Source: Sphingobacterium sp.
GTDB lineage: Bacteria > Bacteroidota > Bacteroidia > Sphingobacteriales > Sphingobacteriaceae
Length of the DNA stretch: 64,000 nucleotides
Direction: 5' to 3'
NCBI GenBank assembly: GCA_029239355.1
Contig: JAQZAZ010000009.1
Span: 35,929-99,928, forward strand
Shown: positions 1-64,000 of the stretch, piece by piece
Position numbering within the stretch: the first letter of the stretch is position 1
Layout: each line of letters begins with the position of its first letter
Notes under the pieces: generated by a model
The model's database searches: none
What the model was told of the DNA's origin: nothing
Seen by the model: the letters and a program-made list of their open reading frames with translations, nothing else
Translations under genes and position numbers: made by a program

Positions 1-194
1 AGACGGATCTTGCTAATACCTTGCATTACAAATAGCTGGGTCAATTGCGCAATCTCGTCGACTTGCATCAGACGGTTATGTGGAGTAAAACTATATTCTT
101 CCTCCGGCATACAATAGAAACAACGTAGATTGCAGTTATCGGTGAGCGATATCCGTAAATAGTTGTGTATACGTCCAAATGTATCCTTGAGCAT
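1..194 (-). CDS. moaA: GTP 3',8-cyclase MoaA, N-terminal part (cut by window edge)
   Basis: Reverse-strand reading from ATG at 194 gives MLKDTFGRIHNYLRISLTDN, followed by Cys-x3-Cys-x2-Cys (CNLRCFYC) and MPEE, the radical-SAM cluster motif and N-terminal signature of MoaA. MoaA carries out the first committed step of molybdenum cofactor synthesis, rearranging GTP to 3',8-cyclo-GTP. About 64 residues lie in the window and the rest is beyond position 1. The XdhC-family gene ends only 6 bases upstream on the same strand, so the two are probably co-transcribed, linking cofactor synthesis to the Mo hydroxylase encoded divergently. The family call is secure from the motif; the completeness of the gene cannot be judged. 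Confidence 0.9.
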   Translation of the reverse strand, partial: MLKDTFGRIHNYLRISLTDNCNLRCFYCMPEEEYSFTPHNRLMQVDEIAQLTQLFVMQGISKIR

Positions 195-200
195 AGCGTT

Positions 201-1331
201 TTAAAGTATTAAGGGATTTTCCGTATGTATTTTTGTCGCCAGAAATTTGAGCGAACCCCCACGACGATTACTTAGTACAGCCTTGATTTCAGCGACAATA
301 GCGATTGCGATTTCTTCGGAAGTTTCAGCACCAATATCAAGCCCCACAGGGCCATGAACAATTTCTTTCTGCGTTTCAGTAAGTTCGAGCCCTGCTTGTT
401 TAAGATCCTCAAACATCCGAAGTAGTTTTGTCTTTGGCCCCAACGAACCAATGTAGCTGGTAGGCGTATGAATTAAATTTTTTAGGAGCGTTAGGTCATA
501 GTGATAATTATGTGTCATCAGTACAATAGCCGTACATGGATCGATGTTTATTTTTTGAAGCACCTCATCTGCCGCAGATAGGATGAGCTGATCAGCCTTG
601 GGGAATCGTGCTGCTGTCACATGGCTGGCCCGCCCCTCGACGACGATGACTTCCCAGCCCAGCAGCTTAGCTGTGTCCACAAGAGGCTGGACATCATTGC
701 CCGCTCCAGCAATGATTAGCTGTATGTTTGGGACGAGGTATTCAATAAAGGCCTCGCAATGTTTTCCGTCTAGCTGGACCGCCGCAAGGACAGATTGCCG
801 TTTTGTGGTGGCGAGCACAATATGATCGGCTAGCTTCGATAATAAAGGGTCGGATATGGACTTTTTATCCCGATAGCTATTGATTACAAGGCTACTTCCG
901 CGTTGTTCACTTAATCTGTGTGTTGAAAAACAGGTAATCAACAGTATCTCAGCACGCTGCTTTAATACGCATTCCAACAGTGCAATGGGATGGTTGGTCT
1001 GTTGCAAGTCAACGTATTCAAAAAGAATATGGATAATCCCATTGCATCCGAGCTGTAAACCAATTGCTGAGCCCTCCTCAGTATTTGTATCGTAACTAAC
1101 AAGTCTATTTTTGCGCTGGTGTATCGCCAATAAGGCCTTTTTCAACGCATCACCTTCGAGACAGCCACCGCTGATTGCACCTGTCATGTGTCCATCTTCG
1201 GTTACCAACATACGGGCACCAGGCCTGCGGTACGAGGAACCCTCGACCTTGACCACTGTCGCGAGGGCCATCGAACGGTTTTCGGAAGCGGCTACACCTG
1301 CAGCTATCAAAATGTCTCTTATCTCTTTCAT
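201..1331 (-). CDS. XdhC/CoxI-family molybdenum hydroxylase maturation protein
   Basis: 376 residues. The N-terminal XdhC/CoxI domain (about 1-110) contains the conserved GAISGGCLEGDA segment with Cys57. The C-terminal Rossmann domain starts near residue 205 with LIIAGAGNDVQPL. Family members bind molybdenum cofactor, promote its sulfuration and insert it into xanthine-dehydrogenase-type enzymes. The gene diverges from the two-subunit Mo hydroxylase at 1607-4393 and runs into moaA with a 6-base gap, which fits this role. The ATG at 1331 gives the usual family N-terminus. The specific client enzyme is inferred from position only. Confidence 0.9.
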   Translation of the reverse strand: MKEIRDILIAAGVAASENRSMALATVVKVEGSSYRRPGARMLVTEDGHMTGAISGGCLEGDALKKALLAIHQRKNRLVSYDTNTEEGSAIGLQLGCNGIIHILFEYVDLQQTNHPIALLECVLKQRAEILLITCFSTHRLSEQRGSSLVINSYRDKKSISDPLLSKLADHIVLATTKRQSVLAAVQLDGKHCEAFIEYLVPNIQLIIAGAGNDVQPLVDTAKLLGWEVIVVEGRASHVTAARFPKADQLILSAADEVLQKINIDPCTAIVLMTHNYHYDLTLLKNLIHTPTSYIGSLGPKTKLLRMFEDLKQAGLELTETQKEIVHGPVGLDIGAETSEEIAIAIVAEIKAVLSNRRGGSLKFLATKIHTENPLIL

Positions 1332-1393
1332 GCAAATACGGGCAATGCTATAATCATTAAATTGAACAGTGCTTTTATTACAATACCGTTTAC

Positions 1394-1401
1394 CAAATTT
1401 A
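1394..1401 (-). promoter_or_regulatory. Candidate -7 box for the xdhC-moaA operon
   Basis: The reverse strand reads TAAATTTG, matching the Bacteroidota -7 consensus TAnnTTTG, 62 bases upstream of the XdhC-family start codon. I did not find a convincing TTG -33 element at normal spacing, so this is only a candidate. It lies in the 275-base divergent region that also serves the iorAB-like genes. Confidence 0.35.
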
Positions 1402-1606
1402 ACGATTTACATGGTAAAAAACACGAAAACTGTAATAATGGCAAAAACATCCATAAAATCTACAATTAATTGATTAATTTAAATAAGAATTTTGATGCTG
1501 AATGTGCTGAAAGCGAATGCATAAGTGAAAATTTGTCTTATTATTACGGCAAAACAAAACCAATTGATTAAATGAAATTTGTAGAAGCAAGAAAAAAATA
1601 ACGATT

Positions 1607-2077
1607 ATGGCAAAATATTCAATTTTGGTAAACGGTAAAAAGCATGATGTTGATGTCATGGAAGATATGCCTTTACTGTGGGTGCTCCGCGATATTATTG
1701 GTCTGAAGGGGACCAAATTTGGCTGTGGGAAAGCCCTGTGCGGCGCGTGCACAGTGCACCTCAATGATACCGCAATCCGATCCTGTTCATTTCCAATTTC
1801 AGCAATAGGATATGGTAAAGTGACCACGATAGAAGGTCTCTCTGAAGCCGGGGATCATCCTGTTCAGGAAGCCTGGGAGAAATTTGTGGTCCCTCAATGT
1901 GGCTATTGCCAGACAGGGCAGATTATGAACGCAGCTGCGCTGTTGAAAAAAAATGCCAAACCTTCAGAACAGGAAATCGAACAGGCCATGCAAGGCAATT
2001 TATGTCGTTGTGGAACATATAATCGAATTAAAGCTGCCATCTTGGAAGCGGCCGGTACGCCGGTTACAGCCGGGTAG
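1607..2077 (+). CDS. 2Fe-2S subunit of a two-subunit molybdenum hydroxylase (IorA-like)
   Basis: 156 residues, the normal size for the small subunit. Both cluster motifs are complete: the plant-type [2Fe-2S] set Cys40, Cys45, Cys48 and Cys60 ([10 protein letters not shown]), and the four-helix-bundle set Cys98, Cys101, Cys133 and Cys135 ([21 protein letters not shown]). It passes electrons from the Mo site of the partner encoded 24 bases downstream. There is no FAD-subunit gene, so the enzyme belongs to the isoquinoline 1-oxidoreductase/aldehyde-oxidase-like two-subunit type rather than classical xanthine dehydrogenase. The substrate cannot be told from sequence. Confidence 0.92.
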
Positions 2078-2101
2078 GGCTTCACTTAAAGCAGAGATAG
2101 C

Positions 2102-4393
2102 ATGAATATATTAACTCCTTTTCAAAAAAGAAAGACGGCAAGGGTCGATTCGGAGATTTTTAGTGTTTCCAGACGTGACTTTTTAAAAACCAGTGGCCTG
2201 CTTACCGGTGGACTGATACTCGGCGTTAGTTTTTTTAGCTGTGACAGTAAAGGTAAGAAGCTGGCAACTTTGGCTCCCAATGTCTATCTGAGCGTAGCTT
2301 CAGATGGCAAAGTAACGATTGTCGCCCATCGATCAGAGATGGGACAGGGGATTCGAACCTCGCTTCCGCTGATCATAGCTGATGAAATGGGGGCCGATTG
2401 GAATAAGGTGGAAATTATACAAGCCGAAGGAGATGAAAAGAAATATGGAAATCAAAATACTGATGGTTCATTCTCGGTACGGATGTTCTATAAACCCATG
2501 CGGGAGGCTGGAGCCATTGTTAGGTTATTGCTCCTGCGTGCTGCCGCCAAAGAATGGCAGATTGACGTAACTAAGTTAGATACCCAAAATGGACAGGTTA
2601 TCCAACTTGGATCAAGTAGGAAGAAAGATTTTGGGGATCTGGTGCAAACGGCCTTGTCCCTGCCAGTTCCAAAAGTTTCCGAGATCAAGCTGAAGGACAG
2701 GCAGCACTTCAATATGATTGGGAAAGAAACCCCGATTATTGATTTGCACGATATTGTAACAGGCAAAGCAGTTTTCGGGATCGATGCTATTGTCGAAGGA
2801 ATGAAAATCGCCGTGATCAAGCGCTGTCCTGTGGTTGGGGGAAGTGTAAAGTCGGTCAACGATCGTAAAGCACTTGCTGTACCTGGTGTCGTCAAAGTGA
2901 TTACAATCAAAGGTGCAGGCCTGCCAGCAACCCTGTCAAGACCACTTAGTGGCGTGGCCGTGATTGCTGAAAATACTTGGGCAGCGATCAAAGCACGCGA
3001 TCTATTAGAGGTGGAATGGGAATTGGGTGCAAATGCGAGCTACAACTCTGCCATACAGATTGAAGAGCTCAAGCAGGTGGTTGGGCAGGAGGGAACGCTT
3101 CGGCGTAAGCGGGGCGATTTCGATGCTGCCAAGGCGAATGCAAAAAAAGTGATTGAACATACCTATATAGCACCCTACCTGGCGCATGCAACCATTGAAC
3201 CCCCCTGCGCGCTGGCTATCGTGACAAACGGAAGCTGTGAAATATGGGCATGCACACAGAATCCCCAAGGCGCACGTGATGCTGTGGCCAAGGAGCTGGG
3301 AGTTGCCGCGGAAAAGGTAAAAATGAATGTTACACTGCTTGGAGGAGGATTCGGGCGAAAGTCTAAACCTGACTTTATACTCGAGGCGGCTATTCTTGCC
3401 AAGGAATCCGGTCTGCCTATTAAAGTACAGTGGACACGGGAAGATGATATCCGTCACGATTACTATCATGCAATGAGCGTGCAACGCATTGTGGCGACCA
3501 TCGATAGCCAAAATAAATTGAGCGGCTGGGCACATCATATTGCCAATCCATCCATCTCTGCGACGGAAGACCAAGCCGTTGTACAACCCAGTGATGGTGA
3601 ATTAATGTTGGGCGCCTCGGATTTCCCGTACAACGTGCCAGCTATCAATATTGCAACACATGATGCAAAGGCACATCTGCGGATTGGTTGGTTGAGATCG
3701 GTTCGCAATATTCCGCAAGTATTTGCCGCAGCAACCATGCTGGACGAAATTGCAGAAGCAAGAGGCCTGGACGCTGTAGCCAATGCATTGGAATTGCTTG
3801 GAGAAGATCGCCATATTACTTTCGAACAAGAATTAATCAAGACAACCTATCCCAACTATGGTGAAAAGATCGAAGACTATCCCTGGGAAACCAGTCGAAT
3901 GAAAAAAGTGATTGAACGGGTCGCTAAAGAATCGGGTTGGGGAAAAAGTATGCCTGCAGGTAGCGCACTTGGCTTTGCTGCACATAAAAGCTTTCTGACC
4001 TATGTCGCTTGTGTAGTGGAAGTAAAAGTTAGTCAGGATAAAAAAATTAGTATCCCCAATGTGTACTATGCAGTTGACTGTGGGTTGGCGGTCAATGTGG
4101 ACCGGATCAAATCGCAGTTTGAGGGTGGGGCACAATTTTCAGCCAGCTTTGCGCTAAAAAGCGCGATTACGGTAAAAAATGGGGAGGTAGAGCAGAGTAA
4201 CTTTGACGGCTATCAGATTATCCGGATGCCTGATTCGCCTAAACAGATCCATGTGTATATCCTAGATAGTGATGCGAAGCCTACGGGCGTAGGCGAGCCT
4301 CCAGTACCACCGTTTACGCCAGCGCTCTGCAATGCAATTTACGCTGCTACTGGAAAACGGATCTATACACTTCCAATTGATCTGACTGTTTAG
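2102..4393 (+). CDS. Molybdopterin-binding subunit of an isoquinoline-1-oxidoreductase-type hydroxylase (IorB-like), Tat-exported
   Basis: 763 residues. A twin-arginine motif SRRDFLK (23-29) precedes a hydrophobic stretch ending FFSC47, so it is probably exported folded through Tat; Cys47 could also be a lipoprotein attachment site. Mo-pterin binding segments include GGGFGRKSKPD in the middle and GVGEPPVPP at the C-terminus, where Glu732 corresponds to the catalytic base of the xanthine oxidase family. Length and the duplicated N-terminal domain layout fit IorB. It follows the 2Fe-2S gene by 24 bases. Family members hydroxylate N-heterocycles or oxidise aldehydes; the substrate and the periplasmic electron acceptor are unknown. 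Confidence 0.92.
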   Translation: MNILTPFQKRKTARVDSEIFSVSRRDFLKTSGLLTGGLILGVSFFSCDSKGKKLATLAPNVYLSVASDGKVTIVAHRSEMGQGIRTSLPLIIADEMGADWNKVEIIQAEGDEKKYGNQNTDGSFSVRMFYKPMREAGAIVRLLLLRAAAKEWQIDVTKLDTQNGQVIQLGSSRKKDFGDLVQTALSLPVPKVSEIKLKDRQHFNMIGKETPIIDLHDIVTGKAVFGIDAIVEGMKIAVIKRCPVVGGSVKSVNDRKALAVPGVVKVITIKGAGLPATLSRPLSGVAVIAENTWAAIKARDLLEVEWELGANASYNSAIQIEELKQVVGQEGTLRRKRGDFDAAKANAKKVIEHTYIAPYLAHATIEPPCALAIVTNGSCEIWACTQNPQGARDAVAKELGVAAEKVKMNVTLLGGGFGRKSKPDFILEAAILAKESGLPIKVQWTREDDIRHDYYHAMSVQRIVATIDSQNKLSGWAHHIANPSISATEDQAVVQPSDGELMLGASDFPYNVPAINIATHDAKAHLRIGWLRSVRNIPQVFAAATMLDEIAEARGLDAVANALELLGEDRHITFEQELIKTTYPNYGEKIEDYPWETSRMKKVIERVAKESGWGKSMPAGSALGFAAHKSFLTYVACVVEVKVSQDKKISIPNVYYAVDCGLAVNVDRIKSQFEGGAQFSASFALKSAITVKNGEVEQSNFDGYQIIRMPDSPKQIHVYILDSDAKPTGVGEPPVPPFTPALCNAIYAATGKRIYTLPIDLTV

Positions 4394-4431
4394 CAAATCA
4401 ATTTTCTTTAAGAGTGCGAATAAAAGATATA

Positions 4432-4457
4432 CGAGAGCCTGTACAACTAGGCTCTCG
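4432..4457. terminator. Inverted repeat between convergent genes
   Basis: CGAGAGCCT (4432-4440) and AGGCTCTCG (4449-4457) form a perfect 9-bp stem with an 8-base loop. It lies between the ends of the Mo-subunit gene (4393) and the convergent MobA-like gene (4503). Only a short T-containing tail follows, so it is a plausible bidirectional terminator rather than a textbook one. Confidence 0.55.
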
Positions 4458-4502
4458 CTATTTACTGACAAGAAAGTAGATCAACGCGCTAAAGCGAGTA
4501 CC

Positions 4503-5153
4503 TCAGCGGCCCTGAGATTTGTTGGCTATAATCGCTTTTGCATACCTGGCCTCATCTTGTGTATTGACATTTGTGAGAATATTTGCATCTCGAGGACCAA
4601 TTAGCGAGACCTGTTGTTGAATTAATGCCTGACGCGGAGATAACTTATTTTGTGCGATTAGCTGTTTGAGGATTGCGTAGCCCTTTGGCTCCCATATCGT
4701 ACATAGTGGTTCTGGAAGGCCATTTAGCGGATTTGTAAATGCCGTTGCTATTTTTTTTGAATCGCGTCTTTGGATCAGAAAATCGATAGTCGCGCTGTCA
4801 ATGAGAGGCATATCACAGGCGAGTACCAGCCAAGCTCGATTGGGCTCCAAATCAAATGCCGTCAATATACCTCCTAAAGGGCCAATATTTGCATAGACAT
4901 CGGGCAGAAACTTATAAATCTGATCTCCTTCAAGTTTGTTGCTCATCTCTACCTCCTGTTCGGCACGACAGGAAATATAAACGGTTTTACAATAAGCTTT
5001 CAGCAGGTCTACTAAATAATAACACTGTTCTTTGTCGTACCATTGGATCTTTTCTTTTGGGATGCCCATCCGCTGGCTTTTACCCCCGACAAGTACTAGG
5101 CCATTTAATAGTGGGTATATATTTTCATTCGAAACCATTGTATTTGTTATCAA
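4503..5153 (-). CDS. mobA: MobA-like molybdenum cofactor nucleotidyltransferase
   Basis: 216 residues with the NTP-transferase fold signature GLVLVGGKSQRMG near the N-terminus, a following lysine in MGIPKEK, and the metal-binding LACDMPLID segment. MobA attaches GMP to molybdopterin and the related MocA attaches CMP; sequence alone does not settle which. Xanthine-oxidase-type hydroxylases such as the neighbour often use MCD, so MocA-like activity is possible. It is convergent with the Mo hydroxylase operon. An internal ATG at 5138 is an equally good start. Confidence 0.8.
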   Translation of the reverse strand: MITNTMVSNENIYPLLNGLVLVGGKSQRMGIPKEKIQWYDKEQCYYLVDLLKAYCKTVYISCRAEQEVEMSNKLEGDQIYKFLPDVYANIGPLGGILTAFDLEPNRAWLVLACDMPLIDSATIDFLIQRRDSKKIATAFTNPLNGLPEPLCTIWEPKGYAILKQLIAQNKLSPRQALIQQQVSLIGPRDANILTNVNTQDEARYAKAIIANKSQGR

Positions 5154-5370
5154 TTAATCTATTTTAATGAAGTTACGTAATTTAACTGGACCAGAAAAAT
5201 AAGGCGCCTAGGCTCAGAAATGATTGCTTCTACCTATATTTGTCGCTGCCAGCAATGCGTTATTTGCTAATAATGAAAAACGATATTATAAGTCATTTTG
5301 TTAAGCAAATTTTAATACTTTTAGCAAGTTTGAAATACGGAAAAATTTATACCTGTTAAAAACTAAGAGA

Positions 5371-6225
5371 ATGCAGTACAAAAAAAATATTCCGGTTCGA
5401 ACTTTGCCCAAGGAATTTGGCAATGGCATTGCTGTTTCCAAAGTTTCACCCGAATCGTTTTGGGAAGATGAAGAAACTATGCAGGCGCATCGGCATGATT
5501 ATCATTTCTTTGTTTTACAGAAAAATGGAGTCACACTTACTGAAATAGATTTTGAACAATACCTTGTTGATAAGCCTACTATCTTTTATCAATCACCCAA
5601 TCAAGTGCATAAAGCACTGAAGGTAGAGAACATAGAAATGTTTATGCTTATTATTAGTAATGAAAACATTCATTCCGATTATTTAAATGTGTTGCAAAGT
5701 ATCACACCTTTAAAACCTTTAGCGATTGATTCAAAAGATCTTGATGTTATTGAAAGGACCTATAATCTGTGTATTGATTTTTATAAAAGAACTCCCGACA
5801 AATTGTATTTTTCCCTACTAAAAGATAGCACTAATGCTTTGGTAGCTTTACTTATTTCCTTGTATCTAAAATACACCAAAACTCCAGCACTACTCTCCAG
5901 ATTTGAACGTATTAATAAAGCCTTCTTCCTGTTGTTAGAACGAAAATTTCATATCTTGAAACGTCCTTCGGAGTATGCCGCCCAATTTAATATTTCGGTT
6001 TCCTACCTCAATGAGTGCGTGAGAAATGCGACAGGTTTTTCAGTTTCATATCATATACAGCAGCGTATTGTTTTGGAAGCTAAACGGTTGCTTTATCACT
6101 CCGATATGTCAGTTAAAGAGATTGCTTTTCAATTGGGCTATGAAGACTATCCTTATTTTTCTCGGTTGTTTACTAAGGCATGTGGCATGAGTGCGAAATT
6201 GTTTCGTTTAAAAAACCGCGATTAG
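5371..6225 (+). CDS. AraC-family transcriptional regulator
   Basis: 284 residues. The N-terminal half carries a cupin-like sensor segment with HRHDYHFFVLQ. The C-terminal ~100 residues hold the paired helix-turn-helix of AraC/XylS proteins, ending in the typical VKEIAFQLGYEDYPYFSRLF signature. It is followed in the same direction by a siderophore-interacting-type reductase, which it may control. A TATATTTG box at 5235-5242 is a possible promoter but lies 129 bases upstream. The effector is unknown. Confidence 0.9.
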   Translation: MQYKKNIPVRTLPKEFGNGIAVSKVSPESFWEDEETMQAHRHDYHFFVLQKNGVTLTEIDFEQYLVDKPTIFYQSPNQVHKALKVENIEMFMLIISNENIHSDYLNVLQSITPLKPLAIDSKDLDVIERTYNLCIDFYKRTPDKLYFSLLKDSTNALVALLISLYLKYTKTPALLSRFERINKAFFLLLERKFHILKRPSEYAAQFNISVSYLNECVRNATGFSVSYHIQQRIVLEAKRLLYHSDMSVKEIAFQLGYEDYPYFSRLFTKACGMSAKLFRLKNRD

Positions 6226-6303
6226 TCCAATTACTACAACTATTTATTCTTTTTTGTGTTGAAACCGATGGCTTTCTTTGTTTCGATAAAAAAACGTAAG
6301 ATT

Positions 6304-7020
6304 ATGCCAAGCGCTCCAAAATGGGTTTTTGACACCCTGAATTTCTTCATATCTCAAATTCCTGGCATACATGTATGCCAAACAGAATATCTATCAAGAT
6401 CCGTAAAACGGATTAGTTTACAAGGAAATTTTGAAAAATTTCAATTTCCTATTGGTGCTTTTTTTGACATACGTGTCTCTGAGACCGATGCCAGAAGATA
6501 TACAGTTGCCGAAATAAATAATGAGAAAAACAGACTAAAACTGATTGTATATATACATGGTAAAGGATGTGGTAGCGATTTTATGAATAAACTGAAACCA
6601 GGTGATCGTATAAAGTTAAACAAGCCACGAACGGAACAAAAGTATTATGACAAATCGGTAGAAAAAATAGTATTTTTTGGAGATGAAACTTCACTTGCCC
6701 TAGCGAGTTCTTTTCTGCCAATTATGCAAAATCAAAAGAAACAGTATCGGTTTCTTTTTGAGTTGGATGCAGAAAATAACCATATCCCAGAGTTGTTGGG
6801 GTTGGATAACAGTATTGTGTTTCCAAAATTAGATTTGTTTGAAAATCCGGACAGGATTAAGGATCTAACCATTTTTAAAAATGAGGACTGGTTAGATGCG
6901 TACTTTGTTCTCACTGGAAATGTGAAGACTGTACAAAACTTTAGGAAAATCATAAAAACGCACATTAATGGCCGAATTAAGCATCATGGCTATTGGCTTC
7001 AAGGAAAAAAAGGACTTTAA
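6304..7020 (+). CDS. Siderophore-interacting-protein-type FAD/NAD(P)H ferric reductase
   Basis: About 238 residues from ATG 6304. The frame is open to a GTG at 6256, but the A-rich region before 6304 and the typical MPSAPKW start favour the later codon. Visible features are the flavin-binding RRYTVAEIN motif, HGKGCGSDFMNKLKPGDRI, and the NAD(P)-domain entry FFGDETSLALASSF. SIP-family enzymes reduce ferric siderophores in the cytoplasm to release iron. It lies 78 bases downstream of the AraC regulator and is probably co-transcribed. No siderophore genes are nearby, so a different role for this flavoprotein is possible. Confidence 0.8.
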   Translation: MPSAPKWVFDTLNFFISQIPGIHVCQTEYLSRSVKRISLQGNFEKFQFPIGAFFDIRVSETDARRYTVAEINNEKNRLKLIVYIHGKGCGSDFMNKLKPGDRIKLNKPRTEQKYYDKSVEKIVFFGDETSLALASSFLPIMQNQKKQYRFLFELDAENNHIPELLGLDNSIVFPKLDLFENPDRIKDLTIFKNEDWLDAYFVLTGNVKTVQNFRKIIKTHINGRIKHHGYWLQGKKGL

Positions 7021-7034
7021 TTAAAAAAAGAAAT

Positions 7035-7376
7035 ATGCATTATTTAATATTAGAAAATGAGCAGATAGAGGAATTGACGTATAACGTCGTGGGCTTTTTG
7101 TGGGACAATGGGAATGAAGTATCAATACAGAAACGATATACAAATAACGACAAATATTCACTTGAAGCAGATTGTATCGTTTCTTTGGAAAATAAGTGCT
7201 TTTCAATGGATAATTTAGCAAAATCAAAATTGTTTCTACGCTTTTGTAGTGATGGCGTTTACTCCAATGCTATTCCATCTCCGTATAGAATATTCGAATA
7301 TAAGATTTTGAATAAGCATACGCTGGCGGCGTTTTTTTCTTGGTGCAAAAAGTTGAATCTTTTTGAAGGCAAATAG
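7035..7376 (+). CDS. Small hypothetical protein downstream of the SIP-type reductase
   Basis: 113 residues from ATG 7035, 14 bases after the preceding stop; the frame is open further upstream, but this start (MHYLILENEQ) avoids overlap and follows an A-rich stretch. No signal peptide or membrane segment is visible. The protein is soluble, rich in aromatic and charged residues, and ends in KKLNLFEGK. I do not recognise the family. Position suggests it is the last gene of the AraC-SIP transcript. Confidence 0.6.
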   Translation: MHYLILENEQIEELTYNVVGFLWDNGNEVSIQKRYTNNDKYSLEADCIVSLENKCFSMDNLAKSKLFLRFCSDGVYSNAIPSPYRIFEYKILNKHTLAAFFSWCKKLNLFEGK

Positions 7377-7427
7377 CTTTATCATAGATGTAATTTAGAT
7401 AAATAAATCAAATAACAATTGTGCAAT

Positions 7428-7724
7428 TCACAGTGAATGGGACTTCGATTGTATATTTTCCATGATATTCCAGGAATCATTTTCCTGTTCATATACAAGA
7501 CGCCACATTTTTTCGGGGATCTTTATACCATTCGCTGTAACATATTCGCCAAGCCGTATAATTACTTCCGAAGATAGTACTTTAGCTATCTCAGCATAAG
7601 CTTTTACACCACCGTAGAATTCTGCAATTGCAGGTGTTGCTTCTTGGCCAATTTCGGGTTTGAATAAAAATTTTGCTGAACATCCTACATACACCTTACT
7701 GTCCTTAAAGATTATTCCATTCAT
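7428..7724 (-). CDS. Hypothetical protein
   Basis: 98 residues, convergent with the previous gene, starting MNGIIFKDSKVYVG. No secretion signal or membrane segment is visible and the family is not recognised. The composition and a conserved-looking central helix region (EFYGGVKAYAEIAKVLSSE) make it look like a real protein. A frameshifted remnant lies just upstream on the same strand (7788-7963), so this gene may be the surviving half of a former pair. Confidence 0.5.
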   Translation of the reverse strand: MNGIIFKDSKVYVGCSAKFLFKPEIGQEATPAIAEFYGGVKAYAEIAKVLSSEVIIRLGEYVTANGIKIPEKMWRLVYEQENDSWNIMENIQSKSHSL

Positions 7725-7787
7725 ATTTTTATCGTTAGAGAACCAGGTGGTTCTATTAAACCATCGACTAGGTCTGTACCTAAAGGG

Positions 7788-7963
7788 CTATCGACCAAAC
7801 ATTATGAAATATTTAAACGATTCGCCTTCGAAATTGTTTTCCGGCCATTTGTAATCTGAAAATGAGATGACAATAAAGGGTCGGTCGGGCAATTGTAATC
7901 TGATACCTTGTAAGTAAGTCAAACTATTTAACGATAACAGATGTTATCAAAGAAGATTTTCAT
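7788..7963 (-). pseudogene. Frameshifted small-gene remnant in the 7725-8112 spacer
   Basis: On the reverse strand an ATG at 7963 opens MKIFFDNICYR and stops. In the next frame an open stretch continues to a TAG at 7788 with protein-like sequence, including LQLPDRPFIVISFSDYKWPE and a C-terminus of KYFIMFGR. One frameshift would join the two parts into a product of about 55-60 residues. The family is not recognised. The rest of the 388-base spacer holds no other coding signal that I can see. Confidence 0.35.
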
Positions 7964-8112
7964 AAGCAGGTTTATCCAAAGTTGGGCAACACGATGTTCC
8001 TTACTTGCTTGTTTATTTTTTATGCTAATCTCATCCACGTTTATTGAGTGTCTAAGGTACGAATTGAAGCATAACAAACGAATGTGATTTTTTTGGAGCT
8101 AATTTAGGATAG

Positions 8113-9246
8113 ATGAAAACAGTGTTTGATGTGATTATTATTGGTGGCGGTCTTGCCGGACTTACAAGCGCACTACACCTGTTGAAACAGGGCTTACAAG
8201 TCACTTTAATCGAAAAGCATAGTTATCCTCGTCATAAAGTTTGCGGTGAGTATTTATCCAACGAGATTTTGCCCTATTTTAGCTGGCTTAATGTAGATAT
8301 CTCAGAGTTGTACCCGGCTTATATACAGCATCTTAATGTTACAACGCAACATGGGCGATCAGTAGATGTGAAGCTGCCTCTAGGCGGTATTGGAATAAGC
8401 CGCTACAGATTGGATAATTTTTTATACCAGAAGGTGAATGCACAAGGTTGCAATATATTAAATGCAATTGTCTCGCGCATAAATTTTAATAATGATACAT
8501 TTACCGTTTTCGTTAAAGATCGGGCTTTGGAAGCAAAATTTGTTTTAGGGGCCTTCGGTAAACGTGCTAATCTTGATCAGCTTTTGTCTCGTGGTTTTAT
8601 TAAAAAGACGTCTACATGGATGGCTGTTAAGGCCCATTATTCTGGCGAATTTCCAGATGACCAAATCTCCCTACATAGTTTTAGCGCCGGATATTGCGGT
8701 ATTTCCAAAGTTGAAGAAAACAAAATAAATCTTTGTTACCTGACAGATGTTAAGACGTTTAAAAAATATAAAAACATAGCTGACTACCAAAAGTACGTCC
8801 TTTCCAAAAATACTCAACTAAAATATTTCTTCGAGCAGAATGTGTTGTTGTTCGACAAGCCAATAACCATTAGCCAAATTTCGTTCGACAGAAAGTCCAT
8901 TGTAGAAGATCATATACTTATGATCGGGGATACTGCCGGTCTTATCCACCCCTTATGCGGGAATGGGATGGCTATGGCGATCCAAAGTGCAAGAATAGCT
9001 TCAGAACTTATTGTGGACTATTTTATCGGCAAAATTACATCACGTAAGCGATTGGAAATAGATTATGTTAGGCAATGGGAACAAAATTTTGGGCGCCGTC
9101 TGTTGTTTGGTAGAATTTTGGCCTATGTACTACGACATGAGTTTGGTGCCAATATTTTAATAAAGATTGCCGCTACTTTTCCGGCGACATTGAAATGGAT
9201 AATTAAACAAACTCATGGAAGCGCGAAGACAATAAAATGGGATTAA
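8113..9246 (+). CDS. FAD-dependent oxidoreductase (geranylgeranyl-reductase/FixC-like) of the type III PKS operon
   Basis: 377 residues. The N-terminal dinucleotide-binding motif DVIIIGGGLAGLTSALHLL is followed by the E-x-K... VCGEYLS region. The second FAD motif LMIGDTAGLIHPLCGNGMAMA lies near residue 275. These are group-A flavoprotein monooxygenase/GGR-family hallmarks. It opens a seven-gene operon and overlaps the methyltransferase gene by 10 bases. By analogy with SrsC of the Streptomyces griseus srsABC cluster it may hydroxylate or oxidise the polyketide ring, but reduction of an alkyl chain is also possible. Confidence 0.85.
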   Translation: MKTVFDVIIIGGGLAGLTSALHLLKQGLQVTLIEKHSYPRHKVCGEYLSNEILPYFSWLNVDISELYPAYIQHLNVTTQHGRSVDVKLPLGGIGISRYRLDNFLYQKVNAQGCNILNAIVSRINFNNDTFTVFVKDRALEAKFVLGAFGKRANLDQLLSRGFIKKTSTWMAVKAHYSGEFPDDQISLHSFSAGYCGISKVEENKINLCYLTDVKTFKKYKNIADYQKYVLSKNTQLKYFFEQNVLLFDKPITISQISFDRKSIVEDHILMIGDTAGLIHPLCGNGMAMAIQSARIASELIVDYFIGKITSRKRLEIDYVRQWEQNFGRRLLFGRILAYVLRHEFGANILIKIAATFPATLKWIIKQTHGSAKTIKWD

Positions 9247-9950
9247 ACACTAAATTTAGAACTGAGCGCATTGAAATCATGGACGATTTTTCGCTCGAGG
9301 GAGAGGAACTTCAGACGACATTAAATAGACTATCCAAAATCAATAAGTTCTTGGGTGGTCATAACATTACATTGGATGGCGTAAAGAAATTGTTATCGAA
9401 AACTGATATTTCCAAAACAGTGACAGTTCTAGATATCGGCTGTGGAGGAGGGGATATGTTGCGTATGTTGAGTGATTTTGGTGCTAAAAATAATATTGAT
9501 TTTAAAATGCTTGGAATAGATGCGAATTATTTTACTATCACCTATGCTCAAGGTTTATCAAAAGGATACTCCAATATATCGTATAGCTGCAAGGACGTAT
9601 TGGGAGAGGATTTTTCAACTAAACAATTTGATATTGTATTATGTACTCTTACATTACATCATTTTGGCAATGAGCAAATTATTGATTTGATGGGGCGTCT
9701 TTCCAATATGTGTAAGCTTGGTATCATTGTCAATGATTTACAGCGAAGTAAAATTGCATATCGACTATTTCAAACCATTTGTGTTGTTTGTGGGTTAAAT
9801 AGAATGACCAGGGAAGATGGGCTTGTATCCATACTTCGGGGCTTTAAAAAATGTGAGTTGGAGCAATTCGCTAAGAAACTGCATTTGAGAAATTATAGCA
9901 TCCAATGGAAATGGGCTTTTCGTTACCAGTGGATAATTTTTGATATATGA
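9237..9950 (+). CDS. SAM-dependent methyltransferase of the type III PKS operon
   Basis: 237 residues. Class I methyltransferase motif I is visible as VLDIGCGGGDMLRML near residue 64, followed by an acidic motif II (LGIDANYF) and the motif IV region FDIVLCTLTLHHF. The start overlaps the flavoprotein stop by 10 bases and its own stop overlaps the PKS start (ATGA), indicating translational coupling. SrsB in the comparable S. griseus alkylresorcinol pathway methylates the ring, and a similar C- or O-methylation is the likeliest role. Confidence 0.85.
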   Translation: MGLNTKFRTERIEIMDDFSLEGEELQTTLNRLSKINKFLGGHNITLDGVKKLLSKTDISKTVTVLDIGCGGGDMLRMLSDFGAKNNIDFKMLGIDANYFTITYAQGLSKGYSNISYSCKDVLGEDFSTKQFDIVLCTLTLHHFGNEQIIDLMGRLSNMCKLGIIVNDLQRSKIAYRLFQTICVVCGLNRMTREDGLVSILRGFKKCELEQFAKKLHLRNYSIQWKWAFRYQWIIFDI

Positions 9951-10999
9951 GCGTTAAGATAATAACTGTTGCAAAGCAACTACCCAAATATTCTTGTACT
10001 ACTGCTGAAATTCTTCCGTTATTGGAAAGGTGGCTTCAAGGGCAGGATACACGTTTCATCAAAAAAGTAAAGAAGCTATTTGAGGGTGCCACTATAGACA
10101 GGAGGTATGCCATTATGGAGCCGAAAGAGGTTTTCACAGCCACATCTTTTGAAGAAAAAAACGATATTTATTGCCGCGAAGCGACGATTTTGGCTGAATT
10201 AGCACTTCGCAAAGCACTAGCCAATGCCGATTGGGGGCCACAGTCGCTGGATTATATCATTACTGTAAGCTGCACAGGGATCATGATACCCTCATTAGAC
10301 GCCTACCTCATCAATAAGCTAAGATTACGACAGGACATTGTTAGGCTGCCTGTCACTGAGATGGGCTGTGTTGCTGGAGTTTCTGGTATTATTTATGCCA
10401 AAAATTTTTTGCAAGCCAATATCGGCAAACGAGCAGCAGTAATAGCTGTCGAAGCACCCTCTGCCACCTTTCAATTAGCAGATCTTTCAATGTCCAATAT
10501 GGTAAGTGCTGCTATTTTTGGTGATGGAGCGGCCTGCTGTCTACTTTCATCCCATGAAGCAGACGCAGGGCCGGCGATCCTTGACCAACGGATGTATCAT
10601 TTTTATGATGTCGAAGATATTATGGGCTTCAAACTTACCAATAGTGGGATGCAGATGATATTGGATGTTGATGTACCTAATGTAATTGCATCGCATTTCG
10701 ATGCAGTTATACATCCATTTTTAGCCAGTAATAACCTAGGAGTGCAAGACATAAAATATATGATTTTTCACCCTGGTGGTAAAAAGATCATAGCAACGAT
10801 AGAGAAGATTTTTGCAGTATATGGTAAAGATATCTCTGACACTAAAGCTGTGCTATCACAATATGGAAATATGTCAAGTGCTACAGTACTCTATGTGCTT
10901 GAACACATCATGGAGCGCGCTCCTCAAGCTGGTGAGTTGGGATTAATGTTAAGTTTTGGTCCCGGGTTTACGGCACAGAGTGTCTTATTGCAGTGGTGA
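9947..10999 (+). CDS. Type III polyketide synthase (chalcone/alkylresorcinol-synthase family)
   Basis: 350 residues, normal length. The catalytic triad is complete: Cys141 in TEMGCVAGVSG, His275 in MIFHPGGKK and Asn308 in LSQYGNMSSA. The C-terminal SFGPGFTAQ matches the GFGPG loop. These enzymes extend an acyl starter with malonyl units and cyclise it to resorcinols or pyrones without an ACP. Here the gene is embedded among fatty-acid-type genes, so the starter may be delivered from the operon's own acyl carrier protein, as the Azotobacter Ars system does from a dedicated FAS. The product is inferred, not demonstrated. Confidence 0.92.
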   Translation: MSVKIITVAKQLPKYSCTTAEILPLLERWLQGQDTRFIKKVKKLFEGATIDRRYAIMEPKEVFTATSFEEKNDIYCREATILAELALRKALANADWGPQSLDYIITVSCTGIMIPSLDAYLINKLRLRQDIVRLPVTEMGCVAGVSGIIYAKNFLQANIGKRAAVIAVEAPSATFQLADLSMSNMVSAAIFGDGAACCLLSSHEADAGPAILDQRMYHFYDVEDIMGFKLTNSGMQMILDVDVPNVIASHFDAVIHPFLASNNLGVQDIKYMIFHPGGKKIIATIEKIFAVYGKDISDTKAVLSQYGNMSSATVLYVLEHIMERAPQAGELGLMLSFGPGFTAQSVLLQW

Positions 11000-11016
11000 T
11001 TTAATAGAAAAGAGCG

Positions 11017-11454
11017 ATGGAGTTAAATGATATTATTGCAAAATTGCCCTACAGAAATCCATTTTTATTTGTGGACGAGTTGCTCTATGTGGATGATAAT
11101 AGCATTATCGGTAACTATACGTTCAGTGAAAATCTCGATTTTTTTAGAGGACATTTTTATGGTAATCCCGTTACTCCCGGGGTAATTTTAACCGAAACGA
11201 TGGCTCAGATAGGTCTGGCCTGCTTCGGCGTCTATTTGCTAGGTAGCGAAGCCAGTACCGAAACTGCCATGGCGTTGACATCAACGGAAATCCAATTTTT
11301 AAAAACGGTGTACCCCAAAGAAAAGGTTACTGTAATTTCTAACAAAATATACTTCAGATTCGGTAAACTGAAATGTGCAGTTACGATGAAAAACGAAGCA
11401 GGGCAGGAGGTTTGTAAAGGAATGTTAGCAGGTATGATAATCGGCGGAATATGA
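11017..11454 (+). CDS. FabZ/FabA-like hotdog dehydratase (3-hydroxyacyl-ACP dehydratase family)
   Basis: 145 residues. The hotdog signature FFRGHFYGNPVTPGVILTET contains His46 and Glu60 at the positions of the FabZ catalytic pair. It starts 17 bases after the PKS stop and its own stop overlaps the ketosynthase start (ATGA). It probably dehydrates a beta-hydroxyacyl intermediate on the ACP of this operon. A thioesterase-like role is less likely because both dehydratase residues are intact. Confidence 0.85.
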   Translation: MELNDIIAKLPYRNPFLFVDELLYVDDNSIIGNYTFSENLDFFRGHFYGNPVTPGVILTETMAQIGLACFGVYLLGSEASTETAMALTSTEIQFLKTVYPKEKVTVISNKIYFRFGKLKCAVTMKNEAGQEVCKGMLAGMIIGGI

Positions 11455-12722
11455 GTAGAGTAGTTATCACAGGGATTGGGGTAGTTGCACCAAATGGAGT
11501 GGGGATACCCGCCTTTACACATGCCATAAGAAATGGAGTTTCGGGTATCAGACATGATCCATTTTTGGAGCGGCTCCAGTTCACCTGCCAAATTGCAGGG
11601 ATGCCGGTCATAGAGGAAGATTTGAAAAAACAATATTTTAGCGAACTTGAACTTCGGGGCTTCAATAGTACTGGTATATTGTACGGAGTCATTGCGGGTA
11701 TGGAGGCTTGGACAAATGCAGGCCTACCTATTGCTGCAAATTCTGCACCCGATTGGGATAGTGGAACGGTATTCGGATCAGGCACTTCAGGCATTGACAA
11801 GTTACGCGAGAGCATTTATAAAATAGATGATTTGCAAACCCGTAGACTTGGCAGCACGGTAGTCGCTCAGACTATGAACAGTGGAGTCAGCGCTTATTTG
11901 GGGGGAAAATTGGGATTAGGAAATCAAGTCACTAGCAACTCATCGGCTTGTGCTACAGGTTCGGAAGCTATCCTTATGGCTTATGACCGTATCCGTTCCG
12001 GAAGGGCCAAAAGGATGCTTGCTGGAGCCACTGGAGATAGCGGGCCATATATCTGGGCCGGTTTTGATGCATTACGTGTTTGTAGCTCTCAGTTTAATAG
12101 TCGACCACATGAGGGCTCACGTCCAATGAGTGCAACAGCTGGAGGATTTGTTCCCGGTAGTGGCGCTGGCGCATTGGTGTTAGAAGACTTAGAAGGAGCC
12201 TTAGCGCGGGGGGCAACTATATACGCGGAGTTGTTGGGAGGGCATGTGAATTCGGGAGGGCAGCGGGGCACTGGTAGCATGACCGCCCCGAATAGTGACG
12301 CGGTGCAGCGATGTATTCTGGGAGCACTTGAAAATGCAGGTATTTCTGCCGTGGACGTTGATGCCATCAATGGTCACCTGACAGCAACTGCTAAAGATGC
12401 CTTGGAGATAGAAAACTGGATTAAAGCCCTGGGGTGTAGAGGCAAAAATTTTCCTTATATTAACTCACTCAAAGGCATGACCGGGCATTGTCTGAGCGCA
12501 GCTGGTAGTGTAGAAAGCGTAGCTGCCGTATTACAGCTGTATCATGGATTTTTATTTGGGAATAGGAATTGTGACGATTTACACCCTGAAATTGCAAAAC
12601 AGATAGATCGCACACGAGTGCCTTTGAAATCAATTGACTATGCACCAAATATTATTGCCAAAGCCAGTTTTGGTTTTGGAGATGTGAATGTCTGTTTAAT
12701 ATTTAAAAAATTTGACAACTAA
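11451..12722 (+). CDS. Beta-ketoacyl-ACP synthase (FabF-like ketosynthase)
   Basis: 423 residues. It starts with the family hallmark VVITGIGVVAPNGVG. The Cys-His-His triad is present: the nucleophile Cys in NSSACATGSEA, one His in INGHLTATAKD (canonical NAHGTST, here altered to NGHLTAT) and the second in SLKGMTGHCLSAAG. GFGDVN stands in for the usual GFGGTN loop. The enzyme is therefore probably active with a divergent pocket. Only one ketosynthase is encoded and there is no ketoreductase or enoyl reductase, so those steps would be borrowed from primary fatty acid synthesis or skipped. Confidence 0.88.
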   Translation: MSRVVITGIGVVAPNGVGIPAFTHAIRNGVSGIRHDPFLERLQFTCQIAGMPVIEEDLKKQYFSELELRGFNSTGILYGVIAGMEAWTNAGLPIAANSAPDWDSGTVFGSGTSGIDKLRESIYKIDDLQTRRLGSTVVAQTMNSGVSAYLGGKLGLGNQVTSNSSACATGSEAILMAYDRIRSGRAKRMLAGATGDSGPYIWAGFDALRVCSSQFNSRPHEGSRPMSATAGGFVPGSGAGALVLEDLEGALARGATIYAELLGGHVNSGGQRGTGSMTAPNSDAVQRCILGALENAGISAVDVDAINGHLTATAKDALEIENWIKALGCRGKNFPYINSLKGMTGHCLSAAGSVESVAAVLQLYHGFLFGNRNCDDLHPEIAKQIDRTRVPLKSIDYAPNIIAKASFGFGDVNVCLIFKKFDN

Positions 12723-12725
12723 CAT

Positions 12726-12980
12726 ATGAATAGGGAAGAACTTATCGGTGTATTAAAGCCTATTATAGAGCCATATACCACAAATAACGAATCTTTTGGA
12801 AATCTAAATGAGGAAACGGATTTTATCAATGATCTCCAAATCAATTCAGCAAATTTGGTTGACATTGTACTGGATATTGAAGAAAAATTCGATATTGTCA
12901 TTGAAAATGCTGATATGGAACGTATGCTCAATGTAAGAGCTGCAATTGAAATTATTGAACTCAAGCTTAGCGAACAATGA
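12726..12980 (+). CDS. Acyl carrier protein dedicated to the PKS operon
   Basis: 84 acidic residues with a four-helix ACP pattern. The phosphopantetheine attachment site is Ser41 in LQINSANLVDI, where the usual Asp-Ser-Leu is Asn-Ser-Ala. It begins 3 bases after the ketosynthase stop and overlaps the phosphopantetheinyl transferase by ATGA. It probably holds the growing acyl chain for the ketosynthase and dehydratase and may hand it to the type III PKS. The atypical DSL box may explain why the operon brings its own transferase. Confidence 0.85.
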   Translation: MNREELIGVLKPIIEPYTTNNESFGNLNEETDFINDLQINSANLVDIVLDIEEKFDIVIENADMERMLNVRAAIEIIELKLSEQ

Positions 12981-13498
12981 TTGGCAATGATGTAATCGAT
13001 CTTGTGCAGTCCCGAAAAGAGAGCAATTGGAGAAGGCCAGGATTAATTCCAAAACTTTTCGATGTGAATGAACAGCTGCTGATAGCCAATAGCGAAGATC
13101 CTGAGATTGCCATATGGGTTTTATGGAGCATGAAGGAAGCCGCTTATAAAATATGGCATCGATACACCCGGGTTAGGAAATATATCCCAAAAAATTTGGT
13201 ATGCTCTTTGGTAACGCAATGCAACAATAGCGCAACAGGCGAAGTGAGTTGTGGTGGACGAACCTTTTATACCAAAACGCAGCTATCACTGGGTATTATC
13301 CATACAGTAGCAGTAGACAATCTAGGTAATCTTAATCATATTGCTGAGATTGAAAGGAATAGGATTTTTAAAGATTATTATGGCATTCCATATATTGTAA
13401 TTGAAGGGCAACAAGGGGTATCGCCGGCATCTGTAAGTAACCATGGGCATATCGAAAAAGCAGTTGCTATTTTAACACCTAATTTACATTTTTTTTAG
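12977..13498 (+). CDS. 4'-phosphopantetheinyl transferase for the operon's ACP
   Basis: 173 residues. Sfp/AcpS-superfamily motifs are clear: GNDVIDL at 3-9 and WSMKEAAYK at 50-58, with the metal-binding Asp5 and Glu54 and catalytic Lys58. It transfers phosphopantetheine from CoA to Ser41 of the adjacent ACP. The start overlaps the ACP stop. It is the last gene of the operon. Only a weak 4-bp GTTG/CAAC hairpin follows. Confidence 0.88.
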   Translation: MIGNDVIDLVQSRKESNWRRPGLIPKLFDVNEQLLIANSEDPEIAIWVLWSMKEAAYKIWHRYTRVRKYIPKNLVCSLVTQCNNSATGEVSCGGRTFYTKTQLSLGIIHTVAVDNLGNLNHIAEIERNRIFKDYYGIPYIVIEGQQGVSPASVSNHGHIEKAVAILTPNLHFF

Positions 13499-13520
13499 TT
13501 GCTAAAAACAACCGCTTTGA

Positions 13521-13787
13521 TCATGGTTAGACAACAATTTTATTTCGTGTAAATTTTTAACTGACGAACTCATATTTGCAGAGCCTTATCGCCAAAATTT
13601 TTTACAAAGCGTTAGAAATTTTTCTAATCAACAATTGGCAGACATTATCATTCACCCGGGGAGTGGTTCGGAAAATTTTCCTGGCAACTATTTATTGCGA
13701 AGTGCATATCATGAATCAATACATGCTGGGCAGTTTATAAGTTATCTTCCAGAAATAGGAGTGGAAGGACCCTTTATCTGGGATTAA
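13521..13787 (+). pseudogene. C-terminal remnant of a DinB-like protein
   Basis: After a TGA at 13518 a frame stays open to TAA at 13787 without a start codon at its head. It includes DELIFAEPYRQNFLQSV and NYLLRSAYHESIHAGQFISY. The YHESIHAGQ segment resembles the last metal-binding His motif of DinB-type four-helix proteins. The N-terminal two thirds are missing, so this is probably a decayed gene. The family call rests on one motif. Confidence 0.4.
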
Positions 13788-14224
13788 TTAATGATCATGA
13801 CACCGGCATTCAATCTATTTTTAAGACTTAAATAAGTATTTTGTAAATTCATATTGACTGGTAAAATATCCAAAAATTCAACCAGGTATTTGTAATAACC
13901 TGTAAACAAGTATAAGCGAAAAATGGCTTATTATTTTTGTGCGAAAAATAATAAGATGACGTTCCTAAGGATCAGAACTAAGGCTGTGAATTATTTTCAA
14001 AATCCGATGAACATACTTTTATAATAAAATTCATTACATCATGGAGGTTAGTTGGGAAAAAAATTAGAGGATTGTACTTAAGTGACTCTATCTATAGATT
14101 AAACATTTTATTATTTTGTGTTTTTTAAATTTAAATATGTATATTTATAAAACCTCCCTACGTGCAGCACCTTGTTAAGGATACAAGACGATAGTATGCA
14201 AGGACTTCACATAAATATTCAACA
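13788..14224. other. AT-rich spacer without visible gene
   Basis: I see no coding frame with protein-like composition here. The last 120 bases before the glycosyltransferase start are very AT-rich and contain TATATTTA around 14140, one base off the -7 consensus, so the promoter of the next gene probably lies there. Confidence 0.4.
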
Positions 14225-16453
14225 ATGATTTCGACATCGAAAAGGGGAATAGCATTCCTTTCGACTTTTCCACCACGCGCCTGCGGTATTGCTACATATA
14301 CAACAGATTTGATAAAAGCCATTTCAAGTAAATTCCAAGGTTCATACCATCTTATTCCTATCCCGATTGAAGAGTCTAAAAGTTATACTGACTATAATTC
14401 CGCTCTGCTAGGTATATTGGATATGGCCGATCCACTTTCATTCGATGCTATATTCGAAAACATTCAACTATATAAACATATCGATTTGATCTGTATCGAA
14501 CATGAGTTCGGCTTATTCTCAGCACAGGAAGCGAAATTCAGGTCGTTCCTTTCAGAACTTTATAAAGCACAAATCGCAGTTGTAATTACTTTTCATACAG
14601 TATTGCCATCTCCAGATAAAATCCTATTTGACCAAGTTTCTGCTATTGCGGATTATTGTTCACAGATCATCGTAATGACTCAAAGCTCTGCTGAAATCCT
14701 TATTAATGCTTACCAGATCTCTCCGAATAAAATAACAGTGATCGCACATGGTACGCATTTAGCCCCAGCAACAGATAAACGTACGATTTTAGGACGTTAT
14801 AATCTACTGGATAAGAAGGTTCTAAGTACCTTTGGCTTATTGGGGCCAAGTAAGAGTATCGAAACAACACTCTATGCGCTTCCTGCTATTATCGAGAAGA
14901 ATTCCAATGTGATGTTTCTTATTTTAGGGCAGACACATCCTACGTTGTTGCTGCGAGAAGGGGAAACTTATAGAAATCATCTACAAGAAATAATAGATCA
15001 TCAAGGAATCTCCGATCATGTCAGATTTGTTAATGAATTTCTCCCAATTGAAGCTTTGCTGGATTTTCTATCCATTACTGATATTTATCTATTTACATCA
15101 AAAGACCCTTTTCAGGCAGTTAGCGGTACATTTTCCTATGCCCTGAGTTCAGGTTGTCCCATTGTTTCAACACCGATTCCCCATGTCAGGGAAGTTCTGA
15201 AGGAAGATATGGGAACAATGATCGATTTTGAGGCATCTGATCAGCTCGCAAATGCTGTCAGTCAAATTTTGGATGATGCCCCAAGACTAAAGAATATTCG
15301 TCATGTCAATCTCCAAAAAATGGTTAAAACTTCTTGGCAAAACGTCGCTATAGCACATGTTAATCTATTCGAACTTCTCATTGACGATAAAAGAGAGACG
15401 ATATATTCAATTCCGCCTCTCAATCTAGACCATATCTTTCGTATGTCAGCGGGGAGAGCATTTATTCAATTTGCAGATATAAGCATGCCAGACCTGGCCA
15501 GCGGTTACGCCCTGGATGATAATGCAAGAGCGCTTATCGCTATATTGCATCACTATAAATTATACGAGTCTTTCGAAGACCTCGATCTGATACAGAAATT
15601 TTTAAATTTTATAGACTATTGTATGCAAGACGATGGTACATTTTTGAATTATGTAGACAGTTACGGTAATTTTACGATACAAAATGAACAGGAGAATCTT
15701 GAGGACGCAAATGGAAGAGCTATATGGGCATTGGGTGAAGTGGCTGGTTTAGCCAATCATTTACCAGATCAAATAGTTGAACTCGCCCGGGTGCTCTTGG
15801 ATAGGGCTTCCAAGCATGCTTTAGTTTATTATTCAACCAGATCAATGGCCTTTACGATAAAAGGATTAAGTTTTATGAAAGCTAAAAAGTATAAAGCTAT
15901 CATTGAGGTCTTGGCTAATCGTCTGGTTGCAATGTTTGAGTATGAAAGTACTGCAGATTGGCAATGGTATGAATCCTATATGACCTATGGCAACAGTGTA
16001 ATTCCGGAAGCATTATTAGCGGCCTATGAGTCAACTGCAAATAACAGATATAGAGACATTGCCTATCAATCTTTCGATTTCTTGTTAAGTAGAATTATAG
16101 TTAATGATGAGATCCATGTCATTTCCAATAAAGGATGGGCACAACGCGACCAGCCAAGAGCCGAACCCAAAGGCGGAGAACAGCCTATCGATGTTGCCTA
16201 TACGATTATTGCTCTTGATAGATTTTATAGGCATACCAAAGATGAGCATTATAGGAGGACCATAAGTATTGCATTCGAATGGTTTTTGGGACGCAACCAC
16301 CTACAACAAATAGTATATAACCCAGTTACGGGGGGATGTTTCGATGGTTTGGAAGAGCGGGCGATAAATATTAATCAAGGAGCCGAATCTACTATAAGTT
16401 ATCTATTGGCAAGGCTTAAGATGGAAGCCTATTTACCCGAAAACATAGGTTGA
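14225..16453 (+). CDS. Two-domain glycosyltransferase: GT4-type domain plus all-helical glycosidase-like domain
   Basis: 742 residues. Residues 1-385 look like a GT-B retaining transferase: FPPRACGIATYTTDL at the start, IEHEFGLF, VIAHGTH, and a donor-site region with FTSKDPFQAVSGTFSYALSSGCPIVST. Residues about 395-742 resemble an alpha/alpha-toroid, with the phrases YALDDNARALIAIL, DANGRAIWALGEVAG, GNSVIPEALLAAYE and QPIDVAYTIIALDRFY. No signal peptide or membrane segment is visible, so it is probably cytoplasmic. Comparable fusions often neighbour GH130 mannoside phosphorylases, but none is here. Donor and acceptor are unknown. It is monocistronic and convergent with the PUL. Confidence 0.8.
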   Translation: MISTSKRGIAFLSTFPPRACGIATYTTDLIKAISSKFQGSYHLIPIPIEESKSYTDYNSALLGILDMADPLSFDAIFENIQLYKHIDLICIEHEFGLFSAQEAKFRSFLSELYKAQIAVVITFHTVLPSPDKILFDQVSAIADYCSQIIVMTQSSAEILINAYQISPNKITVIAHGTHLAPATDKRTILGRYNLLDKKVLSTFGLLGPSKSIETTLYALPAIIEKNSNVMFLILGQTHPTLLLREGETYRNHLQEIIDHQGISDHVRFVNEFLPIEALLDFLSITDIYLFTSKDPFQAVSGTFSYALSSGCPIVSTPIPHVREVLKEDMGTMIDFEASDQLANAVSQILDDAPRLKNIRHVNLQKMVKTSWQNVAIAHVNLFELLIDDKRETIYSIPPLNLDHIFRMSAGRAFIQFADISMPDLASGYALDDNARALIAILHHYKLYESFEDLDLIQKFLNFIDYCMQDDGTFLNYVDSYGNFTIQNEQENLEDANGRAIWALGEVAGLANHLPDQIVELARVLLDRASKHALVYYSTRSMAFTIKGLSFMKAKKYKAIIEVLANRLVAMFEYESTADWQWYESYMTYGNSVIPEALLAAYESTANNRYRDIAYQSFDFLLSRIIVNDEIHVISNKGWAQRDQPRAEPKGGEQPIDVAYTIIALDRFYRHTKDEHYRRTISIAFEWFLGRNHLQQIVYNPVTGGCFDGLEERAININQGAESTISYLLARLKMEAYLPENIG

Positions 16454-16509
16454 TGGAGTAATTAGAGAAAGAGCCTTGCCTATGTAATCGCAGTTATTAA
16501 TTAGAACAG

Positions 16510-16786
16510 TTACGGAAGCTGGTATATAAATGTAAATATATTGTAATAGCAACCAAGAGGTCGCATTTCTTTTAGCGAAATCAATGACGGTAATTCCTTT
16601 AAGATTTGCTGTACCTCATAAACCATTCCGTTCTCTTGGTTAGTCTGGCCGCTTATACTAACCATGTATAGTAAGCCCTGAGATTGAAATGGCCTTTAGG
16701 TAGGTTTTTGCAATACTTTTTTGATGTGTATAGACGTCAATAGTTTTATCGAAATAATTTGCAACAGCTTCCATATACGTCCACAT
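16510..16786 (-). pseudogene. Possible decayed coding stretch
   Basis: Two overlapping reverse-strand frames look protein-like. One begins with ATG at 16786 (MWTYMEAVANYFDKTIDVYT) and stops after about 41 residues; the other contains VYEVQQILKELPSLISLKEM and ends at 16510. A frameshift could join them. I do not recognise the family, and chance open frames remain possible. Otherwise the 568-base spacer holds only the inverted repeat at 16886. Confidence 0.2.
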
Positions 16787-16885
16787 ACTTATTGCAGTGA
16801 ACTTTATAAAACCGCTAAGCCTCGTCTCCATCTTGCAGGGCTATAATGGTATCGGGCTTTTTGAGAGGCGGTTTTAAATGCTTTG

Positions 16886-16918
16886 TACAGAATAAGAGTT
16901 GTAGGCTCTTATTCTGTA
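16886..16918. terminator. Strong inverted repeat between convergent transcripts
   Basis: TACAGAATAAGAG (16886-16898) and CTCTTATTCTGTA (16906-16918) form a perfect 13-bp stem with a 7-base loop. It lies between the ends of the glycosyltransferase gene and the last PUL gene. There is no clear T-run on either side, so it may be a bidirectional terminator or an mRNA 3'-end stabiliser. Confidence 0.5.
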
Positions 16919-17021
16919 AGGTATTCAGCGAGGGGTTAACCTCAGATAATATTTTGTCACATATAGATTTTCCTGATGAATCAAAATCAGGAAGATCTTT
17001 AAATTATTCAATTTAACGGTT

Positions 17022-18788
17022 CTAATTGTTTTTGAAATGATCAGCGACAATATACCAAGCCTTCTTTTTTTCCCCCCGATCGGATATTAATCCTTTTCGG
17101 TTCCATCCTTTTTGATAAATAGGATGTGCTCTTCCCGGTGAACGAAAGTCGACCAAGAGCCAGGGTGTCACCCCCCGTAAGAAAGGTATATTAGTGAACA
17201 TCTTAAATTGACGTTTATAAATATCTACCAGATAATCTTCACTCCAGCTGCTTGCCCGATTTGGATCGATATTGTTTCCGAAAACTGCTTCACCACCAAA
17301 TTCCGAAAAGATTAGCGGTTTATTGAATTTGGATATCCACTCGACTTCTTTATCGGTTTCGGGCCATATTTTATACCAGCCGAGGTATTGATTGATCGCC
17401 ATGACATCCATCAAACTATTGAGTTTATCTTCAATATAAGCTTTGTTGCCCTCAAAGCGCATATTATTAAACGCTGATGTCACGAGACGGCTGCTATCTA
17501 GCGATTTTGTTAAATAATATAATGCTGTTAGCGAACTGTCCCTGGCTGGGGAGGAGTAGGTTTCGTTCGAAAGGCTCCAGATAATCGTAGCCGCTCGGTT
17601 TTTATCGCGGGCAATCATTTCTTTGAGCATCAAGTTCATTTTTTCTTTCATGTCTGCATTTGCAAAGTCTATTCCTTGGTAAATGGGCAGTTCTTCCCAA
17701 ACCATCAGGCCCATTTTCTCCGCCATTTTTACCATTTTTTCGTGATGTGGGTAATGTACCAGACGCACATAATTACAGCCTAAATCCTTGGCCCATTCCA
17801 AAAGCATTTTATAATCACTTTCGCTATAGGCACGGGACCGACGTTGCGGAACTTCTTCATGAATATTAATCCCTTTTAGAAAGATTGATTTGCCATTCAA
17901 TAAAATATGTGTTCCATCAACTTTTATTGTTCGAAACCCAATTTGCTCCTTTATGCAATCTGTTTCTGCGGAGACACGTACTTCATATAGCTTCGGATTT
18001 TCTGGTGTCCACAAAGTCTTCTTCCGAAAAGGAAATTTGAGTATAGCTTTTCCCTCTTTATCTGTTCTGGTTTTAAACCTGACATGCAATTCTGGAATGT
18101 TTATTTCTATATCTTGTTCTTTTGAAGGGCCATCAAGAGATAGGTATCCGTCAATGATATTTTCATCATTTTGTCCTAGTTGGATAAAGTAATCCTTAAT
18201 ATAGGTTTTTGGTGTCTGTACGAGGTCGACATCACGTGTTATCCCGCCATAATTGAACCAGTCGAAGCCTAATCCCGGTATACCATCTTTAGTACGCTGA
18301 TTATTTACTTTGACAATAAGACTATTTTCTCCACCCTTTATATGATCTGTTAATTCCAATTGGAAGGGCGTAAAACCACCTTCATGCTCTCCAAGTTTAG
18401 TCCCATTAAAATATACCTCTGCCTTGTAGTTGACTGCAGCAAAATGTAGAAAGAACCTGTTATTTTCAGTTGTTTGTATGTTAAATGTACGTTTGTACCA
18501 GATACTGCTTTCATAGTAGTTGAGATCAGGAAATTGTGAATTAAAGTCACCAGGCACATACAGCTGAGGACCACCTTCAAACGCAGATTCGACAAAGTTC
18601 GCGTTGCCCAATGGCTTTCTATCCTTACAGTAGGCAGCCCAATCTCCGGATCCAGCGTCGAAGGGATCGATAATGACATTCCATATGCCATTTAAGCTGA
18701 CGGTTTGCCTCCCTTCGATATTTGTCATCGCGGATTGAGCAAACAATAGGAGTGGGAACAACTGGAATAATGCTAAAATAATTTTCAT
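17022..18788 (-). CDS. GH2 beta-glycosidase (beta-galactosidase/beta-glucuronidase type), secreted
   Basis: 588 residues with signal peptide about 1-19 (ending LLFAQS). GH2 order is visible: sugar-binding jelly-roll (25-190), Ig-like domain (190-290) and TIM barrel. Acid/base Glu409 lies in WSLSNET and nucleophile Glu496 in IFSEFGGEA. The short C-terminus without accessory domains resembles beta-glucuronidases, but beta-galactosidases of this length exist. It is the last gene of the PUL, 82 bases after the fucosidase. In a xyloglucan-type locus its likely job is removing terminal beta-galactose from side chains. Confidence 0.9.
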   Translation of the reverse strand: MKIILALFQLFPLLLFAQSAMTNIEGRQTVSLNGIWNVIIDPFDAGSGDWAAYCKDRKPLGNANFVESAFEGGPQLYVPGDFNSQFPDLNYYESSIWYKRTFNIQTTENNRFFLHFAAVNYKAEVYFNGTKLGEHEGGFTPFQLELTDHIKGGENSLIVKVNNQRTKDGIPGLGFDWFNYGGITRDVDLVQTPKTYIKDYFIQLGQNDENIIDGYLSLDGPSKEQDIEINIPELHVRFKTRTDKEGKAILKFPFRKKTLWTPENPKLYEVRVSAETDCIKEQIGFRTIKVDGTHILLNGKSIFLKGINIHEEVPQRRSRAYSESDYKMLLEWAKDLGCNYVRLVHYPHHEKMVKMAEKMGLMVWEELPIYQGIDFANADMKEKMNLMLKEMIARDKNRAATIIWSLSNETYSSPARDSSLTALYYLTKSLDSSRLVTSAFNNMRFEGNKAYIEDKLNSLMDVMAINQYLGWYKIWPETDKEVEWISKFNKPLIFSEFGGEAVFGNNIDPNRASSWSEDYLVDIYKRQFKMFTNIPFLRGVTPWLLVDFRSPGRAHPIYQKGWNRKGLISDRGEKKKAWYIVADHFKNN

Positions 18789-18870
18789 GATACTGAGATT
18801 AATTTTATTTATCTATCGTCGAAATTCAGGAATCGCTTTGGAGATCTAGCTTTTTGCTAGAAAAACTAAA

Positions 18871-20505
18871 TTAATTTATTTTCAAAACTAATGATATTGG
18901 ATTTGGCTTCTCTGCAGGCAAGTTAACGAAAAGCGCTTCTTCATTTTGATTGAATACCAGTTTTTTCTTGTGGCCCAATAGCGATACGGTTTTAACGGCA
19001 ACCGGGGGAACTGTTTTATTTTTCTTTCCCAAAGATTTTATCAAAATTCTCCCATCGGCTGGCCAAGCCATAATATGGGCATAAATGGCATCTCCTTTTT
19101 GCACAAAACGGATATCTTCTGCGGTATAGGCATTGTCTTTATCTTCATTGAATCCAGCCGCATTCAAAGGTCTTTTTTTGGCTGTACTTGGGCCCTCACC
19201 GTACATTTTCCATGGGCGGGTATCAAAGATTCCTTCTTTATTGATTTGCATCCAATCGCCTATTTCATGCAGAATTTTCTCCTCTTTTTCGTCGATACTG
19301 CCATCTCCCTTGATCGGAACGTTAAGTAAAAGATTTCCATTTTTACTGACAATATCAATAAGCATATGGACAACTTTTTTACTGGACTTGTAATTGTTGT
19401 TATCATAGTCAGCTTTATTATAATGCCAGCTGCCTAGACAGGTACATGTCTGCCAGGCTTTTTCTTGAACTTGATCCGGCACGCCACGCTCGACATCCCA
19501 TACCAAACACTCTTTTTGTTGTTCGGATAAAATTTTTCCGAACAACACTGCGTCGACCTTTCCCTTGTTTTTCTTTGCGTTACTGTTATAAAAATGAGCT
19601 GCAATATCGAGTCCAACAGTACTGATAGGCCATAGGGGGAGCGTGGTATCATCAAAATAGAGTAGGTCAGGTTGATAGGTATCGACCACGTCGATCGTTC
19701 GTTGATAGAAATTATCGATATACTCCTGTGTCGGTTTTGAGGCTCCATTATGCCAATCCCATTGCGCCCATAATGATTTCACATCCTCGCTTCCTTTGCT
19801 GAGGGAGTGATTTTGACGGTACAGTTCTTGAGGATCATAGCCTTCCCACCATTTGCCTTTCCCATCTTCTTTCGTTATGTTTCCATCATAGGGTACGCCT
19901 TTAAGCGGACCTGATTGATCAGCCCTTTGGGCTGTCTCATACCAGGTCCATGCATGGGAGGAGTGAATGCTTACGCCAAAGGGAAGATTATTTTTTTTTG
20001 CTGCCTTTGACCATGCGGCAATGATATCACGTTTAGGCCCCATATTGACCGAATTCCATTTTTGATATTTGCTATCCCACAAATCGAAGTTGTCATGATG
20101 GTTTCCCATCGCAAAGAAATATTGCGCCCCTACCTTTTTGTATAGTGCTACAAGTCTTTCAGGGTCCCACTTTTCGGCTTTCCAGGTATTGATAATATCT
20201 TTAAATCCAGCTACAGAGGGATGACCATAGTTTTTTACATGTGAATTATATTGCCAGCTTCCTTCGTCATACATGCCACGGGCATACCAATCGCCCTGTT
20301 CTGGCTGACATTGAGGCCCCCAGTGCGCCCAGATTCCGAATTTGGCATTGCGAAACCATTCAGGTGCTTCATATTGCGCCAGGGATTCCCAGGTAGACTG
20401 AAATTTGCCCGAAGAGTCTGTTTGTTCTTTTTGTTGGGCGGGTGCATTTAAAGTCGTTCCGAGGACTGTAAAAAATAATAGTGTTTTACAAATATTCTTT
20501 TTCAT
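18871..20505 (-). CDS. GH29 alpha-L-fucosidase, secreted
   Basis: 544 residues with an N-terminal signal peptide (ending NAPAQQ). The GH29 core begins PEWFRNAKFGIWAHWGPQC and includes GNHHDNFDLWDS. The nucleophile is Asp285 in PDLLYFDDTT. A C-terminal beta-sandwich follows. It removes alpha-L-fucose from glycan side chains in the periplasm. In this PUL it suggests a fucosylated substrate such as fucogalacto-xyloglucan. The linkage preference cannot be read from sequence. Confidence 0.9.
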   Translation of the reverse strand: MKKNICKTLLFFTVLGTTLNAPAQQKEQTDSSGKFQSTWESLAQYEAPEWFRNAKFGIWAHWGPQCQPEQGDWYARGMYDEGSWQYNSHVKNYGHPSVAGFKDIINTWKAEKWDPERLVALYKKVGAQYFFAMGNHHDNFDLWDSKYQKWNSVNMGPKRDIIAAWSKAAKKNNLPFGVSIHSSHAWTWYETAQRADQSGPLKGVPYDGNITKEDGKGKWWEGYDPQELYRQNHSLSKGSEDVKSLWAQWDWHNGASKPTQEYIDNFYQRTIDVVDTYQPDLLYFDDTTLPLWPISTVGLDIAAHFYNSNAKKNKGKVDAVLFGKILSEQQKECLVWDVERGVPDQVQEKAWQTCTCLGSWHYNKADYDNNNYKSSKKVVHMLIDIVSKNGNLLLNVPIKGDGSIDEKEEKILHEIGDWMQINKEGIFDTRPWKMYGEGPSTAKKRPLNAAGFNEDKDNAYTAEDIRFVQKGDAIYAHIMAWPADGRILIKSLGKKNKTVPPVAVKTVSLLGHKKKLVFNQNEEALFVNLPAEKPNPISLVLKIN

Positions 20506-20551
20506 CGTATGGTGTATTTTTATATTGAATGGTATGTTTTGTCGGTTGATG

Positions 20552-22501
20552 TTATTGTGGTTTTATAACCGCAGCATAGCCGCCACCGCTGACCATTGGT
20601 ATTTTTACTGAATTTCCTGCTTCGAATACCAGCGTTTTTTTCTCGAGTTTTGTGGGGGCTGTTGCCGCATCTCTTGTATCCTGCCAGTATTCCAGCACAT
20701 ATTTTCCAGTAAGTAGAAAATTGGTCGGCATTATAATCGTGCGGGCCGTGTTATTGGTCATGGCACCGATAAACCAGTTTGTTCCCGAACGTTTGGCCAT
20801 CACGATAAATTCTCCAGGATAACCGTCTATGAAACGTGTATCATCCCATACTGTAGGTACGATCTGCAAAAAATCACTTCCGGGTTGGCCCAATACATGC
20901 TTTGGGTGATCGCAGAACACGGTCAAGGGACTTTCATATAGCACAAATTTGGCGAGTTCGGCACAACGGGTATTCATCATCATGGTCGGTGATTGCTTCT
21001 TAAACTGGACTGGAGTCACATTAAGAAAACCGCCTGGCGTATAGTCCATCGGTCCTGCCAGCATGCGCGTAAAAGGTAAAGTAACGTTATGCGTAGGAAT
21101 GATGCGGTCAGAAAATTTGGCGTACTCTTCACCCAGTACACCTTCACGCGTGATCATATTGGGGTAGGTACGTTCGATGCCATCAGGTTTGTAGGCACCA
21201 TGGAAGTTGACCATCAGTCGGTGCTCGGCTGCTTTTTTGATCACTTTATGGTACCAGTTCACCATCTCCTGATCATCGCGGTCCATAAAGTCTATTTTTA
21301 CGCCAGCGATTCCCCAACGTTCATATAGGGCAAAGGCTTCTTCAAAAGCATTGTTGCGGTTGGCATCGGTGCTGTACAGCCAAAGCCAAATCCGTACATC
21401 TTTCTTTCGGGCATAATCGAGTATTTCAGGCATATTGATTTGGGATGCCGGTTTGGTAATATCGGCTTGAGCTTGGTTGAACGGTCCATACCACTGCCAG
21501 TCTATTAGCATATAGGGCCATCCTTGAGCAGCGGCAAAGTCAATATATTCTTTGACAACAGCAGTCTCCATTTTCACTTCTCCGCTCCACCAGTGGTCCC
21601 ATGCGCAAAGTCCCGGTTTTATCCATGTGGGGTCTTCGATCGCGCATGCTGGGTTGAGAGACTGTACAATCTCGGATTCGATGAAGTGTCCGGGATTGTT
21701 ACCTATCATCACAACACGCCAAGGGGTATATATTTTGTCTGAGAAACGCGCTTTAATACCCTCTTCTTTTTCATTCGGCAAAGGGGAAAGTTTGGTTGTG
21801 AGCATTGCCTGCCCTGTAATATCAGCGGAGCTGCTACCGATATAAAATCCGGGATAATTGTCTATGTTCGCTTCGGTGATGGCCAAATAGTTCTCCTTGT
21901 CTATTTCGATTAATAAAGGAAGTCCAGTTAGGGTCTGATCGCTGAATCCTGTCAAGGGAACTTTATTGAATTCGCTTTCCTGGCTAGAGGTGTAACGTGG
22001 CTTATATGTTGCTGCCCAAGCGTGAGCCTGATCAGCGACTGAAAACCCGGTCATCTCCCGTCTGATGGCTCTACTGCCTATTTTTGGACTGCTGTACAAT
22101 TGATAGCGAAAGGCTATCCCATTGTTATACGCCCGAAAGAAGAGGTCCATCCGCCGTTTCTCGCCTTCCTTTTCGATCAGGGCAATATGAGTTTCGTTCC
22201 ACTGCACGTCTATATGGGCGTGTTTATTCTTCACGACGGGTGTCCAAGAATCGTGCTGACTGCTGGTTTGAGGCGTGCTTAGCAAGGTAAAGCCTCTATG
22301 CATGGCAGGTTCATCTTGTAGTTCAAAACCCAGTGGCGAAGGGTGTATCATTTGTCTGTTCCTGTAGGATACGGAGTAGGAGAGCCCATCGGATAGGTCA
22401 ATGTCCAAACAAATTTTTCCATCAGGCGATTTTAGTGTGTAAGTCTGCGCCGAAAGGCTAGACGATATTGCGAGAAATAGAAAGATAATAAATGCTCTCA
22501 T
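20552..22501 (-). CDS. GH97 glycosidase, probably retaining alpha-galactosidase type
   Basis: 649 residues with signal peptide (MRAFIIFLFLAISSSLSAQ). The N-terminal super-sandwich domain (about 20-280) is followed by the barrel with WGIAGVKIDFMDRDDQEMV. In the family, inverting members (SusB type) use Glu bases, whereas retaining alpha-galactosidases have an Asp nucleophile at this strand; Asp404 fits the retaining type. REGVLGEEY further on would supply the acid/base. It starts 24 bases after GH42. An alpha-galactosidase is unusual for a pure xyloglucan locus and may widen the substrate range. Confidence 0.85.
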   Translation of the reverse strand: MRAFIIFLFLAISSSLSAQTYTLKSPDGKICLDIDLSDGLSYSVSYRNRQMIHPSPLGFELQDEPAMHRGFTLLSTPQTSSQHDSWTPVVKNKHAHIDVQWNETHIALIEKEGEKRRMDLFFRAYNNGIAFRYQLYSSPKIGSRAIRREMTGFSVADQAHAWAATYKPRYTSSQESEFNKVPLTGFSDQTLTGLPLLIEIDKENYLAITEANIDNYPGFYIGSSSADITGQAMLTTKLSPLPNEKEEGIKARFSDKIYTPWRVVMIGNNPGHFIESEIVQSLNPACAIEDPTWIKPGLCAWDHWWSGEVKMETAVVKEYIDFAAAQGWPYMLIDWQWYGPFNQAQADITKPASQINMPEILDYARKKDVRIWLWLYSTDANRNNAFEEAFALYERWGIAGVKIDFMDRDDQEMVNWYHKVIKKAAEHRLMVNFHGAYKPDGIERTYPNMITREGVLGEEYAKFSDRIIPTHNVTLPFTRMLAGPMDYTPGGFLNVTPVQFKKQSPTMMMNTRCAELAKFVLYESPLTVFCDHPKHVLGQPGSDFLQIVPTVWDDTRFIDGYPGEFIVMAKRSGTNWFIGAMTNNTARTIIMPTNFLLTGKYVLEYWQDTRDAATAPTKLEKKTLVFEAGNSVKIPMVSGGGYAAVIKPQ

Positions 22502-22525
22502 GATATGTTGATAAGGATATGTGAA

Positions 22526-24586
22526 TTACTTTTCTTCCAGGATGGATACGTCCCAAGGGCCCAATAGGATCTGTTGATTTGCTTGCGCCACATTGCCCGA
22601 AATAAGTTCTTTCGCTGGAGCACCTGTATATGTAATCTGTTTTGGTTCGGCACTATAATTAAATAGGTAATGTATCGCCTTGCCCCATTTATTCGTTCCC
22701 GAACGCTGAATGATTGGGAAAGTGTAGCTGTCGACGGCGGCAACCTTGGCTGCCTTAGCAGTTTCTCGGATGATCGCATTGAGCAATTCCTGTGAAGGAT
22801 AGGTTCCGATATAGGTTAGCTTTCCTTTGCCGTATGTATTTTCTGTGATCACGGGCCACTTTCCAAAGAAGGGGTGTTCGGCATAGGCCAAGGGTTTGGC
22901 CGTCTCTGGTATCAAAAATTCATACCAGTCGCCTATTTGATTCCTGTTGGTCAATTGAAAAGGATTATCTTTCAAGTGCATTTCGCCGATTGTGGAGAAC
23001 TCTTGATAGTAGAATCCACAGGCTTTCCGTAATGGCCCGGGCGCGGCTGTGACCCTAACAGCCGAGTGCTCGTTGCAATAGCCGCTTTTGTGCATCATGA
23101 CGACATGGCCACCGTCTTTTACAAATTTATCAATCGCCTGAAGCAGTCCATCCGTAGCGACATAAAGCGGAGGTATAACTAACATGGCATAGCCGCTAAA
23201 ATCGTAAATTTTATCGCATGGGATAATATCGGCTTCGATATTTTGAAAGTAGAGCGACTTGTGCACCATGTCGATGGGATAATTGCTTTTGTAGGTATAA
23301 GGCATAAAGTTCAGTGCGTGGTATGAATCGTGGCTATACAAGATTGCTACTTTATTTTTCTTTTTCAAGTCGATAATATGATCCCCGATTCTTGCCAACT
23401 CTTCTGCTGTAGTTTTAAACTCATGGTATATTCGATTCGGCTGCAGATCGTGTCCCAATACGCCGCGCCAATAGGTTTCCTGGCCATAATGTAGGGTAGA
23501 CCAATGCCAGTATTCCACCATATTGGCACCTGAGGCATAATGGGCATACACGTTTTGCCGTAACTGTCTGTCGTAGGGAGGAAATTGGGTACGGGCGTCC
23601 CAACCTATGCCCTGGGCGTTGGTTTCCATAACGATGTAATTATTTTTGCCGACAGTGCGTACAAAATCACCCGCGTAAGCTATGCGCTGGCCATCTTGTT
23701 TATCCTGTACGTCATGGTAAATATTGATAGCAGGGTATTGCATCTGGCGGAAACTTTCCACCTGGTCTATATTATGAAAATCAGGCATGAAGCAATGTGT
23801 TACAAACTGGTCCTTGCGTCTATATTCATTGACAATGTCGCATTGCCAGTTGAGAAAGTCAGCGACCTGTTTGCGATTGTACCGTTCCCATTCGTTTTTA
23901 TAGGAGGGATTGGTGACACCATCGCGGGTATAGAATTCTTCCCAAGTACGAATATTCATTCCCCAGTAGTTCATCCCCCAAGCTTTGTTGAGTGAATCAA
24001 GGTCGTTGTTAAAGCGATCCTTAATGTAATTGCGGAATCCGATAAAATAATCAGGGTTGTTTACACCACGTGCTTCTGTTTCATTGTCTACCTGATAGCC
24101 AATGACCCCGGGATGTTTTGCATATCTTTCCATTAACTTACGGATGATACGCTCACTGTAATATTTAAAAGTGGGATTGGTAAAATCTATATTCTGCCTG
24201 ATCCCATAATAAGCTTTATTGCCGCGCTGATATTCTGCCAATACCTCGGGATGTGAGTGGGCAAGCCATGCGGGAATGGAATAAGTAGGTGTTCCCAGTA
24301 TCATTTTAATACCTGCCTGATGCATTTTGTTGATAATCCGGTCCATCCATTCAAATTCAAATACGCCTTCCTGTGGTTCAAAAAGACCCCAGGCAGATTC
24401 GCCTATACGTATGACGTTGAGCCCTGCATTTTTCATTAAACGGATATCTTCCTCCAGTCGCTCGCTCGGCATATACTCGTGATAGTAGGCCGCACCGTAA
24501 AGGGGGCTATCAAACTTATATTGTGCCTCCAGAGGAAGGACTGCGAAGAACATCAAGCAGAGGAGAAAAATATTTTTTGGTGTCAT
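22526..24586 (-). CDS. GH42 beta-galactosidase, secreted
   Basis: 686 residues with signal peptide (ending VLPLEAQ). GH42 domain A begins YGAAYYHEYMP and carries acid/base Glu169 in GYQVDNETE and nucleophile Glu321 in YIVMETNAQG. A trimerisation-type domain (about 400-600) and a small C-terminal beta domain follow. The length is typical. With GH2 this gives two candidate beta-galactosidases in one locus, probably for different linkages. The start lies 114 bases after the GH5 stop, with a stem-loop in between. Confidence 0.9.
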   Translation of the reverse strand: MTPKNIFLLCLMFFAVLPLEAQYKFDSPLYGAAYYHEYMPSERLEEDIRLMKNAGLNVIRIGESAWGLFEPQEGVFEFEWMDRIINKMHQAGIKMILGTPTYSIPAWLAHSHPEVLAEYQRGNKAYYGIRQNIDFTNPTFKYYSERIIRKLMERYAKHPGVIGYQVDNETEARGVNNPDYFIGFRNYIKDRFNNDLDSLNKAWGMNYWGMNIRTWEEFYTRDGVTNPSYKNEWERYNRKQVADFLNWQCDIVNEYRRKDQFVTHCFMPDFHNIDQVESFRQMQYPAINIYHDVQDKQDGQRIAYAGDFVRTVGKNNYIVMETNAQGIGWDARTQFPPYDRQLRQNVYAHYASGANMVEYWHWSTLHYGQETYWRGVLGHDLQPNRIYHEFKTTAEELARIGDHIIDLKKKNKVAILYSHDSYHALNFMPYTYKSNYPIDMVHKSLYFQNIEADIIPCDKIYDFSGYAMLVIPPLYVATDGLLQAIDKFVKDGGHVVMMHKSGYCNEHSAVRVTAAPGPLRKACGFYYQEFSTIGEMHLKDNPFQLTNRNQIGDWYEFLIPETAKPLAYAEHPFFGKWPVITENTYGKGKLTYIGTYPSQELLNAIIRETAKAAKVAAVDSYTFPIIQRSGTNKWGKAIHYLFNYSAEPKQITYTGAPAKELISGNVAQANQQILLGPWDVSILEEK

Positions 24587-24615
24587 TGGTTTTTGTATTT
24601 GTTTATGTAAAAGTT

Positions 24616-24638
24616 AGAGACGCACATTGTACGTCTCT
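24616..24638 (-). terminator. Stem-loop between GH5 and GH42 genes
   Basis: AGAGACG (24616-24622) and CGTCTCT (24632-24638) form a 7-bp stem with a 9-base loop. In the transcribed sense it is followed by AACTTTTAC, a weak T-tract. It may attenuate or mark RNA processing between upstream and downstream PUL enzymes. Confidence 0.35.
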
Positions 24639-24700
24639 TTGGGTCAATGTATTCAAAAGCTCATTGTTGTGCGCGATCCATAAGTTGCGAATGGCAAACT

Positions 24701-25912
24701 TTACTTTTTATTGCGTGGGTATTTAGTAGGTATTGCCATCATTTGTTCCAAAAAGATGGGATCTTTAAATGTACTGGTTGTCCGATCATATTGCCCGGCA
24801 CCCTGAACATCCCAGAGCATCGGACACATGCCACGAGAATAGATCGCTTCGGTAACAGAAACGTTAAATAGTCTCACCACTTCCTGCGTTCTATTAAGTG
24901 ATGAACATGCATATTCGCCAATGACGACCGGTATCCCTTTATCAACACAATTTTTTTTCAACAGATCCATATTGTCGTTAAGTTCCTTAAATTCTTGTGT
25001 TGTTCCCCAAGATGGAACACCAACTCCCCATCCTGCATCTTCGCCATTGCCTAATATGGCAAATAAAGGCGGAGTATAGTAATGTACGGTTAACGCAAGA
25101 TGTTTTGCCGGATCGGTAGGAATTCTGGTGAGTGGGTCAAAAGCATACTCCAGACCAGTATTGTAAATTTCTACTAAAAGATGGCGTTTTGCATTGTTAC
25201 CACCAGATCTCCTGACGATGTCGACAAAAAGTTGATTAAGTTCATTTACATAGCCGAATGCTTTAGCTTTTTCGATCTGTCCTCCTTTCCAAGGAGTCCA
25301 TATCTCATCATAGCCGATTTCATTCATGGGTTCAAAGATCAAGTGATCACCATATTTCTCAAAACGGTTACAGAGTTGTTCCCAGATCGAAGTAAACTTT
25401 TTCTTAGCTTCATTGTCTGTTGGGACTTTCTTCACCCATTCATTTTCATGGTGTACGTTTATAATAGCAACCATGCCGCAATCAAGTGTCCAATTTAAGA
25501 TCGATTCGACTCTATTCAGCAAATCCGGATGTATTCTGTAATTTTCCTCGTTTATCATCATATTACTCCAGGTAACCGGAATTCGCAGTGAGGAATAACC
25601 TGCTTTGGCATATCCTTCAATCATTTGTTTTGTAATGATAGGGCTACCCCATGCCGTTTCGTAATTTGAGATACTGCTTGGGTTGATCCAATTACCTGTC
25701 GCATCTAAGGCATTGCCTAAGTTGATCCCCAAACCCATTTCATCAACTAATTGGTTGGTACTGAAGTTTTCGCGTATCGCGAATTTACTGTAAGCAGATT
25801 TTGGCTCTTCTTTCTTGTCAGGTGTAGGCAGCTCTGTATTGGCCTTAATTTCTTTATTCGAGCATGCTGGAAGTATCAACAGCATGATGATGTAACTCAA
25901 TAATTTTTTCAT
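24701..25912 (-). CDS. GH5 endo-glucanase (subfamily-4-like), surface or periplasmic lipoprotein
   Basis: The frame opens at 25927, but ATG 25912 gives a clean lipoprotein signal, MKKLLSYIIMLLILPAC, with the lipobox cysteine. Typical GH5_4 landmarks are GLGINLGNALDA, LRIPVTW and NVHHENEW. Numbered from the upstream ATG, the acid/base is Glu203 in FEPMNE and the nucleophile Glu338 in VIGEYA. GH5_4 enzymes cut xyloglucan, mixed-linkage glucan or cellulose internally. As the only obvious endo-enzyme of the PUL it probably makes the oligosaccharides that SusCD import. The subfamily was judged by eye. Confidence 0.88.
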   Translation of the reverse strand: MKKLLSYIIMLLILPACSNKEIKANTELPTPDKKEEPKSAYSKFAIRENFSTNQLVDEMGLGINLGNALDATGNWINPSSISNYETAWGSPIITKQMIEGYAKAGYSSLRIPVTWSNMMINEENYRIHPDLLNRVESILNWTLDCGMVAIINVHHENEWVKKVPTDNEAKKKFTSIWEQLCNRFEKYGDHLIFEPMNEIGYDEIWTPWKGGQIEKAKAFGYVNELNQLFVDIVRRSGGNNAKRHLLVEIYNTGLEYAFDPLTRIPTDPAKHLALTVHYYTPPLFAILGNGEDAGWGVGVPSWGTTQEFKELNDNMDLLKKNCVDKGIPVVIGEYACSSLNRTQEVVRLFNVSVTEAIYSRGMCPMLWDVQGAGQYDRTTSTFKDPIFLEQMMAIPTKYPRNKK

Positions 25913-25973
25913 TGGATTAATTTTCATATTTATTTTTTGATTGAATCATGCAACTTATGGTCTTACGTTTTAA

Positions 25974-27887
25974 TTACTCATTACTGAAAGGCACAGCGGG
26001 TAAACCTTCCCTATTGAATAAATTGACATCTGGGTTATCACTCCATGCATAGCGAACAAATTCAGGATTTACAATCTGATCAGCGAAGACAATTATTTTA
26101 TTGCCTTGTATATGAGCCTTGGCCCATACAAATTTTTTATCTGCCCCAGCAATGGCAAAACCTTCTACGTAACCGTATTTGTTATTAACCACGAGTCCTC
26201 CTCCGGTAGAGTCAAAAGAAATAACCAGTTTATTGCCCTGCTTCACTAGAGATTTGAATGTTGGTCCAGAATAGATAAGGTCTTTTTTACCGTAATCTTT
26301 TGCCAATGCAATTAGAGCGAGCCGTCGACCGACTTCTTGTTTGTTTCGTGGATGGATATCATCTGCTTCGCCTATATCAGTGATTACAGCTTGGCCTGTA
26401 TGTGCAAGACGGAGGGTCCGTGTTTGCGCATCTCTCAATTTTGCCCAGTCGCTGTCCTCTGGAGTTTTTTCTTTGGCCATATAATTTGCTAATTGAACCC
26501 AATAAAAAGGAAATTCAATTTTCCAGTGTGATCGCCAATCTTGTATTAGATTGGGAAAGAGGGTGCGATAATCATAGGCTCGGCCGGAATTATTTTCTCC
26601 CTGATACCAGATGACACCTCGAATGGTATAAGGAATCATCGGATTGATCATCGCATTAAAGAGCAATGAATGAAACATATTAGGTGAAACTTCTTTATAA
26701 CCATACTGCTTAGTTGTGACGGCCTCTTTATAATCCCATTCACCATTAAGGGGGAATTTCTCGCCTTCAACTTCGAGATATAGCTGGGCAGGGTTTCCGT
26801 AAAATCCGCCGCCGCCGCCGGTATCCATAATTTTTACAGTAATTATATTTTCACCATCTTTTAAAACAGTTTTTGGGATATTGTAGCTCCTAGGAATGGT
26901 ATATCCTTTTGTTTCACCTACTTTTACGCCGTTGATCCAACAGACATCATCGTCATCAATGGTCCCAAGATGGATAGATGCTGACTTGCTGGCGCTACCC
27001 TTTGGAAGATAGATGCTGCGTTTGAACCAAACAATGCCGTCAATATTATCCAATTTAGGTTCCCATAATTGTGGGAGATTCATTTTCCCCCATGTTGGTA
27101 AGTCCGAATTGTTTTCGTACCATTTCTCGGCTATCCCCGGGTCTTTCGCTAAAGCCTGTTGATAGGCCTGTTTCTTCAATTCGTTTTCGCTCATAAAACT
27201 CTTTAGATCGCTTGTGAAAGTCTGTTTGTAGGGTTCGTTGAAGTGTGCGGGCAGTTTATTAAAGCTGTTTCCACTAGTCCAGGTCTCGACACCGGTACCA
27301 CCCCAGGAAGAATTGATTATTCCGACGGGTATACCTAGTTCCTGATAGAGCTTAAGGGCAAAGAAGTATCCTACAGCTGAAAAATCGCCTACGGTGGCAG
27401 GGGAGCATATTTCCCATTTCCCGTTAAGATCTTTTTTTGGCACATCACTCATATTCTTCTCTACATTGAATGCCCGAATGTTCGGATAATTTGCCTGGCT
27501 GATTTCGCCGGTGGCATTATTGGAATTTTTTACGATCCATTCCATGTTAGATTGACCAGAAGCAAGCCATACCTCACCGACCAAGATATTTTTTAATAGG
27601 ATCTGTTCCTGACGGCCTTTTATTTCCAAACGATACGGCCCTCCGTGTGAAGTAGGGGCTAAGGTGAGGTTCCATTGACCATTTTTATCTGCCTTTGCCT
27701 TGAGGTTTTGCTGCATAAACTGGACATGGATCGTTTCATTTTTTTCGGCCCATCCCCATAAGTTTATGGGACTGTCCCGTTGTAGGATCATGTTGTCGCC
27801 AAATATAGCGGGAAGCCTAAGCTCGGCTTTTAATAGAAACGCATGTAAGAAAAAAGCAATGAAAATTGGGAGATGTTTTAGATTCAT
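25974..27887 (-). CDS. SASA/CE20-type carbohydrate acetylesterase, secreted
   Basis: 637 residues with signal peptide (ending FLLKAEL). The SGNH-type serine is Ser113 in WLASGQSNMEW. NSSWGGTGVETW and VIWYQGENN follow, and the DxxH motif is in EADDIHPRNK. A jelly-roll insertion (about 260-380) sits inside the catalytic domain, as in CE20 enzymes. Annotated widely as sialate O-acetylesterases, some relatives deacetylate xyloglucan (Xanthomonas citri XaeA). In this PUL, removal of acetyl groups from galactose or backbone is the likelier job. It starts 3 bases after the GH43 stop. Confidence 0.87.
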   Translation of the reverse strand: MNLKHLPIFIAFFLHAFLLKAELRLPAIFGDNMILQRDSPINLWGWAEKNETIHVQFMQQNLKAKADKNGQWNLTLAPTSHGGPYRLEIKGRQEQILLKNILVGEVWLASGQSNMEWIVKNSNNATGEISQANYPNIRAFNVEKNMSDVPKKDLNGKWEICSPATVGDFSAVGYFFALKLYQELGIPVGIINSSWGGTGVETWTSGNSFNKLPAHFNEPYKQTFTSDLKSFMSENELKKQAYQQALAKDPGIAEKWYENNSDLPTWGKMNLPQLWEPKLDNIDGIVWFKRSIYLPKGSASKSASIHLGTIDDDDVCWINGVKVGETKGYTIPRSYNIPKTVLKDGENIITVKIMDTGGGGGFYGNPAQLYLEVEGEKFPLNGEWDYKEAVTTKQYGYKEVSPNMFHSLLFNAMINPMIPYTIRGVIWYQGENNSGRAYDYRTLFPNLIQDWRSHWKIEFPFYWVQLANYMAKEKTPEDSDWAKLRDAQTRTLRLAHTGQAVITDIGEADDIHPRNKQEVGRRLALIALAKDYGKKDLIYSGPTFKSLVKQGNKLVISFDSTGGGLVVNNKYGYVEGFAIAGADKKFVWAKAHIQGNKIIVFADQIVNPEFVRYAWSDNPDVNLFNREGLPAVPFSNE

Positions 27888-27890
27888 ATT

Positions 27891-29483
27891 TTATCGTGTT
27901 TTATAGTCGAACCAGTCAAAAAATACTTTTGCATTACTCGGAACACCATTGGAGGTGCTGTAAAGCCCTATCATTACGCCGGTAAAACCGCCAGCAACTT
28001 CGGTTGCAAGATAGCGCGTGTCCAGTTTCCCGATTTCGCTGTAATTTTCACTGTCGGGATTTGCTACAGAAAAGATATAATGTTGTGGAGTTCCTTCTAT
28101 TTTTAATTTTTGTTGATTTCCCTGCACTATTTTTTCGGTGGCGATGTAGCTCAGTGATCCTACTTTTACGCGTAATTGAATGATATTCTGTTTTTTGTGT
28201 TTTTTGATCAATAGGTCATAATGATGGTTGTTGTTTTGGATTAATGTTATTCCAGCTTCTTCATTGTCTTTTGAAGATTCAAATTGCAGTAGTGTACTAA
28301 CCGTAAAATTGTGTTCCGTTTGTCTTCTTAGGATAGCTGAGATCGGTTTGGCATCGTTCAGCGTATTTGGAGTAGCCATTATCCTGAGCCATCCCTTTTT
28401 TTCGGATAGGGAATAATTGTCCCGCACCGGATTTCTTAAATATTGCCATTCAAGATCAAGTTGTTCTGTATCAAAATCGCTTCGGGTAGCGGGTTTGCTG
28501 AATGGCTTGAGCGGCAAAGTAGGTGTTTTCATATCCAGACTGATTGTTCCATTGCCATTGACCTGTGGCCATCCGCCCTGAGGCCAGTCCACAGGAGCAA
28601 GAAATGTTTCGCGACCTAGGATATGGTAATAACTGTAGGGCTGTGTAACTCTAAAACCAAGACAGACCAGCCACCAGCTACCATCTTTGGCCTGAACTAA
28701 ATCTGCATGCCCCACACCTTGAATAGGGTTTGCCTGACCAATTCTATTGGCATGGGTCAGTATGGGATTGAGTGGGCTAGATTCATAAGGACCAAGGATA
28801 TTTTTGCTTCTGCCAATTGTAGCACTGTGCATGTATTCTGTACCACCTTCGCCCAAAAGCAGGTAATAGAATCCATCTTTTTTATAAATATGCGGAGCTT
28901 CTGGAAAACGACCACCGATACCGCCCCAGACCAAGTGCTCTGGGCCAATAACCTTTCCGGTTTTGATATCAATCTCCGTCACCCGAATTCCTTCATTTCC
29001 CTGCGTGACAAAATAGGTTTTACCGTCCTCGTCCCAAAATATATCAGGATCGATACTCTCGATGGCCACATGGATTGGATCACTCCAAGGGCCGCTGGGA
29101 TTTGTCGCCGTGCAATAGAAATTCCCGCCTGATGATACATTGGTGCAGATCACATAGAAAAGTCCATCGCGATAGCGGATCGAGGGCGCATACAAACCTC
29201 CCGAAGCATATGCTTTTTCCAAAGGGAGTTGTTCATCCCGGGTGAGACAGTGACCTATCTGCTCCCAGTTGACAAGATCCTTACTGTGATAAATCGGTAG
29301 GCCCGGAAAATATTCAAAGGATGATGTCACTAGGTAATAGTCATCGTCTACACGACAGATACTTGGATCCGGATTGAACCCCCTGATAATCGGATTTGAA
29401 AAGCTAGTTTGTGCAATGACATAATGAAAGGTAATGGAAAATAGGGAGGAGATAATGACGTAAATTGACTTTTTAAATTTCAT
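27891..29483 (-). CDS. GH43 glycosidase with C-terminal beta-sandwich (arabinofuranosidase/xylosidase type), secreted
   Basis: 530 residues with signal peptide about 1-24. The five-bladed propeller starts NPIIRGFNPDPSICRVDDDYYLV, where the Asp of NPDPS is the general base. SIDPDIFWDEDGKTYFV supplies the pKa-modulating Asp and RFPEAPHIYKK the acid Glu. The C-terminal ~190 residues form the GH43_C2-type beta-sandwich. Related enzymes of xyloglucan PULs remove arabinofuranose side chains; beta-xylosidase activity is the main alternative. It follows the glycan-binding protein after 97 bases that contain a stem-loop. Confidence 0.9.
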   Translation of the reverse strand: MKFKKSIYVIISSLFSITFHYVIAQTSFSNPIIRGFNPDPSICRVDDDYYLVTSSFEYFPGLPIYHSKDLVNWEQIGHCLTRDEQLPLEKAYASGGLYAPSIRYRDGLFYVICTNVSSGGNFYCTATNPSGPWSDPIHVAIESIDPDIFWDEDGKTYFVTQGNEGIRVTEIDIKTGKVIGPEHLVWGGIGGRFPEAPHIYKKDGFYYLLLGEGGTEYMHSATIGRSKNILGPYESSPLNPILTHANRIGQANPIQGVGHADLVQAKDGSWWLVCLGFRVTQPYSYYHILGRETFLAPVDWPQGGWPQVNGNGTISLDMKTPTLPLKPFSKPATRSDFDTEQLDLEWQYLRNPVRDNYSLSEKKGWLRIMATPNTLNDAKPISAILRRQTEHNFTVSTLLQFESSKDNEEAGITLIQNNNHHYDLLIKKHKKQNIIQLRVKVGSLSYIATEKIVQGNQQKLKIEGTPQHYIFSVANPDSENYSEIGKLDTRYLATEVAGGFTGVMIGLYSTSNGVPSNAKVFFDWFDYKTR

Positions 29484-29515
29484 GTGTGTGTGTATGAAAG
29501 ATGATTGGTTACTAA

Positions 29516-29549
29516 AGGCCGGCGTTGACGATTTTCGTGTATCCGGCCT
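29516..29549 (-). repeat. Stem-loop between the SGBP and GH43 genes
   Basis: AGGCCGG (29516-29522) pairs with CCGGCCT (29543-29549); the 20-base loop contains a second small ACGA/TCGT pairing. It sits where the locus changes from outer-membrane capture proteins to enzymes. It may be an RNA-processing or attenuation site that lets susC/susD be expressed more than the enzymes. Confidence 0.35.
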
Positions 29550-29580
29550 AGTGTTAAATGCTTATTTGTTTTATATGTGT

Positions 29581-31035
29581 TTAGTTTTTGCTTGTGTCTA
29601 TAATTCTAAAATTGTCGAAATAGATGTCCACCTTTGTAGTGGCGTTATCAGCTTTATTTTTCGTGAAAATACCCAGTTCGGAGTTGGCTATGGCGGCAAA
29701 GCTTCCATAGTCTGAGACCGTTGTAAACCTATTGAGTAAAATGTCGCATGTCATCCATTTTCCAATGCTTGTTTTGTTCGTGTTTCTATCGCGGGGCACA
29801 TAATCTGACGCCATTTTATCCCAGTTTCCTTTGAGCTGTATGTCAAAAGTTGCTGTTGAAAGCGGTTCACTTAAATAGCATTCAAAGCGCAGTACAAGAC
29901 TACCAACAGGTGTACTTGCGGGTATTGCATTTACGGTCGGATAGACACCTTTGTTGGAGAGGTTTCCCCACCAATATTGCCATGCTCCTGGTGTACCGAA
30001 AATGCGGTAAGCGGTTCCAGTGGTAAAGAAAGGTGACTTGGAGCCGTCTGCAATTACAGGCATATTGTTGTCCCCCCAATCATAGCTGCCAATTTCGTCC
30101 CAATCTAAAACGAGATTTTGAATTGGGTAGAATGGTAGGGGAGACGTAGATTGTCCACCTGCGGCATAAATTGTAATTGTCCCGGATTTTGTTGGAGCTT
30201 TGGGCAACCGATAATAAATAGTATCTTTACTCTTTGCCACCACTAGATCTTCACGTTGGATATCAAATTCTCCATTGATATTTAGTTTGGCCACATTGAT
30301 GAAGTTGTTACCGGTAACAAATGCCTGATCGCCAATAATAGGCATATCGCTGCTCCATGATTTTATTGTCGGCGGAGAAACATTTGTTGTGAAGGCTATG
30401 CTAACCGAATCTGTTATACAGTAGACCGCCAGACGGCCATCTTGAATACCTGATGGAATCTTTAATTCGATTTTATCATAGTCCTTATTGATTTCATATT
30501 CAGTAGCTGATACGCTACCGCCCGTTGTGCTCTCGAATGTTATTTTTTTTACTTCGTAAAAATTCAATCCGTATATACTGAGTTTTTCGCCAGGTTTGGC
30601 TGGATAATTTAATTCAATCCGGGTGATCTGGGGTGCAGGCGAGTAGATATGGAAATTGAATCTCGCTTCGCCATGGTTCGTTTCGATCCGAATCTCATTA
30701 GGGAGATCCGGATGGGTACCGGTCAACAATAGATCCGTGGGGATGGAAATAATGGCACTTGTAGATGTGCAGTAGTTCGCATTAAATCCGATCTGTTGGT
30801 CATTAATATAAATTTTTTGTATACCATCTAGATTTTTTCCGATAACAGCAACCATTGTGCCCGGAAATGCGCCTATAAAGGTGCTATCAGTTTTTTCAGG
30901 GTCTGTCAATCGCACATAGGTTATCTCGGGGCTCATTGTCATGTCATTATTGCGACTACAAGATATTGCAGACAGCATAATAATTGCTATGAACACAAAT
31001 AATATAAAGCGATTTTTACCGTATATTGCTTTCAT
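29581..31035 (-). CDS. Surface glycan-binding lipoprotein (SGBP-B type, IPT/TIG repeats)
   Basis: 484 residues with lipoprotein signal ending LSAISC. IPT/TIG-like Ig repeats occupy about 35-300, with GTMVAVIGKNLDGIQKIYIN, GEKLSIYGLNFYEVKKITF and GDQAFVTGNNFINVAKLNIN. The C-terminal ~180 residues (VLDWDEIGSYDW through YFDNFRI) resemble the xyloglucan-binding domain of Bacteroides ovatus SGBP-B. It sits on the outer surface and holds the polysaccharide for GH5 and SusCD. It starts 6 bases after susD. The glycan specificity is the most informative clue to the locus but is inferred by eye. Confidence 0.85.
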   Translation of the reverse strand: MKAIYGKNRFILFVFIAIIMLSAISCSRNNDMTMSPEITYVRLTDPEKTDSTFIGAFPGTMVAVIGKNLDGIQKIYINDQQIGFNANYCTSTSAIISIPTDLLLTGTHPDLPNEIRIETNHGEARFNFHIYSPAPQITRIELNYPAKPGEKLSIYGLNFYEVKKITFESTTGGSVSATEYEINKDYDKIELKIPSGIQDGRLAVYCITDSVSIAFTTNVSPPTIKSWSSDMPIIGDQAFVTGNNFINVAKLNINGEFDIQREDLVVAKSKDTIYYRLPKAPTKSGTITIYAAGGQSTSPLPFYPIQNLVLDWDEIGSYDWGDNNMPVIADGSKSPFFTTGTAYRIFGTPGAWQYWWGNLSNKGVYPTVNAIPASTPVGSLVLRFECYLSEPLSTATFDIQLKGNWDKMASDYVPRDRNTNKTSIGKWMTCDILLNRFTTVSDYGSFAAIANSELGIFTKNKADNATTKVDIYFDNFRIIDTSKN

Positions 31036-31041
31036 AATTCT

Positions 31042-32634
31042 TTATTGATTATTAAATGGATAAGCTTTCGGTTCTTCTTTTAACCTCGGATTCTGTATGA
31101 GATCATTTTCAGGATACGGAAAGAAGATATTGTTTGCTGTTACTACAACAGGTACTGCTGGTGCAGTAGGTTCTTCAAAAATAAGATTACCATCGTCATC
31201 CTTGGTAATAGAGGCCGTTGACCAGCCTCGTTGCTGATCATTAAAGTATTTGAGCATTTTCTCCGGCTTGTAGCAATACCAACTGACCATATCGTACCAA
31301 TTTGTATACTCCATTGCAAATTCGATGCGCCGTTCTCTGATGACATCGTCTAATGTGATTGACGATTTTCTTCCGATCTTAGCCCGGTCTCTCACCTTGT
31401 TAAAATAGGTTAATGCTTCACCGCCGCTAAGTGTAGTATTATTTCCCAGACTAGCTTCAGCATAGGTTAAGTATACATCTGCTAAACGTAAAATGTAGGT
31501 GTTGAGTGGCGAACTCATGGACTGTACAAAACCGTCATTATCATCGTTTGGGCCACCGATTACCCCTTTTTTTATGGATGCTCCCGCATTGCTATATGAA
31601 TATCCACCTTTATCAATGGCAATATATGGATAGAAGGAGTGCTGGGTAAAATAGGTTGCATTTCTCCGGAGTGTATCAGCGCGCTCATATTGCTTGAGTA
31701 TATCTATTGTTCCATTTAATCCTCCGCCCCAGACATTAATACCGCCCGTTACATCGGATGAAAATGCTAAGTCCGCTAAAAGCGTATTACAAACACCCCA
31801 GTCGCCAAGTGGTACCCATTGCATGGCTATAAGCGATTCGGGATTATTATTATGTTTGTATTTGAATAGATCCTCATATTTGGGATATAGTTCCAATCCA
31901 CTGTTTACGCAGACATCCTGTGCGTATTCTTTTGCTTTGGCAAGATCGGCTTCATTTCGGGTACCCCCTGTTTTCCAACCGGCGCGGGAGAGGTATACCT
32001 TGGCGAGCATGCCTTTGGCGCCCCAGCTTGTTGCACGGCCTTTATCAGCTTTGTCTGGAAGGTTTTGAACGGCAAAGCTGAGATCATCTATGATAAACCG
32101 AAAAATATCTTCTTCTCGATGCCTTGGTTGCAATGGATTTTTTATCACGGCATCATTGTTTTCGATCAATATAACAGGACCCCAAGTGCGCAAGAGATAA
32201 AAGTAAGCGATTCCACGCATGAGTCGCGCTTCTGCGATAGCTATGTTTTTCTGGATTTCAGTGACATTAATCGCTTTGTTTTTAACAGCGTCGATAATGG
32301 CATTCGACATCGTTACAACGCCATAAAATGATTTCCACGAGTCTGAAAGTCCATCATCCAGTGATGTTACCGTGAATAAAGTATAAGATGGATTCATGTA
32401 AGGATTATATCCATCGTTTGCTCTTAAACTTCCAATGGCTACAGCCGGTCGTTTATTATAGTCAAACCAAGCCCGATTATAGAGTGGGGCTGTCGCTGCT
32501 TTTAGTGCTTCGGGAGAGGTATAGAAGGTCGCGTCCACATATGCCCCTTCAGGTTCTCGTTCAAGAAAGCTCTTATTACAGGAATGTAGAACAACAATAG
32601 CCGTCAATGAGGCTACAAAGAATAGCTTTTTCAT
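31042..32634 (-). CDS. susD: SusD/RagB-family glycan-binding lipoprotein
   Basis: 530 residues with lipobox VVLHSC at about 14-19. It then runs NKSFLEREPEGAYVDATFYTSPE, the standard SusD beginning. TPR-type helices and the C-terminal SusD domain with YLTYAEASL and RERRIEFAMEYTNWYDMV are present. It forms the lid of the SusC transporter and binds oligosaccharide outside the cell. It starts 17 bases after susC and overlaps nothing. The symbol is used in the homologue sense. Confidence 0.95.
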   Translation of the reverse strand: MKKLFFVASLTAIVVLHSCNKSFLEREPEGAYVDATFYTSPEALKAATAPLYNRAWFDYNKRPAVAIGSLRANDGYNPYMNPSYTLFTVTSLDDGLSDSWKSFYGVVTMSNAIIDAVKNKAINVTEIQKNIAIAEARLMRGIAYFYLLRTWGPVILIENNDAVIKNPLQPRHREEDIFRFIIDDLSFAVQNLPDKADKGRATSWGAKGMLAKVYLSRAGWKTGGTRNEADLAKAKEYAQDVCVNSGLELYPKYEDLFKYKHNNNPESLIAMQWVPLGDWGVCNTLLADLAFSSDVTGGINVWGGGLNGTIDILKQYERADTLRRNATYFTQHSFYPYIAIDKGGYSYSNAGASIKKGVIGGPNDDNDGFVQSMSSPLNTYILRLADVYLTYAEASLGNNTTLSGGEALTYFNKVRDRAKIGRKSSITLDDVIRERRIEFAMEYTNWYDMVSWYCYKPEKMLKYFNDQQRGWSTASITKDDDGNLIFEEPTAPAVPVVVTANNIFFPYPENDLIQNPRLKEEPKAYPFNNQ

Positions 32635-32651
32635 AATTCAAGTGTTTAATA

Positions 32652-35600
32652 TTAAAACATGAAGTTTAAACCGAAAGTATAGATGCGTTGTGATGGATAT
32701 CTTGCATAATCTATTCCCCTTAATAAGACATTTTGATTGTAGGATCCTATTTCCGGATCATAGCCCGTATATTTTGTCCAAGTGAAAAGATTTTGAACAT
32801 TCACGTATAACCTTAGGTTTTCAATTTGATATTTTTTTAAGAAGTTTTGTGAGAAGGTATACCCCAGAGAGATATTTTTCAAGCGCAGATAGGAACCATC
32901 TTCGATAAATCTATTGCTCATCCGGCTATTATCATTTGCATCACTGACCGTTATACGTTGAATGTTCGCATCAGGATTAGAAACTCGTACATTTGAAATA
33001 TCCTGGTCCGAACCAGCTGGGTCTATAGTTTCGATGAGGGCAATTCCTGTTGTTTCTTTGAGCATACCCGAATTATTCATTGGATTTGTAAAATCTTTGC
33101 GCAGTTGATTATATATTTTGTTCCCATACACTGCGTTAAGAAAGATATTCAAGTCAAATCCCTTGTAGGAAAAGTAATTGTTCAGGCCTACGATGAACTT
33201 AGGATCCGGATTGCCTATAAAATCCCGGTCTTGTTCATCTATTTTACCGTCTTTGTTTTTGTCTTCGAAGATAAAATCTCCGACCCAAATTCCGTTTACA
33301 CCTATGCTTTTATCTTTTGGGAGAGCGATAGGGACTTTATTTCCATCCTGATCCAACACCACATTATTTTGATTATCCTTCAGATAAAAATCACTTTCAT
33401 TATGAAACATGCCAATAACATTATATCCATAAAATTGGCCCACAGGATTTCCTACTTTAGTAAACGTGAATGTTTCTGCACCTATTTTTCCTTGAATAGC
33501 CGCAGCATCTGTATATAAGTGTGTCACACGGTTTCTATTCATGGAAAATGTCAAACCAGATTTCCAGAAAAGCCCGCTTTTATTGACGTTTATAGTGTTT
33601 AATGTTAATTCAACTCCTTTGTTGGTCATCGAACCAGCATTTACCCATGGAGCTGAGATTAAACCACTGATATAGTCGGGCAATACCGCCTGCATCAAAA
33701 GATTGTCGATTTTCTTTAAGTAAACTTCGGTCGTAAGTTCGATTCTATTTTTAAATAAGCTCAGGTCAAGACCTATATTGTAGGCATTGGTTTTTTCCCA
33801 TTTCAGGTCAGGATTGGCAAAATTGCTAGGGTAGAATCCCGTTCCCCAAATGGATGCTGCTGACGCCATTGTTACGCCATATGCATATGAACCCGCCGAC
33901 TGATTTCCGACAAGGCCCCAACCCAGCCGTAGTTTTAAATTTTCAATTGCAGGGTTTTCCTTTAAGAAAGATTCATTTTTAATCTTCCACGCTGCAGCAA
34001 GAGAAGGAAATGTCCCCCAACGATTGTTGATGCCAAATTTGTCCGATCCGTCCCTGCGAAAGGTTGCAGTCAGTAAATAGCGGTCGTCAAATCCATAATT
34101 GAAGCGACCGAAATAAGACTCGATAGCTCCGGTGCTTCTCGAACTTCCGTTTTTGGCAGTTTTTGAATCTCCGGCATCCAATTCATGGACAGAATTTAAG
34201 AAGTAATTTGTACGACTACCGGATAATGATTCCCATCTATTTTCCTGTGCCTCATGCCCAACCATGATGGACAGGTTGTGTTTTTCAACATATTTATTGT
34301 AGGTGAGGTACGACTTTAGGTTGGTAAAGGAACCATTACTGGCGAATCTTGCTCCTGCCGATTGCTGTTTAAAATTTCCATAATCATAGGCCGGGGTGAA
34401 TTGATAAGAATTGGAGTAATTATAATTACCATTACCTTCAATTCGGAGCACTAGATCTTTGATGGGAGAAATATCTGTATAGGCGTTTATACTGATTTGT
34501 GTACCTTTTGCATAATTTTCGCGTGTAAGTGCTTCTTCTAAAGGGTTTGCGAAATAAGTGCCATACATATTTTCCTGTTGTGTCCCCCAGGAACCGTCTG
34601 GATTTTTTGCAGGTACTTCTGGTAGCTGCCTGATAGCCAAAGAAATTATTCCACCATTGTCGATGGTGTTCATATTTTTTGTTTTCGCGGTATAGGCATT
34701 GATCCCGACTGTTAACCAATTGTTGATTTTCGAGTCAAAGTTCATCCTTAGGGAGTAGCGTTCAAAACTTGATCCTTGTGCGATGCCCTGTTGATCAAGA
34801 TATCCGCCAGCAATTGCAAATTTATTTTGCTCGGTTCCACCAGAAATGTTCAATTGATGGTTATGCATCAATGAAGTTCGAAAGATTTCCTTTTGCCAAT
34901 TTGTACCTTCACCCAATAGAGATGGATCTTTAAATTCCTCCCTATCACCGAACCCTATGACTTTACTTCGAAGATTTTGATAGACCGCGTATTCACGGAG
35001 ATTGAGGACGTCTAACATATTTGGCAGTTGTTGGAAACCGACATATCCTTCGTACCCCAATTTGGTTTTTCCGGCTTGGCCACGCTTTGTAGATATTAAG
35101 ACAACGCCATTTGCTGCCCTTGTCCCATATATTGCAGCAGCTGAAGCATCTTTTAATATTTCCATAGATACGATATCCGATGGATTTATTGATGAGAGTG
35201 CACTAGAATTATCTCGTGTATTACCATCTATTGGTATTCCATCTATAACATACAGGGGTTCATTTCCACTGAACGAATTGGTACCGCGAATGCTAACCGA
35301 GATTCCCCCACCTGGTGCTCCGGAATTTTGCGTCACGGAAACACCTGCTGCACGTCCTTGCAATGCTTGGTCCAAGGACGTGCTTACCGACTTGCTTATA
35401 TCATCGGCTGTTACAGAAACGACAGACCCAGTTAGGTCACTTCGTTTCATTTTTCCATATCCGACCACAATAGCCTCATCCATTGCGCTTATATGCTCTG
35501 TCAATTGTATATTTACCTGACTTCCGGTTACTTTTACTTCTTGTGTGTTGAATCCCAGATGCACGAAGACAAGGATAGCACCATTAGTGGCGGCAATGGT

Positions 35601-35834
35601 ATATTTGCCGTTCTCATCAGAATAAGTTGCTGTTTTTGTCCCTTTTAATTTTACTGACACATTACTCAATGCCGCTCCGGTGGAGCTATTGGTGATCAGT
35701 CCTGAAATGTTAATTTTTGTTGTCTGTGCCGGCGAAGTATTCCAAAAAAGGACGAGGAACACCGTTAACATTACATACACCCAGTCCCTAAGTTTGGGCC
35801 AAAAAAACTTTTGTGATCCGTTTTTCGATTTCAT
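32652..35834 (-). CDS. susC: SusC/RagA-family TonB-dependent outer-membrane transporter
   Basis: 1060 residues. A long signal peptide (about 1-37) precedes a carboxypeptidase-regulatory-like domain (ISGLITNSSTGAALSNVSVK, 42-120). Next come the TonB plug with VVGYGKMKRSDLTGSV and VTQNSGAPGGGISVSIRGTNS, and a 22-strand barrel ending YPSQRIYTFGLNFMF, with the terminal Phe typical of outer-membrane proteins. It imports oligosaccharides across the outer membrane with TonB energy. It is the first gene of the ten-gene PUL operon and is divergent from the HTCS regulator. Confidence 0.96.
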   Translation of the reverse strand: MKSKNGSQKFFWPKLRDWVYVMLTVFLVLFWNTSPAQTTKINISGLITNSSTGAALSNVSVKLKGTKTATYSDENGKYTIAATNGAILVFVHLGFNTQEVKVTGSQVNIQLTEHISAMDEAIVVGYGKMKRSDLTGSVVSVTADDISKSVSTSLDQALQGRAAGVSVTQNSGAPGGGISVSIRGTNSFSGNEPLYVIDGIPIDGNTRDNSSALSSINPSDIVSMEILKDASAAAIYGTRAANGVVLISTKRGQAGKTKLGYEGYVGFQQLPNMLDVLNLREYAVYQNLRSKVIGFGDREEFKDPSLLGEGTNWQKEIFRTSLMHNHQLNISGGTEQNKFAIAGGYLDQQGIAQGSSFERYSLRMNFDSKINNWLTVGINAYTAKTKNMNTIDNGGIISLAIRQLPEVPAKNPDGSWGTQQENMYGTYFANPLEEALTRENYAKGTQISINAYTDISPIKDLVLRIEGNGNYNYSNSYQFTPAYDYGNFKQQSAGARFASNGSFTNLKSYLTYNKYVEKHNLSIMVGHEAQENRWESLSGSRTNYFLNSVHELDAGDSKTAKNGSSRSTGAIESYFGRFNYGFDDRYLLTATFRRDGSDKFGINNRWGTFPSLAAAWKIKNESFLKENPAIENLKLRLGWGLVGNQSAGSYAYGVTMASAASIWGTGFYPSNFANPDLKWEKTNAYNIGLDLSLFKNRIELTTEVYLKKIDNLLMQAVLPDYISGLISAPWVNAGSMTNKGVELTLNTINVNKSGLFWKSGLTFSMNRNRVTHLYTDAAAIQGKIGAETFTFTKVGNPVGQFYGYNVIGMFHNESDFYLKDNQNNVVLDQDGNKVPIALPKDKSIGVNGIWVGDFIFEDKNKDGKIDEQDRDFIGNPDPKFIVGLNNYFSYKGFDLNIFLNAVYGNKIYNQLRKDFTNPMNNSGMLKETTGIALIETIDPAGSDQDISNVRVSNPDANIQRITVSDANDNSRMSNRFIEDGSYLRLKNISLGYTFSQNFLKKYQIENLRLYVNVQNLFTWTKYTGYDPEIGSYNQNVLLRGIDYARYPSQRIYTFGLNFMF

Positions 35835-35952
35835 GGTTAATTTAAGTTTATAATTTAGTTATTGGTTATTTTCCCGAGAAGGGGATGGTTAAAATTAGGA
35901 ACAAGGATTTGTATTGATAGGGATAGTATGTTACAGATAAGAGGATGAAATG

Positions 35953-36206
35953 TTAAGAATCGTCAGTTAAATAAGTATTTTCTTTCAAAAGATGTTTAGG
36001 CATGTAAGGAGCAATATCCAATTCAATAAAGAAGTCTTTTGCTTTTGCAGCGGGTAGTAGCATTTTTCGCAATAAATTGAGCCATGTTATGGATTTTTTG
36101 GACTCAATATGGCTAAATATAAGCTCGTATACTTTACGGAAGGTGCCTAAATGTTTCAGTCTAGGGTATAAAATTATTCCATATAGTGTAATACGTTGAT
36201 AAATTC
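35953..36206 (-). pseudogene. Open frame without start in the susC-HTCS divergent region
   Basis: The 408-base spacer between susC and the HTCS gene contains a reverse-strand frame open for about 84 codons. It lies between stop codons at 36207 and 35953 and has no upstream ATG. Its sequence is protein-like, for example LYPRLKHLGTFRKVYELIF and KAKDFFIELDIAPYMPKHLL. I do not recognise it. It looks like the 3' end of a lost gene, over which the present promoters must be laid; a chance frame is the alternative. Confidence 0.3.
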
Positions 36207-36242
36207 AGTATTTTAACACTCAGTTCTTGAAAATAATAACCA

Positions 36243-39200
36243 ATGAAGCGACTATCCTTTATATTTTTATTTTTTTTGGCTATAGCCAGCTACGGGCAAG
36301 AGTTTAATTTTGCACATTTAGATACACGTAATGGAATTGCTGGAAACGAGGTTGTTGCTATATATAAAGATTGTAGAGGTTTTGTTTGGTTTACAACAAA
36401 TACCGGTCTAAACAGATATGACGGTGAGCGAATAAAGGTCTTTAACCGAAGTAGCGATGCGATTTTAGGTACCCATTATGATGCGATGAAAAAAATTGTT
36501 GAAGATGATAAAGGGAACCTATGGATGTTGGGCAATAAATATGTCATGTTTGACTGGCGTAAAGAAGTTTTTGTCAACAATACGGATTCAATTCTTGAAC
36601 AAATGGGTCTACCATCAAATCCGATTTCAATTCAGGTAGATCAATTTAAAAACTTTATTGTCGCCTATTCACAAAAAGGTGTATTTAAATACCAACCTAA
36701 AACAAAGAAATTGATTGCTTTTAAGCCGTTAAACGATCCAATGACCATATTCCCTTCCGAGATTGTGGAGATCGCCATAAAAGGCGAATATGTGTGGATA
36801 CTCCATAAAGAAGGGGTGTTGGAGCGTTTAAATACCCGCACGGGAAAAGTCGATTTACGGAAAAATTATTTGAAGAGTACACCGATAACTTCGCTAATTC
36901 CAAAGAGCATCTTTATAGATTCCGATAATATGATCTGGATATATCCGGGGCTCAATAATAAGGGCGCAATTTGCTATAATGAAAAAAACGATCAATGGAA
37001 GCAGTTCGATATTGACAGCAAACCGGCTCTCTCCAATTCTTTTGTCCGCGGAATCATATCGGATCATAAGGGATTGGTATGGATTGCAACCGATCATGGC
37101 GGCATTAATATCATTGACAAAGAAAAAAACACCGTCAGGGTAGTACAGCACGAAGAGTATAATAATTTTTCACTTGGTCAAAATTCTATTGTAAGTTTGT
37201 ATTGCGATCCTCATGGAATCGTTTGGGCAGGAACTTATAAAAACGGTGTTTCTTATTATCATCCGGATATGTTCAAGTTTCCAAGTACACGGATAGTAAG
37301 TAGTTCTTATAGTAGGGCTGATATTTTTGATTGCAGCAGCATCATTAAGGACAAAGAGGATAATCTTTGGTTAGGGACCAATGGTAAAGGACTTATCAAA
37401 TTTAATGAGCACACCGGAGAAAGCCAATTTTTTAAAAATAAACGTGGCGATGTTACAAGCCTATCTTCAGATATAGTGACTAGTCTTTTTGAAGACAACA
37501 CAAAAAAAATATGGGTAGGTACTTTTATGGGTGGTTTGAACGTTTATGACGACCAAAAATTTAAGCGGTTTAATGTTGAGGAGAAAAATAAAAATAGCCT
37601 GTCCAATTTCAGTGTATATGGTTTAACGGAAGATTCGAATCATAATTTATGGATTGCGACGTTAGGGGGAGGAATAGATCGACTAGATCCTAGCCGCACT
37701 GTATTTAGTAATTTTAATAGAGAAAACAGTAAGTTACGTTCCAATTTCATGCTTTCAGCTTTCCAGGGAGCTGATGGAATGGTTAGCTTTAGTTCGGATA
37801 TAGGTGTGTATAAAATCGGCCCTGATCAAACAATATCGCCCTATTTTTCAAATACAAATTTTCAAGATAAAGCTTCCGGTGTACCCGTTTATCAGATTAT
37901 GAAAGATTCCAAGGGGCGTACTTGGCTGGCTACCAAAAGAGGTATAAAAATCTTTGACAGTAAAAACGGAAGCTGTAAAACATTGACAATTGCAGATGGA
38001 TTATCAAGTGATGATGTACGTTCATTAGCTGAGGACTCGGATGGACATATATGGGCAGGTACAAGCTATGGACTCAACCGAATACAATACGTTCCCAATG
38101 AAGGAAGAAAACATAAGACTATAGTTTCAGCCTTCGATTTAAGCGACGGGCTGACAGGAATGGTTTTTAATCCCAATGCGGTATATACGGATAAAACGGG
38201 TAAAATATATATGGGGACAACCGAAGGTTACGTGAGTTTTTATCCAAGAAAAATTCCTGTCAACAAAAGTATTCCGCGCGCACGATTTACCGAATTGTTG
38301 TTGTCTAATGAACTGATGAATCCGGGTGATAAAAGAAACGATCACATGGTACTTCCCCGCTCGATTGTCGATCTTGACCAAATTGTCCTGAAATACAATG
38401 AAACAAACTTTACAATTCGCTTTTCAGCATTCAATTTTATACATCCCGAAAAAAATAGATACAGATATAAATTGGAAGGGATTGACAAAGAATGGATAGA
38501 AACGTCACGTAGCACAGGATTTGCTTCCTATTCCAATCTTAATCCAGGTCATTATGTGCTCAAGGTTTATGCTGGCAATGAGGATAATGTCTGGTCACCG
38601 AACCCCATTGAGATGCATATTATTGTCAATCCACCTTTTTGGTTATCCTGGTGGGCTATCGTTATTTATATCATCGTTTTTGTATGGTTGGTTCGGTTAT
38701 TTATTAAACATCGTTTAAAACGAAAACAAGACCAGCTTGACCAAAATGCACGTATGTTGGAAGCACATAAGCTGCATGAAATTGACCAGTTAAAATTAAA
38801 GTTTTTTACCAATATCAGTCATGAGTTTAAGACACCGTTGTCGCTGATCATCAGTCCACTCGAAATGCTACTGAAAGACTCCAGTTATCCTGAACAGCAG
38901 ACGGTACTGGGAGTGATGTACAAAAACGCGCAGAAATTGTTGAATATGGTAAACGATATCTTGGATTTTAGAAAACTCGATCAAGATAAAGCAAGGCTAA
39001 ATATTTCATCGGGTAATATGGTCGAATTTGTCAAAGAGATCAGCACGTCATTTCTGTCTATTGCAGCTGAAAAATCAATTAAATTAACATTTACGACCAA
39101 TCATCAATATATTGATACGACGTTTGATAAAGATAAAATGTATATGGTGTTATCAAATTTGATATCCAATGCCTTTAAGTATACAAAAAATAAAGGACAT

Positions 39201-40379
39201 GTGGATGTCAGGGTTGATATATCCGAGATGGTAATTGATCATCAAATTGACAAGAAGCTCAGTATCACCGTTTCTGATACCGGAATTGGAATAGCAAAGG
39301 AAGATTTGGATCATATTTTTGATCGTTTCTTTCGAATTGAGTCCAATGATACGCATGGTATAACAGGGACAGGTGTTGGACTTCATATTGTAAGTGAATT
39401 TGTTAAGATGCATGCCGGCACAATCGAGGTCGACAGCGAACTAGGCAAAGGGACAATCTTTACGGTCCATCTACCGATGCCGAAAGAAGGCTATAGTAAA
39501 AACAAACAAGACGTCATCTATTCGGGTAACGAAATTGAAAAATATGAAGAAAATAACGTCGAAAAAGATAAGAAAACGATCACAGAAGCAGACCGTGACG
39601 TTTATACACTGCTAATTATTGATGATAACGAAGATTTTCGTTTATTTCTAAAGGATCTTTTTAACCGTGATTACAGAATTTTGTCTGCTAGAGACGGGCA
39701 ATATGGTTATGACCTTGCTGTTGAGTATATTCCGGATATTGTTCTTTGTGATGTCATGATGCCTAATGTTGATGGTTATGAATTTTGTCGAAAAATCAAG
39801 CAAGATATACGGACATCTCATATACCTGTTATTTTACTTACTGCAAAATGCTCAGATGAAAATCAATATCAAGGCATGGAGGCCGGAGCTGATGCTTATA
39901 TTTCAAAACCCTTTAATATAGATATTCTCCGCGTTACGCTTAATAACATTGCTAGGAGGCAGAAACAACTCCAGCAAAAATTCAGATCAAGAGCCGATAT
40001 TTCAACAACTAAACCCCAGATTATTTCGATGGATCAGAAGTTTATGCAGAAAGCTATAACGATAGTTGAGACTAATCTGGAAAGAACTGACTTTTTGGTC
40101 GAAGATTTATGTCGGGAGATGGCTATGAGTAGAGTCAATTTTTATAAAAAGATACTTGCTTTGACAAATAAAACACCGTCCGAATTTATCCGCTTTATAA
40201 GACTTAAGAGGGCTGCCGAGCTTCTTGAAAAAAGTCAGATGTATGTTGGTGAAGTGGCATTTTTGGTCGGGTTCAATGAGCCCAAATATTTTAGAAAATA
40301 TTTTAAAGAAGAATTTGGTGTCACGCCCAATGAGTATAAAAAGACAGTCACAAACACTACACATCAATCCGATAGTTAA
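36243..40379 (+). CDS. Hybrid two-component system (HTCS) regulator of the PUL
   Basis: 1378 residues combining sensor and regulator. A signal peptide (1-18) is followed by two periplasmic beta-propellers of reg_prop repeats (about 25-710, repeats such as DCRGFVWFTTNTGLNRYDG and DSDGHIWAGTSYGLNRI). Then come a Y_Y_Y domain (about 720-790), a membrane helix near 800-822 and HisKA with His860 in NISHEFKTPLSL. HATPase (DTGIGIAKEDL, TGTGVGLHIV), a receiver with Asp1170 in VLCDVMMPNVDG, and an AraC-type HTH (about 1275-1378) complete it. It binds a glycan breakdown product in the periplasm and activates the divergent susC operon. Confidence 0.95.
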   Translation: MKRLSFIFLFFLAIASYGQEFNFAHLDTRNGIAGNEVVAIYKDCRGFVWFTTNTGLNRYDGERIKVFNRSSDAILGTHYDAMKKIVEDDKGNLWMLGNKYVMFDWRKEVFVNNTDSILEQMGLPSNPISIQVDQFKNFIVAYSQKGVFKYQPKTKKLIAFKPLNDPMTIFPSEIVEIAIKGEYVWILHKEGVLERLNTRTGKVDLRKNYLKSTPITSLIPKSIFIDSDNMIWIYPGLNNKGAICYNEKNDQWKQFDIDSKPALSNSFVRGIISDHKGLVWIATDHGGINIIDKEKNTVRVVQHEEYNNFSLGQNSIVSLYCDPHGIVWAGTYKNGVSYYHPDMFKFPSTRIVSSSYSRADIFDCSSIIKDKEDNLWLGTNGKGLIKFNEHTGESQFFKNKRGDVTSLSSDIVTSLFEDNTKKIWVGTFMGGLNVYDDQKFKRFNVEEKNKNSLSNFSVYGLTEDSNHNLWIATLGGGIDRLDPSRTVFSNFNRENSKLRSNFMLSAFQGADGMVSFSSDIGVYKIGPDQTISPYFSNTNFQDKASGVPVYQIMKDSKGRTWLATKRGIKIFDSKNGSCKTLTIADGLSSDDVRSLAEDSDGHIWAGTSYGLNRIQYVPNEGRKHKTIVSAFDLSDGLTGMVFNPNAVYTDKTGKIYMGTTEGYVSFYPRKIPVNKSIPRARFTELLLSNELMNPGDKRNDHMVLPRSIVDLDQIVLKYNETNFTIRFSAFNFIHPEKNRYRYKLEGIDKEWIETSRSTGFASYSNLNPGHYVLKVYAGNEDNVWSPNPIEMHIIVNPPFWLSWWAIVIYIIVFVWLVRLFIKHRLKRKQDQLDQNARMLEAHKLHEIDQLKLKFFTNISHEFKTPLSLIISPLEMLLKDSSYPEQQTVLGVMYKNAQKLLNMVNDILDFRKLDQDKARLNISSGNMVEFVKEISTSFLSIAAEKSIKLTFTTNHQYIDTTFDKDKMYMVLSNLISNAFKYTKNKGHVDVRVDISEMVIDHQIDKKLSITVSDTGIGIAKEDLDHIFDRFFRIESNDTHGITGTGVGLHIVSEFVKMHAGTIEVDSELGKGTIFTVHLPMPKEGYSKNKQDVIYSGNEIEKYEENNVEKDKKTITEADRDVYTLLIIDDNEDFRLFLKDLFNRDYRILSARDGQYGYDLAVEYIPDIVLCDVMMPNVDGYEFCRKIKQDIRTSHIPVILLTAKCSDENQYQGMEAGADAYISKPFNIDILRVTLNNIARRQKQLQQKFRSRADISTTKPQIISMDQKFMQKAITIVETNLERTDFLVEDLCREMAMSRVNFYKKILALTNKTPSEFIRFIRLKRAAELLEKSQMYVGEVAFLVGFNEPKYFRKYFKEEFGVTPNEYKKTVTNTTHQSDS

Positions 40380-40400
40380 GTTGAGATCTGATATAATAAA

Positions 40401-40553
40401 TGTACTCTGCTTGTATTGTCAGCAACAGGCTTTTCACAAAATAGAAAAAATATCATCTTGGAATTGGAGAAAGAATGGACAAATCTTTTAGAGCGTAATG
40501 ACACTATCATCTTAAAAAATATGATCTATCGAATATCGTCAATAATGCCGTAG
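40401..40553 (+). pseudogene. Remnant of a secreted DUF4440/SnoaL-like protein
   Basis: A frame with no start codon reads LVLSATGFSQNRKNIILELE and then KEWTNLLERNDTIILKN, followed by a stop. This is a signal-peptide end joined to the first helix of an NTF2-like DUF4440 protein. Other fragments of coding-like sequence follow in different frames up to about 40800 (for example SQEISDVLNALIEFGL). The 548-base spacer after the HTCS gene is therefore probably gene debris. Confidence 0.4.
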
Positions 40554-40864
40554 GGTAAAGTGGTTCAGGTCCGCGATATATCAGACTTGATGGGGTCATG
40601 GCACCGTTTTCCTAAAGTTGAACGCCAGATTGAGAATAAATGGAAATAATTGAGGGTGTGCAATGAGTTTTCATTCTGACTAAAAAACAGTCGTTTTGGC
40701 TACATACGTCCCAAGAAATTTCGGACGTCTTAAATGCCTTAATTGAATTTGGATTGTCTAATCGTAAGCAGGTGAACAAATCTATGCATCAAGAAGAAAA
40801 TTAATTTGAAAAAAATCATGAACTTTTTGAAGTAAGATTTAATGAATATAGATAGGAATAGTAA

Positions 40865-40913
40865 GAAAAAAAAATGAAATAGTGCTCCCAAAAGACAAAC
40901 TATTGGGAACACT
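40865..40913 (-). terminator. Intrinsic terminator of the NTF2-like/DUF2798 operon
   Basis: On the reverse strand AGTGTTCCCAA (40913-40903) pairs with TTGGGAGCACT (40891-40881) over 11 bp with one G-U. A run of nine T follows shortly after at 40874-40866. It lies 15 bases after the DUF2798 stop. The forward strand also has a short T-run, so it may act in both directions. Confidence 0.75.
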
Positions 40914-40927
40914 ACATTTTTATAGAT

Positions 40928-41170
40928 CTACTTTTTACCCAAAATCTTACTTGTTATTTTATTAGCAAGTGGCAATAGGAGTAATACGCAAGAATAAACA
41001 ATAGGCAAAGAGAATGACCATGATCTTAAGAGTTCACTAATTCTATTTTCAAACGGAGTATCTTCAGTAAAACTTGATAAAACTGACATCACAAAAGTTG
41101 TAGGCAGAACTACTAAAAAGGTACTCAGTATTTTATAAAGTCTAACTTTCTTAGAATTTTCCATTATCAT
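40928..41170 (-). CDS. Small membrane protein, DUF2798-like
   Basis: About 80 residues from ATG 41170 (MIMENSKKVRLY); an ATG at 41164 is equally possible and the frame is open further up. Two hydrophobic segments (LSTFLVVLPTTFVMSVLSSF and SFSLPIVYSCVLLLLPLANK) with the PLANKI end match the DUF2798 pattern. The start overlaps the 3' end of the NTF2-like gene, indicating translational coupling. The function is unknown. The operon ends at the hairpin at 40865. Confidence 0.7.
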   Translation of the reverse strand: MIMENSKKVRLYKILSTFLVVLPTTFVMSVLSSFTEDTPFENRISELLRSWSFSLPIVYSCVLLLLPLANKITSKILGKK

Positions 41171-41918
41171 TTTTTCGCTTTTCCGGTTCAGGTATGAGTT
41201 CAATGACGTCCCAGTGTTCTACAATTTTATCTTTCTCAATTCTATAGAGATCATAGAAGGCAACATGTTCTCTTTTGAAAGAACCCTCACTTATTACCAG
41301 GACAAAATTGCCCTCTCCGAGTACTTTATGTATTTTATGATAAATTTGAGGTTGTCCTTCTCTTTTCCATTGTTCCATCGTATTTAAAAACTCCTTTACT
41401 CCATCTCCCATTTCTGGATTATGTTGAATTAATTCGTCTTCCTCAAAATAATTAGCGGCTAAATCTATTTGGCCGTTGATAAGAACGTCTTGAACAAACT
41501 GCTGTGCAATGGATTTATTAGTCTCAGTTTTATGATGATCTTTCGCTTTAGTCTTTCCGTCGGTCATTGTTCTGCCGCTTTTGTTCAAGTTTTTTGAATT
41601 GAATTGAAGATTATCCCAATGTTCAACACTTATTCCATTTTCAAAGCGATGTATATCGAAAGCAACCGTGGGTTCAAAGAGAAAATAGTCTACATGAACA
41701 AAACCATAGTCTCCATCTTGAAATTTGCGGATTACATTTGTGTAAACTTTATCCATCGGCATTTGCTCATGTAAATCTAAAATTGATTTTAAGCCCGTTG
41801 CCACATTTGGATTGTGTTGTTTATAAGAAGTAGGGCTGAGTAATCCGATCTCTGCCAAGCTTTCAGTTTCAATGCTATTTTGTATAGCTTCAGCTTTATC
41901 TCTATTCGATAATTCCAT
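41151..41918 (-). CDS. Tandem NTF2-like (SnoaL-type) protein
   Basis: 255 residues with two NTF2-like domains. Each has a DxxxEE-helix followed by a sheet ending in a shared motif: ISVEHWDNLQF at about 80 and KIVEHWDVIEL at about 235. No signal peptide is visible. SnoaL-like proteins of this sort bind small hydrophobic ligands or act as cyclases or isomerases; the reaction here is unknown. The gene is divergent from an HxlR regulator and coupled to a small membrane protein, a common arrangement for redox- or electrophile-responsive modules. Confidence 0.75.
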   Translation of the reverse strand: MELSNRDKAEAIQNSIETESLAEIGLLSPTSYKQHNPNVATGLKSILDLHEQMPMDKVYTNVIRKFQDGDYGFVHVDYFLFEPTVAFDIHRFENGISVEHWDNLQFNSKNLNKSGRTMTDGKTKAKDHHKTETNKSIAQQFVQDVLINGQIDLAANYFEEDELIQHNPEMGDGVKEFLNTMEQWKREGQPQIYHKIHKVLGEGNFVLVISEGSFKREHVAFYDLYRIEKDKIVEHWDVIELIPEPEKRKNDNGKF

Positions 41919-42067
41919 TTTTTTATTTTAATGATTAACTGTGGTCAAAGGTACTGACCTTCTATACCGAAAAAAATATGGGTAAAAATATTACAATAGT
42001 GAAAATATTGTCCCTATACCGCTTTATGTGAAATATGCTTAGATTTGGTTTGTTAAAGAAATTGACA

Positions 42068-42439
42068 ATGTACGAGAAAAAAATACCAAAAGATTTTAGC
42101 TGTGGTATCAGTATTACACTTGAGATTATGGGAGGGAAGTGGAAGCCCTGTTTGATCGATTCTATCAATAAAGGAATGCGTAGACCCAGCGAATTAGCAA
42201 AACATCATCCAAATGCAAGCAAACGAGTTTTGAGCTTACAACTAAAGGAGTTAGAAGCGTATGGCGTTATAAGAAAAGTAATTCATCCTGTACTTCCTCC
42301 TAAAGTCGAATATTTTTTAACTGAAGTAGGTGAATCTCTTTTACCACTTGTTGATATGATGGAAAATTGGGGTAGTGAATTTATGGGTGAATTCAACGAT
42401 AGACAAGAGAATTTACAGGTAGGCGTTACCAAAATGTAG
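42068..42439 (+). CDS. HxlR-family winged-helix transcriptional regulator
   Basis: 123 residues from ATG 42068 (MYEKKIPKDFSCGISITLEI); the frame is open to 42035. It has the HxlR core ...IMGGKWKPCLIDSINKG, the recognition region RPSELAKHHPNASKRVLSLQ and wing VEYFLTEVGESLLPLVDMM. The conserved cysteine near the N-terminus (SCGISI) and Cys in KPCLI could sense redox or electrophiles, as in some relatives. It is divergent from the NTF2-like operon, which it probably controls from the 149-base spacer. Confidence 0.9.
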   Translation: MYEKKIPKDFSCGISITLEIMGGKWKPCLIDSINKGMRRPSELAKHHPNASKRVLSLQLKELEAYGVIRKVIHPVLPPKVEYFLTEVGESLLPLVDMMENWGSEFMGEFNDRQENLQVGVTKM

Positions 42440-42949
42440 TTAATATTTGTGGTCCGAATGAGTGGAAGGACCGGCAATATCTAGTTAGAGGAAACACTTA
42501 TGCGCAAAATCGATAGCTATAATTTGCTTATCTTGGTTTTTGCTATGGTCGATTGACAACAAGCAGTTAATGTTTTAGGATTAGGGATAACAAAAAAAAT
42601 TGTTCAATCGCCTCATGATGGCCAGTTTGGTATGTGCTGTTTATCATCTCTTAGAAGTTCGCCCGGCAATAATTCGGAGATTTAAAATCAGCAGATATCC
42701 ATTCATATTCTTTTTAATCATATGTGACGGGCATAAAATCAGTCCTATTTGAGAAATTTATTTTAGTGTTGTTTATAAACGGAAACAAGGCAGAGGTTAC
42801 TAAGAACTTTTGATATAGCTATAGTGAACTAAAAAAGGCAGCAGACGCGGCTTTTTTGATACACAATAATTGTTAAATTTGGATGCTGAATTTGGTATGC
42901 ACCCCATAGACGGCTAAAAAGAAAATAAAAAAGGACTAAAGATTGGGAA
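42440..42949. other. Spacer with one candidate promoter
   Basis: I see no coding frame with protein-like composition in these 510 bases. A TAAATTTG box at 42874-42881 matches the -7 consensus 68 bases before the Crp-family start, with TTTG at 42855-42858 upstream at a short 15-base spacing. Confidence 0.4.
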
Positions 42950-43537
42950 ATGACCGATGTATTTGAAAATTACCTGTTCTCAATAGGAGGATTATCAGCT
43001 GAGGAAATCCACTTTTCTGCACAATTTTTCAAACCGATTCACTTAAAAAAAGGTGATTTTTTTATTCATGAGGATGAATTCTGCCGCTATATTGGATTTA
43101 TCGCTAGAGGTGCCGTAAAAGCATATGCTAACGACAAAGAAGGAAAGGAAAATATAACCTGCTTCAAGTTTGAAAATGAATTTGTCACCTCGTTTTCGGA
43201 ATTTGTAATACAGACAAAATCCAGAAGGAGTATCAGGGCTATTGAAGACAGCATAATCTATAGAATAAGCTATCCGGATTATCGGTATCTGCTTGATCAG
43301 GTGACCGCTTGGAATGGAGTTATAAAATTGATGATGGAGCAGGAATATTATCAAAAAGAACGTTATTTGCTGAATTACAATAATAAATCAGCTGTGGATA
43401 AATACCGTTATGTCCTTTTTAACGAACCGATGCTCGTTCAGCGCATAGCAATGCAGGATTTAGCATCGTATCTGGGCGTCACACAACGATCGCTTACACG
43501 CGTGAAGGGACAAATACACAGACCCAACGTATTATAG
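42950..43537 (+). CDS. Crp/Fnr-family cyclic-nucleotide-binding-type regulator
   Basis: 195 residues. The N-terminal cNMP-like beta-roll runs about 15-120 (HLKKGDFFIHEDEFCRYIGFIARGAVKAY), then a long helix, then a short C-terminal HTH with MQDLASYLGVTQRSLTRVKG. The arginine of the phosphate-binding cassette is not evident, so cAMP binding is doubtful, as in most Bacteroidota members of this type. It is followed 52 bases later by a metallo-hydrolase gene that it may control. Confidence 0.87.
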   Translation: MTDVFENYLFSIGGLSAEEIHFSAQFFKPIHLKKGDFFIHEDEFCRYIGFIARGAVKAYANDKEGKENITCFKFENEFVTSFSEFVIQTKSRRSIRAIEDSIIYRISYPDYRYLLDQVTAWNGVIKLMMEQEYYQKERYLLNYNNKSAVDKYRYVLFNEPMLVQRIAMQDLASYLGVTQRSLTRVKGQIHRPNVL

Positions 43538-43571
43538 GACAAATGTCCTTATGCAGTTCTGATGAGCGATG

Positions 43572-43579
43572 TAAATTTG
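43572..43579 (+). promoter_or_regulatory. Candidate -7 box close to the MBL-fold start codon
   Basis: TAAATTTG ends 10 bases before the ATG at 43590, so transcription would begin almost at the start codon and give a nearly leaderless mRNA. No clear -33 element is visible. Confidence 0.35.
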
Positions 43580-43589
43580 TAAAAAAAAC

Positions 43590-44273
43590 ATGTTACGTCA
43601 AATTGCTCCCGAAGTGTTCCACATTTCATTAATGCCGCGGAACAGTATTAACTGCTATATTATCGAAGGTGTATTGGTAGACTCCGGAATAAGGAGTTCG
43701 TATACTATTGTAAAGAATGCTCTCCATAAAACCGCTGTTCATCAACATATACTGACGCACGCACACGCAGATCATCAGGGCTGTAGCGATCAGATATGTG
43801 TTGAGTTCGCAATACCCTTACTCTGTCACCCCAACGAAGTTTTTAGGACTGAAACAGGTATGGTAACTAATGATTATCCGACTCCGCAACACTGGATAGC
43901 AAAGCTTCAACAAAAGTATTGGGCAGGTCAAGGACATAAAGTCGACCGAACAATCGTTGAAAACGATAGCATCGGAAACTTTCGCGTAATAGAGACGCCG
44001 GGGCATTCGGCAGGTCATATTTCTTTATTCCGTGAACGCGATGGTGTACTTATAATCGGAGATGTAGCGATAAATATGAACTTGCTTACAACAGCAACAG
44101 GTCTGCGTCTTCCGCCAAATATATTCACTTCAGATCAACACCGCAATATCAAATCGCTACAGAAATTAGCAAAACTGAACCCTGCCATCATCTGCTTTGG
44201 TCACGGACCGATCATGCGAAATACTGATCGCAAGTTTGAGCAATTTGTGGCTAAATGCAGCGGGTTTATTTAA
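43590..44273 (+). CDS. MBL-fold metallo-hydrolase
   Basis: 227 residues. The metal-binding motif is THAHADHQG (His57, His59, Asp61, His62). A further His is in TPGHSAGHISLF, a bridging Asp in VLIIGDVAIN and the last His in CFGHGP. The layout matches glyoxalase-II-like or lactonase-like hydrolases. No signal peptide is visible. The substrate is not indicated. The neighbouring Crp-family regulator suggests conditional expression. Confidence 0.88.
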   Translation: MLRQIAPEVFHISLMPRNSINCYIIEGVLVDSGIRSSYTIVKNALHKTAVHQHILTHAHADHQGCSDQICVEFAIPLLCHPNEVFRTETGMVTNDYPTPQHWIAKLQQKYWAGQGHKVDRTIVENDSIGNFRVIETPGHSAGHISLFRERDGVLIIGDVAINMNLLTTATGLRLPPNIFTSDQHRNIKSLQKLAKLNPAIICFGHGPIMRNTDRKFEQFVAKCSGFI

Positions 44274-44432
44274 ATCGTAACTTAGTGCTTTAAATATGTA
44301 TTTTTAATTTTGCTTAATGTCAATGCATGTCAGCCCTATATAATTTACACTTTTATGCTCAGGAGTCTTTGGTTATTAAAGCCAAAGACCTAAATTTACG
44401 AGACTCAACAGCAGGTACTCTGTGAAAATATT

Positions 44433-45113
44433 ATGGAACTGACACAACTTTATGACAGTCTGTTCAATCAGTCTATTCGACAGATTAGCAGAGGAGAGAT
44501 TCAAATTGATCGGAAGATAGATGATAATGGAGACAGGCGCCGTGGTCTGACCTTATTGATAAGACCTACCGATGAGATTAAAGTACTTGTTAGGGAGTTT
44601 CAGGACGAAATGCTAAATATTGAGGGAGAGCAGTATTATCAGCCAATTTCTGATCTGCACATTACAGCACTTTCGATAATCTCTTGTTATGAAGGTTTCG
44701 ATCTGGGTCAGATTCATATTCCAGATTATGAATATATTATTTCGCAAAGCCTCAAAGAAATTCCCAGGACCAAGCTGAAGTTTAAAGGGATAACAGCGTC
44801 TCGGGAGGCCGTGATGATACAGGGTTTTCCGATGGGCGACGGCCTTGAAATGCTGCGCGACTGTTTAAGAAATAATTTCAAATCCGCAAGTCTGCAACAG
44901 AGCATGGATTCGAGGTATAGACTGACTACTGCACATATGACTTCAGTACGTTTTCGGACGGAACTACAGTCTCCTTCTAAATTTGCGAATTTATTGCAAG
45001 ATCACAGAAAGACCGAATTTGGTGAAATGAGAATAGAATCGCTTGAATTGGTATACAACGATTGGTATCAAAACAGCAATATCGTCAAAACACTTCATTG
45101 CTTTACTGTATAA
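44433..45113 (+). CDS. 2H-phosphoesterase-superfamily protein (2'-5' RNA ligase-like)
   Basis: 226 residues with the two HxT/S motifs that define the 2H fold: His76-x-Thr78 in DLHITALS and His168-x-Thr170 in TAHMTSVRF, separated by the expected ~90 residues. Members hydrolyse 2',3'-cyclic phosphates or 2'-5' linkages. The substrate is unknown. It lies alone between an MBL gene and the TetR-controlled module; a TAATTTTG box at 44305-44312 is a possible promoter. Confidence 0.75.
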   Translation: MELTQLYDSLFNQSIRQISRGEIQIDRKIDDNGDRRRGLTLLIRPTDEIKVLVREFQDEMLNIEGEQYYQPISDLHITALSIISCYEGFDLGQIHIPDYEYIISQSLKEIPRTKLKFKGITASREAVMIQGFPMGDGLEMLRDCLRNNFKSASLQQSMDSRYRLTTAHMTSVRFRTELQSPSKFANLLQDHRKTEFGEMRIESLELVYNDWYQNSNIVKTLHCFTV

Positions 45114-45186
45114 ATTTCAGGTCCGAAATATTTGACAGACAAATATTGTAGCAATTGATAAAACAGTAATAAACAAAATTGACATT

Positions 45187-45212
45187 TAAAACATACTAAT
45201 TAGTATGTTTTA
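45187..45212. promoter_or_regulatory. Perfect 26-bp palindrome, probable TetR operator 1
   Basis: The half site AAAACATACTAA is followed directly by its exact reverse complement, with one further T/A pair outside. It ends 3 bases before the TACATTTG -7 box of the diheme cytochrome gene, so a bound repressor would block the promoter. A nearly identical palindrome occurs at 47007. The TetR gene at 46313 lies between the two. Confidence 0.8.
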
Positions 45213-45215
45213 GTT

Positions 45216-45223
45216 TACATTTG
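45216..45223 (+). promoter_or_regulatory. -7 box of the diheme cytochrome gene
   Basis: TACATTTG matches TAnnTTTG exactly, 27 bases before the start codon at 45251. The -33 region would fall inside the palindrome at 45187-45212, which supports repression by occlusion. Confidence 0.6.
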
Positions 45224-45250
45224 CGCTATTCTATTAATTGAGTCAGGATA

Positions 45251-46243
45251 ATGAAAAAAGCCTATATCGTAATGCTTGGTATCATCTTCATACCGGCGCT
45301 TTTGGTCGTACTGAATGATAATGGTGTAAATTCGAGCATTGAAGATAATCTTGAATTCCAGCGGAAGCTTTCTCAGTACAGATTATTTCAGGGTAAAATG
45401 GCCGATCTTACTCCAATTAAGGAGGCCGATCTACTAACTATTTCATCGACACTATTTACTGATTATGCCGAAAAACAACGCTTCGTTGTTCTTCCCAAGG
45501 GGAAAAAAATGGTAGCGCGTGGAAATGCACTGCTCGATTTTCCAGACGGCACTATATTGGCCAAAACTTTTTTCTATCCCAGAAGCGTGGGCGAGGGGAG
45601 AAAACTTATTTTGGAAACGAGGCTGTTGATTAAAAACAAGTCGCAGTGGAATGCGGCTACCTATAAATGGAACGATTCGCAGGACGAAGCTTACCTGCTT
45701 ACAGCCGGCACTACTGTTCCGATTACTTTTTGGGATGAAAAGGGCAGCAGCAGGAAGACCGCTTATAAAATCCCATCCAGAGTGGATTGCATCGCATGCC
45801 ATAGGCAGGGCAGCGGTGTCTTTCCAATCGGTCCTAAACTTAGGAATCTCAATATTGAAGTAAAACGAGGGGCGAAGTCTGTGAACCAGCTAGCGTACCT
45901 CAGGCAGAGGGGCAGGCTTGAGATTGCATCGTTTTCAGGAGTTGACCGAATGCCAGATTACCGCACCCTTTTAGAGCCGCTGGAGCGGAGGGCTCGGGCC
46001 TACCTTGATATCAATTGTGCCCATTGCCACAGTCCCGGCGGTATAGGCGGGATCACCCAACTCGACTTAAGGTATGAAACTCCCATGAATGAGACTGGCA
46101 TCCTGCTCAAGCAAGGAAAAATTGCCGGCAGGATCAGCATTTCGGGAGAACTGCACATGCCCAAGATAGGGACGACGGTTCCTCATGATGAAGGGATCCG
46201 GCTGATTTTGGATTATATTCGGCAGCTCGATGGCAAGAAATAA
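45251..46243 (+). CDS. Diheme c-type cytochrome, SO2930-like family
   Basis: 330 residues. An N-terminal hydrophobic signal or anchor (4-20) is followed by a family-typical start (LSQYRLFQGKMADLTP) and DYAEKQRFVVLP. Two heme-binding motifs are present: Cys180-x2-Cys183-His184 (CIACH) and Cys256-x2-Cys259-His260 (CAHCH). Family proteins are periplasmic electron carriers of unclear physiological partner. Its promoter carries a palindrome shared with the b-type-like gene at 47137. The tetR gene follows 69 bases later and may be on the same transcript. Confidence 0.85.
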   Translation: MKKAYIVMLGIIFIPALLVVLNDNGVNSSIEDNLEFQRKLSQYRLFQGKMADLTPIKEADLLTISSTLFTDYAEKQRFVVLPKGKKMVARGNALLDFPDGTILAKTFFYPRSVGEGRKLILETRLLIKNKSQWNAATYKWNDSQDEAYLLTAGTTVPITFWDEKGSSRKTAYKIPSRVDCIACHRQGSGVFPIGPKLRNLNIEVKRGAKSVNQLAYLRQRGRLEIASFSGVDRMPDYRTLLEPLERRARAYLDINCAHCHSPGGIGGITQLDLRYETPMNETGILLKQGKIAGRISISGELHMPKIGTTVPHDEGIRLILDYIRQLDGKK

Positions 46244-46312
46244 AAATTAAGAGCGGAAAATTTCTAATTATCAGTATATTTCACACCACAGTATAGATAT
46301 AGTATATTTATT

Positions 46313-46903
46313 ATGAAAAAGGCAGAAACAACGCGGCTAATGATCCTGCGCAAGGCATTCGAAGTAATCTATGCAAAGGGATACCGAAACACTAGCGTAG
46401 ACGAGATAATCGCTACCACGAAGGTGACTAAGGGCGCATTCTATTACCATTTCAAATCTAAAGATGCGATGGGCCTAGCCATTATAAACGAAATATTGAA
46501 GCCGACGTTAAACGAAAGCATTATCGAGCCATTACAGTCCGGAAGAGATCCTGTGGAAAGCATTTATGCCATGATTCATTATTTATTGCTTGAAGATAAA
46601 TTCCTAAGAGTCGAATATGGATGTCCCGCAGCGAATTTTACACAGGAAATGACTCCTTGGGATAGTAAGTTCAGAAAAGTTCTCGAGGAGCTTACCGATG
46701 AATGGGTGAAAGTCACGATATCGGCTCTTGAAAGAGGGAAGGAACGCGGGTTAATTCGTACAGATGTAGAATCTCAACAAGTAACACTTTTTATTATTTC
46801 TGGTTACTGGGGGATCAGAAATTTCGGAAAACTTGCAAACAGCAAAACAGCCTATTTACCTTATCTGAAAGAACTTAAGAACTATCTGCGGAGCCTGAAA
46901 TAA
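46313..46903 (+). CDS. TetR-family transcriptional repressor
   Basis: 196 residues. The N-terminal HTH is clear: RLMILRKAFEVIYAKGYRNT, then TTKVTKGAFYYHFKSKDAMG. The C-terminal ligand domain is of the TetR_C_6/AcrR type with a single possible redox Cys in EYGCPAANF. Palindromes that fit a TetR dimer lie upstream of both flanking operons (45187 and 47007), so it probably represses both and, through the first, itself. The ligand is unknown. Confidence 0.9.
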   Translation: MKKAETTRLMILRKAFEVIYAKGYRNTSVDEIIATTKVTKGAFYYHFKSKDAMGLAIINEILKPTLNESIIEPLQSGRDPVESIYAMIHYLLLEDKFLRVEYGCPAANFTQEMTPWDSKFRKVLEELTDEWVKVTISALERGKERGLIRTDVESQQVTLFIISGYWGIRNFGKLANSKTAYLPYLKELKNYLRSLK

Positions 46904-47006
46904 TTCCGGCTTGCCATACTTCGACAGGCTGCGAGCTGCACTAGAAAATCATTTGTCGAGTAAATTTTAATCTTCCCTAGTAGTAGTCACAGCAATAGAT
47001 TTTTTT

Positions 47007-47042
47007 ACATTTAAAACATACTAACTAGTATGTTTTAAATGT
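47007..47042. promoter_or_regulatory. 36-bp near-perfect palindrome, probable TetR operator 2
   Basis: ACATTTAAAACATACTA (47007-47023) and its exact reverse complement (47026-47042) flank a central AC. The inner AAAACATACTA is identical to operator 1. Its last base is the first T of the TATCTTTG -7 box, so binding would directly cover the promoter of the 47137 operon. Confidence 0.8.
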
Positions 47043-47049
47043 ATCTTTG
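47042..47049 (+). promoter_or_regulatory. -7 box of the b-type-like/DUF3817 operon
   Basis: TATCTTTG matches TAnnTTTG and directly abuts operator 2. The start codon is 87 bases downstream. Confidence 0.55.
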
Positions 47050-47136
47050 AAATTAGGAAATAAGTTACGCAAGTTTGGACGATAGCGATCCCAGAAAATC
47101 ATTCATAGAAACAAAACGAAAAAACAAATAAACACA

Positions 47137-47601
47137 ATGCACTCCACATTATTACTTGTACACTCATGGAGCCGATGGCTTGTGCTGGGCTTTTTACTTT
47201 ACGCAATCTACCGTGCCTCGATAGGCTATTTCAAAAACGAACTGTTTACAAAAGCTGATGATAGTGTTAGGCACTGGACAGCAACCGTAGCGCATATCCA
47301 GCTGATGCTCGGAGTCATACTGTTTACCAATAGTCCCGTTGCCAAAGGCTACTGGGCATCCGGACTAGAATTACTACAGGATTTTGATACGACCTTTTTC
47401 GGGTTGATCCACAGTATACTGATGTTAACCTCGGTTGTGATACTGACAATCGGCTCGGCTTTAGCGAAGCGTACGACTGCCGATCGCGATAAGTTCAGGA
47501 TCATGCTTCTGTGGTTTTCTGTCGCGTTGCTTATCATTTTCATTGCCATACCATGGCCATTTTCACCGTTTTCAAACAGACCTTACTTAAGAACATTCTA
47601 A
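47137..47601 (+). CDS. Four-helix membrane protein, cytochrome-b-like
   Basis: 154 residues with four hydrophobic segments: WLVLGFLLYAIYRASIGYF, VAHIQLMLGVILFTNSP, FGLIHSILMLTSVVILTIGS and MLLWFSVALLIIFIAIPWPF. Histidines near membrane edges (HSWSRW, VAHIQL, LIHSIL) could bind heme, as proposed for Bacteroidota proteins annotated as cytochrome B. It probably works with the diheme cytochrome c under the same TetR repressor. It is followed after 2 bases by a DUF3817 gene. Heme binding is unproven. Confidence 0.65.
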   Translation: MHSTLLLVHSWSRWLVLGFLLYAIYRASIGYFKNELFTKADDSVRHWTATVAHIQLMLGVILFTNSPVAKGYWASGLELLQDFDTTFFGLIHSILMLTSVVILTIGSALAKRTTADRDKFRIMLLWFSVALLIIFIAIPWPFSPFSNRPYLRTF

Positions 47602-47603
47602 AC

Positions 47604-47918
47604 ATGAAACACTATTTTGTCACATCCGTCGGCAGGCTAAGATTGCTTGCTTTTATAGAGGGTATTTCACTGCTCGTGCTTGTATTTGTAGCGGTACCGA
47701 TGAAGCATTTCTTTGACAACCCTGTGCTGGTAAAGGTTATCGGTCCAGTGCACGGCGCATTGTTTTTGCTTTTTATATTTAATACTCTGCGCGTCGGTGT
47801 GGAAGAGGGATGGAAATTCAGGGCAACGACTTGGAAGGTTCTTTTAGCATGTATTGTTCCATTCGGTACGTTTTATATAGACTATAGCATTCTTCGCAGG
47901 ATAGATCCAGGGGGTTGA
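47604..47918 (+). CDS. DUF3817 membrane protein
   Basis: 104 residues from ATG 47604, 2 bases after the previous stop; the frame is open to 47511 but the later ATG fits the family start (VGRLRLLAFIEGISLLVLVF). Three membrane segments are visible, with the DUF3817 landmarks VKVIGPVHGALFLLFIF and a final VPFGTFYIDYSIL. The function is unknown. It is co-transcribed with the cytochrome-b-like gene. Confidence 0.8.
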   Translation: MKHYFVTSVGRLRLLAFIEGISLLVLVFVAVPMKHFFDNPVLVKVIGPVHGALFLLFIFNTLRVGVEEGWKFRATTWKVLLACIVPFGTFYIDYSILRRIDPGG

Positions 47919-48018
47919 ATCGCTAATTGAATTTTTTAATAGCCTGTTTTATAGTGAGAAAATAATTTTGGATAGACGATACAAACCCTTGATGGTTAGG
48001 TAAACAGTGGAGGTGCTG

Positions 48019-48213
48019 CTATTCCGATTGCCAAGTTGCTTTGGTTTTATAAACAGATTTTTCTAGATTTCCGAAGTTTAAAGCTGCGCGTAGTTTGAAA
48101 TATTTGCTGATGAATTTTCTGTGGAAGTAGCTATTTGTTTCACCGACATTGTATTCGCCAGAATTAGCAGATTTATAAAATATATCATTTACAGACGGAT
48201 TCAATTTCAACAT
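48019..48213 (-). pseudogene. C-terminal remnant of an outer-membrane beta-barrel receptor
   Basis: 64 open codons read NDIFYKSANSGEYNVGETN, then SYFHRKFISKYFKLRAALNF and GNLEKSVYKTKATW. This is the typical last strands and tail of a TonB-receptor-like barrel (xxFNFGNLxK). Stop codons immediately upstream exclude a full gene. It is the main content of the 403-base spacer 47919-48321. Confidence 0.5.
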
Positions 48214-48287
48214 ATTGTTGAAGAAATTTTATAACTGTTTATTGAAAAAATAAATGGAATTGATATAGGAATGACAATCTAAAGACG

Positions 48288-48295
48288 TAAATTTG
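48288..48295 (+). promoter_or_regulatory. -7 box of the SPFH gene
   Basis: TAAATTTG lies 26 bases before the start codon at 48322. A TTG at 48260-48262 is upstream at a slightly long 25-base spacing. Confidence 0.45.
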
Positions 48296-48321
48296 TTTCT
48301 CATCAATAATAAACTTAAGAT

Positions 48322-49260
48322 ATGATATATTTAGGAATTCTGGTCGTTTTCGGACTTATTACATTATTCGCATCTTTTTATACGGTAAAACAAGAATCAG
48401 CGGCTGTGGTAGAAAGATTAGGTAAATTTTTGAAAGTAAGCCACGCCGGTCTGCATTTAAAAATTCCGTTTTTGGATCAAATCTCTAAACGTCTGAACCT
48501 TAGAATAAAGCAATTGGATGTCATCATCGATACCAAAACGTTGGATAATGTTTTCGTAAAGATGAAAGTTTCTGTTCAGTATCAAGTGATCAGAGAAAAT
48601 GTAAAAGACGCTTATTATCGTTTGGAAAATCCTGAAAATCAGATCACGTCGTATGTTTTTGATGTTGTTCGTGCTGAAGTTCCAAAAACAAAATTAGATG
48701 ATGTTTTTGTAAGAAAAGACGATATTGCAAATGCTGTGAAAAGTGAATTGCAGGAAGCCATGCAAAGTTATGGCTACAATATTATCAAAGCCTTAGTGAC
48801 AGATATCGATCCTGATGAACAGGTAAAACACGCCATGAACAGAATCAATGCTGCAGAACGAGAAAAAACCGCCGCAGAATACGAATCTGAAGCTCAAAGA
48901 ATACGAATTGTTGCTGTTGCAAAAGCCGAAGCGGAATCTAAAAAGCTTCAAGGACAAGGGATTGCCGACCAGCGAAGAGAGATTGCAAGAGGATTGGAAG
49001 AATCTGTAAAAATGCTGAATGCCGCCAATATCAACGCTCAGGAAGCTTCTGCTTTGATCGTGGTAACTCAACATTATGACACGTTGAATTCTATTGGTGC
49101 CAATACCAGAAGCAATTTGGTATTGCTTCCCAACTCGCCGACAGCCGCAAGCTCCATGCTGAATGATTTGGTCGTTTCAATGGCAGCAACACAAAAAATG
49201 GATGAATACAATAAAGCTCAATCGCCCGAACTTCCCAAAAATGGAGGTCTTCAGGAATAG
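48322..49260 (+). CDS. SPFH/stomatin-like membrane protein (QmcA/PHB family)
   Basis: 312 residues. One N-terminal membrane helix (2-20, YLGILVVFGLITLFASFYTV) precedes the prohibitin-homology domain (about 25-190, from ESAAVVERLGKF to LVTDIDPDEQVKHAMN). An Ala/Glu-rich coiled coil follows (190-260, AAEREKTAAEYESEAQ), then a flexible tail. Such proteins form large membrane-anchored cages or rafts and often associate with proteases such as FtsH or with NfeD. No nfeD is adjacent. A monocistronic gene with its own -7 box. Confidence 0.9.
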   Translation: MIYLGILVVFGLITLFASFYTVKQESAAVVERLGKFLKVSHAGLHLKIPFLDQISKRLNLRIKQLDVIIDTKTLDNVFVKMKVSVQYQVIRENVKDAYYRLENPENQITSYVFDVVRAEVPKTKLDDVFVRKDDIANAVKSELQEAMQSYGYNIIKALVTDIDPDEQVKHAMNRINAAEREKTAAEYESEAQRIRIVAVAKAEAESKKLQGQGIADQRREIARGLEESVKMLNAANINAQEASALIVVTQHYDTLNSIGANTRSNLVLLPNSPTAASSMLNDLVVSMAATQKMDEYNKAQSPELPKNGGLQE

Positions 49261-49711
49261 TTTGGCGCAAACAATTATGAGTGCTGCAGTTGCGCATTTG
49301 TGATTAATATTTAGATTTCCATACCCTTACCCTATGATTTAAAGGGAACTTTAGTATTTAAAAATTGGCCTTGCATACTCCATTTTAGTAGACGCAGCGC
49401 TACAATCATGTCAACTTATTTTAAATTAAAATAAGCCACTATGTTACGGGAGAGAAAGTAATGAATCCTTTTGGTGCTTCAAATCCAGTTAAATGCTAAA
49501 TTTATGTAACTTTAATTTTACAATAAATTCCATATTTTAATATTCAAAACGTTAAAATACTATTTACGAAAGATTCTTATAATCAAAATATTATCTTTTT
49601 TTTACTCAGTACTGTTTGGAAATACATTTTTTTTTATTGAATTGATCTGATTACAGTCTACAGAACTTGAACTATATCTTTATATTTAGGGCAGATCTAA
49701 CTGGGGAGAAC
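49261..49711. other. AT-rich spacer before the LytS-type kinase
   Basis: No coding frame or repeat stands out. The final 200 bases are very AT-rich (around 49500-49700) and should contain the promoter of the kinase gene; TATCTTTA near 49675 is one base off the -7 consensus. Confidence 0.35.
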
Positions 49712-50845
49712 ATGATATCGGTAACTGAATTCTTTCAGAATTATAATCCTGTGAAGCGCGTAGTTTTTCATTTGTGCTTCTGGTTTGTCGTTTTAGGTAT
49801 GCAGTTTATTGGATACCAGCGTATCGATCCCAGTAATTCCTGGTTACTTTTTTGCAAAGACATCTTTTCACTTTTATCTATATTTTATGTCACCGCTTAT
49901 ATTATAATACCTCGCTGGTTTATCCAAGGCAATTTTTTGCTATGTCTGCTATGGTTGGTTATTATTTATGCATGGTGGTCCGTACTGACTTATTGCAGTG
50001 CACTATTGACGGTTAACCTTCTATCCCCGGATGAGCGGTTGAAGAGTTATTTACTCTTTATGATCGATAAAGGAATCCTTGGCGCATTCCGAATTTCATC
50101 CATTACCGATTATCTATTGGATTTTATTTTTCTGGTTGCATTTCCTTTGACTGTTAAGATTGTACAATCTTTTATGAGCGTCAGAAATATGAAGGTCAAC
50201 CTGGAACTTAAGAATGCCGAGCTTGAGCTCAATAATGTGCAGCTCGAACTGGCTTTTCTCAAACATCAGATCAATCCCCATTTTCTGCTAAATACACTTT
50301 ACAGTATCTACGTTCTGGTATCGGATAAGGATGATCGGGGCGAGCAGAGTATGATGCGCCTCAGTGGTATGATGGTCTATCTACTACACGAAAGCAACCA
50401 GCCACAGATAGAATTATCTAGGGAGTTTCAGTTGATCCGGGATTATATAGAGTTGGAAAGGCTCCGGTATAATGAATCACTACAAATCAACCTTAATCTT
50501 GAAACAGATAATGAATATTGTACGCTCGTACCGTTGATATTTTTTCCATTCGTGGAAAATGCCTTCAAACATGGCCCCCGTACCAGCGCATCAAATGCGT
50601 GGGTGACCATCGACATATCTGTTAGAGATAATATTTTGTATATGCATGTCTCAAATGCATACCGGGAATTATCCAAACCTCAAAATTATATTGGTGGACT
50701 TGGTATACAAAACGTTCGCAAGCGGCTGGAGCTTTATTACCCTGACCGGCATACCTTCAAGACCTCTTCAGATGCTGGAATTTACTGTGTCGAACTTATT
50801 GTCGAGCTGTTGGAAAAAGAGGGTAAAAATCAGTATAACAAATAA
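49712..50845 (+). CDS. LytS/YehU-type membrane sensor histidine kinase
   Basis: 377 residues from ATG 49712; an upstream TTG at 49667 is less likely. Four membrane segments occupy about 15-155. A coiled linker (VNLELKNAELELNNVQLELA) leads to the His_kinase signature HQINPHFLLNTLYSIY, where the His of NPHF is residue 190, and then to the HATPase with NAFKHGP and GGLGIQNVRKRLE. The LytTR regulator follows 10 bases later. With the RiPP genes converging on it, the pair is a good candidate for sensing the product or its target, but this is positional inference. Confidence 0.92.
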   Translation: MISVTEFFQNYNPVKRVVFHLCFWFVVLGMQFIGYQRIDPSNSWLLFCKDIFSLLSIFYVTAYIIIPRWFIQGNFLLCLLWLVIIYAWWSVLTYCSALLTVNLLSPDERLKSYLLFMIDKGILGAFRISSITDYLLDFIFLVAFPLTVKIVQSFMSVRNMKVNLELKNAELELNNVQLELAFLKHQINPHFLLNTLYSIYVLVSDKDDRGEQSMMRLSGMMVYLLHESNQPQIELSREFQLIRDYIELERLRYNESLQINLNLETDNEYCTLVPLIFFPFVENAFKHGPRTSASNAWVTIDISVRDNILYMHVSNAYRELSKPQNYIGGLGIQNVRKRLELYYPDRHTFKTSSDAGIYCVELIVELLEKEGKNQYNK

Positions 50846-50855
50846 TTAAACCATT

Positions 50856-51557
50856 ATGTACAGCATAAAAACTATTCTTATAGAGGACGAACCGATAGCT
50901 AGAATGCGCCTCGAGAAGTTAGTCAAAAAGATCGGTATCATTGAAATTGTGGGCGTTTATGAAAATCCAACATTAGCTATTGACCTACTGAAGCAGAGTA
51001 AGATTGACCTTATCCTGTCTGATATCGATATGCCTGAGATGAATGGAGTAGCCTTCTTAAAAGGGCTTTCCCATCCACCTTTTGTGATCTTTATCACCGC
51101 TCATTATGAGTATGCTGTTGATGGCTTTGAACTCGAAGTCATTGATTATATCTTAAAACCCTTGCTGACCGAGGAACGGCTAGTGAAAGCCATAGAAAAA
51201 GTGCAGAAAGCAATTATGTTTTCACGAGGAGGTCAAGGTGAGAGCAAGTCAATTAAGGTTAAAGATCGAAACAAGACCCTATTCATTGACCCAAATGATA
51301 TCTATTACTTAAAGGCCTGGGGCGATTATATTCAGATCTATTCGGTCGAGGGAATGCAGACACTCCTTAGTACCATGAAGGAGATGGAGACGGCATTGCC
51401 TTGGGATATGTTTGCCCGGATGCACCGTTCTTACATTGTTAACTTGAAGTATATAAAAGGGGTAGAGGCGAGCAAAGTTATACTCAAAGACGGTACCGAA
51501 CTATCCATCGGATTGCAATATCGCAACCAGTTATTTACCCGAATGGGCCTTAGTTAA
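50856..51557 (+). CDS. LytTR-type response regulator
   Basis: 233 residues. The receiver (1-120) has the acidic pair in IEDEPIA, phospho-acceptor Asp56 in LILSDIDMPEMNG and Lys in YILKPLL. The LytTR DNA-binding domain spans about 135-230, with SIKVKDRNKTLFIDPNDIYY and FARMHRSYIVNLKYIKGVE. It works with the kinase encoded 10 bases upstream. Its stop overlaps the stop of the convergent lanB gene by 4 bases (51554-51557), so the transcripts must run into each other's coding strand. Confidence 0.93.
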   Translation: MYSIKTILIEDEPIARMRLEKLVKKIGIIEIVGVYENPTLAIDLLKQSKIDLILSDIDMPEMNGVAFLKGLSHPPFVIFITAHYEYAVDGFELEVIDYILKPLLTEERLVKAIEKVQKAIMFSRGGQGESKSIKVKDRNKTLFIDPNDIYYLKAWGDYIQIYSVEGMQTLLSTMKEMETALPWDMFARMHRSYIVNLKYIKGVEASKVILKDGTELSIGLQYRNQLFTRMGLS

Positions 51558-54500
51558 ACATTGATAACTTTATACTGAGGCAGCCCATATTTACCGATCT
51601 GCATCCGATAGAAATTCATCATAAAGTGGTAAATCGCAAGCTCATATAGGCGCTGGTCGCTCATAAACAATCTGTTCACAAACATGTGAATATAACTCGA
51701 CAACAAGGATTCAGCTGCTTGTGAATAGACCATTTCAGGCTCTTTGGACTTTATTAACGTGAATATTTCACTTTGCACCTGATTCATTTCCACATGGTCG
51801 GAAAGGGGGGGACTTTGCAAGACCAGTTCATCAAACCAGTGTTTTCGCAGCTTAAATTTTTGATTCAGCTGTATTCGCATCTGCCTTTCGTTGCCAAACT
51901 CATTATGGTATAAGCCGTACATCTTTTTGCAGAAATCCCGCCTTTCTACCCATGTTAACCCAGCATTTTCAAAAATACAATCGATATAATCAAATGCGAG
52001 TTTCCACCTATCATTGATTTTTTTGGATTCCTGTATTTTTTGTACAATCAGTTCGCTTTCGTAATAGAATAGCTCCTCACTTTTTTCCATACAAAGTGGA
52101 GTATATCGTTCGACCTCGCGGACGTAGGTATCAAACGAGACTTCAGCGATCTGTTCGTTTTCTAGGAGATTGCTCAGATTAGCGCTCAGACAAGATACTA
52201 CGTGATGAAAGGCCTGTTGGTCAAAGAGCTCTACACGTAGCCTGATATGTGGTCTAGGGTTATTATAGCGAATAAAAAACCACTTTTTCGCTATCTTGTC
52301 CTGTTTGAGCGTCCCAATTATTGCCGGAATATAATCGCTTAAAAGACGGTCGGCTATGCTGTGACCGCAAAAGATTTTTGCGTACACCCAGTTGCTTCCC
52401 AGGGGGAAGTTCCGTCTGAGATCAGTCACAGCAGGAGGAGTACATTCCTGTTGTGTCATCACAGCTGAATAAAAAGGAATAATCAGTTCATTTGCATATG
52501 AATGCCCAGTAATGTCCTTTACTGGAGATTTAAAATGGTCAAAGATGTTTTCTGTCAAGATGACCTCCTTTTTGGCCAGTTGTTCAAATAGCATTTCGAT
52601 GCACAGGATATTATCCAAATTGAGTAATAATTCATTGTCGCCATTAGTCAGCACTACGTTAACTGGTATCATATGCTTTTGTCTGATATCAGCGATGAGC
52701 GACCTTTTTCCCAGGGTTGTTTCAGGAATTTCTGCTATTTTGGAAAGTCGCCACTGCTCACGGCACAAAATGATATTTTTATAGCTGACCCGTGGCAGTC
52801 GAGGTTGATCTTTTAATATACCCCAGCTCCAACCAATATCGAAGCGATGATTCTGAAACTGAAAATCAGCTAAAAACTTGTATAAGTTCATACCATCGGA
52901 AAAATTATGGGCCGAGGTGAGCCGTGGCACAATGATCTGTTTGAATGTTTTAGACCACAGATATAATTTTCCAGCTTTCGCAAATACGTACAGATCATTG
53001 ATGCCGACCTGCTTTTGAACAGCGCCAGGCGTCACTTCCAAGCATATCGTTAACATTCGGATTTCAGGTCGTTGAAGGATGTTGCCCAAACGAACATCGG
53101 GTAAATAAGCAATTTCCGCCAATTGTATCCTACCAAAGTGCTCCTGCTCTTTCGCTGCAGATTTATATAGGGCATCCGATAGTTTAGGATCCAAATAAGC
53201 AAATCTTGAAAAAAGATTGCCAGAAGAAGAGCCTCCGATGTTTCCGAGATTAAAGAACATTTCCTCCGCAGATTCCCTATGCAATAAATTTCCAAACGCA
53301 TAGAAAGACTTAGGAATAAGCTGAGCCTCTGTTGGTCCGATACCCAGCAGATCCTCGTCGGTTATAATTATCTCCGAGAAATGGTTCATTGCGCTTGCGT
53401 GAAATTTTTCATTGACCAATTTCTGATATCGATGTGGTTTGTCTGGTCCAGCTATTCCGTTTGTATTTTTTAGATCAGACAGTACCTCATCCATCATCCG
53501 GTACGTATTTTTGTTGCTGCCATAACCTATACCAGCATCCACGTCGAGCGCATGCAACAGCGAAACCATACGATCACCAAATCGTTCTTGAAATGCGGCG
53601 CTGAATCGTTCAAAATCCGCCATTGGCCTAGGGTTATTCAGTGCCAATAAGTTTTGGAGCTGCTTTTCCAGTATGTTGATCACTGAATGAGGAATCTGAT
53701 TTTTAGCCATTCCGAGCAATAAGTCAGCCTGGATAAGTTTATTAGAATTCAAGTCTGAAAAATGCGCTTTAAGATATTTCGTTACTAAAATGTTGGTTTG
53801 TTGTAATTGCGTATTCTTCTGCAGTGCCTTAGCGACCGACAGCATCGTGGGTAAATATCTATTTTTTCTATCCACCTTATGAAGGACTCGTATGAGCTGG
53901 TCAACATAAACTTCGCCAATTACACCGAGCTTCAATTCCGAAGATATTAGGCCCAACTGCAACAGTTTGTCAATATATTGCGAAGCCTGTTCCTCAGTAG
54001 CACCACGCTGTTCTAGTAAACTATTGAGCATTTTATAGCTAAGCTTACCCTGACTTTGATCAAATAACGTTAATATCCGCTCCAACACTAGGGTTGAGCG
54101 CACCTGTTTTAATGTATTTCTAACATCTGTTTGCTGATAATATTTATACCAATTGCCCTGCTGATAAATTGTAGGATTGCTATAATACGTTAGTTCTTTT
54201 GCGATATCTCGATCTTTTGAGATCAGTTCAGCAATTTCGATTAAACTTCCGGCATCTAGTCGAAACGTTGCACGGTCTGTTTGGTCTCTGATCAGCGCCA
54301 GTTCGGAGCCATTATCCTTGCTTATACTGCCTAATGAAACGCCTGCAAATAGGCCAAAGGGTGTACTGCGAGTTGCCATTCGGACAGTATATTTAAAGAG
54401 CGTGCCAATGATTTTAATGGGTGTTTCGTTATTCTGACCCAACCATTTTTCTACTTCATTCAGAAAATTAGGACTAGCCAGATAGATTGCATCTCGCAGA

Positions 54501-54637
54501 CGACGATCTTGATAGATATGACGTAGTTCAGATGCAATGGCATCAAAATCCGACAGCTCCATAAGTTTGGTGATTTTCTCTAGATTGAATAGGGGGGAAC
54601 GGAGTAGGAAATAATCTTCACTAGTAAGCGCGGTCAT
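51554..54637 (-). CDS. Full-length lantibiotic dehydratase (LanB family)
   Basis: 1027 residues from ATG 54637 (MTALTSEDYFLLRSPLF), 7 bases after the receiver gene; the frame is open to 54715. The N-terminal glutamylation domain (about 1-720) carries the hallmark RMATRSTPFGLFAGVSLG. The C-terminal SpaB_C-type elimination domain (about 745-1020) begins NWVYAKIFCG and contains KKWFFIRYNNPRPHIRLRVE and YVREVERYTPLCMEKSEELF. LanB enzymes use glutamyl-tRNA to dehydrate Ser/Thr of a precursor peptide. The likely substrate is the 48-residue peptide encoded at 55097-55243. No LanC cyclase gene accompanies it. Confidence 0.9.
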   Translation of the reverse strand: MTALTSEDYFLLRSPLFNLEKITKLMELSDFDAIASELRHIYQDRRLRDAIYLASPNFLNEVEKWLGQNNETPIKIIGTLFKYTVRMATRSTPFGLFAGVSLGSISKDNGSELALIRDQTDRATFRLDAGSLIEIAELISKDRDIAKELTYYSNPTIYQQGNWYKYYQQTDVRNTLKQVRSTLVLERILTLFDQSQGKLSYKMLNSLLEQRGATEEQASQYIDKLLQLGLISSELKLGVIGEVYVDQLIRVLHKVDRKNRYLPTMLSVAKALQKNTQLQQTNILVTKYLKAHFSDLNSNKLIQADLLLGMAKNQIPHSVINILEKQLQNLLALNNPRPMADFERFSAAFQERFGDRMVSLLHALDVDAGIGYGSNKNTYRMMDEVLSDLKNTNGIAGPDKPHRYQKLVNEKFHASAMNHFSEIIITDEDLLGIGPTEAQLIPKSFYAFGNLLHRESAEEMFFNLGNIGGSSSGNLFSRFAYLDPKLSDALYKSAAKEQEHFGRIQLAEIAYLPDVRLGNILQRPEIRMLTICLEVTPGAVQKQVGINDLYVFAKAGKLYLWSKTFKQIIVPRLTSAHNFSDGMNLYKFLADFQFQNHRFDIGWSWGILKDQPRLPRVSYKNIILCREQWRLSKIAEIPETTLGKRSLIADIRQKHMIPVNVVLTNGDNELLLNLDNILCIEMLFEQLAKKEVILTENIFDHFKSPVKDITGHSYANELIIPFYSAVMTQQECTPPAVTDLRRNFPLGSNWVYAKIFCGHSIADRLLSDYIPAIIGTLKQDKIAKKWFFIRYNNPRPHIRLRVELFDQQAFHHVVSCLSANLSNLLENEQIAEVSFDTYVREVERYTPLCMEKSEELFYYESELIVQKIQESKKINDRWKLAFDYIDCIFENAGLTWVERRDFCKKMYGLYHNEFGNERQMRIQLNQKFKLRKHWFDELVLQSPPLSDHVEMNQVQSEIFTLIKSKEPEMVYSQAAESLLSSYIHMFVNRLFMSDQRLYELAIYHFMMNFYRMQIGKYGLPQYKVINV

Positions 54638-54644
54638 GGATAAA

Positions 54645-55013
54645 TCAATGCATGTTGAACATTTCACCGATACATTTCCGAAACATCTCGGGCGATATCG
54701 GTTTTTGGAGCGCATAGTGGCTACGCTCTTTCACAAATGTGGGATAGTCCCTTTTACAGATCGCAGAGGTGATCACCAAAAATGGTATATCAGCGATATG
54801 CTTCTCTAAATTCTCAATTATTCCGCCACTGACGACCAAGTCCAAGAAAAGTATATCCGTATTTCGTAGATCAGGTGCAAAACGGGTTGGATCTTCGATA
54901 TCCTTAATTGTGCCTTTGATGGATAAACTCGGAAACATTCGAATATATTCAATTATTTTCTTTATTGCCAAAGGCTCATCTTCGATAATAAGACATTTAA
55001 GGTTAGGAGGCAT
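54645..55013 (-). CDS. Single-domain response-regulator receiver protein
   Basis: 122 residues from ATG 55013 (MPPNLKCLIIEDEPLAIKKI); an in-frame ATG at 55031 is possible. All receiver landmarks are present: Glu11-Asp12, Asp58 in ILFLDLVVSGG, Thr82 in LVITSAI and Lys104 in YALQKPIS. The protein ends at the end of the receiver, with no DNA-binding domain. It most resembles the receiver half of LytTR regulators. It sits between the candidate precursor gene and lanB, so it may compete with the LytTR regulator for phosphate or modulate the dehydratase; neither is shown. Confidence 0.85.
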   Translation of the reverse strand: MPPNLKCLIIEDEPLAIKKIIEYIRMFPSLSIKGTIKDIEDPTRFAPDLRNTDILFLDLVVSGGIIENLEKHIADIPFLVITSAICKRDYPTFVKERSHYALQKPISPEMFRKCIGEMFNMH

Positions 55014-55040
55014 ATAAGTAGTCTGTAACATTAGATCAGG

Positions 55041-55084
55041 GATTAAAAAATATTGTGAGAGTGCCTACCAGTTCACTCCCACAA
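55041..55084 (-). terminator. Hairpin terminator/attenuator after the precursor gene
   Basis: On the reverse strand TTGTGGGAGTG (55084-55074) pairs with CACTCTCACAA (55063-55053) over 11 bp with one G-U and a 10-base loop. TATTTTTTAAT follows. It sits 12 bases after the precursor stop and before the receiver/lanB genes. Read-through termination here would give much more precursor mRNA than enzyme mRNA, as in many RiPP loci. Confidence 0.75.
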
Positions 55085-55096
55085 AGCACCCTACTA

Positions 55097-55243
55097 TTAA
55101 ATTATTCTTGATGACGTGATGGTTCTGATAGTTGCTAATACTTCATCTCCATCAGCGGTTGTAAACGAAGCCGGTTCTACAATACCTATAGTCTGTACAT
55201 CCAAGGCAAAATCTTCGGATGTAAAATTTTCAATATAGTCCAT
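55097..55243 (-). CDS. Candidate RiPP precursor peptide (LanB substrate), cysteine-free
   Basis: 48 residues from ATG 55243 (MDYIENFTSEDFALDVQTIG); the frame is open further up but this start follows an A-rich leader. Phe12-Ala-Leu-Asp15 matches the FNLD box that LanB recognises in nisin-type leaders. The C-terminal half is rich in dehydratable residues (Ser26, Thr28, Thr29, Thr38, Thr41, Thr43, Ser44, Ser45). There is no Cys, so lanthionine rings cannot form. The identity rests on position, leader motif, composition and the following terminator. The cleavage site is not obvious; there is no GG or PR motif. Confidence 0.65.
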   Translation of the reverse strand: MDYIENFTSEDFALDVQTIGIVEPASFTTADGDEVLATIRTITSSRII

Positions 55244-55473
55244 AACTTTATGTTTATCTGATGCAAATGTGTTTTTTACCAGGTAGACGAGAAAATTATA
55301 TCGATAGAATTGAAAATAGGTCCGACGAACGTTGATCCATGTCCGACAAAAAAATACATACCTTTGGTTAAACCCAAACAACACTTACATCACACTGGGC
55401 TACTCAACTGAATAAAACCGAACTTACTGCTTTTCAGTTTTCAGCACTTGGCGGTGAGCTACATTGCAAGTTA

Positions 55474-55767
55474 TTGGGCGATAGGGTTAAAGTCATCAAT
55501 ATGCTTATTGCCTTAGAAAGTGGAATCATCAAAGTCAAAGACGAGAAAGAGATTGTCAAATGGTTAGGGATGACCGATACAGTAAAATACGGATACCGGC
55601 CAAGTATCTATCATGATATAATGGTAAAGGAGGCATTTTCCACAATAGCTCTATACCATGTTTTCGAAAATGTGGAGCATGCTTTGATTATTCCAGTTTA
55701 TATCAGCCTTAATGTGGTGGATATTATTTTTAACAGCAATTATAGGGGCGTGAACACCGTTTACTGA
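55474..55767 (+). CDS. Hypothetical protein, possibly a truncated gene
   Basis: The best start is a TTG at 55474 (97 residues). The protein-like frame actually extends upstream to about 55390 without any ATG (QLNKTELTAFQFSALGGELH), so the true 5' end may be missing. It contains KVKDEKEIVKWLGMTDTVKY and ends with a hydrophobic stretch and NYRGVNTVY. I do not recognise it. It is divergent from the RiPP precursor and would overlap its promoter region. The rest of the 55244-55937 spacer holds the MocR promoter. Confidence 0.35.
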   Translation: MGDRVKVINMLIALESGIIKVKDEKEIVKWLGMTDTVKYGYRPSIYHDIMVKEAFSTIALYHVFENVEHALIIPVYISLNVVDIIFNSNYRGVNTVY

Positions 55768-55866
55768 GATATGATCAATTAATAAAGATCTTAGTTCTAT
55801 ACAGAAGCTCGATCATTAAGATACTGGAAGGTTACGGAGGTCTTGTTATAATTTAATGTCATCTCA

Positions 55867-55899
55867 TTGCTTTTCTCAAAATTAGAAGTGTTAATTTTG
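55867..55899 (+). promoter_or_regulatory. Promoter of the MocR-family gene
   Basis: TTG (55867-55869) and TAATTTTG (55892-55899) are separated by 22 bases, within the range for Bacteroidota sigma factor promoters. The start codon follows 38 bases later. Confidence 0.5.
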
Positions 55900-55937
55900 C
55901 AATACAGGTACAGATATAGTAAAAATAACCATTACAG

Positions 55938-57344
55938 ATGAGAGCATATAAATTCGAGATATTTACTACGATGATTGAAAAAAATATCAGGGAAGGGATT
56001 TTTAAACCTGGGCATAAATTACCTTCAGTGCGTGAAATAAAGAAACTGTATAAAGTAAGTATCAGTACTGTGCAAGACGGCTATCAGCACTTGATGATTC
56101 GGGGGCTGGTAGAAAGCATTCCAAAATCGGGTTATTATGTCAACAACAGGACTGAATCATCAGGACTTGAGCCTACACAAGCCAAACACCGTCCAATTGT
56201 CAGGGATGCAATTTTCAAAAATAATCTTGCGCTGACAACTTCATTGAGGAAGGGAAGGAAAGTGTCTGAGTTTAACGTAGCTGCTCCTGGTGATTTGTTG
56301 ATGCCTCAAAAATTGGTGTTACGTACAATGCAACAGGTGATTAGAGAACAAGGGGCAGGATTATTACGGTATTATTCTTCGAATGGTTTACATTCGCTAA
56401 AAGAGAACATTGTTAGACGGTCTGCCATTTTTCAAACAATCATAAATCCGGAAGAATTATTAGTTACCGACGGTGCTTTACAGGCATTATATATTGCTTT
56501 GGCAGCAGTGTGTAATTCGGGAGATGTTATTGCAGCCGAAAGCCCTTGCGTGTTTTCAGTGTTAGAGGTCATACGCGTTCTAAAACTAAAAGTAATAGAA
56601 GTACCTACCGATCCGAAGAATGGATTTGACATCGATTTCTTTGGAAAAGCATGTCAAAACAATACAGTCAAGGCGGTCATTGTAACGCCAAATTTCCATA
56701 ATCCGACAGGATTAATATTGACCGACGAGCAAAAGATAATGTTATTGGCTATTGCGCAACAACACGATGTAGCTATTATTGAAAATGATATTTATGGAGA
56801 CCTCTGTTTTCAAGGAAATCGGCCTACTAACATCAAAAAATTTGATGATAGCGGCCTAGTGTTGACCTATTCATCCTATTCAAAAACCTTGGCACCCGGT
56901 ATCAGGCTTGGATGGCTTAGTGCCGGCAAGTTTATGCATCGTGCCGAGCAAATAAAATTTGCTTTAGGGAGTACCGTATCCCCACTTTACCAGGAGGTGA
57001 TTAATCGCTTATTGAGTAGCAGTTCTTATGACCGGCATATAAGGAAATTTAGAATGCAGCTTGCAAAAAATGCTTATTTCGCCATTAACTTAATAGCGAC
57101 ACATTTTCCCGAAAATACACGCTTAACGACACCAGCAGGTGGATATAATATTTGGGTAAAAATGCCAGACGAGACCGACATGGATTACTTTTATGAGCAG
57201 TGTGAAAAGATCGGAGTTCGGCTTACTCCCGGATATACTTTTTCTTTTTCCAATACTTTTAACAAATATTTCAGGATAGTGATTGCCGATGCCTTTTCTC
57301 CAAACCGAATTAAAGCGATCAGGCTTTTAGGACAAGGCATTTAA
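55938..57344 (+). CDS. MocR-type GntR regulator with aminotransferase domain
   Basis: 468 residues. The winged helix is at 1-75: IREGIFKPGHKLPSVREIKK and VSISTVQDGYQHLMIRGLVE. A fold-type I PLP domain occupies about 105-468, with VTPNFHNPTGLIL and the Schiff-base Lys316 in SSYSKTLAPGIRLGW. MocR proteins use PLP or its adduct as the effector and often control vitamin B6, GABA or amino-acid genes. No PdxST or GabT gene is next to it, so the target is unknown. The RiPP locus is on its other side but is not evidently related. Confidence 0.92.
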   Translation: MRAYKFEIFTTMIEKNIREGIFKPGHKLPSVREIKKLYKVSISTVQDGYQHLMIRGLVESIPKSGYYVNNRTESSGLEPTQAKHRPIVRDAIFKNNLALTTSLRKGRKVSEFNVAAPGDLLMPQKLVLRTMQQVIREQGAGLLRYYSSNGLHSLKENIVRRSAIFQTIINPEELLVTDGALQALYIALAAVCNSGDVIAAESPCVFSVLEVIRVLKLKVIEVPTDPKNGFDIDFFGKACQNNTVKAVIVTPNFHNPTGLILTDEQKIMLLAIAQQHDVAIIENDIYGDLCFQGNRPTNIKKFDDSGLVLTYSSYSKTLAPGIRLGWLSAGKFMHRAEQIKFALGSTVSPLYQEVINRLLSSSSYDRHIRKFRMQLAKNAYFAINLIATHFPENTRLTTPAGGYNIWVKMPDETDMDYFYEQCEKIGVRLTPGYTFSFSNTFNKYFRIVIADAFSPNRIKAIRLLGQGI

Positions 57345-57506
57345 TAGTATCTATCAGGTACTTTACGATGTTATAGGCAAAAAGCTTCAACATTTTTATA
57401 CAAATTTTTCACGAAGTATTTGGATTAGTAATTAGTACGGCTAATCAATACCACTTATAATACATTTCCAGCACTGTTTATGAATTCTTTACTCTCAATG
57501 TTGGAA

Positions 57507-57794
57507 TTAAATTTCACTTTCAGAATTATTTACCATTGTACGATACTTCCATTGCTTATATTTTTCTTTCAAGCAATGACCACAAGGCCTGTACCTGTTT
57601 CGCAATGCTTCGGCTTCATTTTTAAAGAAAACCCTGTTCTCTACTTTCATCCTTTTGCCCGATGTACAATTAAGCAAGCCATATATTTTCAACTTCCTAT
57701 AACCGCCAAGTGTAATAACGCCATTTCGTATTAAAAGGCTAAGGGCTTTTCGCCTATCTCCAATGGTTTTCCCTAAATCGATATGTCTAATCAT
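57507..57794 (-). CDS. Ada-type metal-binding-domain protein (methylphosphotriester repair-like)
   Basis: 95 residues. The segment KIYGLLNCTSGKRMKVENRV, then FFKNEAEALRNRYRPCGHC, matches the N-terminal zinc domain of Ada; Cys43, Cys71 and Cys74 are visible. The first Ada cysteine position seems replaced, leaving three obvious ligands. In Ada this domain takes a methyl group from DNA phosphotriesters. It follows a 2OG-Fe(II) oxygenase gene by 56 bases on the same strand, suggesting an alkylation-damage operon. No HTH is fused, so it is a stand-alone repair or sensor domain. Confidence 0.8.
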   Translation of the reverse strand: MIRHIDLGKTIGDRRKALSLLIRNGVITLGGYRKLKIYGLLNCTSGKRMKVENRVFFKNEAEALRNRYRPCGHCLKEKYKQWKYRTMVNNSESEI

Positions 57795-57850
57795 ACTACT
57801 TCATTTAGTTACTGATATTGATTTTTCAAATACTGTTACTACCGCCTTAT

Positions 57851-58564
57851 TTAAGATTTCGCATCGTGAAAGATGATACCAAGGCTATGTCTGTTACCAT
57901 TATGGAGTGGACTAACGCCATGTTTCATGTTTACCCGATAATACCCCTTTGTTCCCTTCACAGGTCGGAAATTGGTTGTGAAGATTACCATATCGCCACG
58001 ATCTGGTTTTAATACATTTGCTTTTGATTGTGCACGAGGGATCTGTTCGGTAATGACAAATTCGCCGCCGGTATAATCCTTATCAATCTGGTCAAGCATA
58101 AAAACCATCTGCATCGGGAAAAAGATTTCACCATACAAGTCCTGATGGAGTGTATTGAAGCCACCTTTACCATATTTTAAAATAAGAACAGTCGGCTTTT
58201 CCTGTCCCTGTTTCCAGCACAGCCTTTTCATGGCTATATGTGTATTGGGAAACTGTTTGTCGATATTCAGCTCCTGCATCCACAAGTTAGCAACGGGTGC
58301 TATTTTAGCGTACACTTTTTCCCGTATGGTGGTAATCAACTGAGGCAATGGGTACTGAAAGTATTTATATTCGCCCTCGCCAAAACGATAGCGTTCCATA
58401 TGGATTGTTTTGCGATAGGTGCCGTCTGCTTGGTATTCAGCTATCAATGTATTGCATTCCGTCATATTTAGTATATTCCGTACAATAACAAAACCTTTAT
58501 CGTGCAACTCTGTGGTGATTGTCTGCCAATCTTGAGCATCTAACCTTGTTTCTATATTTTCCAT
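57851..58564 (-). CDS. 2OG-Fe(II) dioxygenase, probably DNA-alkylation-repair associated
   Basis: 237 residues. The iron triad is His140-x-Asp142 in NTLHQDLYG and His215 in NMKHGVSPL. Arg225 in GNRHSLGIIFHD is placed to bind 2-oxoglutarate. This is the double-stranded beta-helix fold of the AlkB/PiuC superfamily. Transcription continues into the Ada-domain gene, so oxidative demethylation of DNA is the favoured role. Protein or small-molecule hydroxylation cannot be excluded. Confidence 0.82.
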   Translation of the reverse strand: MENIETRLDAQDWQTITTELHDKGFVIVRNILNMTECNTLIAEYQADGTYRKTIHMERYRFGEGEYKYFQYPLPQLITTIREKVYAKIAPVANLWMQELNIDKQFPNTHIAMKRLCWKQGQEKPTVLILKYGKGGFNTLHQDLYGEIFFPMQMVFMLDQIDKDYTGGEFVITEQIPRAQSKANVLKPDRGDMVIFTTNFRPVKGTKGYYRVNMKHGVSPLHNGNRHSLGIIFHDAKS

Positions 58565-59090
58565 AATGTTATTTTAAATATAAAATTAGCGCTAACATGT
58601 GGTTCAGAAAATCCGAAATTTGCGGTTTTTATTAAATTGATCGCTCCTGACCGTATTTTATCGGTGTAAAAACGAAAGCGTCAAAAACATCTAGAACAAT
58701 ATTAAAACAAGTGTGTTCTTTTAAGATTTGCCATAACTCATTCAGCATCGACAATAGCAACGCTACAAAGCAAGCCTTCCGCAGACTTCTTCCCCACGGT
58801 TAGATGGCTTGGGGTGTTTGATCGCAAAAGTGAACTATGCTTCAGTACACTCTAATTTTTTCATCGCTTTTCTTCCCATTTTTAACTCAACCGAATTTTC
58901 TATTTTAAATGCTTCAGCTTTTTGGGGAGAGCTCACACGGATATTAAATTATTGCTAGCAAATATTAGTATTTGCAGAAGTTGAGAAACCAAATATTGAT
59001 ATTTGTGTTGTGTGAATGCGATACCGTCCGAAATCATTTTTTTGTGAAGAATATTGCCTTTTCACGGTTTCACTTTTTTATTAGCTATTT
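58565..59090. other. Spacer with scattered coding-like debris
   Basis: No intact gene. The reverse strand around 58850-58925 reads AEAFKIENSVELKMGRKAMK between stops, and neighbouring pieces look degraded, so a former small gene is possible. The 2OG-oxygenase promoter should lie close to 58570-58680. Confidence 0.25.
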
Positions 59091-60080
59091 ATGGATAAAA
59101 TTAATGTTGTTTGTTTTACTATTTTATTTTTGTTTTTTTCTCGGAACAGTGAAGCTCAAATAGAAAATAAGGCAGTAGGTACAGAAGTACATTCAACCGA
59201 TAGGGGATCAACCTGCTTTAACAGGAATGAAGCTGATTGCATAACACTGCCATTTGGATATTTAGATATTTCTAAGCGATGGCGTGTTGACTCCATTCTA
59301 TCTGCCATACAGGACAAAAGTAAATTGAAAGAACTCAATGCATTAAACTTTGAAAAAGTCATCAAAAAAGATTTGATAATACTTTCTGAAGAATATGATG
59401 TTTTTCTGCCATTAAGTGAGAATGTAAATGAGAAATACGACAGTATTAAAATTTCATCTAATTTTCTTTGCTATGGATCGCATTCATTATACTTTGCAGC
59501 TGTCTATAATTCTGTTCGTTATGCCGAGCCGTTTATTGAAAAAATATATTTAATTTCGACGAAGGACAATAAGCTTATCGATATGAAGAGAATATATCTT
59601 CATTATGAAGGAGAAATGGGTTTTGCATACTATACCTTGTTTAACATTGCTGAAAATCATATAATTTCTATACAAGATTATGAATTTATTGAAAATCCGT
59701 TGACATTAAAACCTTTATATAAATATCAGATCCTACCGTCTGGGAAATTTTCCAGATATTATGATAACGACGGCTTCTATAAAAATGATACAGAGCAAGG
59801 GATGGTAAAAAATCGCAAGAGGGAAGGAAAATGGATAGAATGCAAATCAAATAGGTTTATTGATTTACAACGGTATCCCGAATTTACGGATCCTTATACT
59901 TATTTGGAAGCAGAGTATAAAAATGGTTTACCCGTTGGAAAATGGAAGTTTTATAAATTACAGCAAAAATATGATGAAGAAACAGGAGAACCTATATTAA
60001 ATACAGGGAAAAAAGGACGACTAATTTATACCGAAATATATAGAGAGGGAATGTTACAAAAACGAGAATTTCGGTTCTAA
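59091..60080 (+). CDS. Secreted protein of unknown function with MORN-like C-terminus
   Basis: 329 residues with a signal peptide (INVVCFTILFLFFSRNSEAQ). The middle is a beta-rich domain I do not recognise. The C-terminal ~90 residues contain MORN/YwqK-like phrases (VKNRKREGKWIECKS; YKNGLPVGKWKFYKLQ; YREGMLQKREF). Such repeats occur in antitoxin-like and surface proteins of Bacteroidota. The gene stands alone. Confidence 0.7.
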   Translation: MDKINVVCFTILFLFFSRNSEAQIENKAVGTEVHSTDRGSTCFNRNEADCITLPFGYLDISKRWRVDSILSAIQDKSKLKELNALNFEKVIKKDLIILSEEYDVFLPLSENVNEKYDSIKISSNFLCYGSHSLYFAAVYNSVRYAEPFIEKIYLISTKDNKLIDMKRIYLHYEGEMGFAYYTLFNIAENHIISIQDYEFIENPLTLKPLYKYQILPSGKFSRYYDNDGFYKNDTEQGMVKNRKREGKWIECKSNRFIDLQRYPEFTDPYTYLEAEYKNGLPVGKWKFYKLQQKYDEETGEPILNTGKKGRLIYTEIYREGMLQKREFRF

Positions 60081-60214
60081 AACTTTAACATGAAATTGCG
60101 AATTGAACTGTGTCACCGATCCCCTTTTTATATTTTTAAGGCATTCATAAGCTCGTTTCGCTCGATTTGATAATCTTTCGTGCCTCACGGTACATCCCCT
60201 GTATGCACTATTCC

Positions 60215-60736
60215 TTATTGGGGCGTTTTTTCTAGGTTCTTTTTTGTTTGAATTAAATGATGCGTCGCGTGATAGGTCATGAGGTAAAACATTTCTCTTA
60301 TTGTCAAATTTCCCAGCAACGGATGTGGCAAAACAAGTGTATCAAGTTCATCGTCAGTGTATTGGTCTAGTAACTGTTGAATAGATAGCAATTTTTTTTG
60401 AATATCGGCTGTGATAATGGCTTTTTGCTCAAGGGGAACTTCTTCAGGTAAAAATTGTGGTGGCGCTTTAAGACTTGTCTTAAAATAATTTTCAATTACC
60501 GTAGTGTAATTCCAGGTAGGGCGGTTTATTTTCCCGAACTTCTGCGTAATAAATTCCTTAGATGGCAGTACTTTCAGAAATGGCAACAAGGTGAGGTAAA
60601 CATGGCTGAATTGTTGTCCTGCAGTCCATTTGCCGTTTTCTCTGTACATAAATTGTTCATTCGTCAGAGAATTTACATAATCAATCATTTCTTGGTGATT
60701 GATATAAAATCTTTCTATCAGCTCTTGCTTTGTCAT
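60215..60736 (-). CDS. DinB-family protein
   Basis: 173 residues. The four-helix DinB fold is indicated by the metal-ligand histidines in QQFSHVYL and TYHATHHL and by WTAGQQFSHV, MFYLMTYHATHHLIQTKK. Family members include thiol-dependent S-transferases (bacillithiol or mycothiol) and proteins of unknown activity. It is convergent with the secreted protein gene. Confidence 0.85.
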   Translation of the reverse strand: MTKQELIERFYINHQEMIDYVNSLTNEQFMYRENGKWTAGQQFSHVYLTLLPFLKVLPSKEFITQKFGKINRPTWNYTTVIENYFKTSLKAPPQFLPEEVPLEQKAIITADIQKKLLSIQQLLDQYTDDELDTLVLPHPLLGNLTIREMFYLMTYHATHHLIQTKKNLEKTPQ

Positions 60737-61187
60737 TATTTTGAACTGGGGTTATTATTTGTTCTCGTTATTACCTCAACCATTACATATTCTCTCGCCA
60801 TTGCTCATTGGTATGGCTTGCCGATGACATTTCAAGGGGCTGCTTGGCTATTCAGTTCCATCCATTGCCAAACCGTTTTTTATTTTATCAACATAACTCA
60901 CTAATGTGCTAAAGTTCTCTATTTATAATTGATCGTAAATATTGGTTTTCGCTTGACTTCTTATACACAACTAAATTTAAAAAAAATCAGTAGTAACTAA
61001 CGTTTCGTTTTTAATAATATTCGTTTTAACGTAAAAATACTCGAATACAACGAATCATGTGCTATTCGCTAGGCATATGAATTATAACTTAATTAATCTT
61101 GACGCTATCCTATTTCTTAGCTTATGAAAAGCGTATTAAGCATCTAAAGTTTTAAATTTAATGCATAGATAACTTGATTCGAAAGAT
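60737..61187. other. Spacer without visible gene
   Basis: AT-rich, 451 bases. No protein-like frame, repeat or clear promoter box was found; it should hold the promoters of the DinB and RibD-C genes. Confidence 0.35.
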
Positions 61188-61745
61188 ATGAGAAAAGTAA
61201 TTGCAGCATTCAATATGACACTTGACGGCTTTTGCGATCATACAGCAGGTATTCCTGATGAAGAAATACATTGTCATTATACGGGTTTGTTAAACAATGC
61301 AGATGTCATTTTATACGGTAGGATTACTTATCAGCTTATGGAATATTGGCGGCCTTTTGTGCATACTCCTTCAGGTGAGAAATCAATGGATGACTTTGCA
61401 TTGGCTATTGATAAAATTCAAAAAATCGTTTTTTCAAATAGCCTGAAAAATATAGACTGGGAGCGTGCAAAATTAGCCGACGGAGAACTTAAAGATGAAA
61501 TAATAAAGTTGAAACAGCAGTCAGGTGGTGATATTTTAGTAGGGAGCCGCAGTTTAATTATACAGCTGATGAATCTTAATCTGATCGACGAATTTCAATT
61601 ATGTATCTATCCTGTTGTTGTCGGACAAGAGCTTCCACTATTTGAAAATATAGATGATAGAAAAATCTTTAAATTATTAAAAACAAAGACTTTCGCACGT
61701 GGCTCGGTACTGTTATACTACCAACCGACCAGTGTGATTGATTAA
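61188..61745 (+). CDS. RibD C-terminal/dihydrofolate-reductase-like protein
   Basis: 185 residues. It starts RKVIAAFNMTLDGF, the family entry, with LLNNADVILYGRITYQLMEYW and the nucleotide-binding region GGDILVGSRSLIIQLM, then IDEFQLCIYPVVVGQELPLF. Members are NADPH-dependent reductases of pterin- or flavin-type compounds, mostly unassigned. The gene stands alone. Confidence 0.87.
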   Translation: MRKVIAAFNMTLDGFCDHTAGIPDEEIHCHYTGLLNNADVILYGRITYQLMEYWRPFVHTPSGEKSMDDFALAIDKIQKIVFSNSLKNIDWERAKLADGELKDEIIKLKQQSGGDILVGSRSLIIQLMNLNLIDEFQLCIYPVVVGQELPLFENIDDRKIFKLLKTKTFARGSVLLYYQPTSVID

Positions 61746-61964
61746 AAAGAGGAAGAAATGCATTTATGGTGATATAACCTATATTTTACAAGTCATTAGC
61801 AAATTATTTGTCAGATCGATAAATATAGCAAAATTCTGATGTCTCTTTCCAAACTTTAAAAAGCAATTGCCGTAATTATTGTGAGTTATCTGGGTGCAAA
61901 AATTATTATCTTGCCGGGATAATATCAGTTAGTGACCTCAAATCGCAGATCAAAACAAAGTAGA

Positions 61965-62600
61965 ATGAAAAGAATTAATAAAGATTTTTACCTCTATTTT
62001 ATATTCATTGTAATTTCAGCCCCAATGAGCTTATTCGCCCAAAGTAGTAAAAATAATTACACTTATCTGGTTAGAGAAGAAAATGGGGACTTAAATCATG
62101 ATGGTAAAATGGATAAAATAACTGTAAAAATGGGTACTGTGGATGAATCAAGGCCGTTAAGATTGCAAATTTTCCTATCTAAACCTAATGGGAAGCTAAT
62201 GTTGGTGGTATCCTCAGATAAAATCATCGAACCACAGTATCCTGCTGAAAACCATGGCAAATTTAATGGTTATCAAATTCCGAATTTCTTTATAGAAAAA
62301 GGAATTTTAAAAATGTGGAGCGAAATTAAAGGAGGGAATATTACTTACCACTTTAAATATAACAATAGCCATTTTGAATTGATTTATGTCAATAAACTCA
62401 TATACGATGGAACCAAGGGTTATATTGATGAAAATACAATATTCACAGAAATTAAATTTGACCTGATTACGGGGATCAGAACTGAATCCGATGAAAAATT
62501 AGGCTCAGCTGAAGCACAGATGGTAAGAAAAAAAAGAGTTTTAATACGACCTTTACCCAAGATAGAGGATTTCAATTTTTCTGATAAAGATCTATATTAA
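61965..62600 (+). CDS. Secreted protein of unknown function with an EF-hand-like loop
   Basis: 211 residues from ATG 61965; the frame is open to 61932. A signal peptide (FYLYFIFIVISAPMSLFAQ) is followed at once by REENGDLNHDGKMDKITVKM, a calcium-loop-like DxNxDGxxD segment as found in FG-GAP or dockerin-type repeats. The remainder is beta-rich. The family is not recognised. It ends 132 bases before the IS element. Confidence 0.65.
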   Translation: MKRINKDFYLYFIFIVISAPMSLFAQSSKNNYTYLVREENGDLNHDGKMDKITVKMGTVDESRPLRLQIFLSKPNGKLMLVVSSDKIIEPQYPAENHGKFNGYQIPNFFIEKGILKMWSEIKGGNITYHFKYNNSHFELIYVNKLIYDGTKGYIDENTIFTEIKFDLITGIRTESDEKLGSAEAQMVRKKRVLIRPLPKIEDFNFSDKDLY

Positions 62601-62616
62601 TTATAGTCCATCGAAT

Positions 62617-62703
62617 ATGAAGTTTGAAACATTATTTGATATCAGGGAAAGCAGGAAAGCTCGGGAGTATTCCAATAAGCCTTTGCATTATGAAAGAATT
62701 TAA
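62617..62703 (+). pseudogene. Short N-terminal gene fragment beside the IS element
   Basis: ATG at 62617 opens MKFETLFDIRESRKAREYSN and stops after 28 codons, 30 bases before the left IS end. It resembles the start of a nitroreductase-type protein (FDIRESRKAREYSNKPL). It may be the stump of a gene damaged near the insertion; the remainder would have to lie beyond 63995. Confidence 0.3.
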
Positions 62704-62732
62704 AAGATCATAATAATACCGTAAATGTGTAA

Positions 62733-62756
62733 TAGCCACTACTTGATCTGACAGTT
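62733..62756. repeat. Left terminal inverted repeat of the IS481 element
   Basis: 24 bases ending in ACTTGATCTGACAGTT. They match the right-end repeat with four mismatches, three of them in the outer half. Confidence 0.7.
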
Positions 62757-62797
62757 GGGTGTTCTTAAAAATTGTCAGATTGCCAATTCGAATATAG

Positions 62798-62852
62798 TGA
62801 TGTTTCTTCAAAATCTAAAGATTTGATGTTTCTTCAAAATCTAAAGATTTGA
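62798..62852. repeat. 26-bp tandem duplication at the transposase 3' end
   Basis: The unit starting TGATGTTTCTTCAAAATCTA occurs at 62798 and again at 62824, exactly adjacent, with three further matching bases. Since 26 is not a multiple of three, the copy shifts the frame and creates the present transposase stop at 62815. Confidence 0.85.
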
Positions 62853-63936
62853 CTTGTTGCTTATTCTCCTGTATTGGATAAGTAACAAGTTGATCTTCTT
62901 TTAGTGTCTCCAGCATCTTTTGCTTTGCCAAATGAATTGTATCGTCAAAGGTCTGCATAGGTGTCTTCCCAAAGCAGTACTTTCCAGTATGGGTACGATC
63001 CTGATTATAGTAAGCCATCCAACGATCTAGATCATTTTGGAGCTCCTGAATGCTACGATATACCTTCTTTCTGAATGCAACTGCATAAAACTCATCTTGA
63101 ATAGTGCGATGGAAACGTTCACAAATGCCATTTGTTTGGGGGCTTTTTGCTTTGGTTTTCGTGTGATCTATATCTTCGATTGCTAAATAGAGCTGATACT
63201 CGTGCTGATCTCTTACACCACAGTATTCTGTTCCGCGGTCTGTTAATATCCTTAACAATCTTATATCGTGTTGCTCGAAAAATGGCACCACTTGGTCGTT
63301 TAATATATCTGCGGCAACTAATGCATTCTTGCGATCATACAGTTTTGTAAAAGCGACTTTGGAATAGGTATCTATGAAAGTTTGCTGATATATATGTCCG
63401 ACTCCTTTAATATTCCCAACATAATAAGTGTCCTGAGCTCCTAAATATCCAGGATGATACGTTTCTATTTCGCCGTGTGCCTTTTTTTCTTCTTTAGCTT
63501 TCTCCAGTGCGATAAGCTGGGCTTCCGTCAAAACAATACCTTCCTGTGCCGATTTTGCTTCTAAGGCCTTTAATCGAAGCTTAAAAGTTTGCAAATCATG
63601 GCGCATCCATATACTCCTAACTCCTCCAGGTGATATCAATATCCCTTGCTTTTTTAACTCATTAGATACCCTTAATTGACCTAAAGCGGGTTGGTCTATG
63701 GCCAAATCCACAACAGCTTTTTCAATATGCTCTTCTACTCGGTTCTTTAATATAGGCTTTCTTCTAGAAAGTTCCTGAAGTGCAAGCTCGCCTCCTTGAT
63801 CATACAATTCTTTGAATCTATAAAAGCTGTCTCTGGAATAGCCCATTACTTTACAGGCTCTTGATACATTTCCTAAATGCTGGGCAAGTTCTAAAACACC
63901 CAGTTTGTTCTTGATGATTTTTTCTTGTGTCGTCAT
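62815..63936 (-). CDS. IS481-family transposase
   Basis: 373 residues. The N-terminal HTH (LGVLELAQHLGNVSRACKVM and GYSRDSFYRFKELYDQGG) is typical of IS481. The integrase-core DDE residues can be placed in AQDTYYVGNI, ILTDRGTEYCG and NGICERFHRTIQDEF. The C-terminus ends SLDFEETSNL at a stop created by a 26-bp tandem duplication; without it the frame would continue SLYSNWQSDNF to a later stop. The catalytic core is intact, so it may still be active. Confidence 0.92.
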   Translation of the reverse strand: MTTQEKIIKNKLGVLELAQHLGNVSRACKVMGYSRDSFYRFKELYDQGGELALQELSRRKPILKNRVEEHIEKAVVDLAIDQPALGQLRVSNELKKQGILISPGGVRSIWMRHDLQTFKLRLKALEAKSAQEGIVLTEAQLIALEKAKEEKKAHGEIETYHPGYLGAQDTYYVGNIKGVGHIYQQTFIDTYSKVAFTKLYDRKNALVAADILNDQVVPFFEQHDIRLLRILTDRGTEYCGVRDQHEYQLYLAIEDIDHTKTKAKSPQTNGICERFHRTIQDEFYAVAFRKKVYRSIQELQNDLDRWMAYYNQDRTHTGKYCFGKTPMQTFDDTIHLAKQKMLETLKEDQLVTYPIQENKQQVKSLDFEETSNL

Positions 63937-63971
63937 AACTCTAATCTATTTTACAGTTGTTAATTTATTGT

Positions 63972-63995
63972 AACTGTCAGATTAAGTCTTGACTA
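63972..63995. repeat. Right terminal inverted repeat of the IS481 element
   Basis: Reverse complement begins TAGTCAAGACTTAATCTGAC and pairs with the left repeat in 20 of 24 positions. Confidence 0.7.
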
Positions 63996-64000
63996 CTTCA

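Follow-up and report, generated by a model that had tools for sequence, protein, structure and literature searches.

Nisin, a class I lanthipeptide, has an FNLD leader box and is under two-component control. Linaridins are linear, dehydrobutyrine (Dhb)-rich peptides, some of them Cys-free, that are dehydrated by enzymes other than LanB. Truncated LanBs paired with Cys-free precursors are already known from PEARLs and pyritides; PEARLs are described in PMC11002830 as short LanBs with a glutamylation-like domain only, and the same source describes their gene clusters as having no cyclase and no Cys in the precursor. The target genes of LytTR systems are described as being preceded by 9-bp direct repeats 21 bp apart (PMC6193735, PMC11347149), and the 9-bp repeats of operons of LytTR regulators are given as mostly 12 bp apart (PMC6193735). 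Among titles and abstract openings, with subscription literature thinly covered, no published case was found in which a full-length LanB, a Cys-free precursor and a receiver, with or without a two-component system, occur together.

The stretch of DNA analyzed here (64,000 nucleotides from Sphingobacterium sp., referred to as the window) contains a five-gene cassette encoding a precursor, a receiver, a LanB dehydratase, a LytS-type kinase and a LytTR regulator. The earlier note had recognized the LanB, the receiver and the 48-codon gene, all of which are present, but it missed the extent of the locus, namely the kinase gene, the LytTR gene and the upstream repeats. The kinase and LytTR genes form a pair (49667-51557, forward strand) that is convergent with lanB and belongs to the cassette. 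The gene order is conserved across related loci, the same gene set is carried by Chitinophaga loci, and a second locus in the same Sphingobacterium genome repeats it, with a Cys-free small gene also adjoining the second LanB. No exporter, protease or immunity gene was seen within the conserved unit, nor any additional modifying enzyme in that unit at the related loci. The locus is probably a two-component-controlled cassette in which LanB dehydrates a Cys-free peptide, the product likely being a linear Dhb/dehydroalanine (Dha) peptide without lanthionine rings.

The predicted precursor gene is a 48-codon frame (55097..55243, reverse strand) that translates to MDYIENFTSEDFALDVQTIGIVEPASFTTADGDEVLATIRTITSSRII. 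As had been claimed, FALD stands at residues 12-15, eight Ser/Thr lie past residue 25 and there is no Cys; a Ser/Thr block spans T38-S45, and Lys and His are also absent from the whole protein. FALD is a putative leader box of the FNLD type. Relatives of the 48-aa protein are encoded in 14/93 genomes of the genus (own genome included), and in 14/14 of these the small frame lies beside LanB, at a distance of 589-606 bp to the LanB match. Pooled dN/dS was 0.096 (4 sequences) and 0.151 (10 sequences), and F12, L14, D15, T38, T41, S44 and S45 were invariant in the 14 sequences, so the expectation that the frame, the FxLD box and the Ser/Thr pattern would be conserved, with Ka/Ks below 1, was borne out. 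The relatives in 14/93 genomes, the fixed distance to LanB and the low dN/dS indicate that the frame is more than a chance occurrence; on sequence comparison, it is a real gene under purifying selection. In 10/14 homologues residue 20, which is not part of the Ser/Thr block, is a Cys, the only one in the protein. Curated Pfam and NCBIfam families gave no match to the 48-aa protein at E <= 1. A phage origin of the small protein is unsupported, since a scan of viral contigs gave no relative.

The LanB frame (51554-54715, reverse strand) encodes a full-length enzyme, as the earlier note had stated, with both LanB domains covered by Pfam matches (Lant_dehydr_N, PF04738, E 9.4e-110; Lant_dehydr_C, PF14028, E 3.1e-56). 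The PF14028 match spans positions 1-254 of 255, showing that this is not a short LanB of the PEARL kind. Since the nine closest of 14 aligned relatives begin at the column of M27, the start is likely 54637 rather than 54715, and lanB is likely 51554..54637. The NisB residues Y80, R83, R87, T89, D121, D299, R464, R784, R786, R826 and H961 were all identical in this LanB (11/11, counted by eye in the alignment); Y80, R83, R87 and H961 are among those examined by mutation in NisB (PMC4341554). The AlphaFold model of LanB was weak (pLDDT 68.7, pTM 0.48), and no conclusion was drawn from it.

The claimed absence of LanC held, with 0 matches to PF05147 in the 91% complete assembly, and the precursor has 0 Cys in its 48 residues, so the core Cys of a class I lanthipeptide is missing. 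No other Cys-bearing precursor and LanC were found linked to LanB elsewhere in the genome, the second LanB being adjoined by a Cys-free gene. A dedicated exporter or protease was rejected, the five C39 peptidase matches of the genome all lying on other contigs. At L016, L022 and L023 a divergent neighbour had resembled a radical SAM partner at its N-terminus, but Pfam matched none of the three proteins and the idea was abandoned.

The receiver gene reported earlier is present at 54645..55031 (reverse strand) and encodes a stand-alone receiver with no output domain. Its match to Response_reg is weak and under the family cut-off (E 6.9e-4), while the fold of its AlphaFold model (pLDDT 85.5) corresponds to that of receiver domains in the PDB. 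D18, E19, D64 and K110 are invariant in 23 aligned sequences, and D18, D64 and K110 provide the acidic residues, phospho-acceptor Asp and Lys of a receiver domain. The kinase (49667..50845, forward strand, first ATG at 49712) is a LytS-type membrane histidine kinase with a PF06580 match, about four hydrophobic segments and an HQINPHF motif, and the regulator (50856..51557, forward strand) has Response_reg and LytTR domains; together they have the make-up of a LytS/LytTR two-component system. The kinase gene stands in the equivalent place at L003-L008 and L099, and the LytTR gene at L003-L007 and L099.

Three 9-bp direct repeats, TTTGTCGGA, TTCGTCGGA and TTCTATCGA, lie 57-107 bp upstream of where the precursor gene starts, with a period of 21 bp (55300..55350, reverse strand). 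With a motif chosen after the sequences had been read, GTC-type repeat pairs exactly 21 bp apart were found in 24/31 related upstream regions, compared with no more than 4 in any of 200 shuffles, 27/974 upstream regions of other genes, 4/52 regions upstream of lanB without a receiver and 0/31 regions upstream of Cys-bearing precursors. The same motif did not find the repeats at five L099-type loci (the genome's own second LanB included), L009 and L094. The position and 21-bp period agree with the spacing of LytTR operators, making the repeats a candidate operator. The first two repeats of the window have one perfect copy genome-wide. The operator pattern gave one perfect match and one with three mismatches, and a reversed control pattern gave two matches; a single target thus stands out, and a wider regulon was rejected.

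A comparison was performed among 82 LanB loci, 23 with and 59 without a receiver, LanC being judged within the fetched stretch. The stretch was LanC-free at 21/23 receiver loci versus 10/59 loci without a receiver, and the LytS/LytTR pair was present at 23/23 versus 16/59. When relatedness was counted, the link between receiver and LanC comprised only 4 independent pairs and was not significant, in a tree that carries a warning of long branches that meet. Among the receiver loci without LanC, 20/21 yielded a precursor with the leader motif, and 20/20 of these had 0 Cys past the leader, compared with at least 2 Cys past the leader in 31/31 candidate precursors at receiver-less loci. The Chitinophaga precursor relatives in databases were without any Cys in 27/29 cases, the other two having one Cys in an N-terminal extension. 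L009 and L039 have a receiver, a LanC and both Cys-free and Cys-bearing small genes, and the candidate precursor of L043 has one Cys. The same cassette make-up recurs in several LanB lineages.

In the proposed mechanism, LanB would bind the FALD box of the precursor and would dehydrate T38-S45 via glutamyl-tRNA, the likely result being a linear peptide with Dhb/Dha residues and no lanthionine rings. The LytTR regulator would bind the 21-bp repeats upstream of the precursor gene, and the kinase would phosphorylate both regulators, LytTR and receiver. Since the unit has no immunity gene, our guess is that the mature peptide is the signal sensed by the kinase and not an antibiotic; a secreted signal would require an exporter encoded elsewhere. 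For the receiver, our guess is that it modulates LanB or serves as a phosphate sink. A bolder version, possible though rather doubtful, is that these loci represent a new RiPP class of Bacteroidota, in which a ring-less, multiply dehydrated Thr/Ser peptide signals to its own LytS/LytTR pair and the receiver, once phosphorylated, acts as a switch for dehydration by binding either LanB or the precursor, so that a phosphorelay gates maturation after translation.

The dehydrated peptide might instead be closed by other chemistry, whether by adding an amine, by a thiol from outside or through an enzyme whose gene lies elsewhere, giving a non-linear product. Genes for a radical SAM protein and an S8 protease at 6-8 kb from the genome's second LanB, generic C39 exporters in the genome, and a LanC match somewhere in 5/14 precursor genomes are compatible with this, but it is unlikely given that no such enzyme was seen in the conserved unit, and given the 9/14 precursor genomes without a LanC match and a window precursor lacking Lys, His and Cys. 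Alternatively, the small gene might not specify a LanB substrate at all but a small protein that regulates or inhibits one of its neighbours (kinase, receiver or LanB), with LanB acting on another peptide. Identity of 83-96% among six close relatives is high for a RiPP core, and no leader cleavage motif was seen in the precursor. Even so, we regard this as quite improbable: the FNLD-like box and Ser/Thr block are retained, other Cys-free, Ser/Thr-rich small proteins occupy the same slot at other loci, and those of Chitinophaga have a leader resembling that of Cys-bearing precursors.

Interrupted LanB frames in 3/14 precursor genomes and at L008 would fit a lanthipeptide cluster in decay, no longer functional and without the LanC, exporter and Cys it once had. 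The purifying selection on the small gene, the uninterrupted LanB in the other 11/14 genomes, the catalytic positions retained in the window, the recurrence across LanB lineages and the retained repeats make decay very improbable. The shared absence of a cyclase and of precursor Cys could also suggest a PEARL-like enzyme that extends the peptide C-terminus by an amino acid taken from aminoacyl-tRNA, or leaves the peptide glutamylated. PEARLs, however, are short LanBs as described in PMC11002830, whereas this LanB has a complete PF14028 domain and keeps the positions of NisB R786, R826 and H961, and this reading is likewise very improbable. Dehydration by LanB to a linear peptide is the explanation retained here.

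One large lanthipeptide survey is described as starting from LanC and dropping any precursor whose estimated core had no Cys (PMC7268733), so this cassette family would be invisible to it despite its recurrence in Sphingobacterium and Chitinophaga. Cys-based lanthipeptide searches in general would discard such Cys-free precursors. Should these peptides prove to be dehydrated, Bacteroidota would have a line of ring-less LanB products, encoded by small, easily expressed cassettes. The receiver gene between precursor and dehydratase raises the question of whether a two-component system acts on RiPP maturation beyond transcription, and the 21-bp repeats offer a handle for finding the regulon and the inducing signal.

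Compared with class I lanthipeptides (nisin NisB; MadB, PDB 9g04/9g05), the cassette shares a full-length LanB comprising both the glutamylation and the elimination domain, an FNLD-like leader box and two-component control. It differs in having an additional stand-alone receiver, in that no gene for an exporter, a protease or immunity was seen in the unit, and in having neither a LanC match nor a precursor Cys, so no lanthionine is possible within the peptide. Bacteroidota class I clusters of the L009, L011 and L029 types have a homologous LanB, and L009 also shares the receiver, kinase and LytTR regulator, but these clusters have LanC and precursors with at least 2 Cys past the leader. PEARL-derived RiPPs (pearlins) and pyritides share the LanB-family enzyme, the absence of a cyclase and the Cys-free precursor, whereas their LanBs are described as truncated (PMC11002830) and the cassette has an elimination domain, a two-component system and a receiver. 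The predicted product type, linear and Dhb-rich, is that of linaridins, but the dehydrating enzyme differs, being a LanB here. The 9-bp repeats, the 21-bp spacing and the position upstream of the target are those of LytTR direct-repeat systems, while the repeat letters differ and the operon they likely control is that of a RiPP precursor, which itself encodes a second, output-less receiver.

The three genes that the earlier note had described, a LanB dehydratase (51554-54637, (-)), a stand-alone receiver (54645-55031, (-)) and a 48-codon precursor gene (55097-55243, (-)), were all found in the sequence. A protein search with the small protein, which contains no Cys, returned seven proteins including the query, and a whole-genome search identified a relative encoded in 14 of the 93 genomes of the genus, the window's own included. 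The small frame had been expected to be kept beside LanB with a dN/dS below 1; a Lant_dehydr_N match was located 589-606 bp from it in all 14 genomes, and the pooled dN/dS (Nei-Gojobori, Jukes-Cantor, per type) was 0.096 for the four window-like sequences (46-48 aa) and 0.151 for the ten sequences of a second type (47 aa). F12, L14, D15, T38, T41, S44 and S45 are invariant in these 14 sequences, and at position 43 there are 12 Thr, one Ser and one Ala. A single Cys at residue 20 in all ten second-type proteins, and one at residue 3 in the small protein of locus L085, count against a strictly Cys-free definition. The cassette is conserved, under selection and likely functional. The LanB frame is broken beside an intact small gene in genomes G037, G051 and G087 and at locus L008, reflecting decay or assembly errors.

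The window LanB is 91% identical to one LanB of Sphingobacterium prati, so the host is likely a Sphingobacterium. Both of its lantibiotic dehydratase domains, the N-terminal and the C-terminal one, are complete (Pfam), and its start is most likely 54637, where the nine closest of 14 aligned relatives begin. In the structure database it matched MadB best (9g04, E 3.6e-52), and NisB was also matched (4wd9, E 9.9e-31). By a by-eye count on the alignment, the residues facing NisB Y80, R83, R87, T89, D121, D299, R464, R784, R786, R826 and H961 are identical; T89, R464, R784, R786 and R826 are presumed to be important. According to PMC4341554, mutation of Y80 or H961 abolishes dehydration and mutation of R83 or R87 lowers it, and mutations of D121 and D299 have small effects.

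In all, 82 LanB loci were compared (the best 80 of 499 from a LanB scan, the second LanB locus of the window's genome, L099, and the window). The receiver adjoins LanB in 23 of them. LanC was present within the fetched stretch in 2/23 receiver loci versus 49/59 loci without receiver, and the LytS-type kinase and LytTR regulator in 23/23 versus 16/59; these genes were located by phmmer from few seeds on contigs that are sometimes short, so more divergent copies could have escaped detection, and loci that are related do not count as independent samples. An ABC exporter was found in 5/23 versus 24/59 loci (p 0.13). L008, with receiver, precursor and broken LanB, was tallied among the loci without receiver. 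A FastTree phylogeny of 95 LanBs required 4 changes of the receiver label, versus 28 when labels were shuffled (0/500 as low), and a pairwise tree test of receiver against LanC gave four pairs and was not significant. With a filter blind to Cys, 20 of the 21 loci that have a receiver but lack LanC yielded leader-motif candidates, none of which has a Cys beyond the leader; among the 59 loci without receiver, nine gave 31 candidates, each with at least two Cys after the leader, and the search returned none at the other 50. A candidate with one Cys occurs at L043. Both receiver loci with LanC (L009, L039) carry Cys-free and Cys-bearing small genes; the Pedobacter cryoconitis cluster L009 (3937-4092 and 4311-5822, (+)), where a single precursor candidate without Cys and several with Cys lie beside LanB, LanC and receiver, is possibly a bridge between the two kinds.

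The absence of LanC claimed in the earlier note held for the whole assembly (5.99 Mb, 316 contigs, 91.5% complete), in which the PF05147 profile gave 0 matches. Across the genus, PF05147 matched in 17/93 genomes (16 above cut-off), and no match was obtained in 9 of the 14 precursor genomes. In the others, LanC adjoins another LanB (G056, G079), lies on a different contig from the precursor (G075, G076) or is a partial match more than 1.1 Mb from it (G061). A LanC match was found somewhere in 15 of the 21 genomes behind 22 receiver-bearing loci of the named collection (L008 included), which fits Chitinophaga having several lanthipeptide clusters. Since LanC and a core Cys were both tested and neither was found, the window cassette should not be classed as a class I lanthipeptide.

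Gene order in L003-L007 and L099 is precursor, receiver and LanB, then the convergent LytTR regulator and LytS-type kinase (50856-51557 and 49667-50845, (+), in the window), with variable outer flanks. In 13 Chitinophaga loci, the order starts with kinase and regulator and continues with precursor, receiver and LanB. These precursors have the leader LxLxKE[IV][IV]xKxD or a near variant and a Thr/Ser-rich, Cys-free tail; 27 of their 29 database relatives lack Cys, the remaining two having one in an N-terminal extension, and names, where present, are hypothetical or uncharacterized. The L099 cassette (contig G000:C286) comprises a 52-aa Cys-free precursor candidate (10908-11066, (+); C-terminal end GDGVTQMTTKTYQ), LanB (11465-14563), receiver, LytTR regulator and kinase. 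A radical SAM gene (3822-5234) and an S8 protease gene (3082-3759) lie 6-8 kb off, and contig G000:C41 (L135, L136, L138, L139) holds 4/5 C39 peptidase matches of the genome, perhaps another peptide export locus. In Chitinophaga niastensis, an additional small gene, Cys-free and with a leader of the GG type, lies between receiver and LanB (L041, 9725-9928, (+)). Divergent neighbours of 286-400 aa in the Chitinophaga cassettes at L016 (5368-6570), L022 (5260-6120) and L023 (5411-6544), all (-), gave no match in a Pfam search.

The receiver has no output domain, and its predicted structure matches receiver domains. In an alignment of 23 sequences D18, E19, D64 and K110 do not vary, indicating that the receiver can likely be phosphorylated. 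The distance from its stop to the picked LanB start is -20 to 12 bp in 10 of the 23 loci measured and ranges from 49 to 383 bp in the remaining 13, pointing to coupled expression for some members of the family. The receiver may gate LanB or act as a phosphate sink.

Upstream of the precursor, 9-bp direct repeats with a 21-bp period (55300-55350, (-)) form an operator candidate, the first two repeats having one perfect match in the genome. Pairs of [AG]TC[GT][AGT] exactly 21 bp apart were observed in 24 of 31 regions upstream of precursors, versus a mean of 0.7 regions and a maximum of 4 across 200 dinucleotide shuffles; the shuffles overstate the surprise, since the motif was chosen after inspection of the sequences. 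Spacings of 42 bp (13/31), as expected from three repeats, and 43 bp (4/31) also exceeded every shuffle. Pairs occurred in the window type (4/4), the second type (5/6), the L101 type (2/2) and Chitinophaga (13/13), and with this motif in none of the L099 type (0/5) or L009 (0/1). In controls they were found upstream of 27/974 other genes in the same loci, 4/52 lanB genes at loci without receiver and 0/31 Cys-bearing precursors. Between this region and a putative MocR-like regulator gene lies a 97-aa frame (55474-55767, (+)) that matches, with E 2.7e-21, positions 84-140 of 285 of an OXA-type class D beta-lactamase family, a middle-part fragment far below the family cut-off. In operons of LytTR regulators, 9-bp repeats are mostly separated by 12 bp (PMC6193735), and CoxC binds a set of three repeats spaced two turns (18-21 bp) apart (PMC11347149).

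In the portions of the literature searched, no report was found of a full-length LanB combined with a Cys-free precursor, receiver and two-component system. The lanthipeptide survey of Walker et al. 2020 started from LanC and dropped any ORF whose estimated core had no Cys (PMC7268733). Dehydration is combined with azoles in thiopeptides and goadsporin (split LanB) and in dehydrazoles (LanM-type enzyme), as outlined in PMC10676384. The window cassette is a new form of LanB-type RiPP: PEARLs and pyritides share with it a LanB-family enzyme, a Cys-free precursor and the lack of a cyclase, but theirs are truncated LanBs (PMC11002830).
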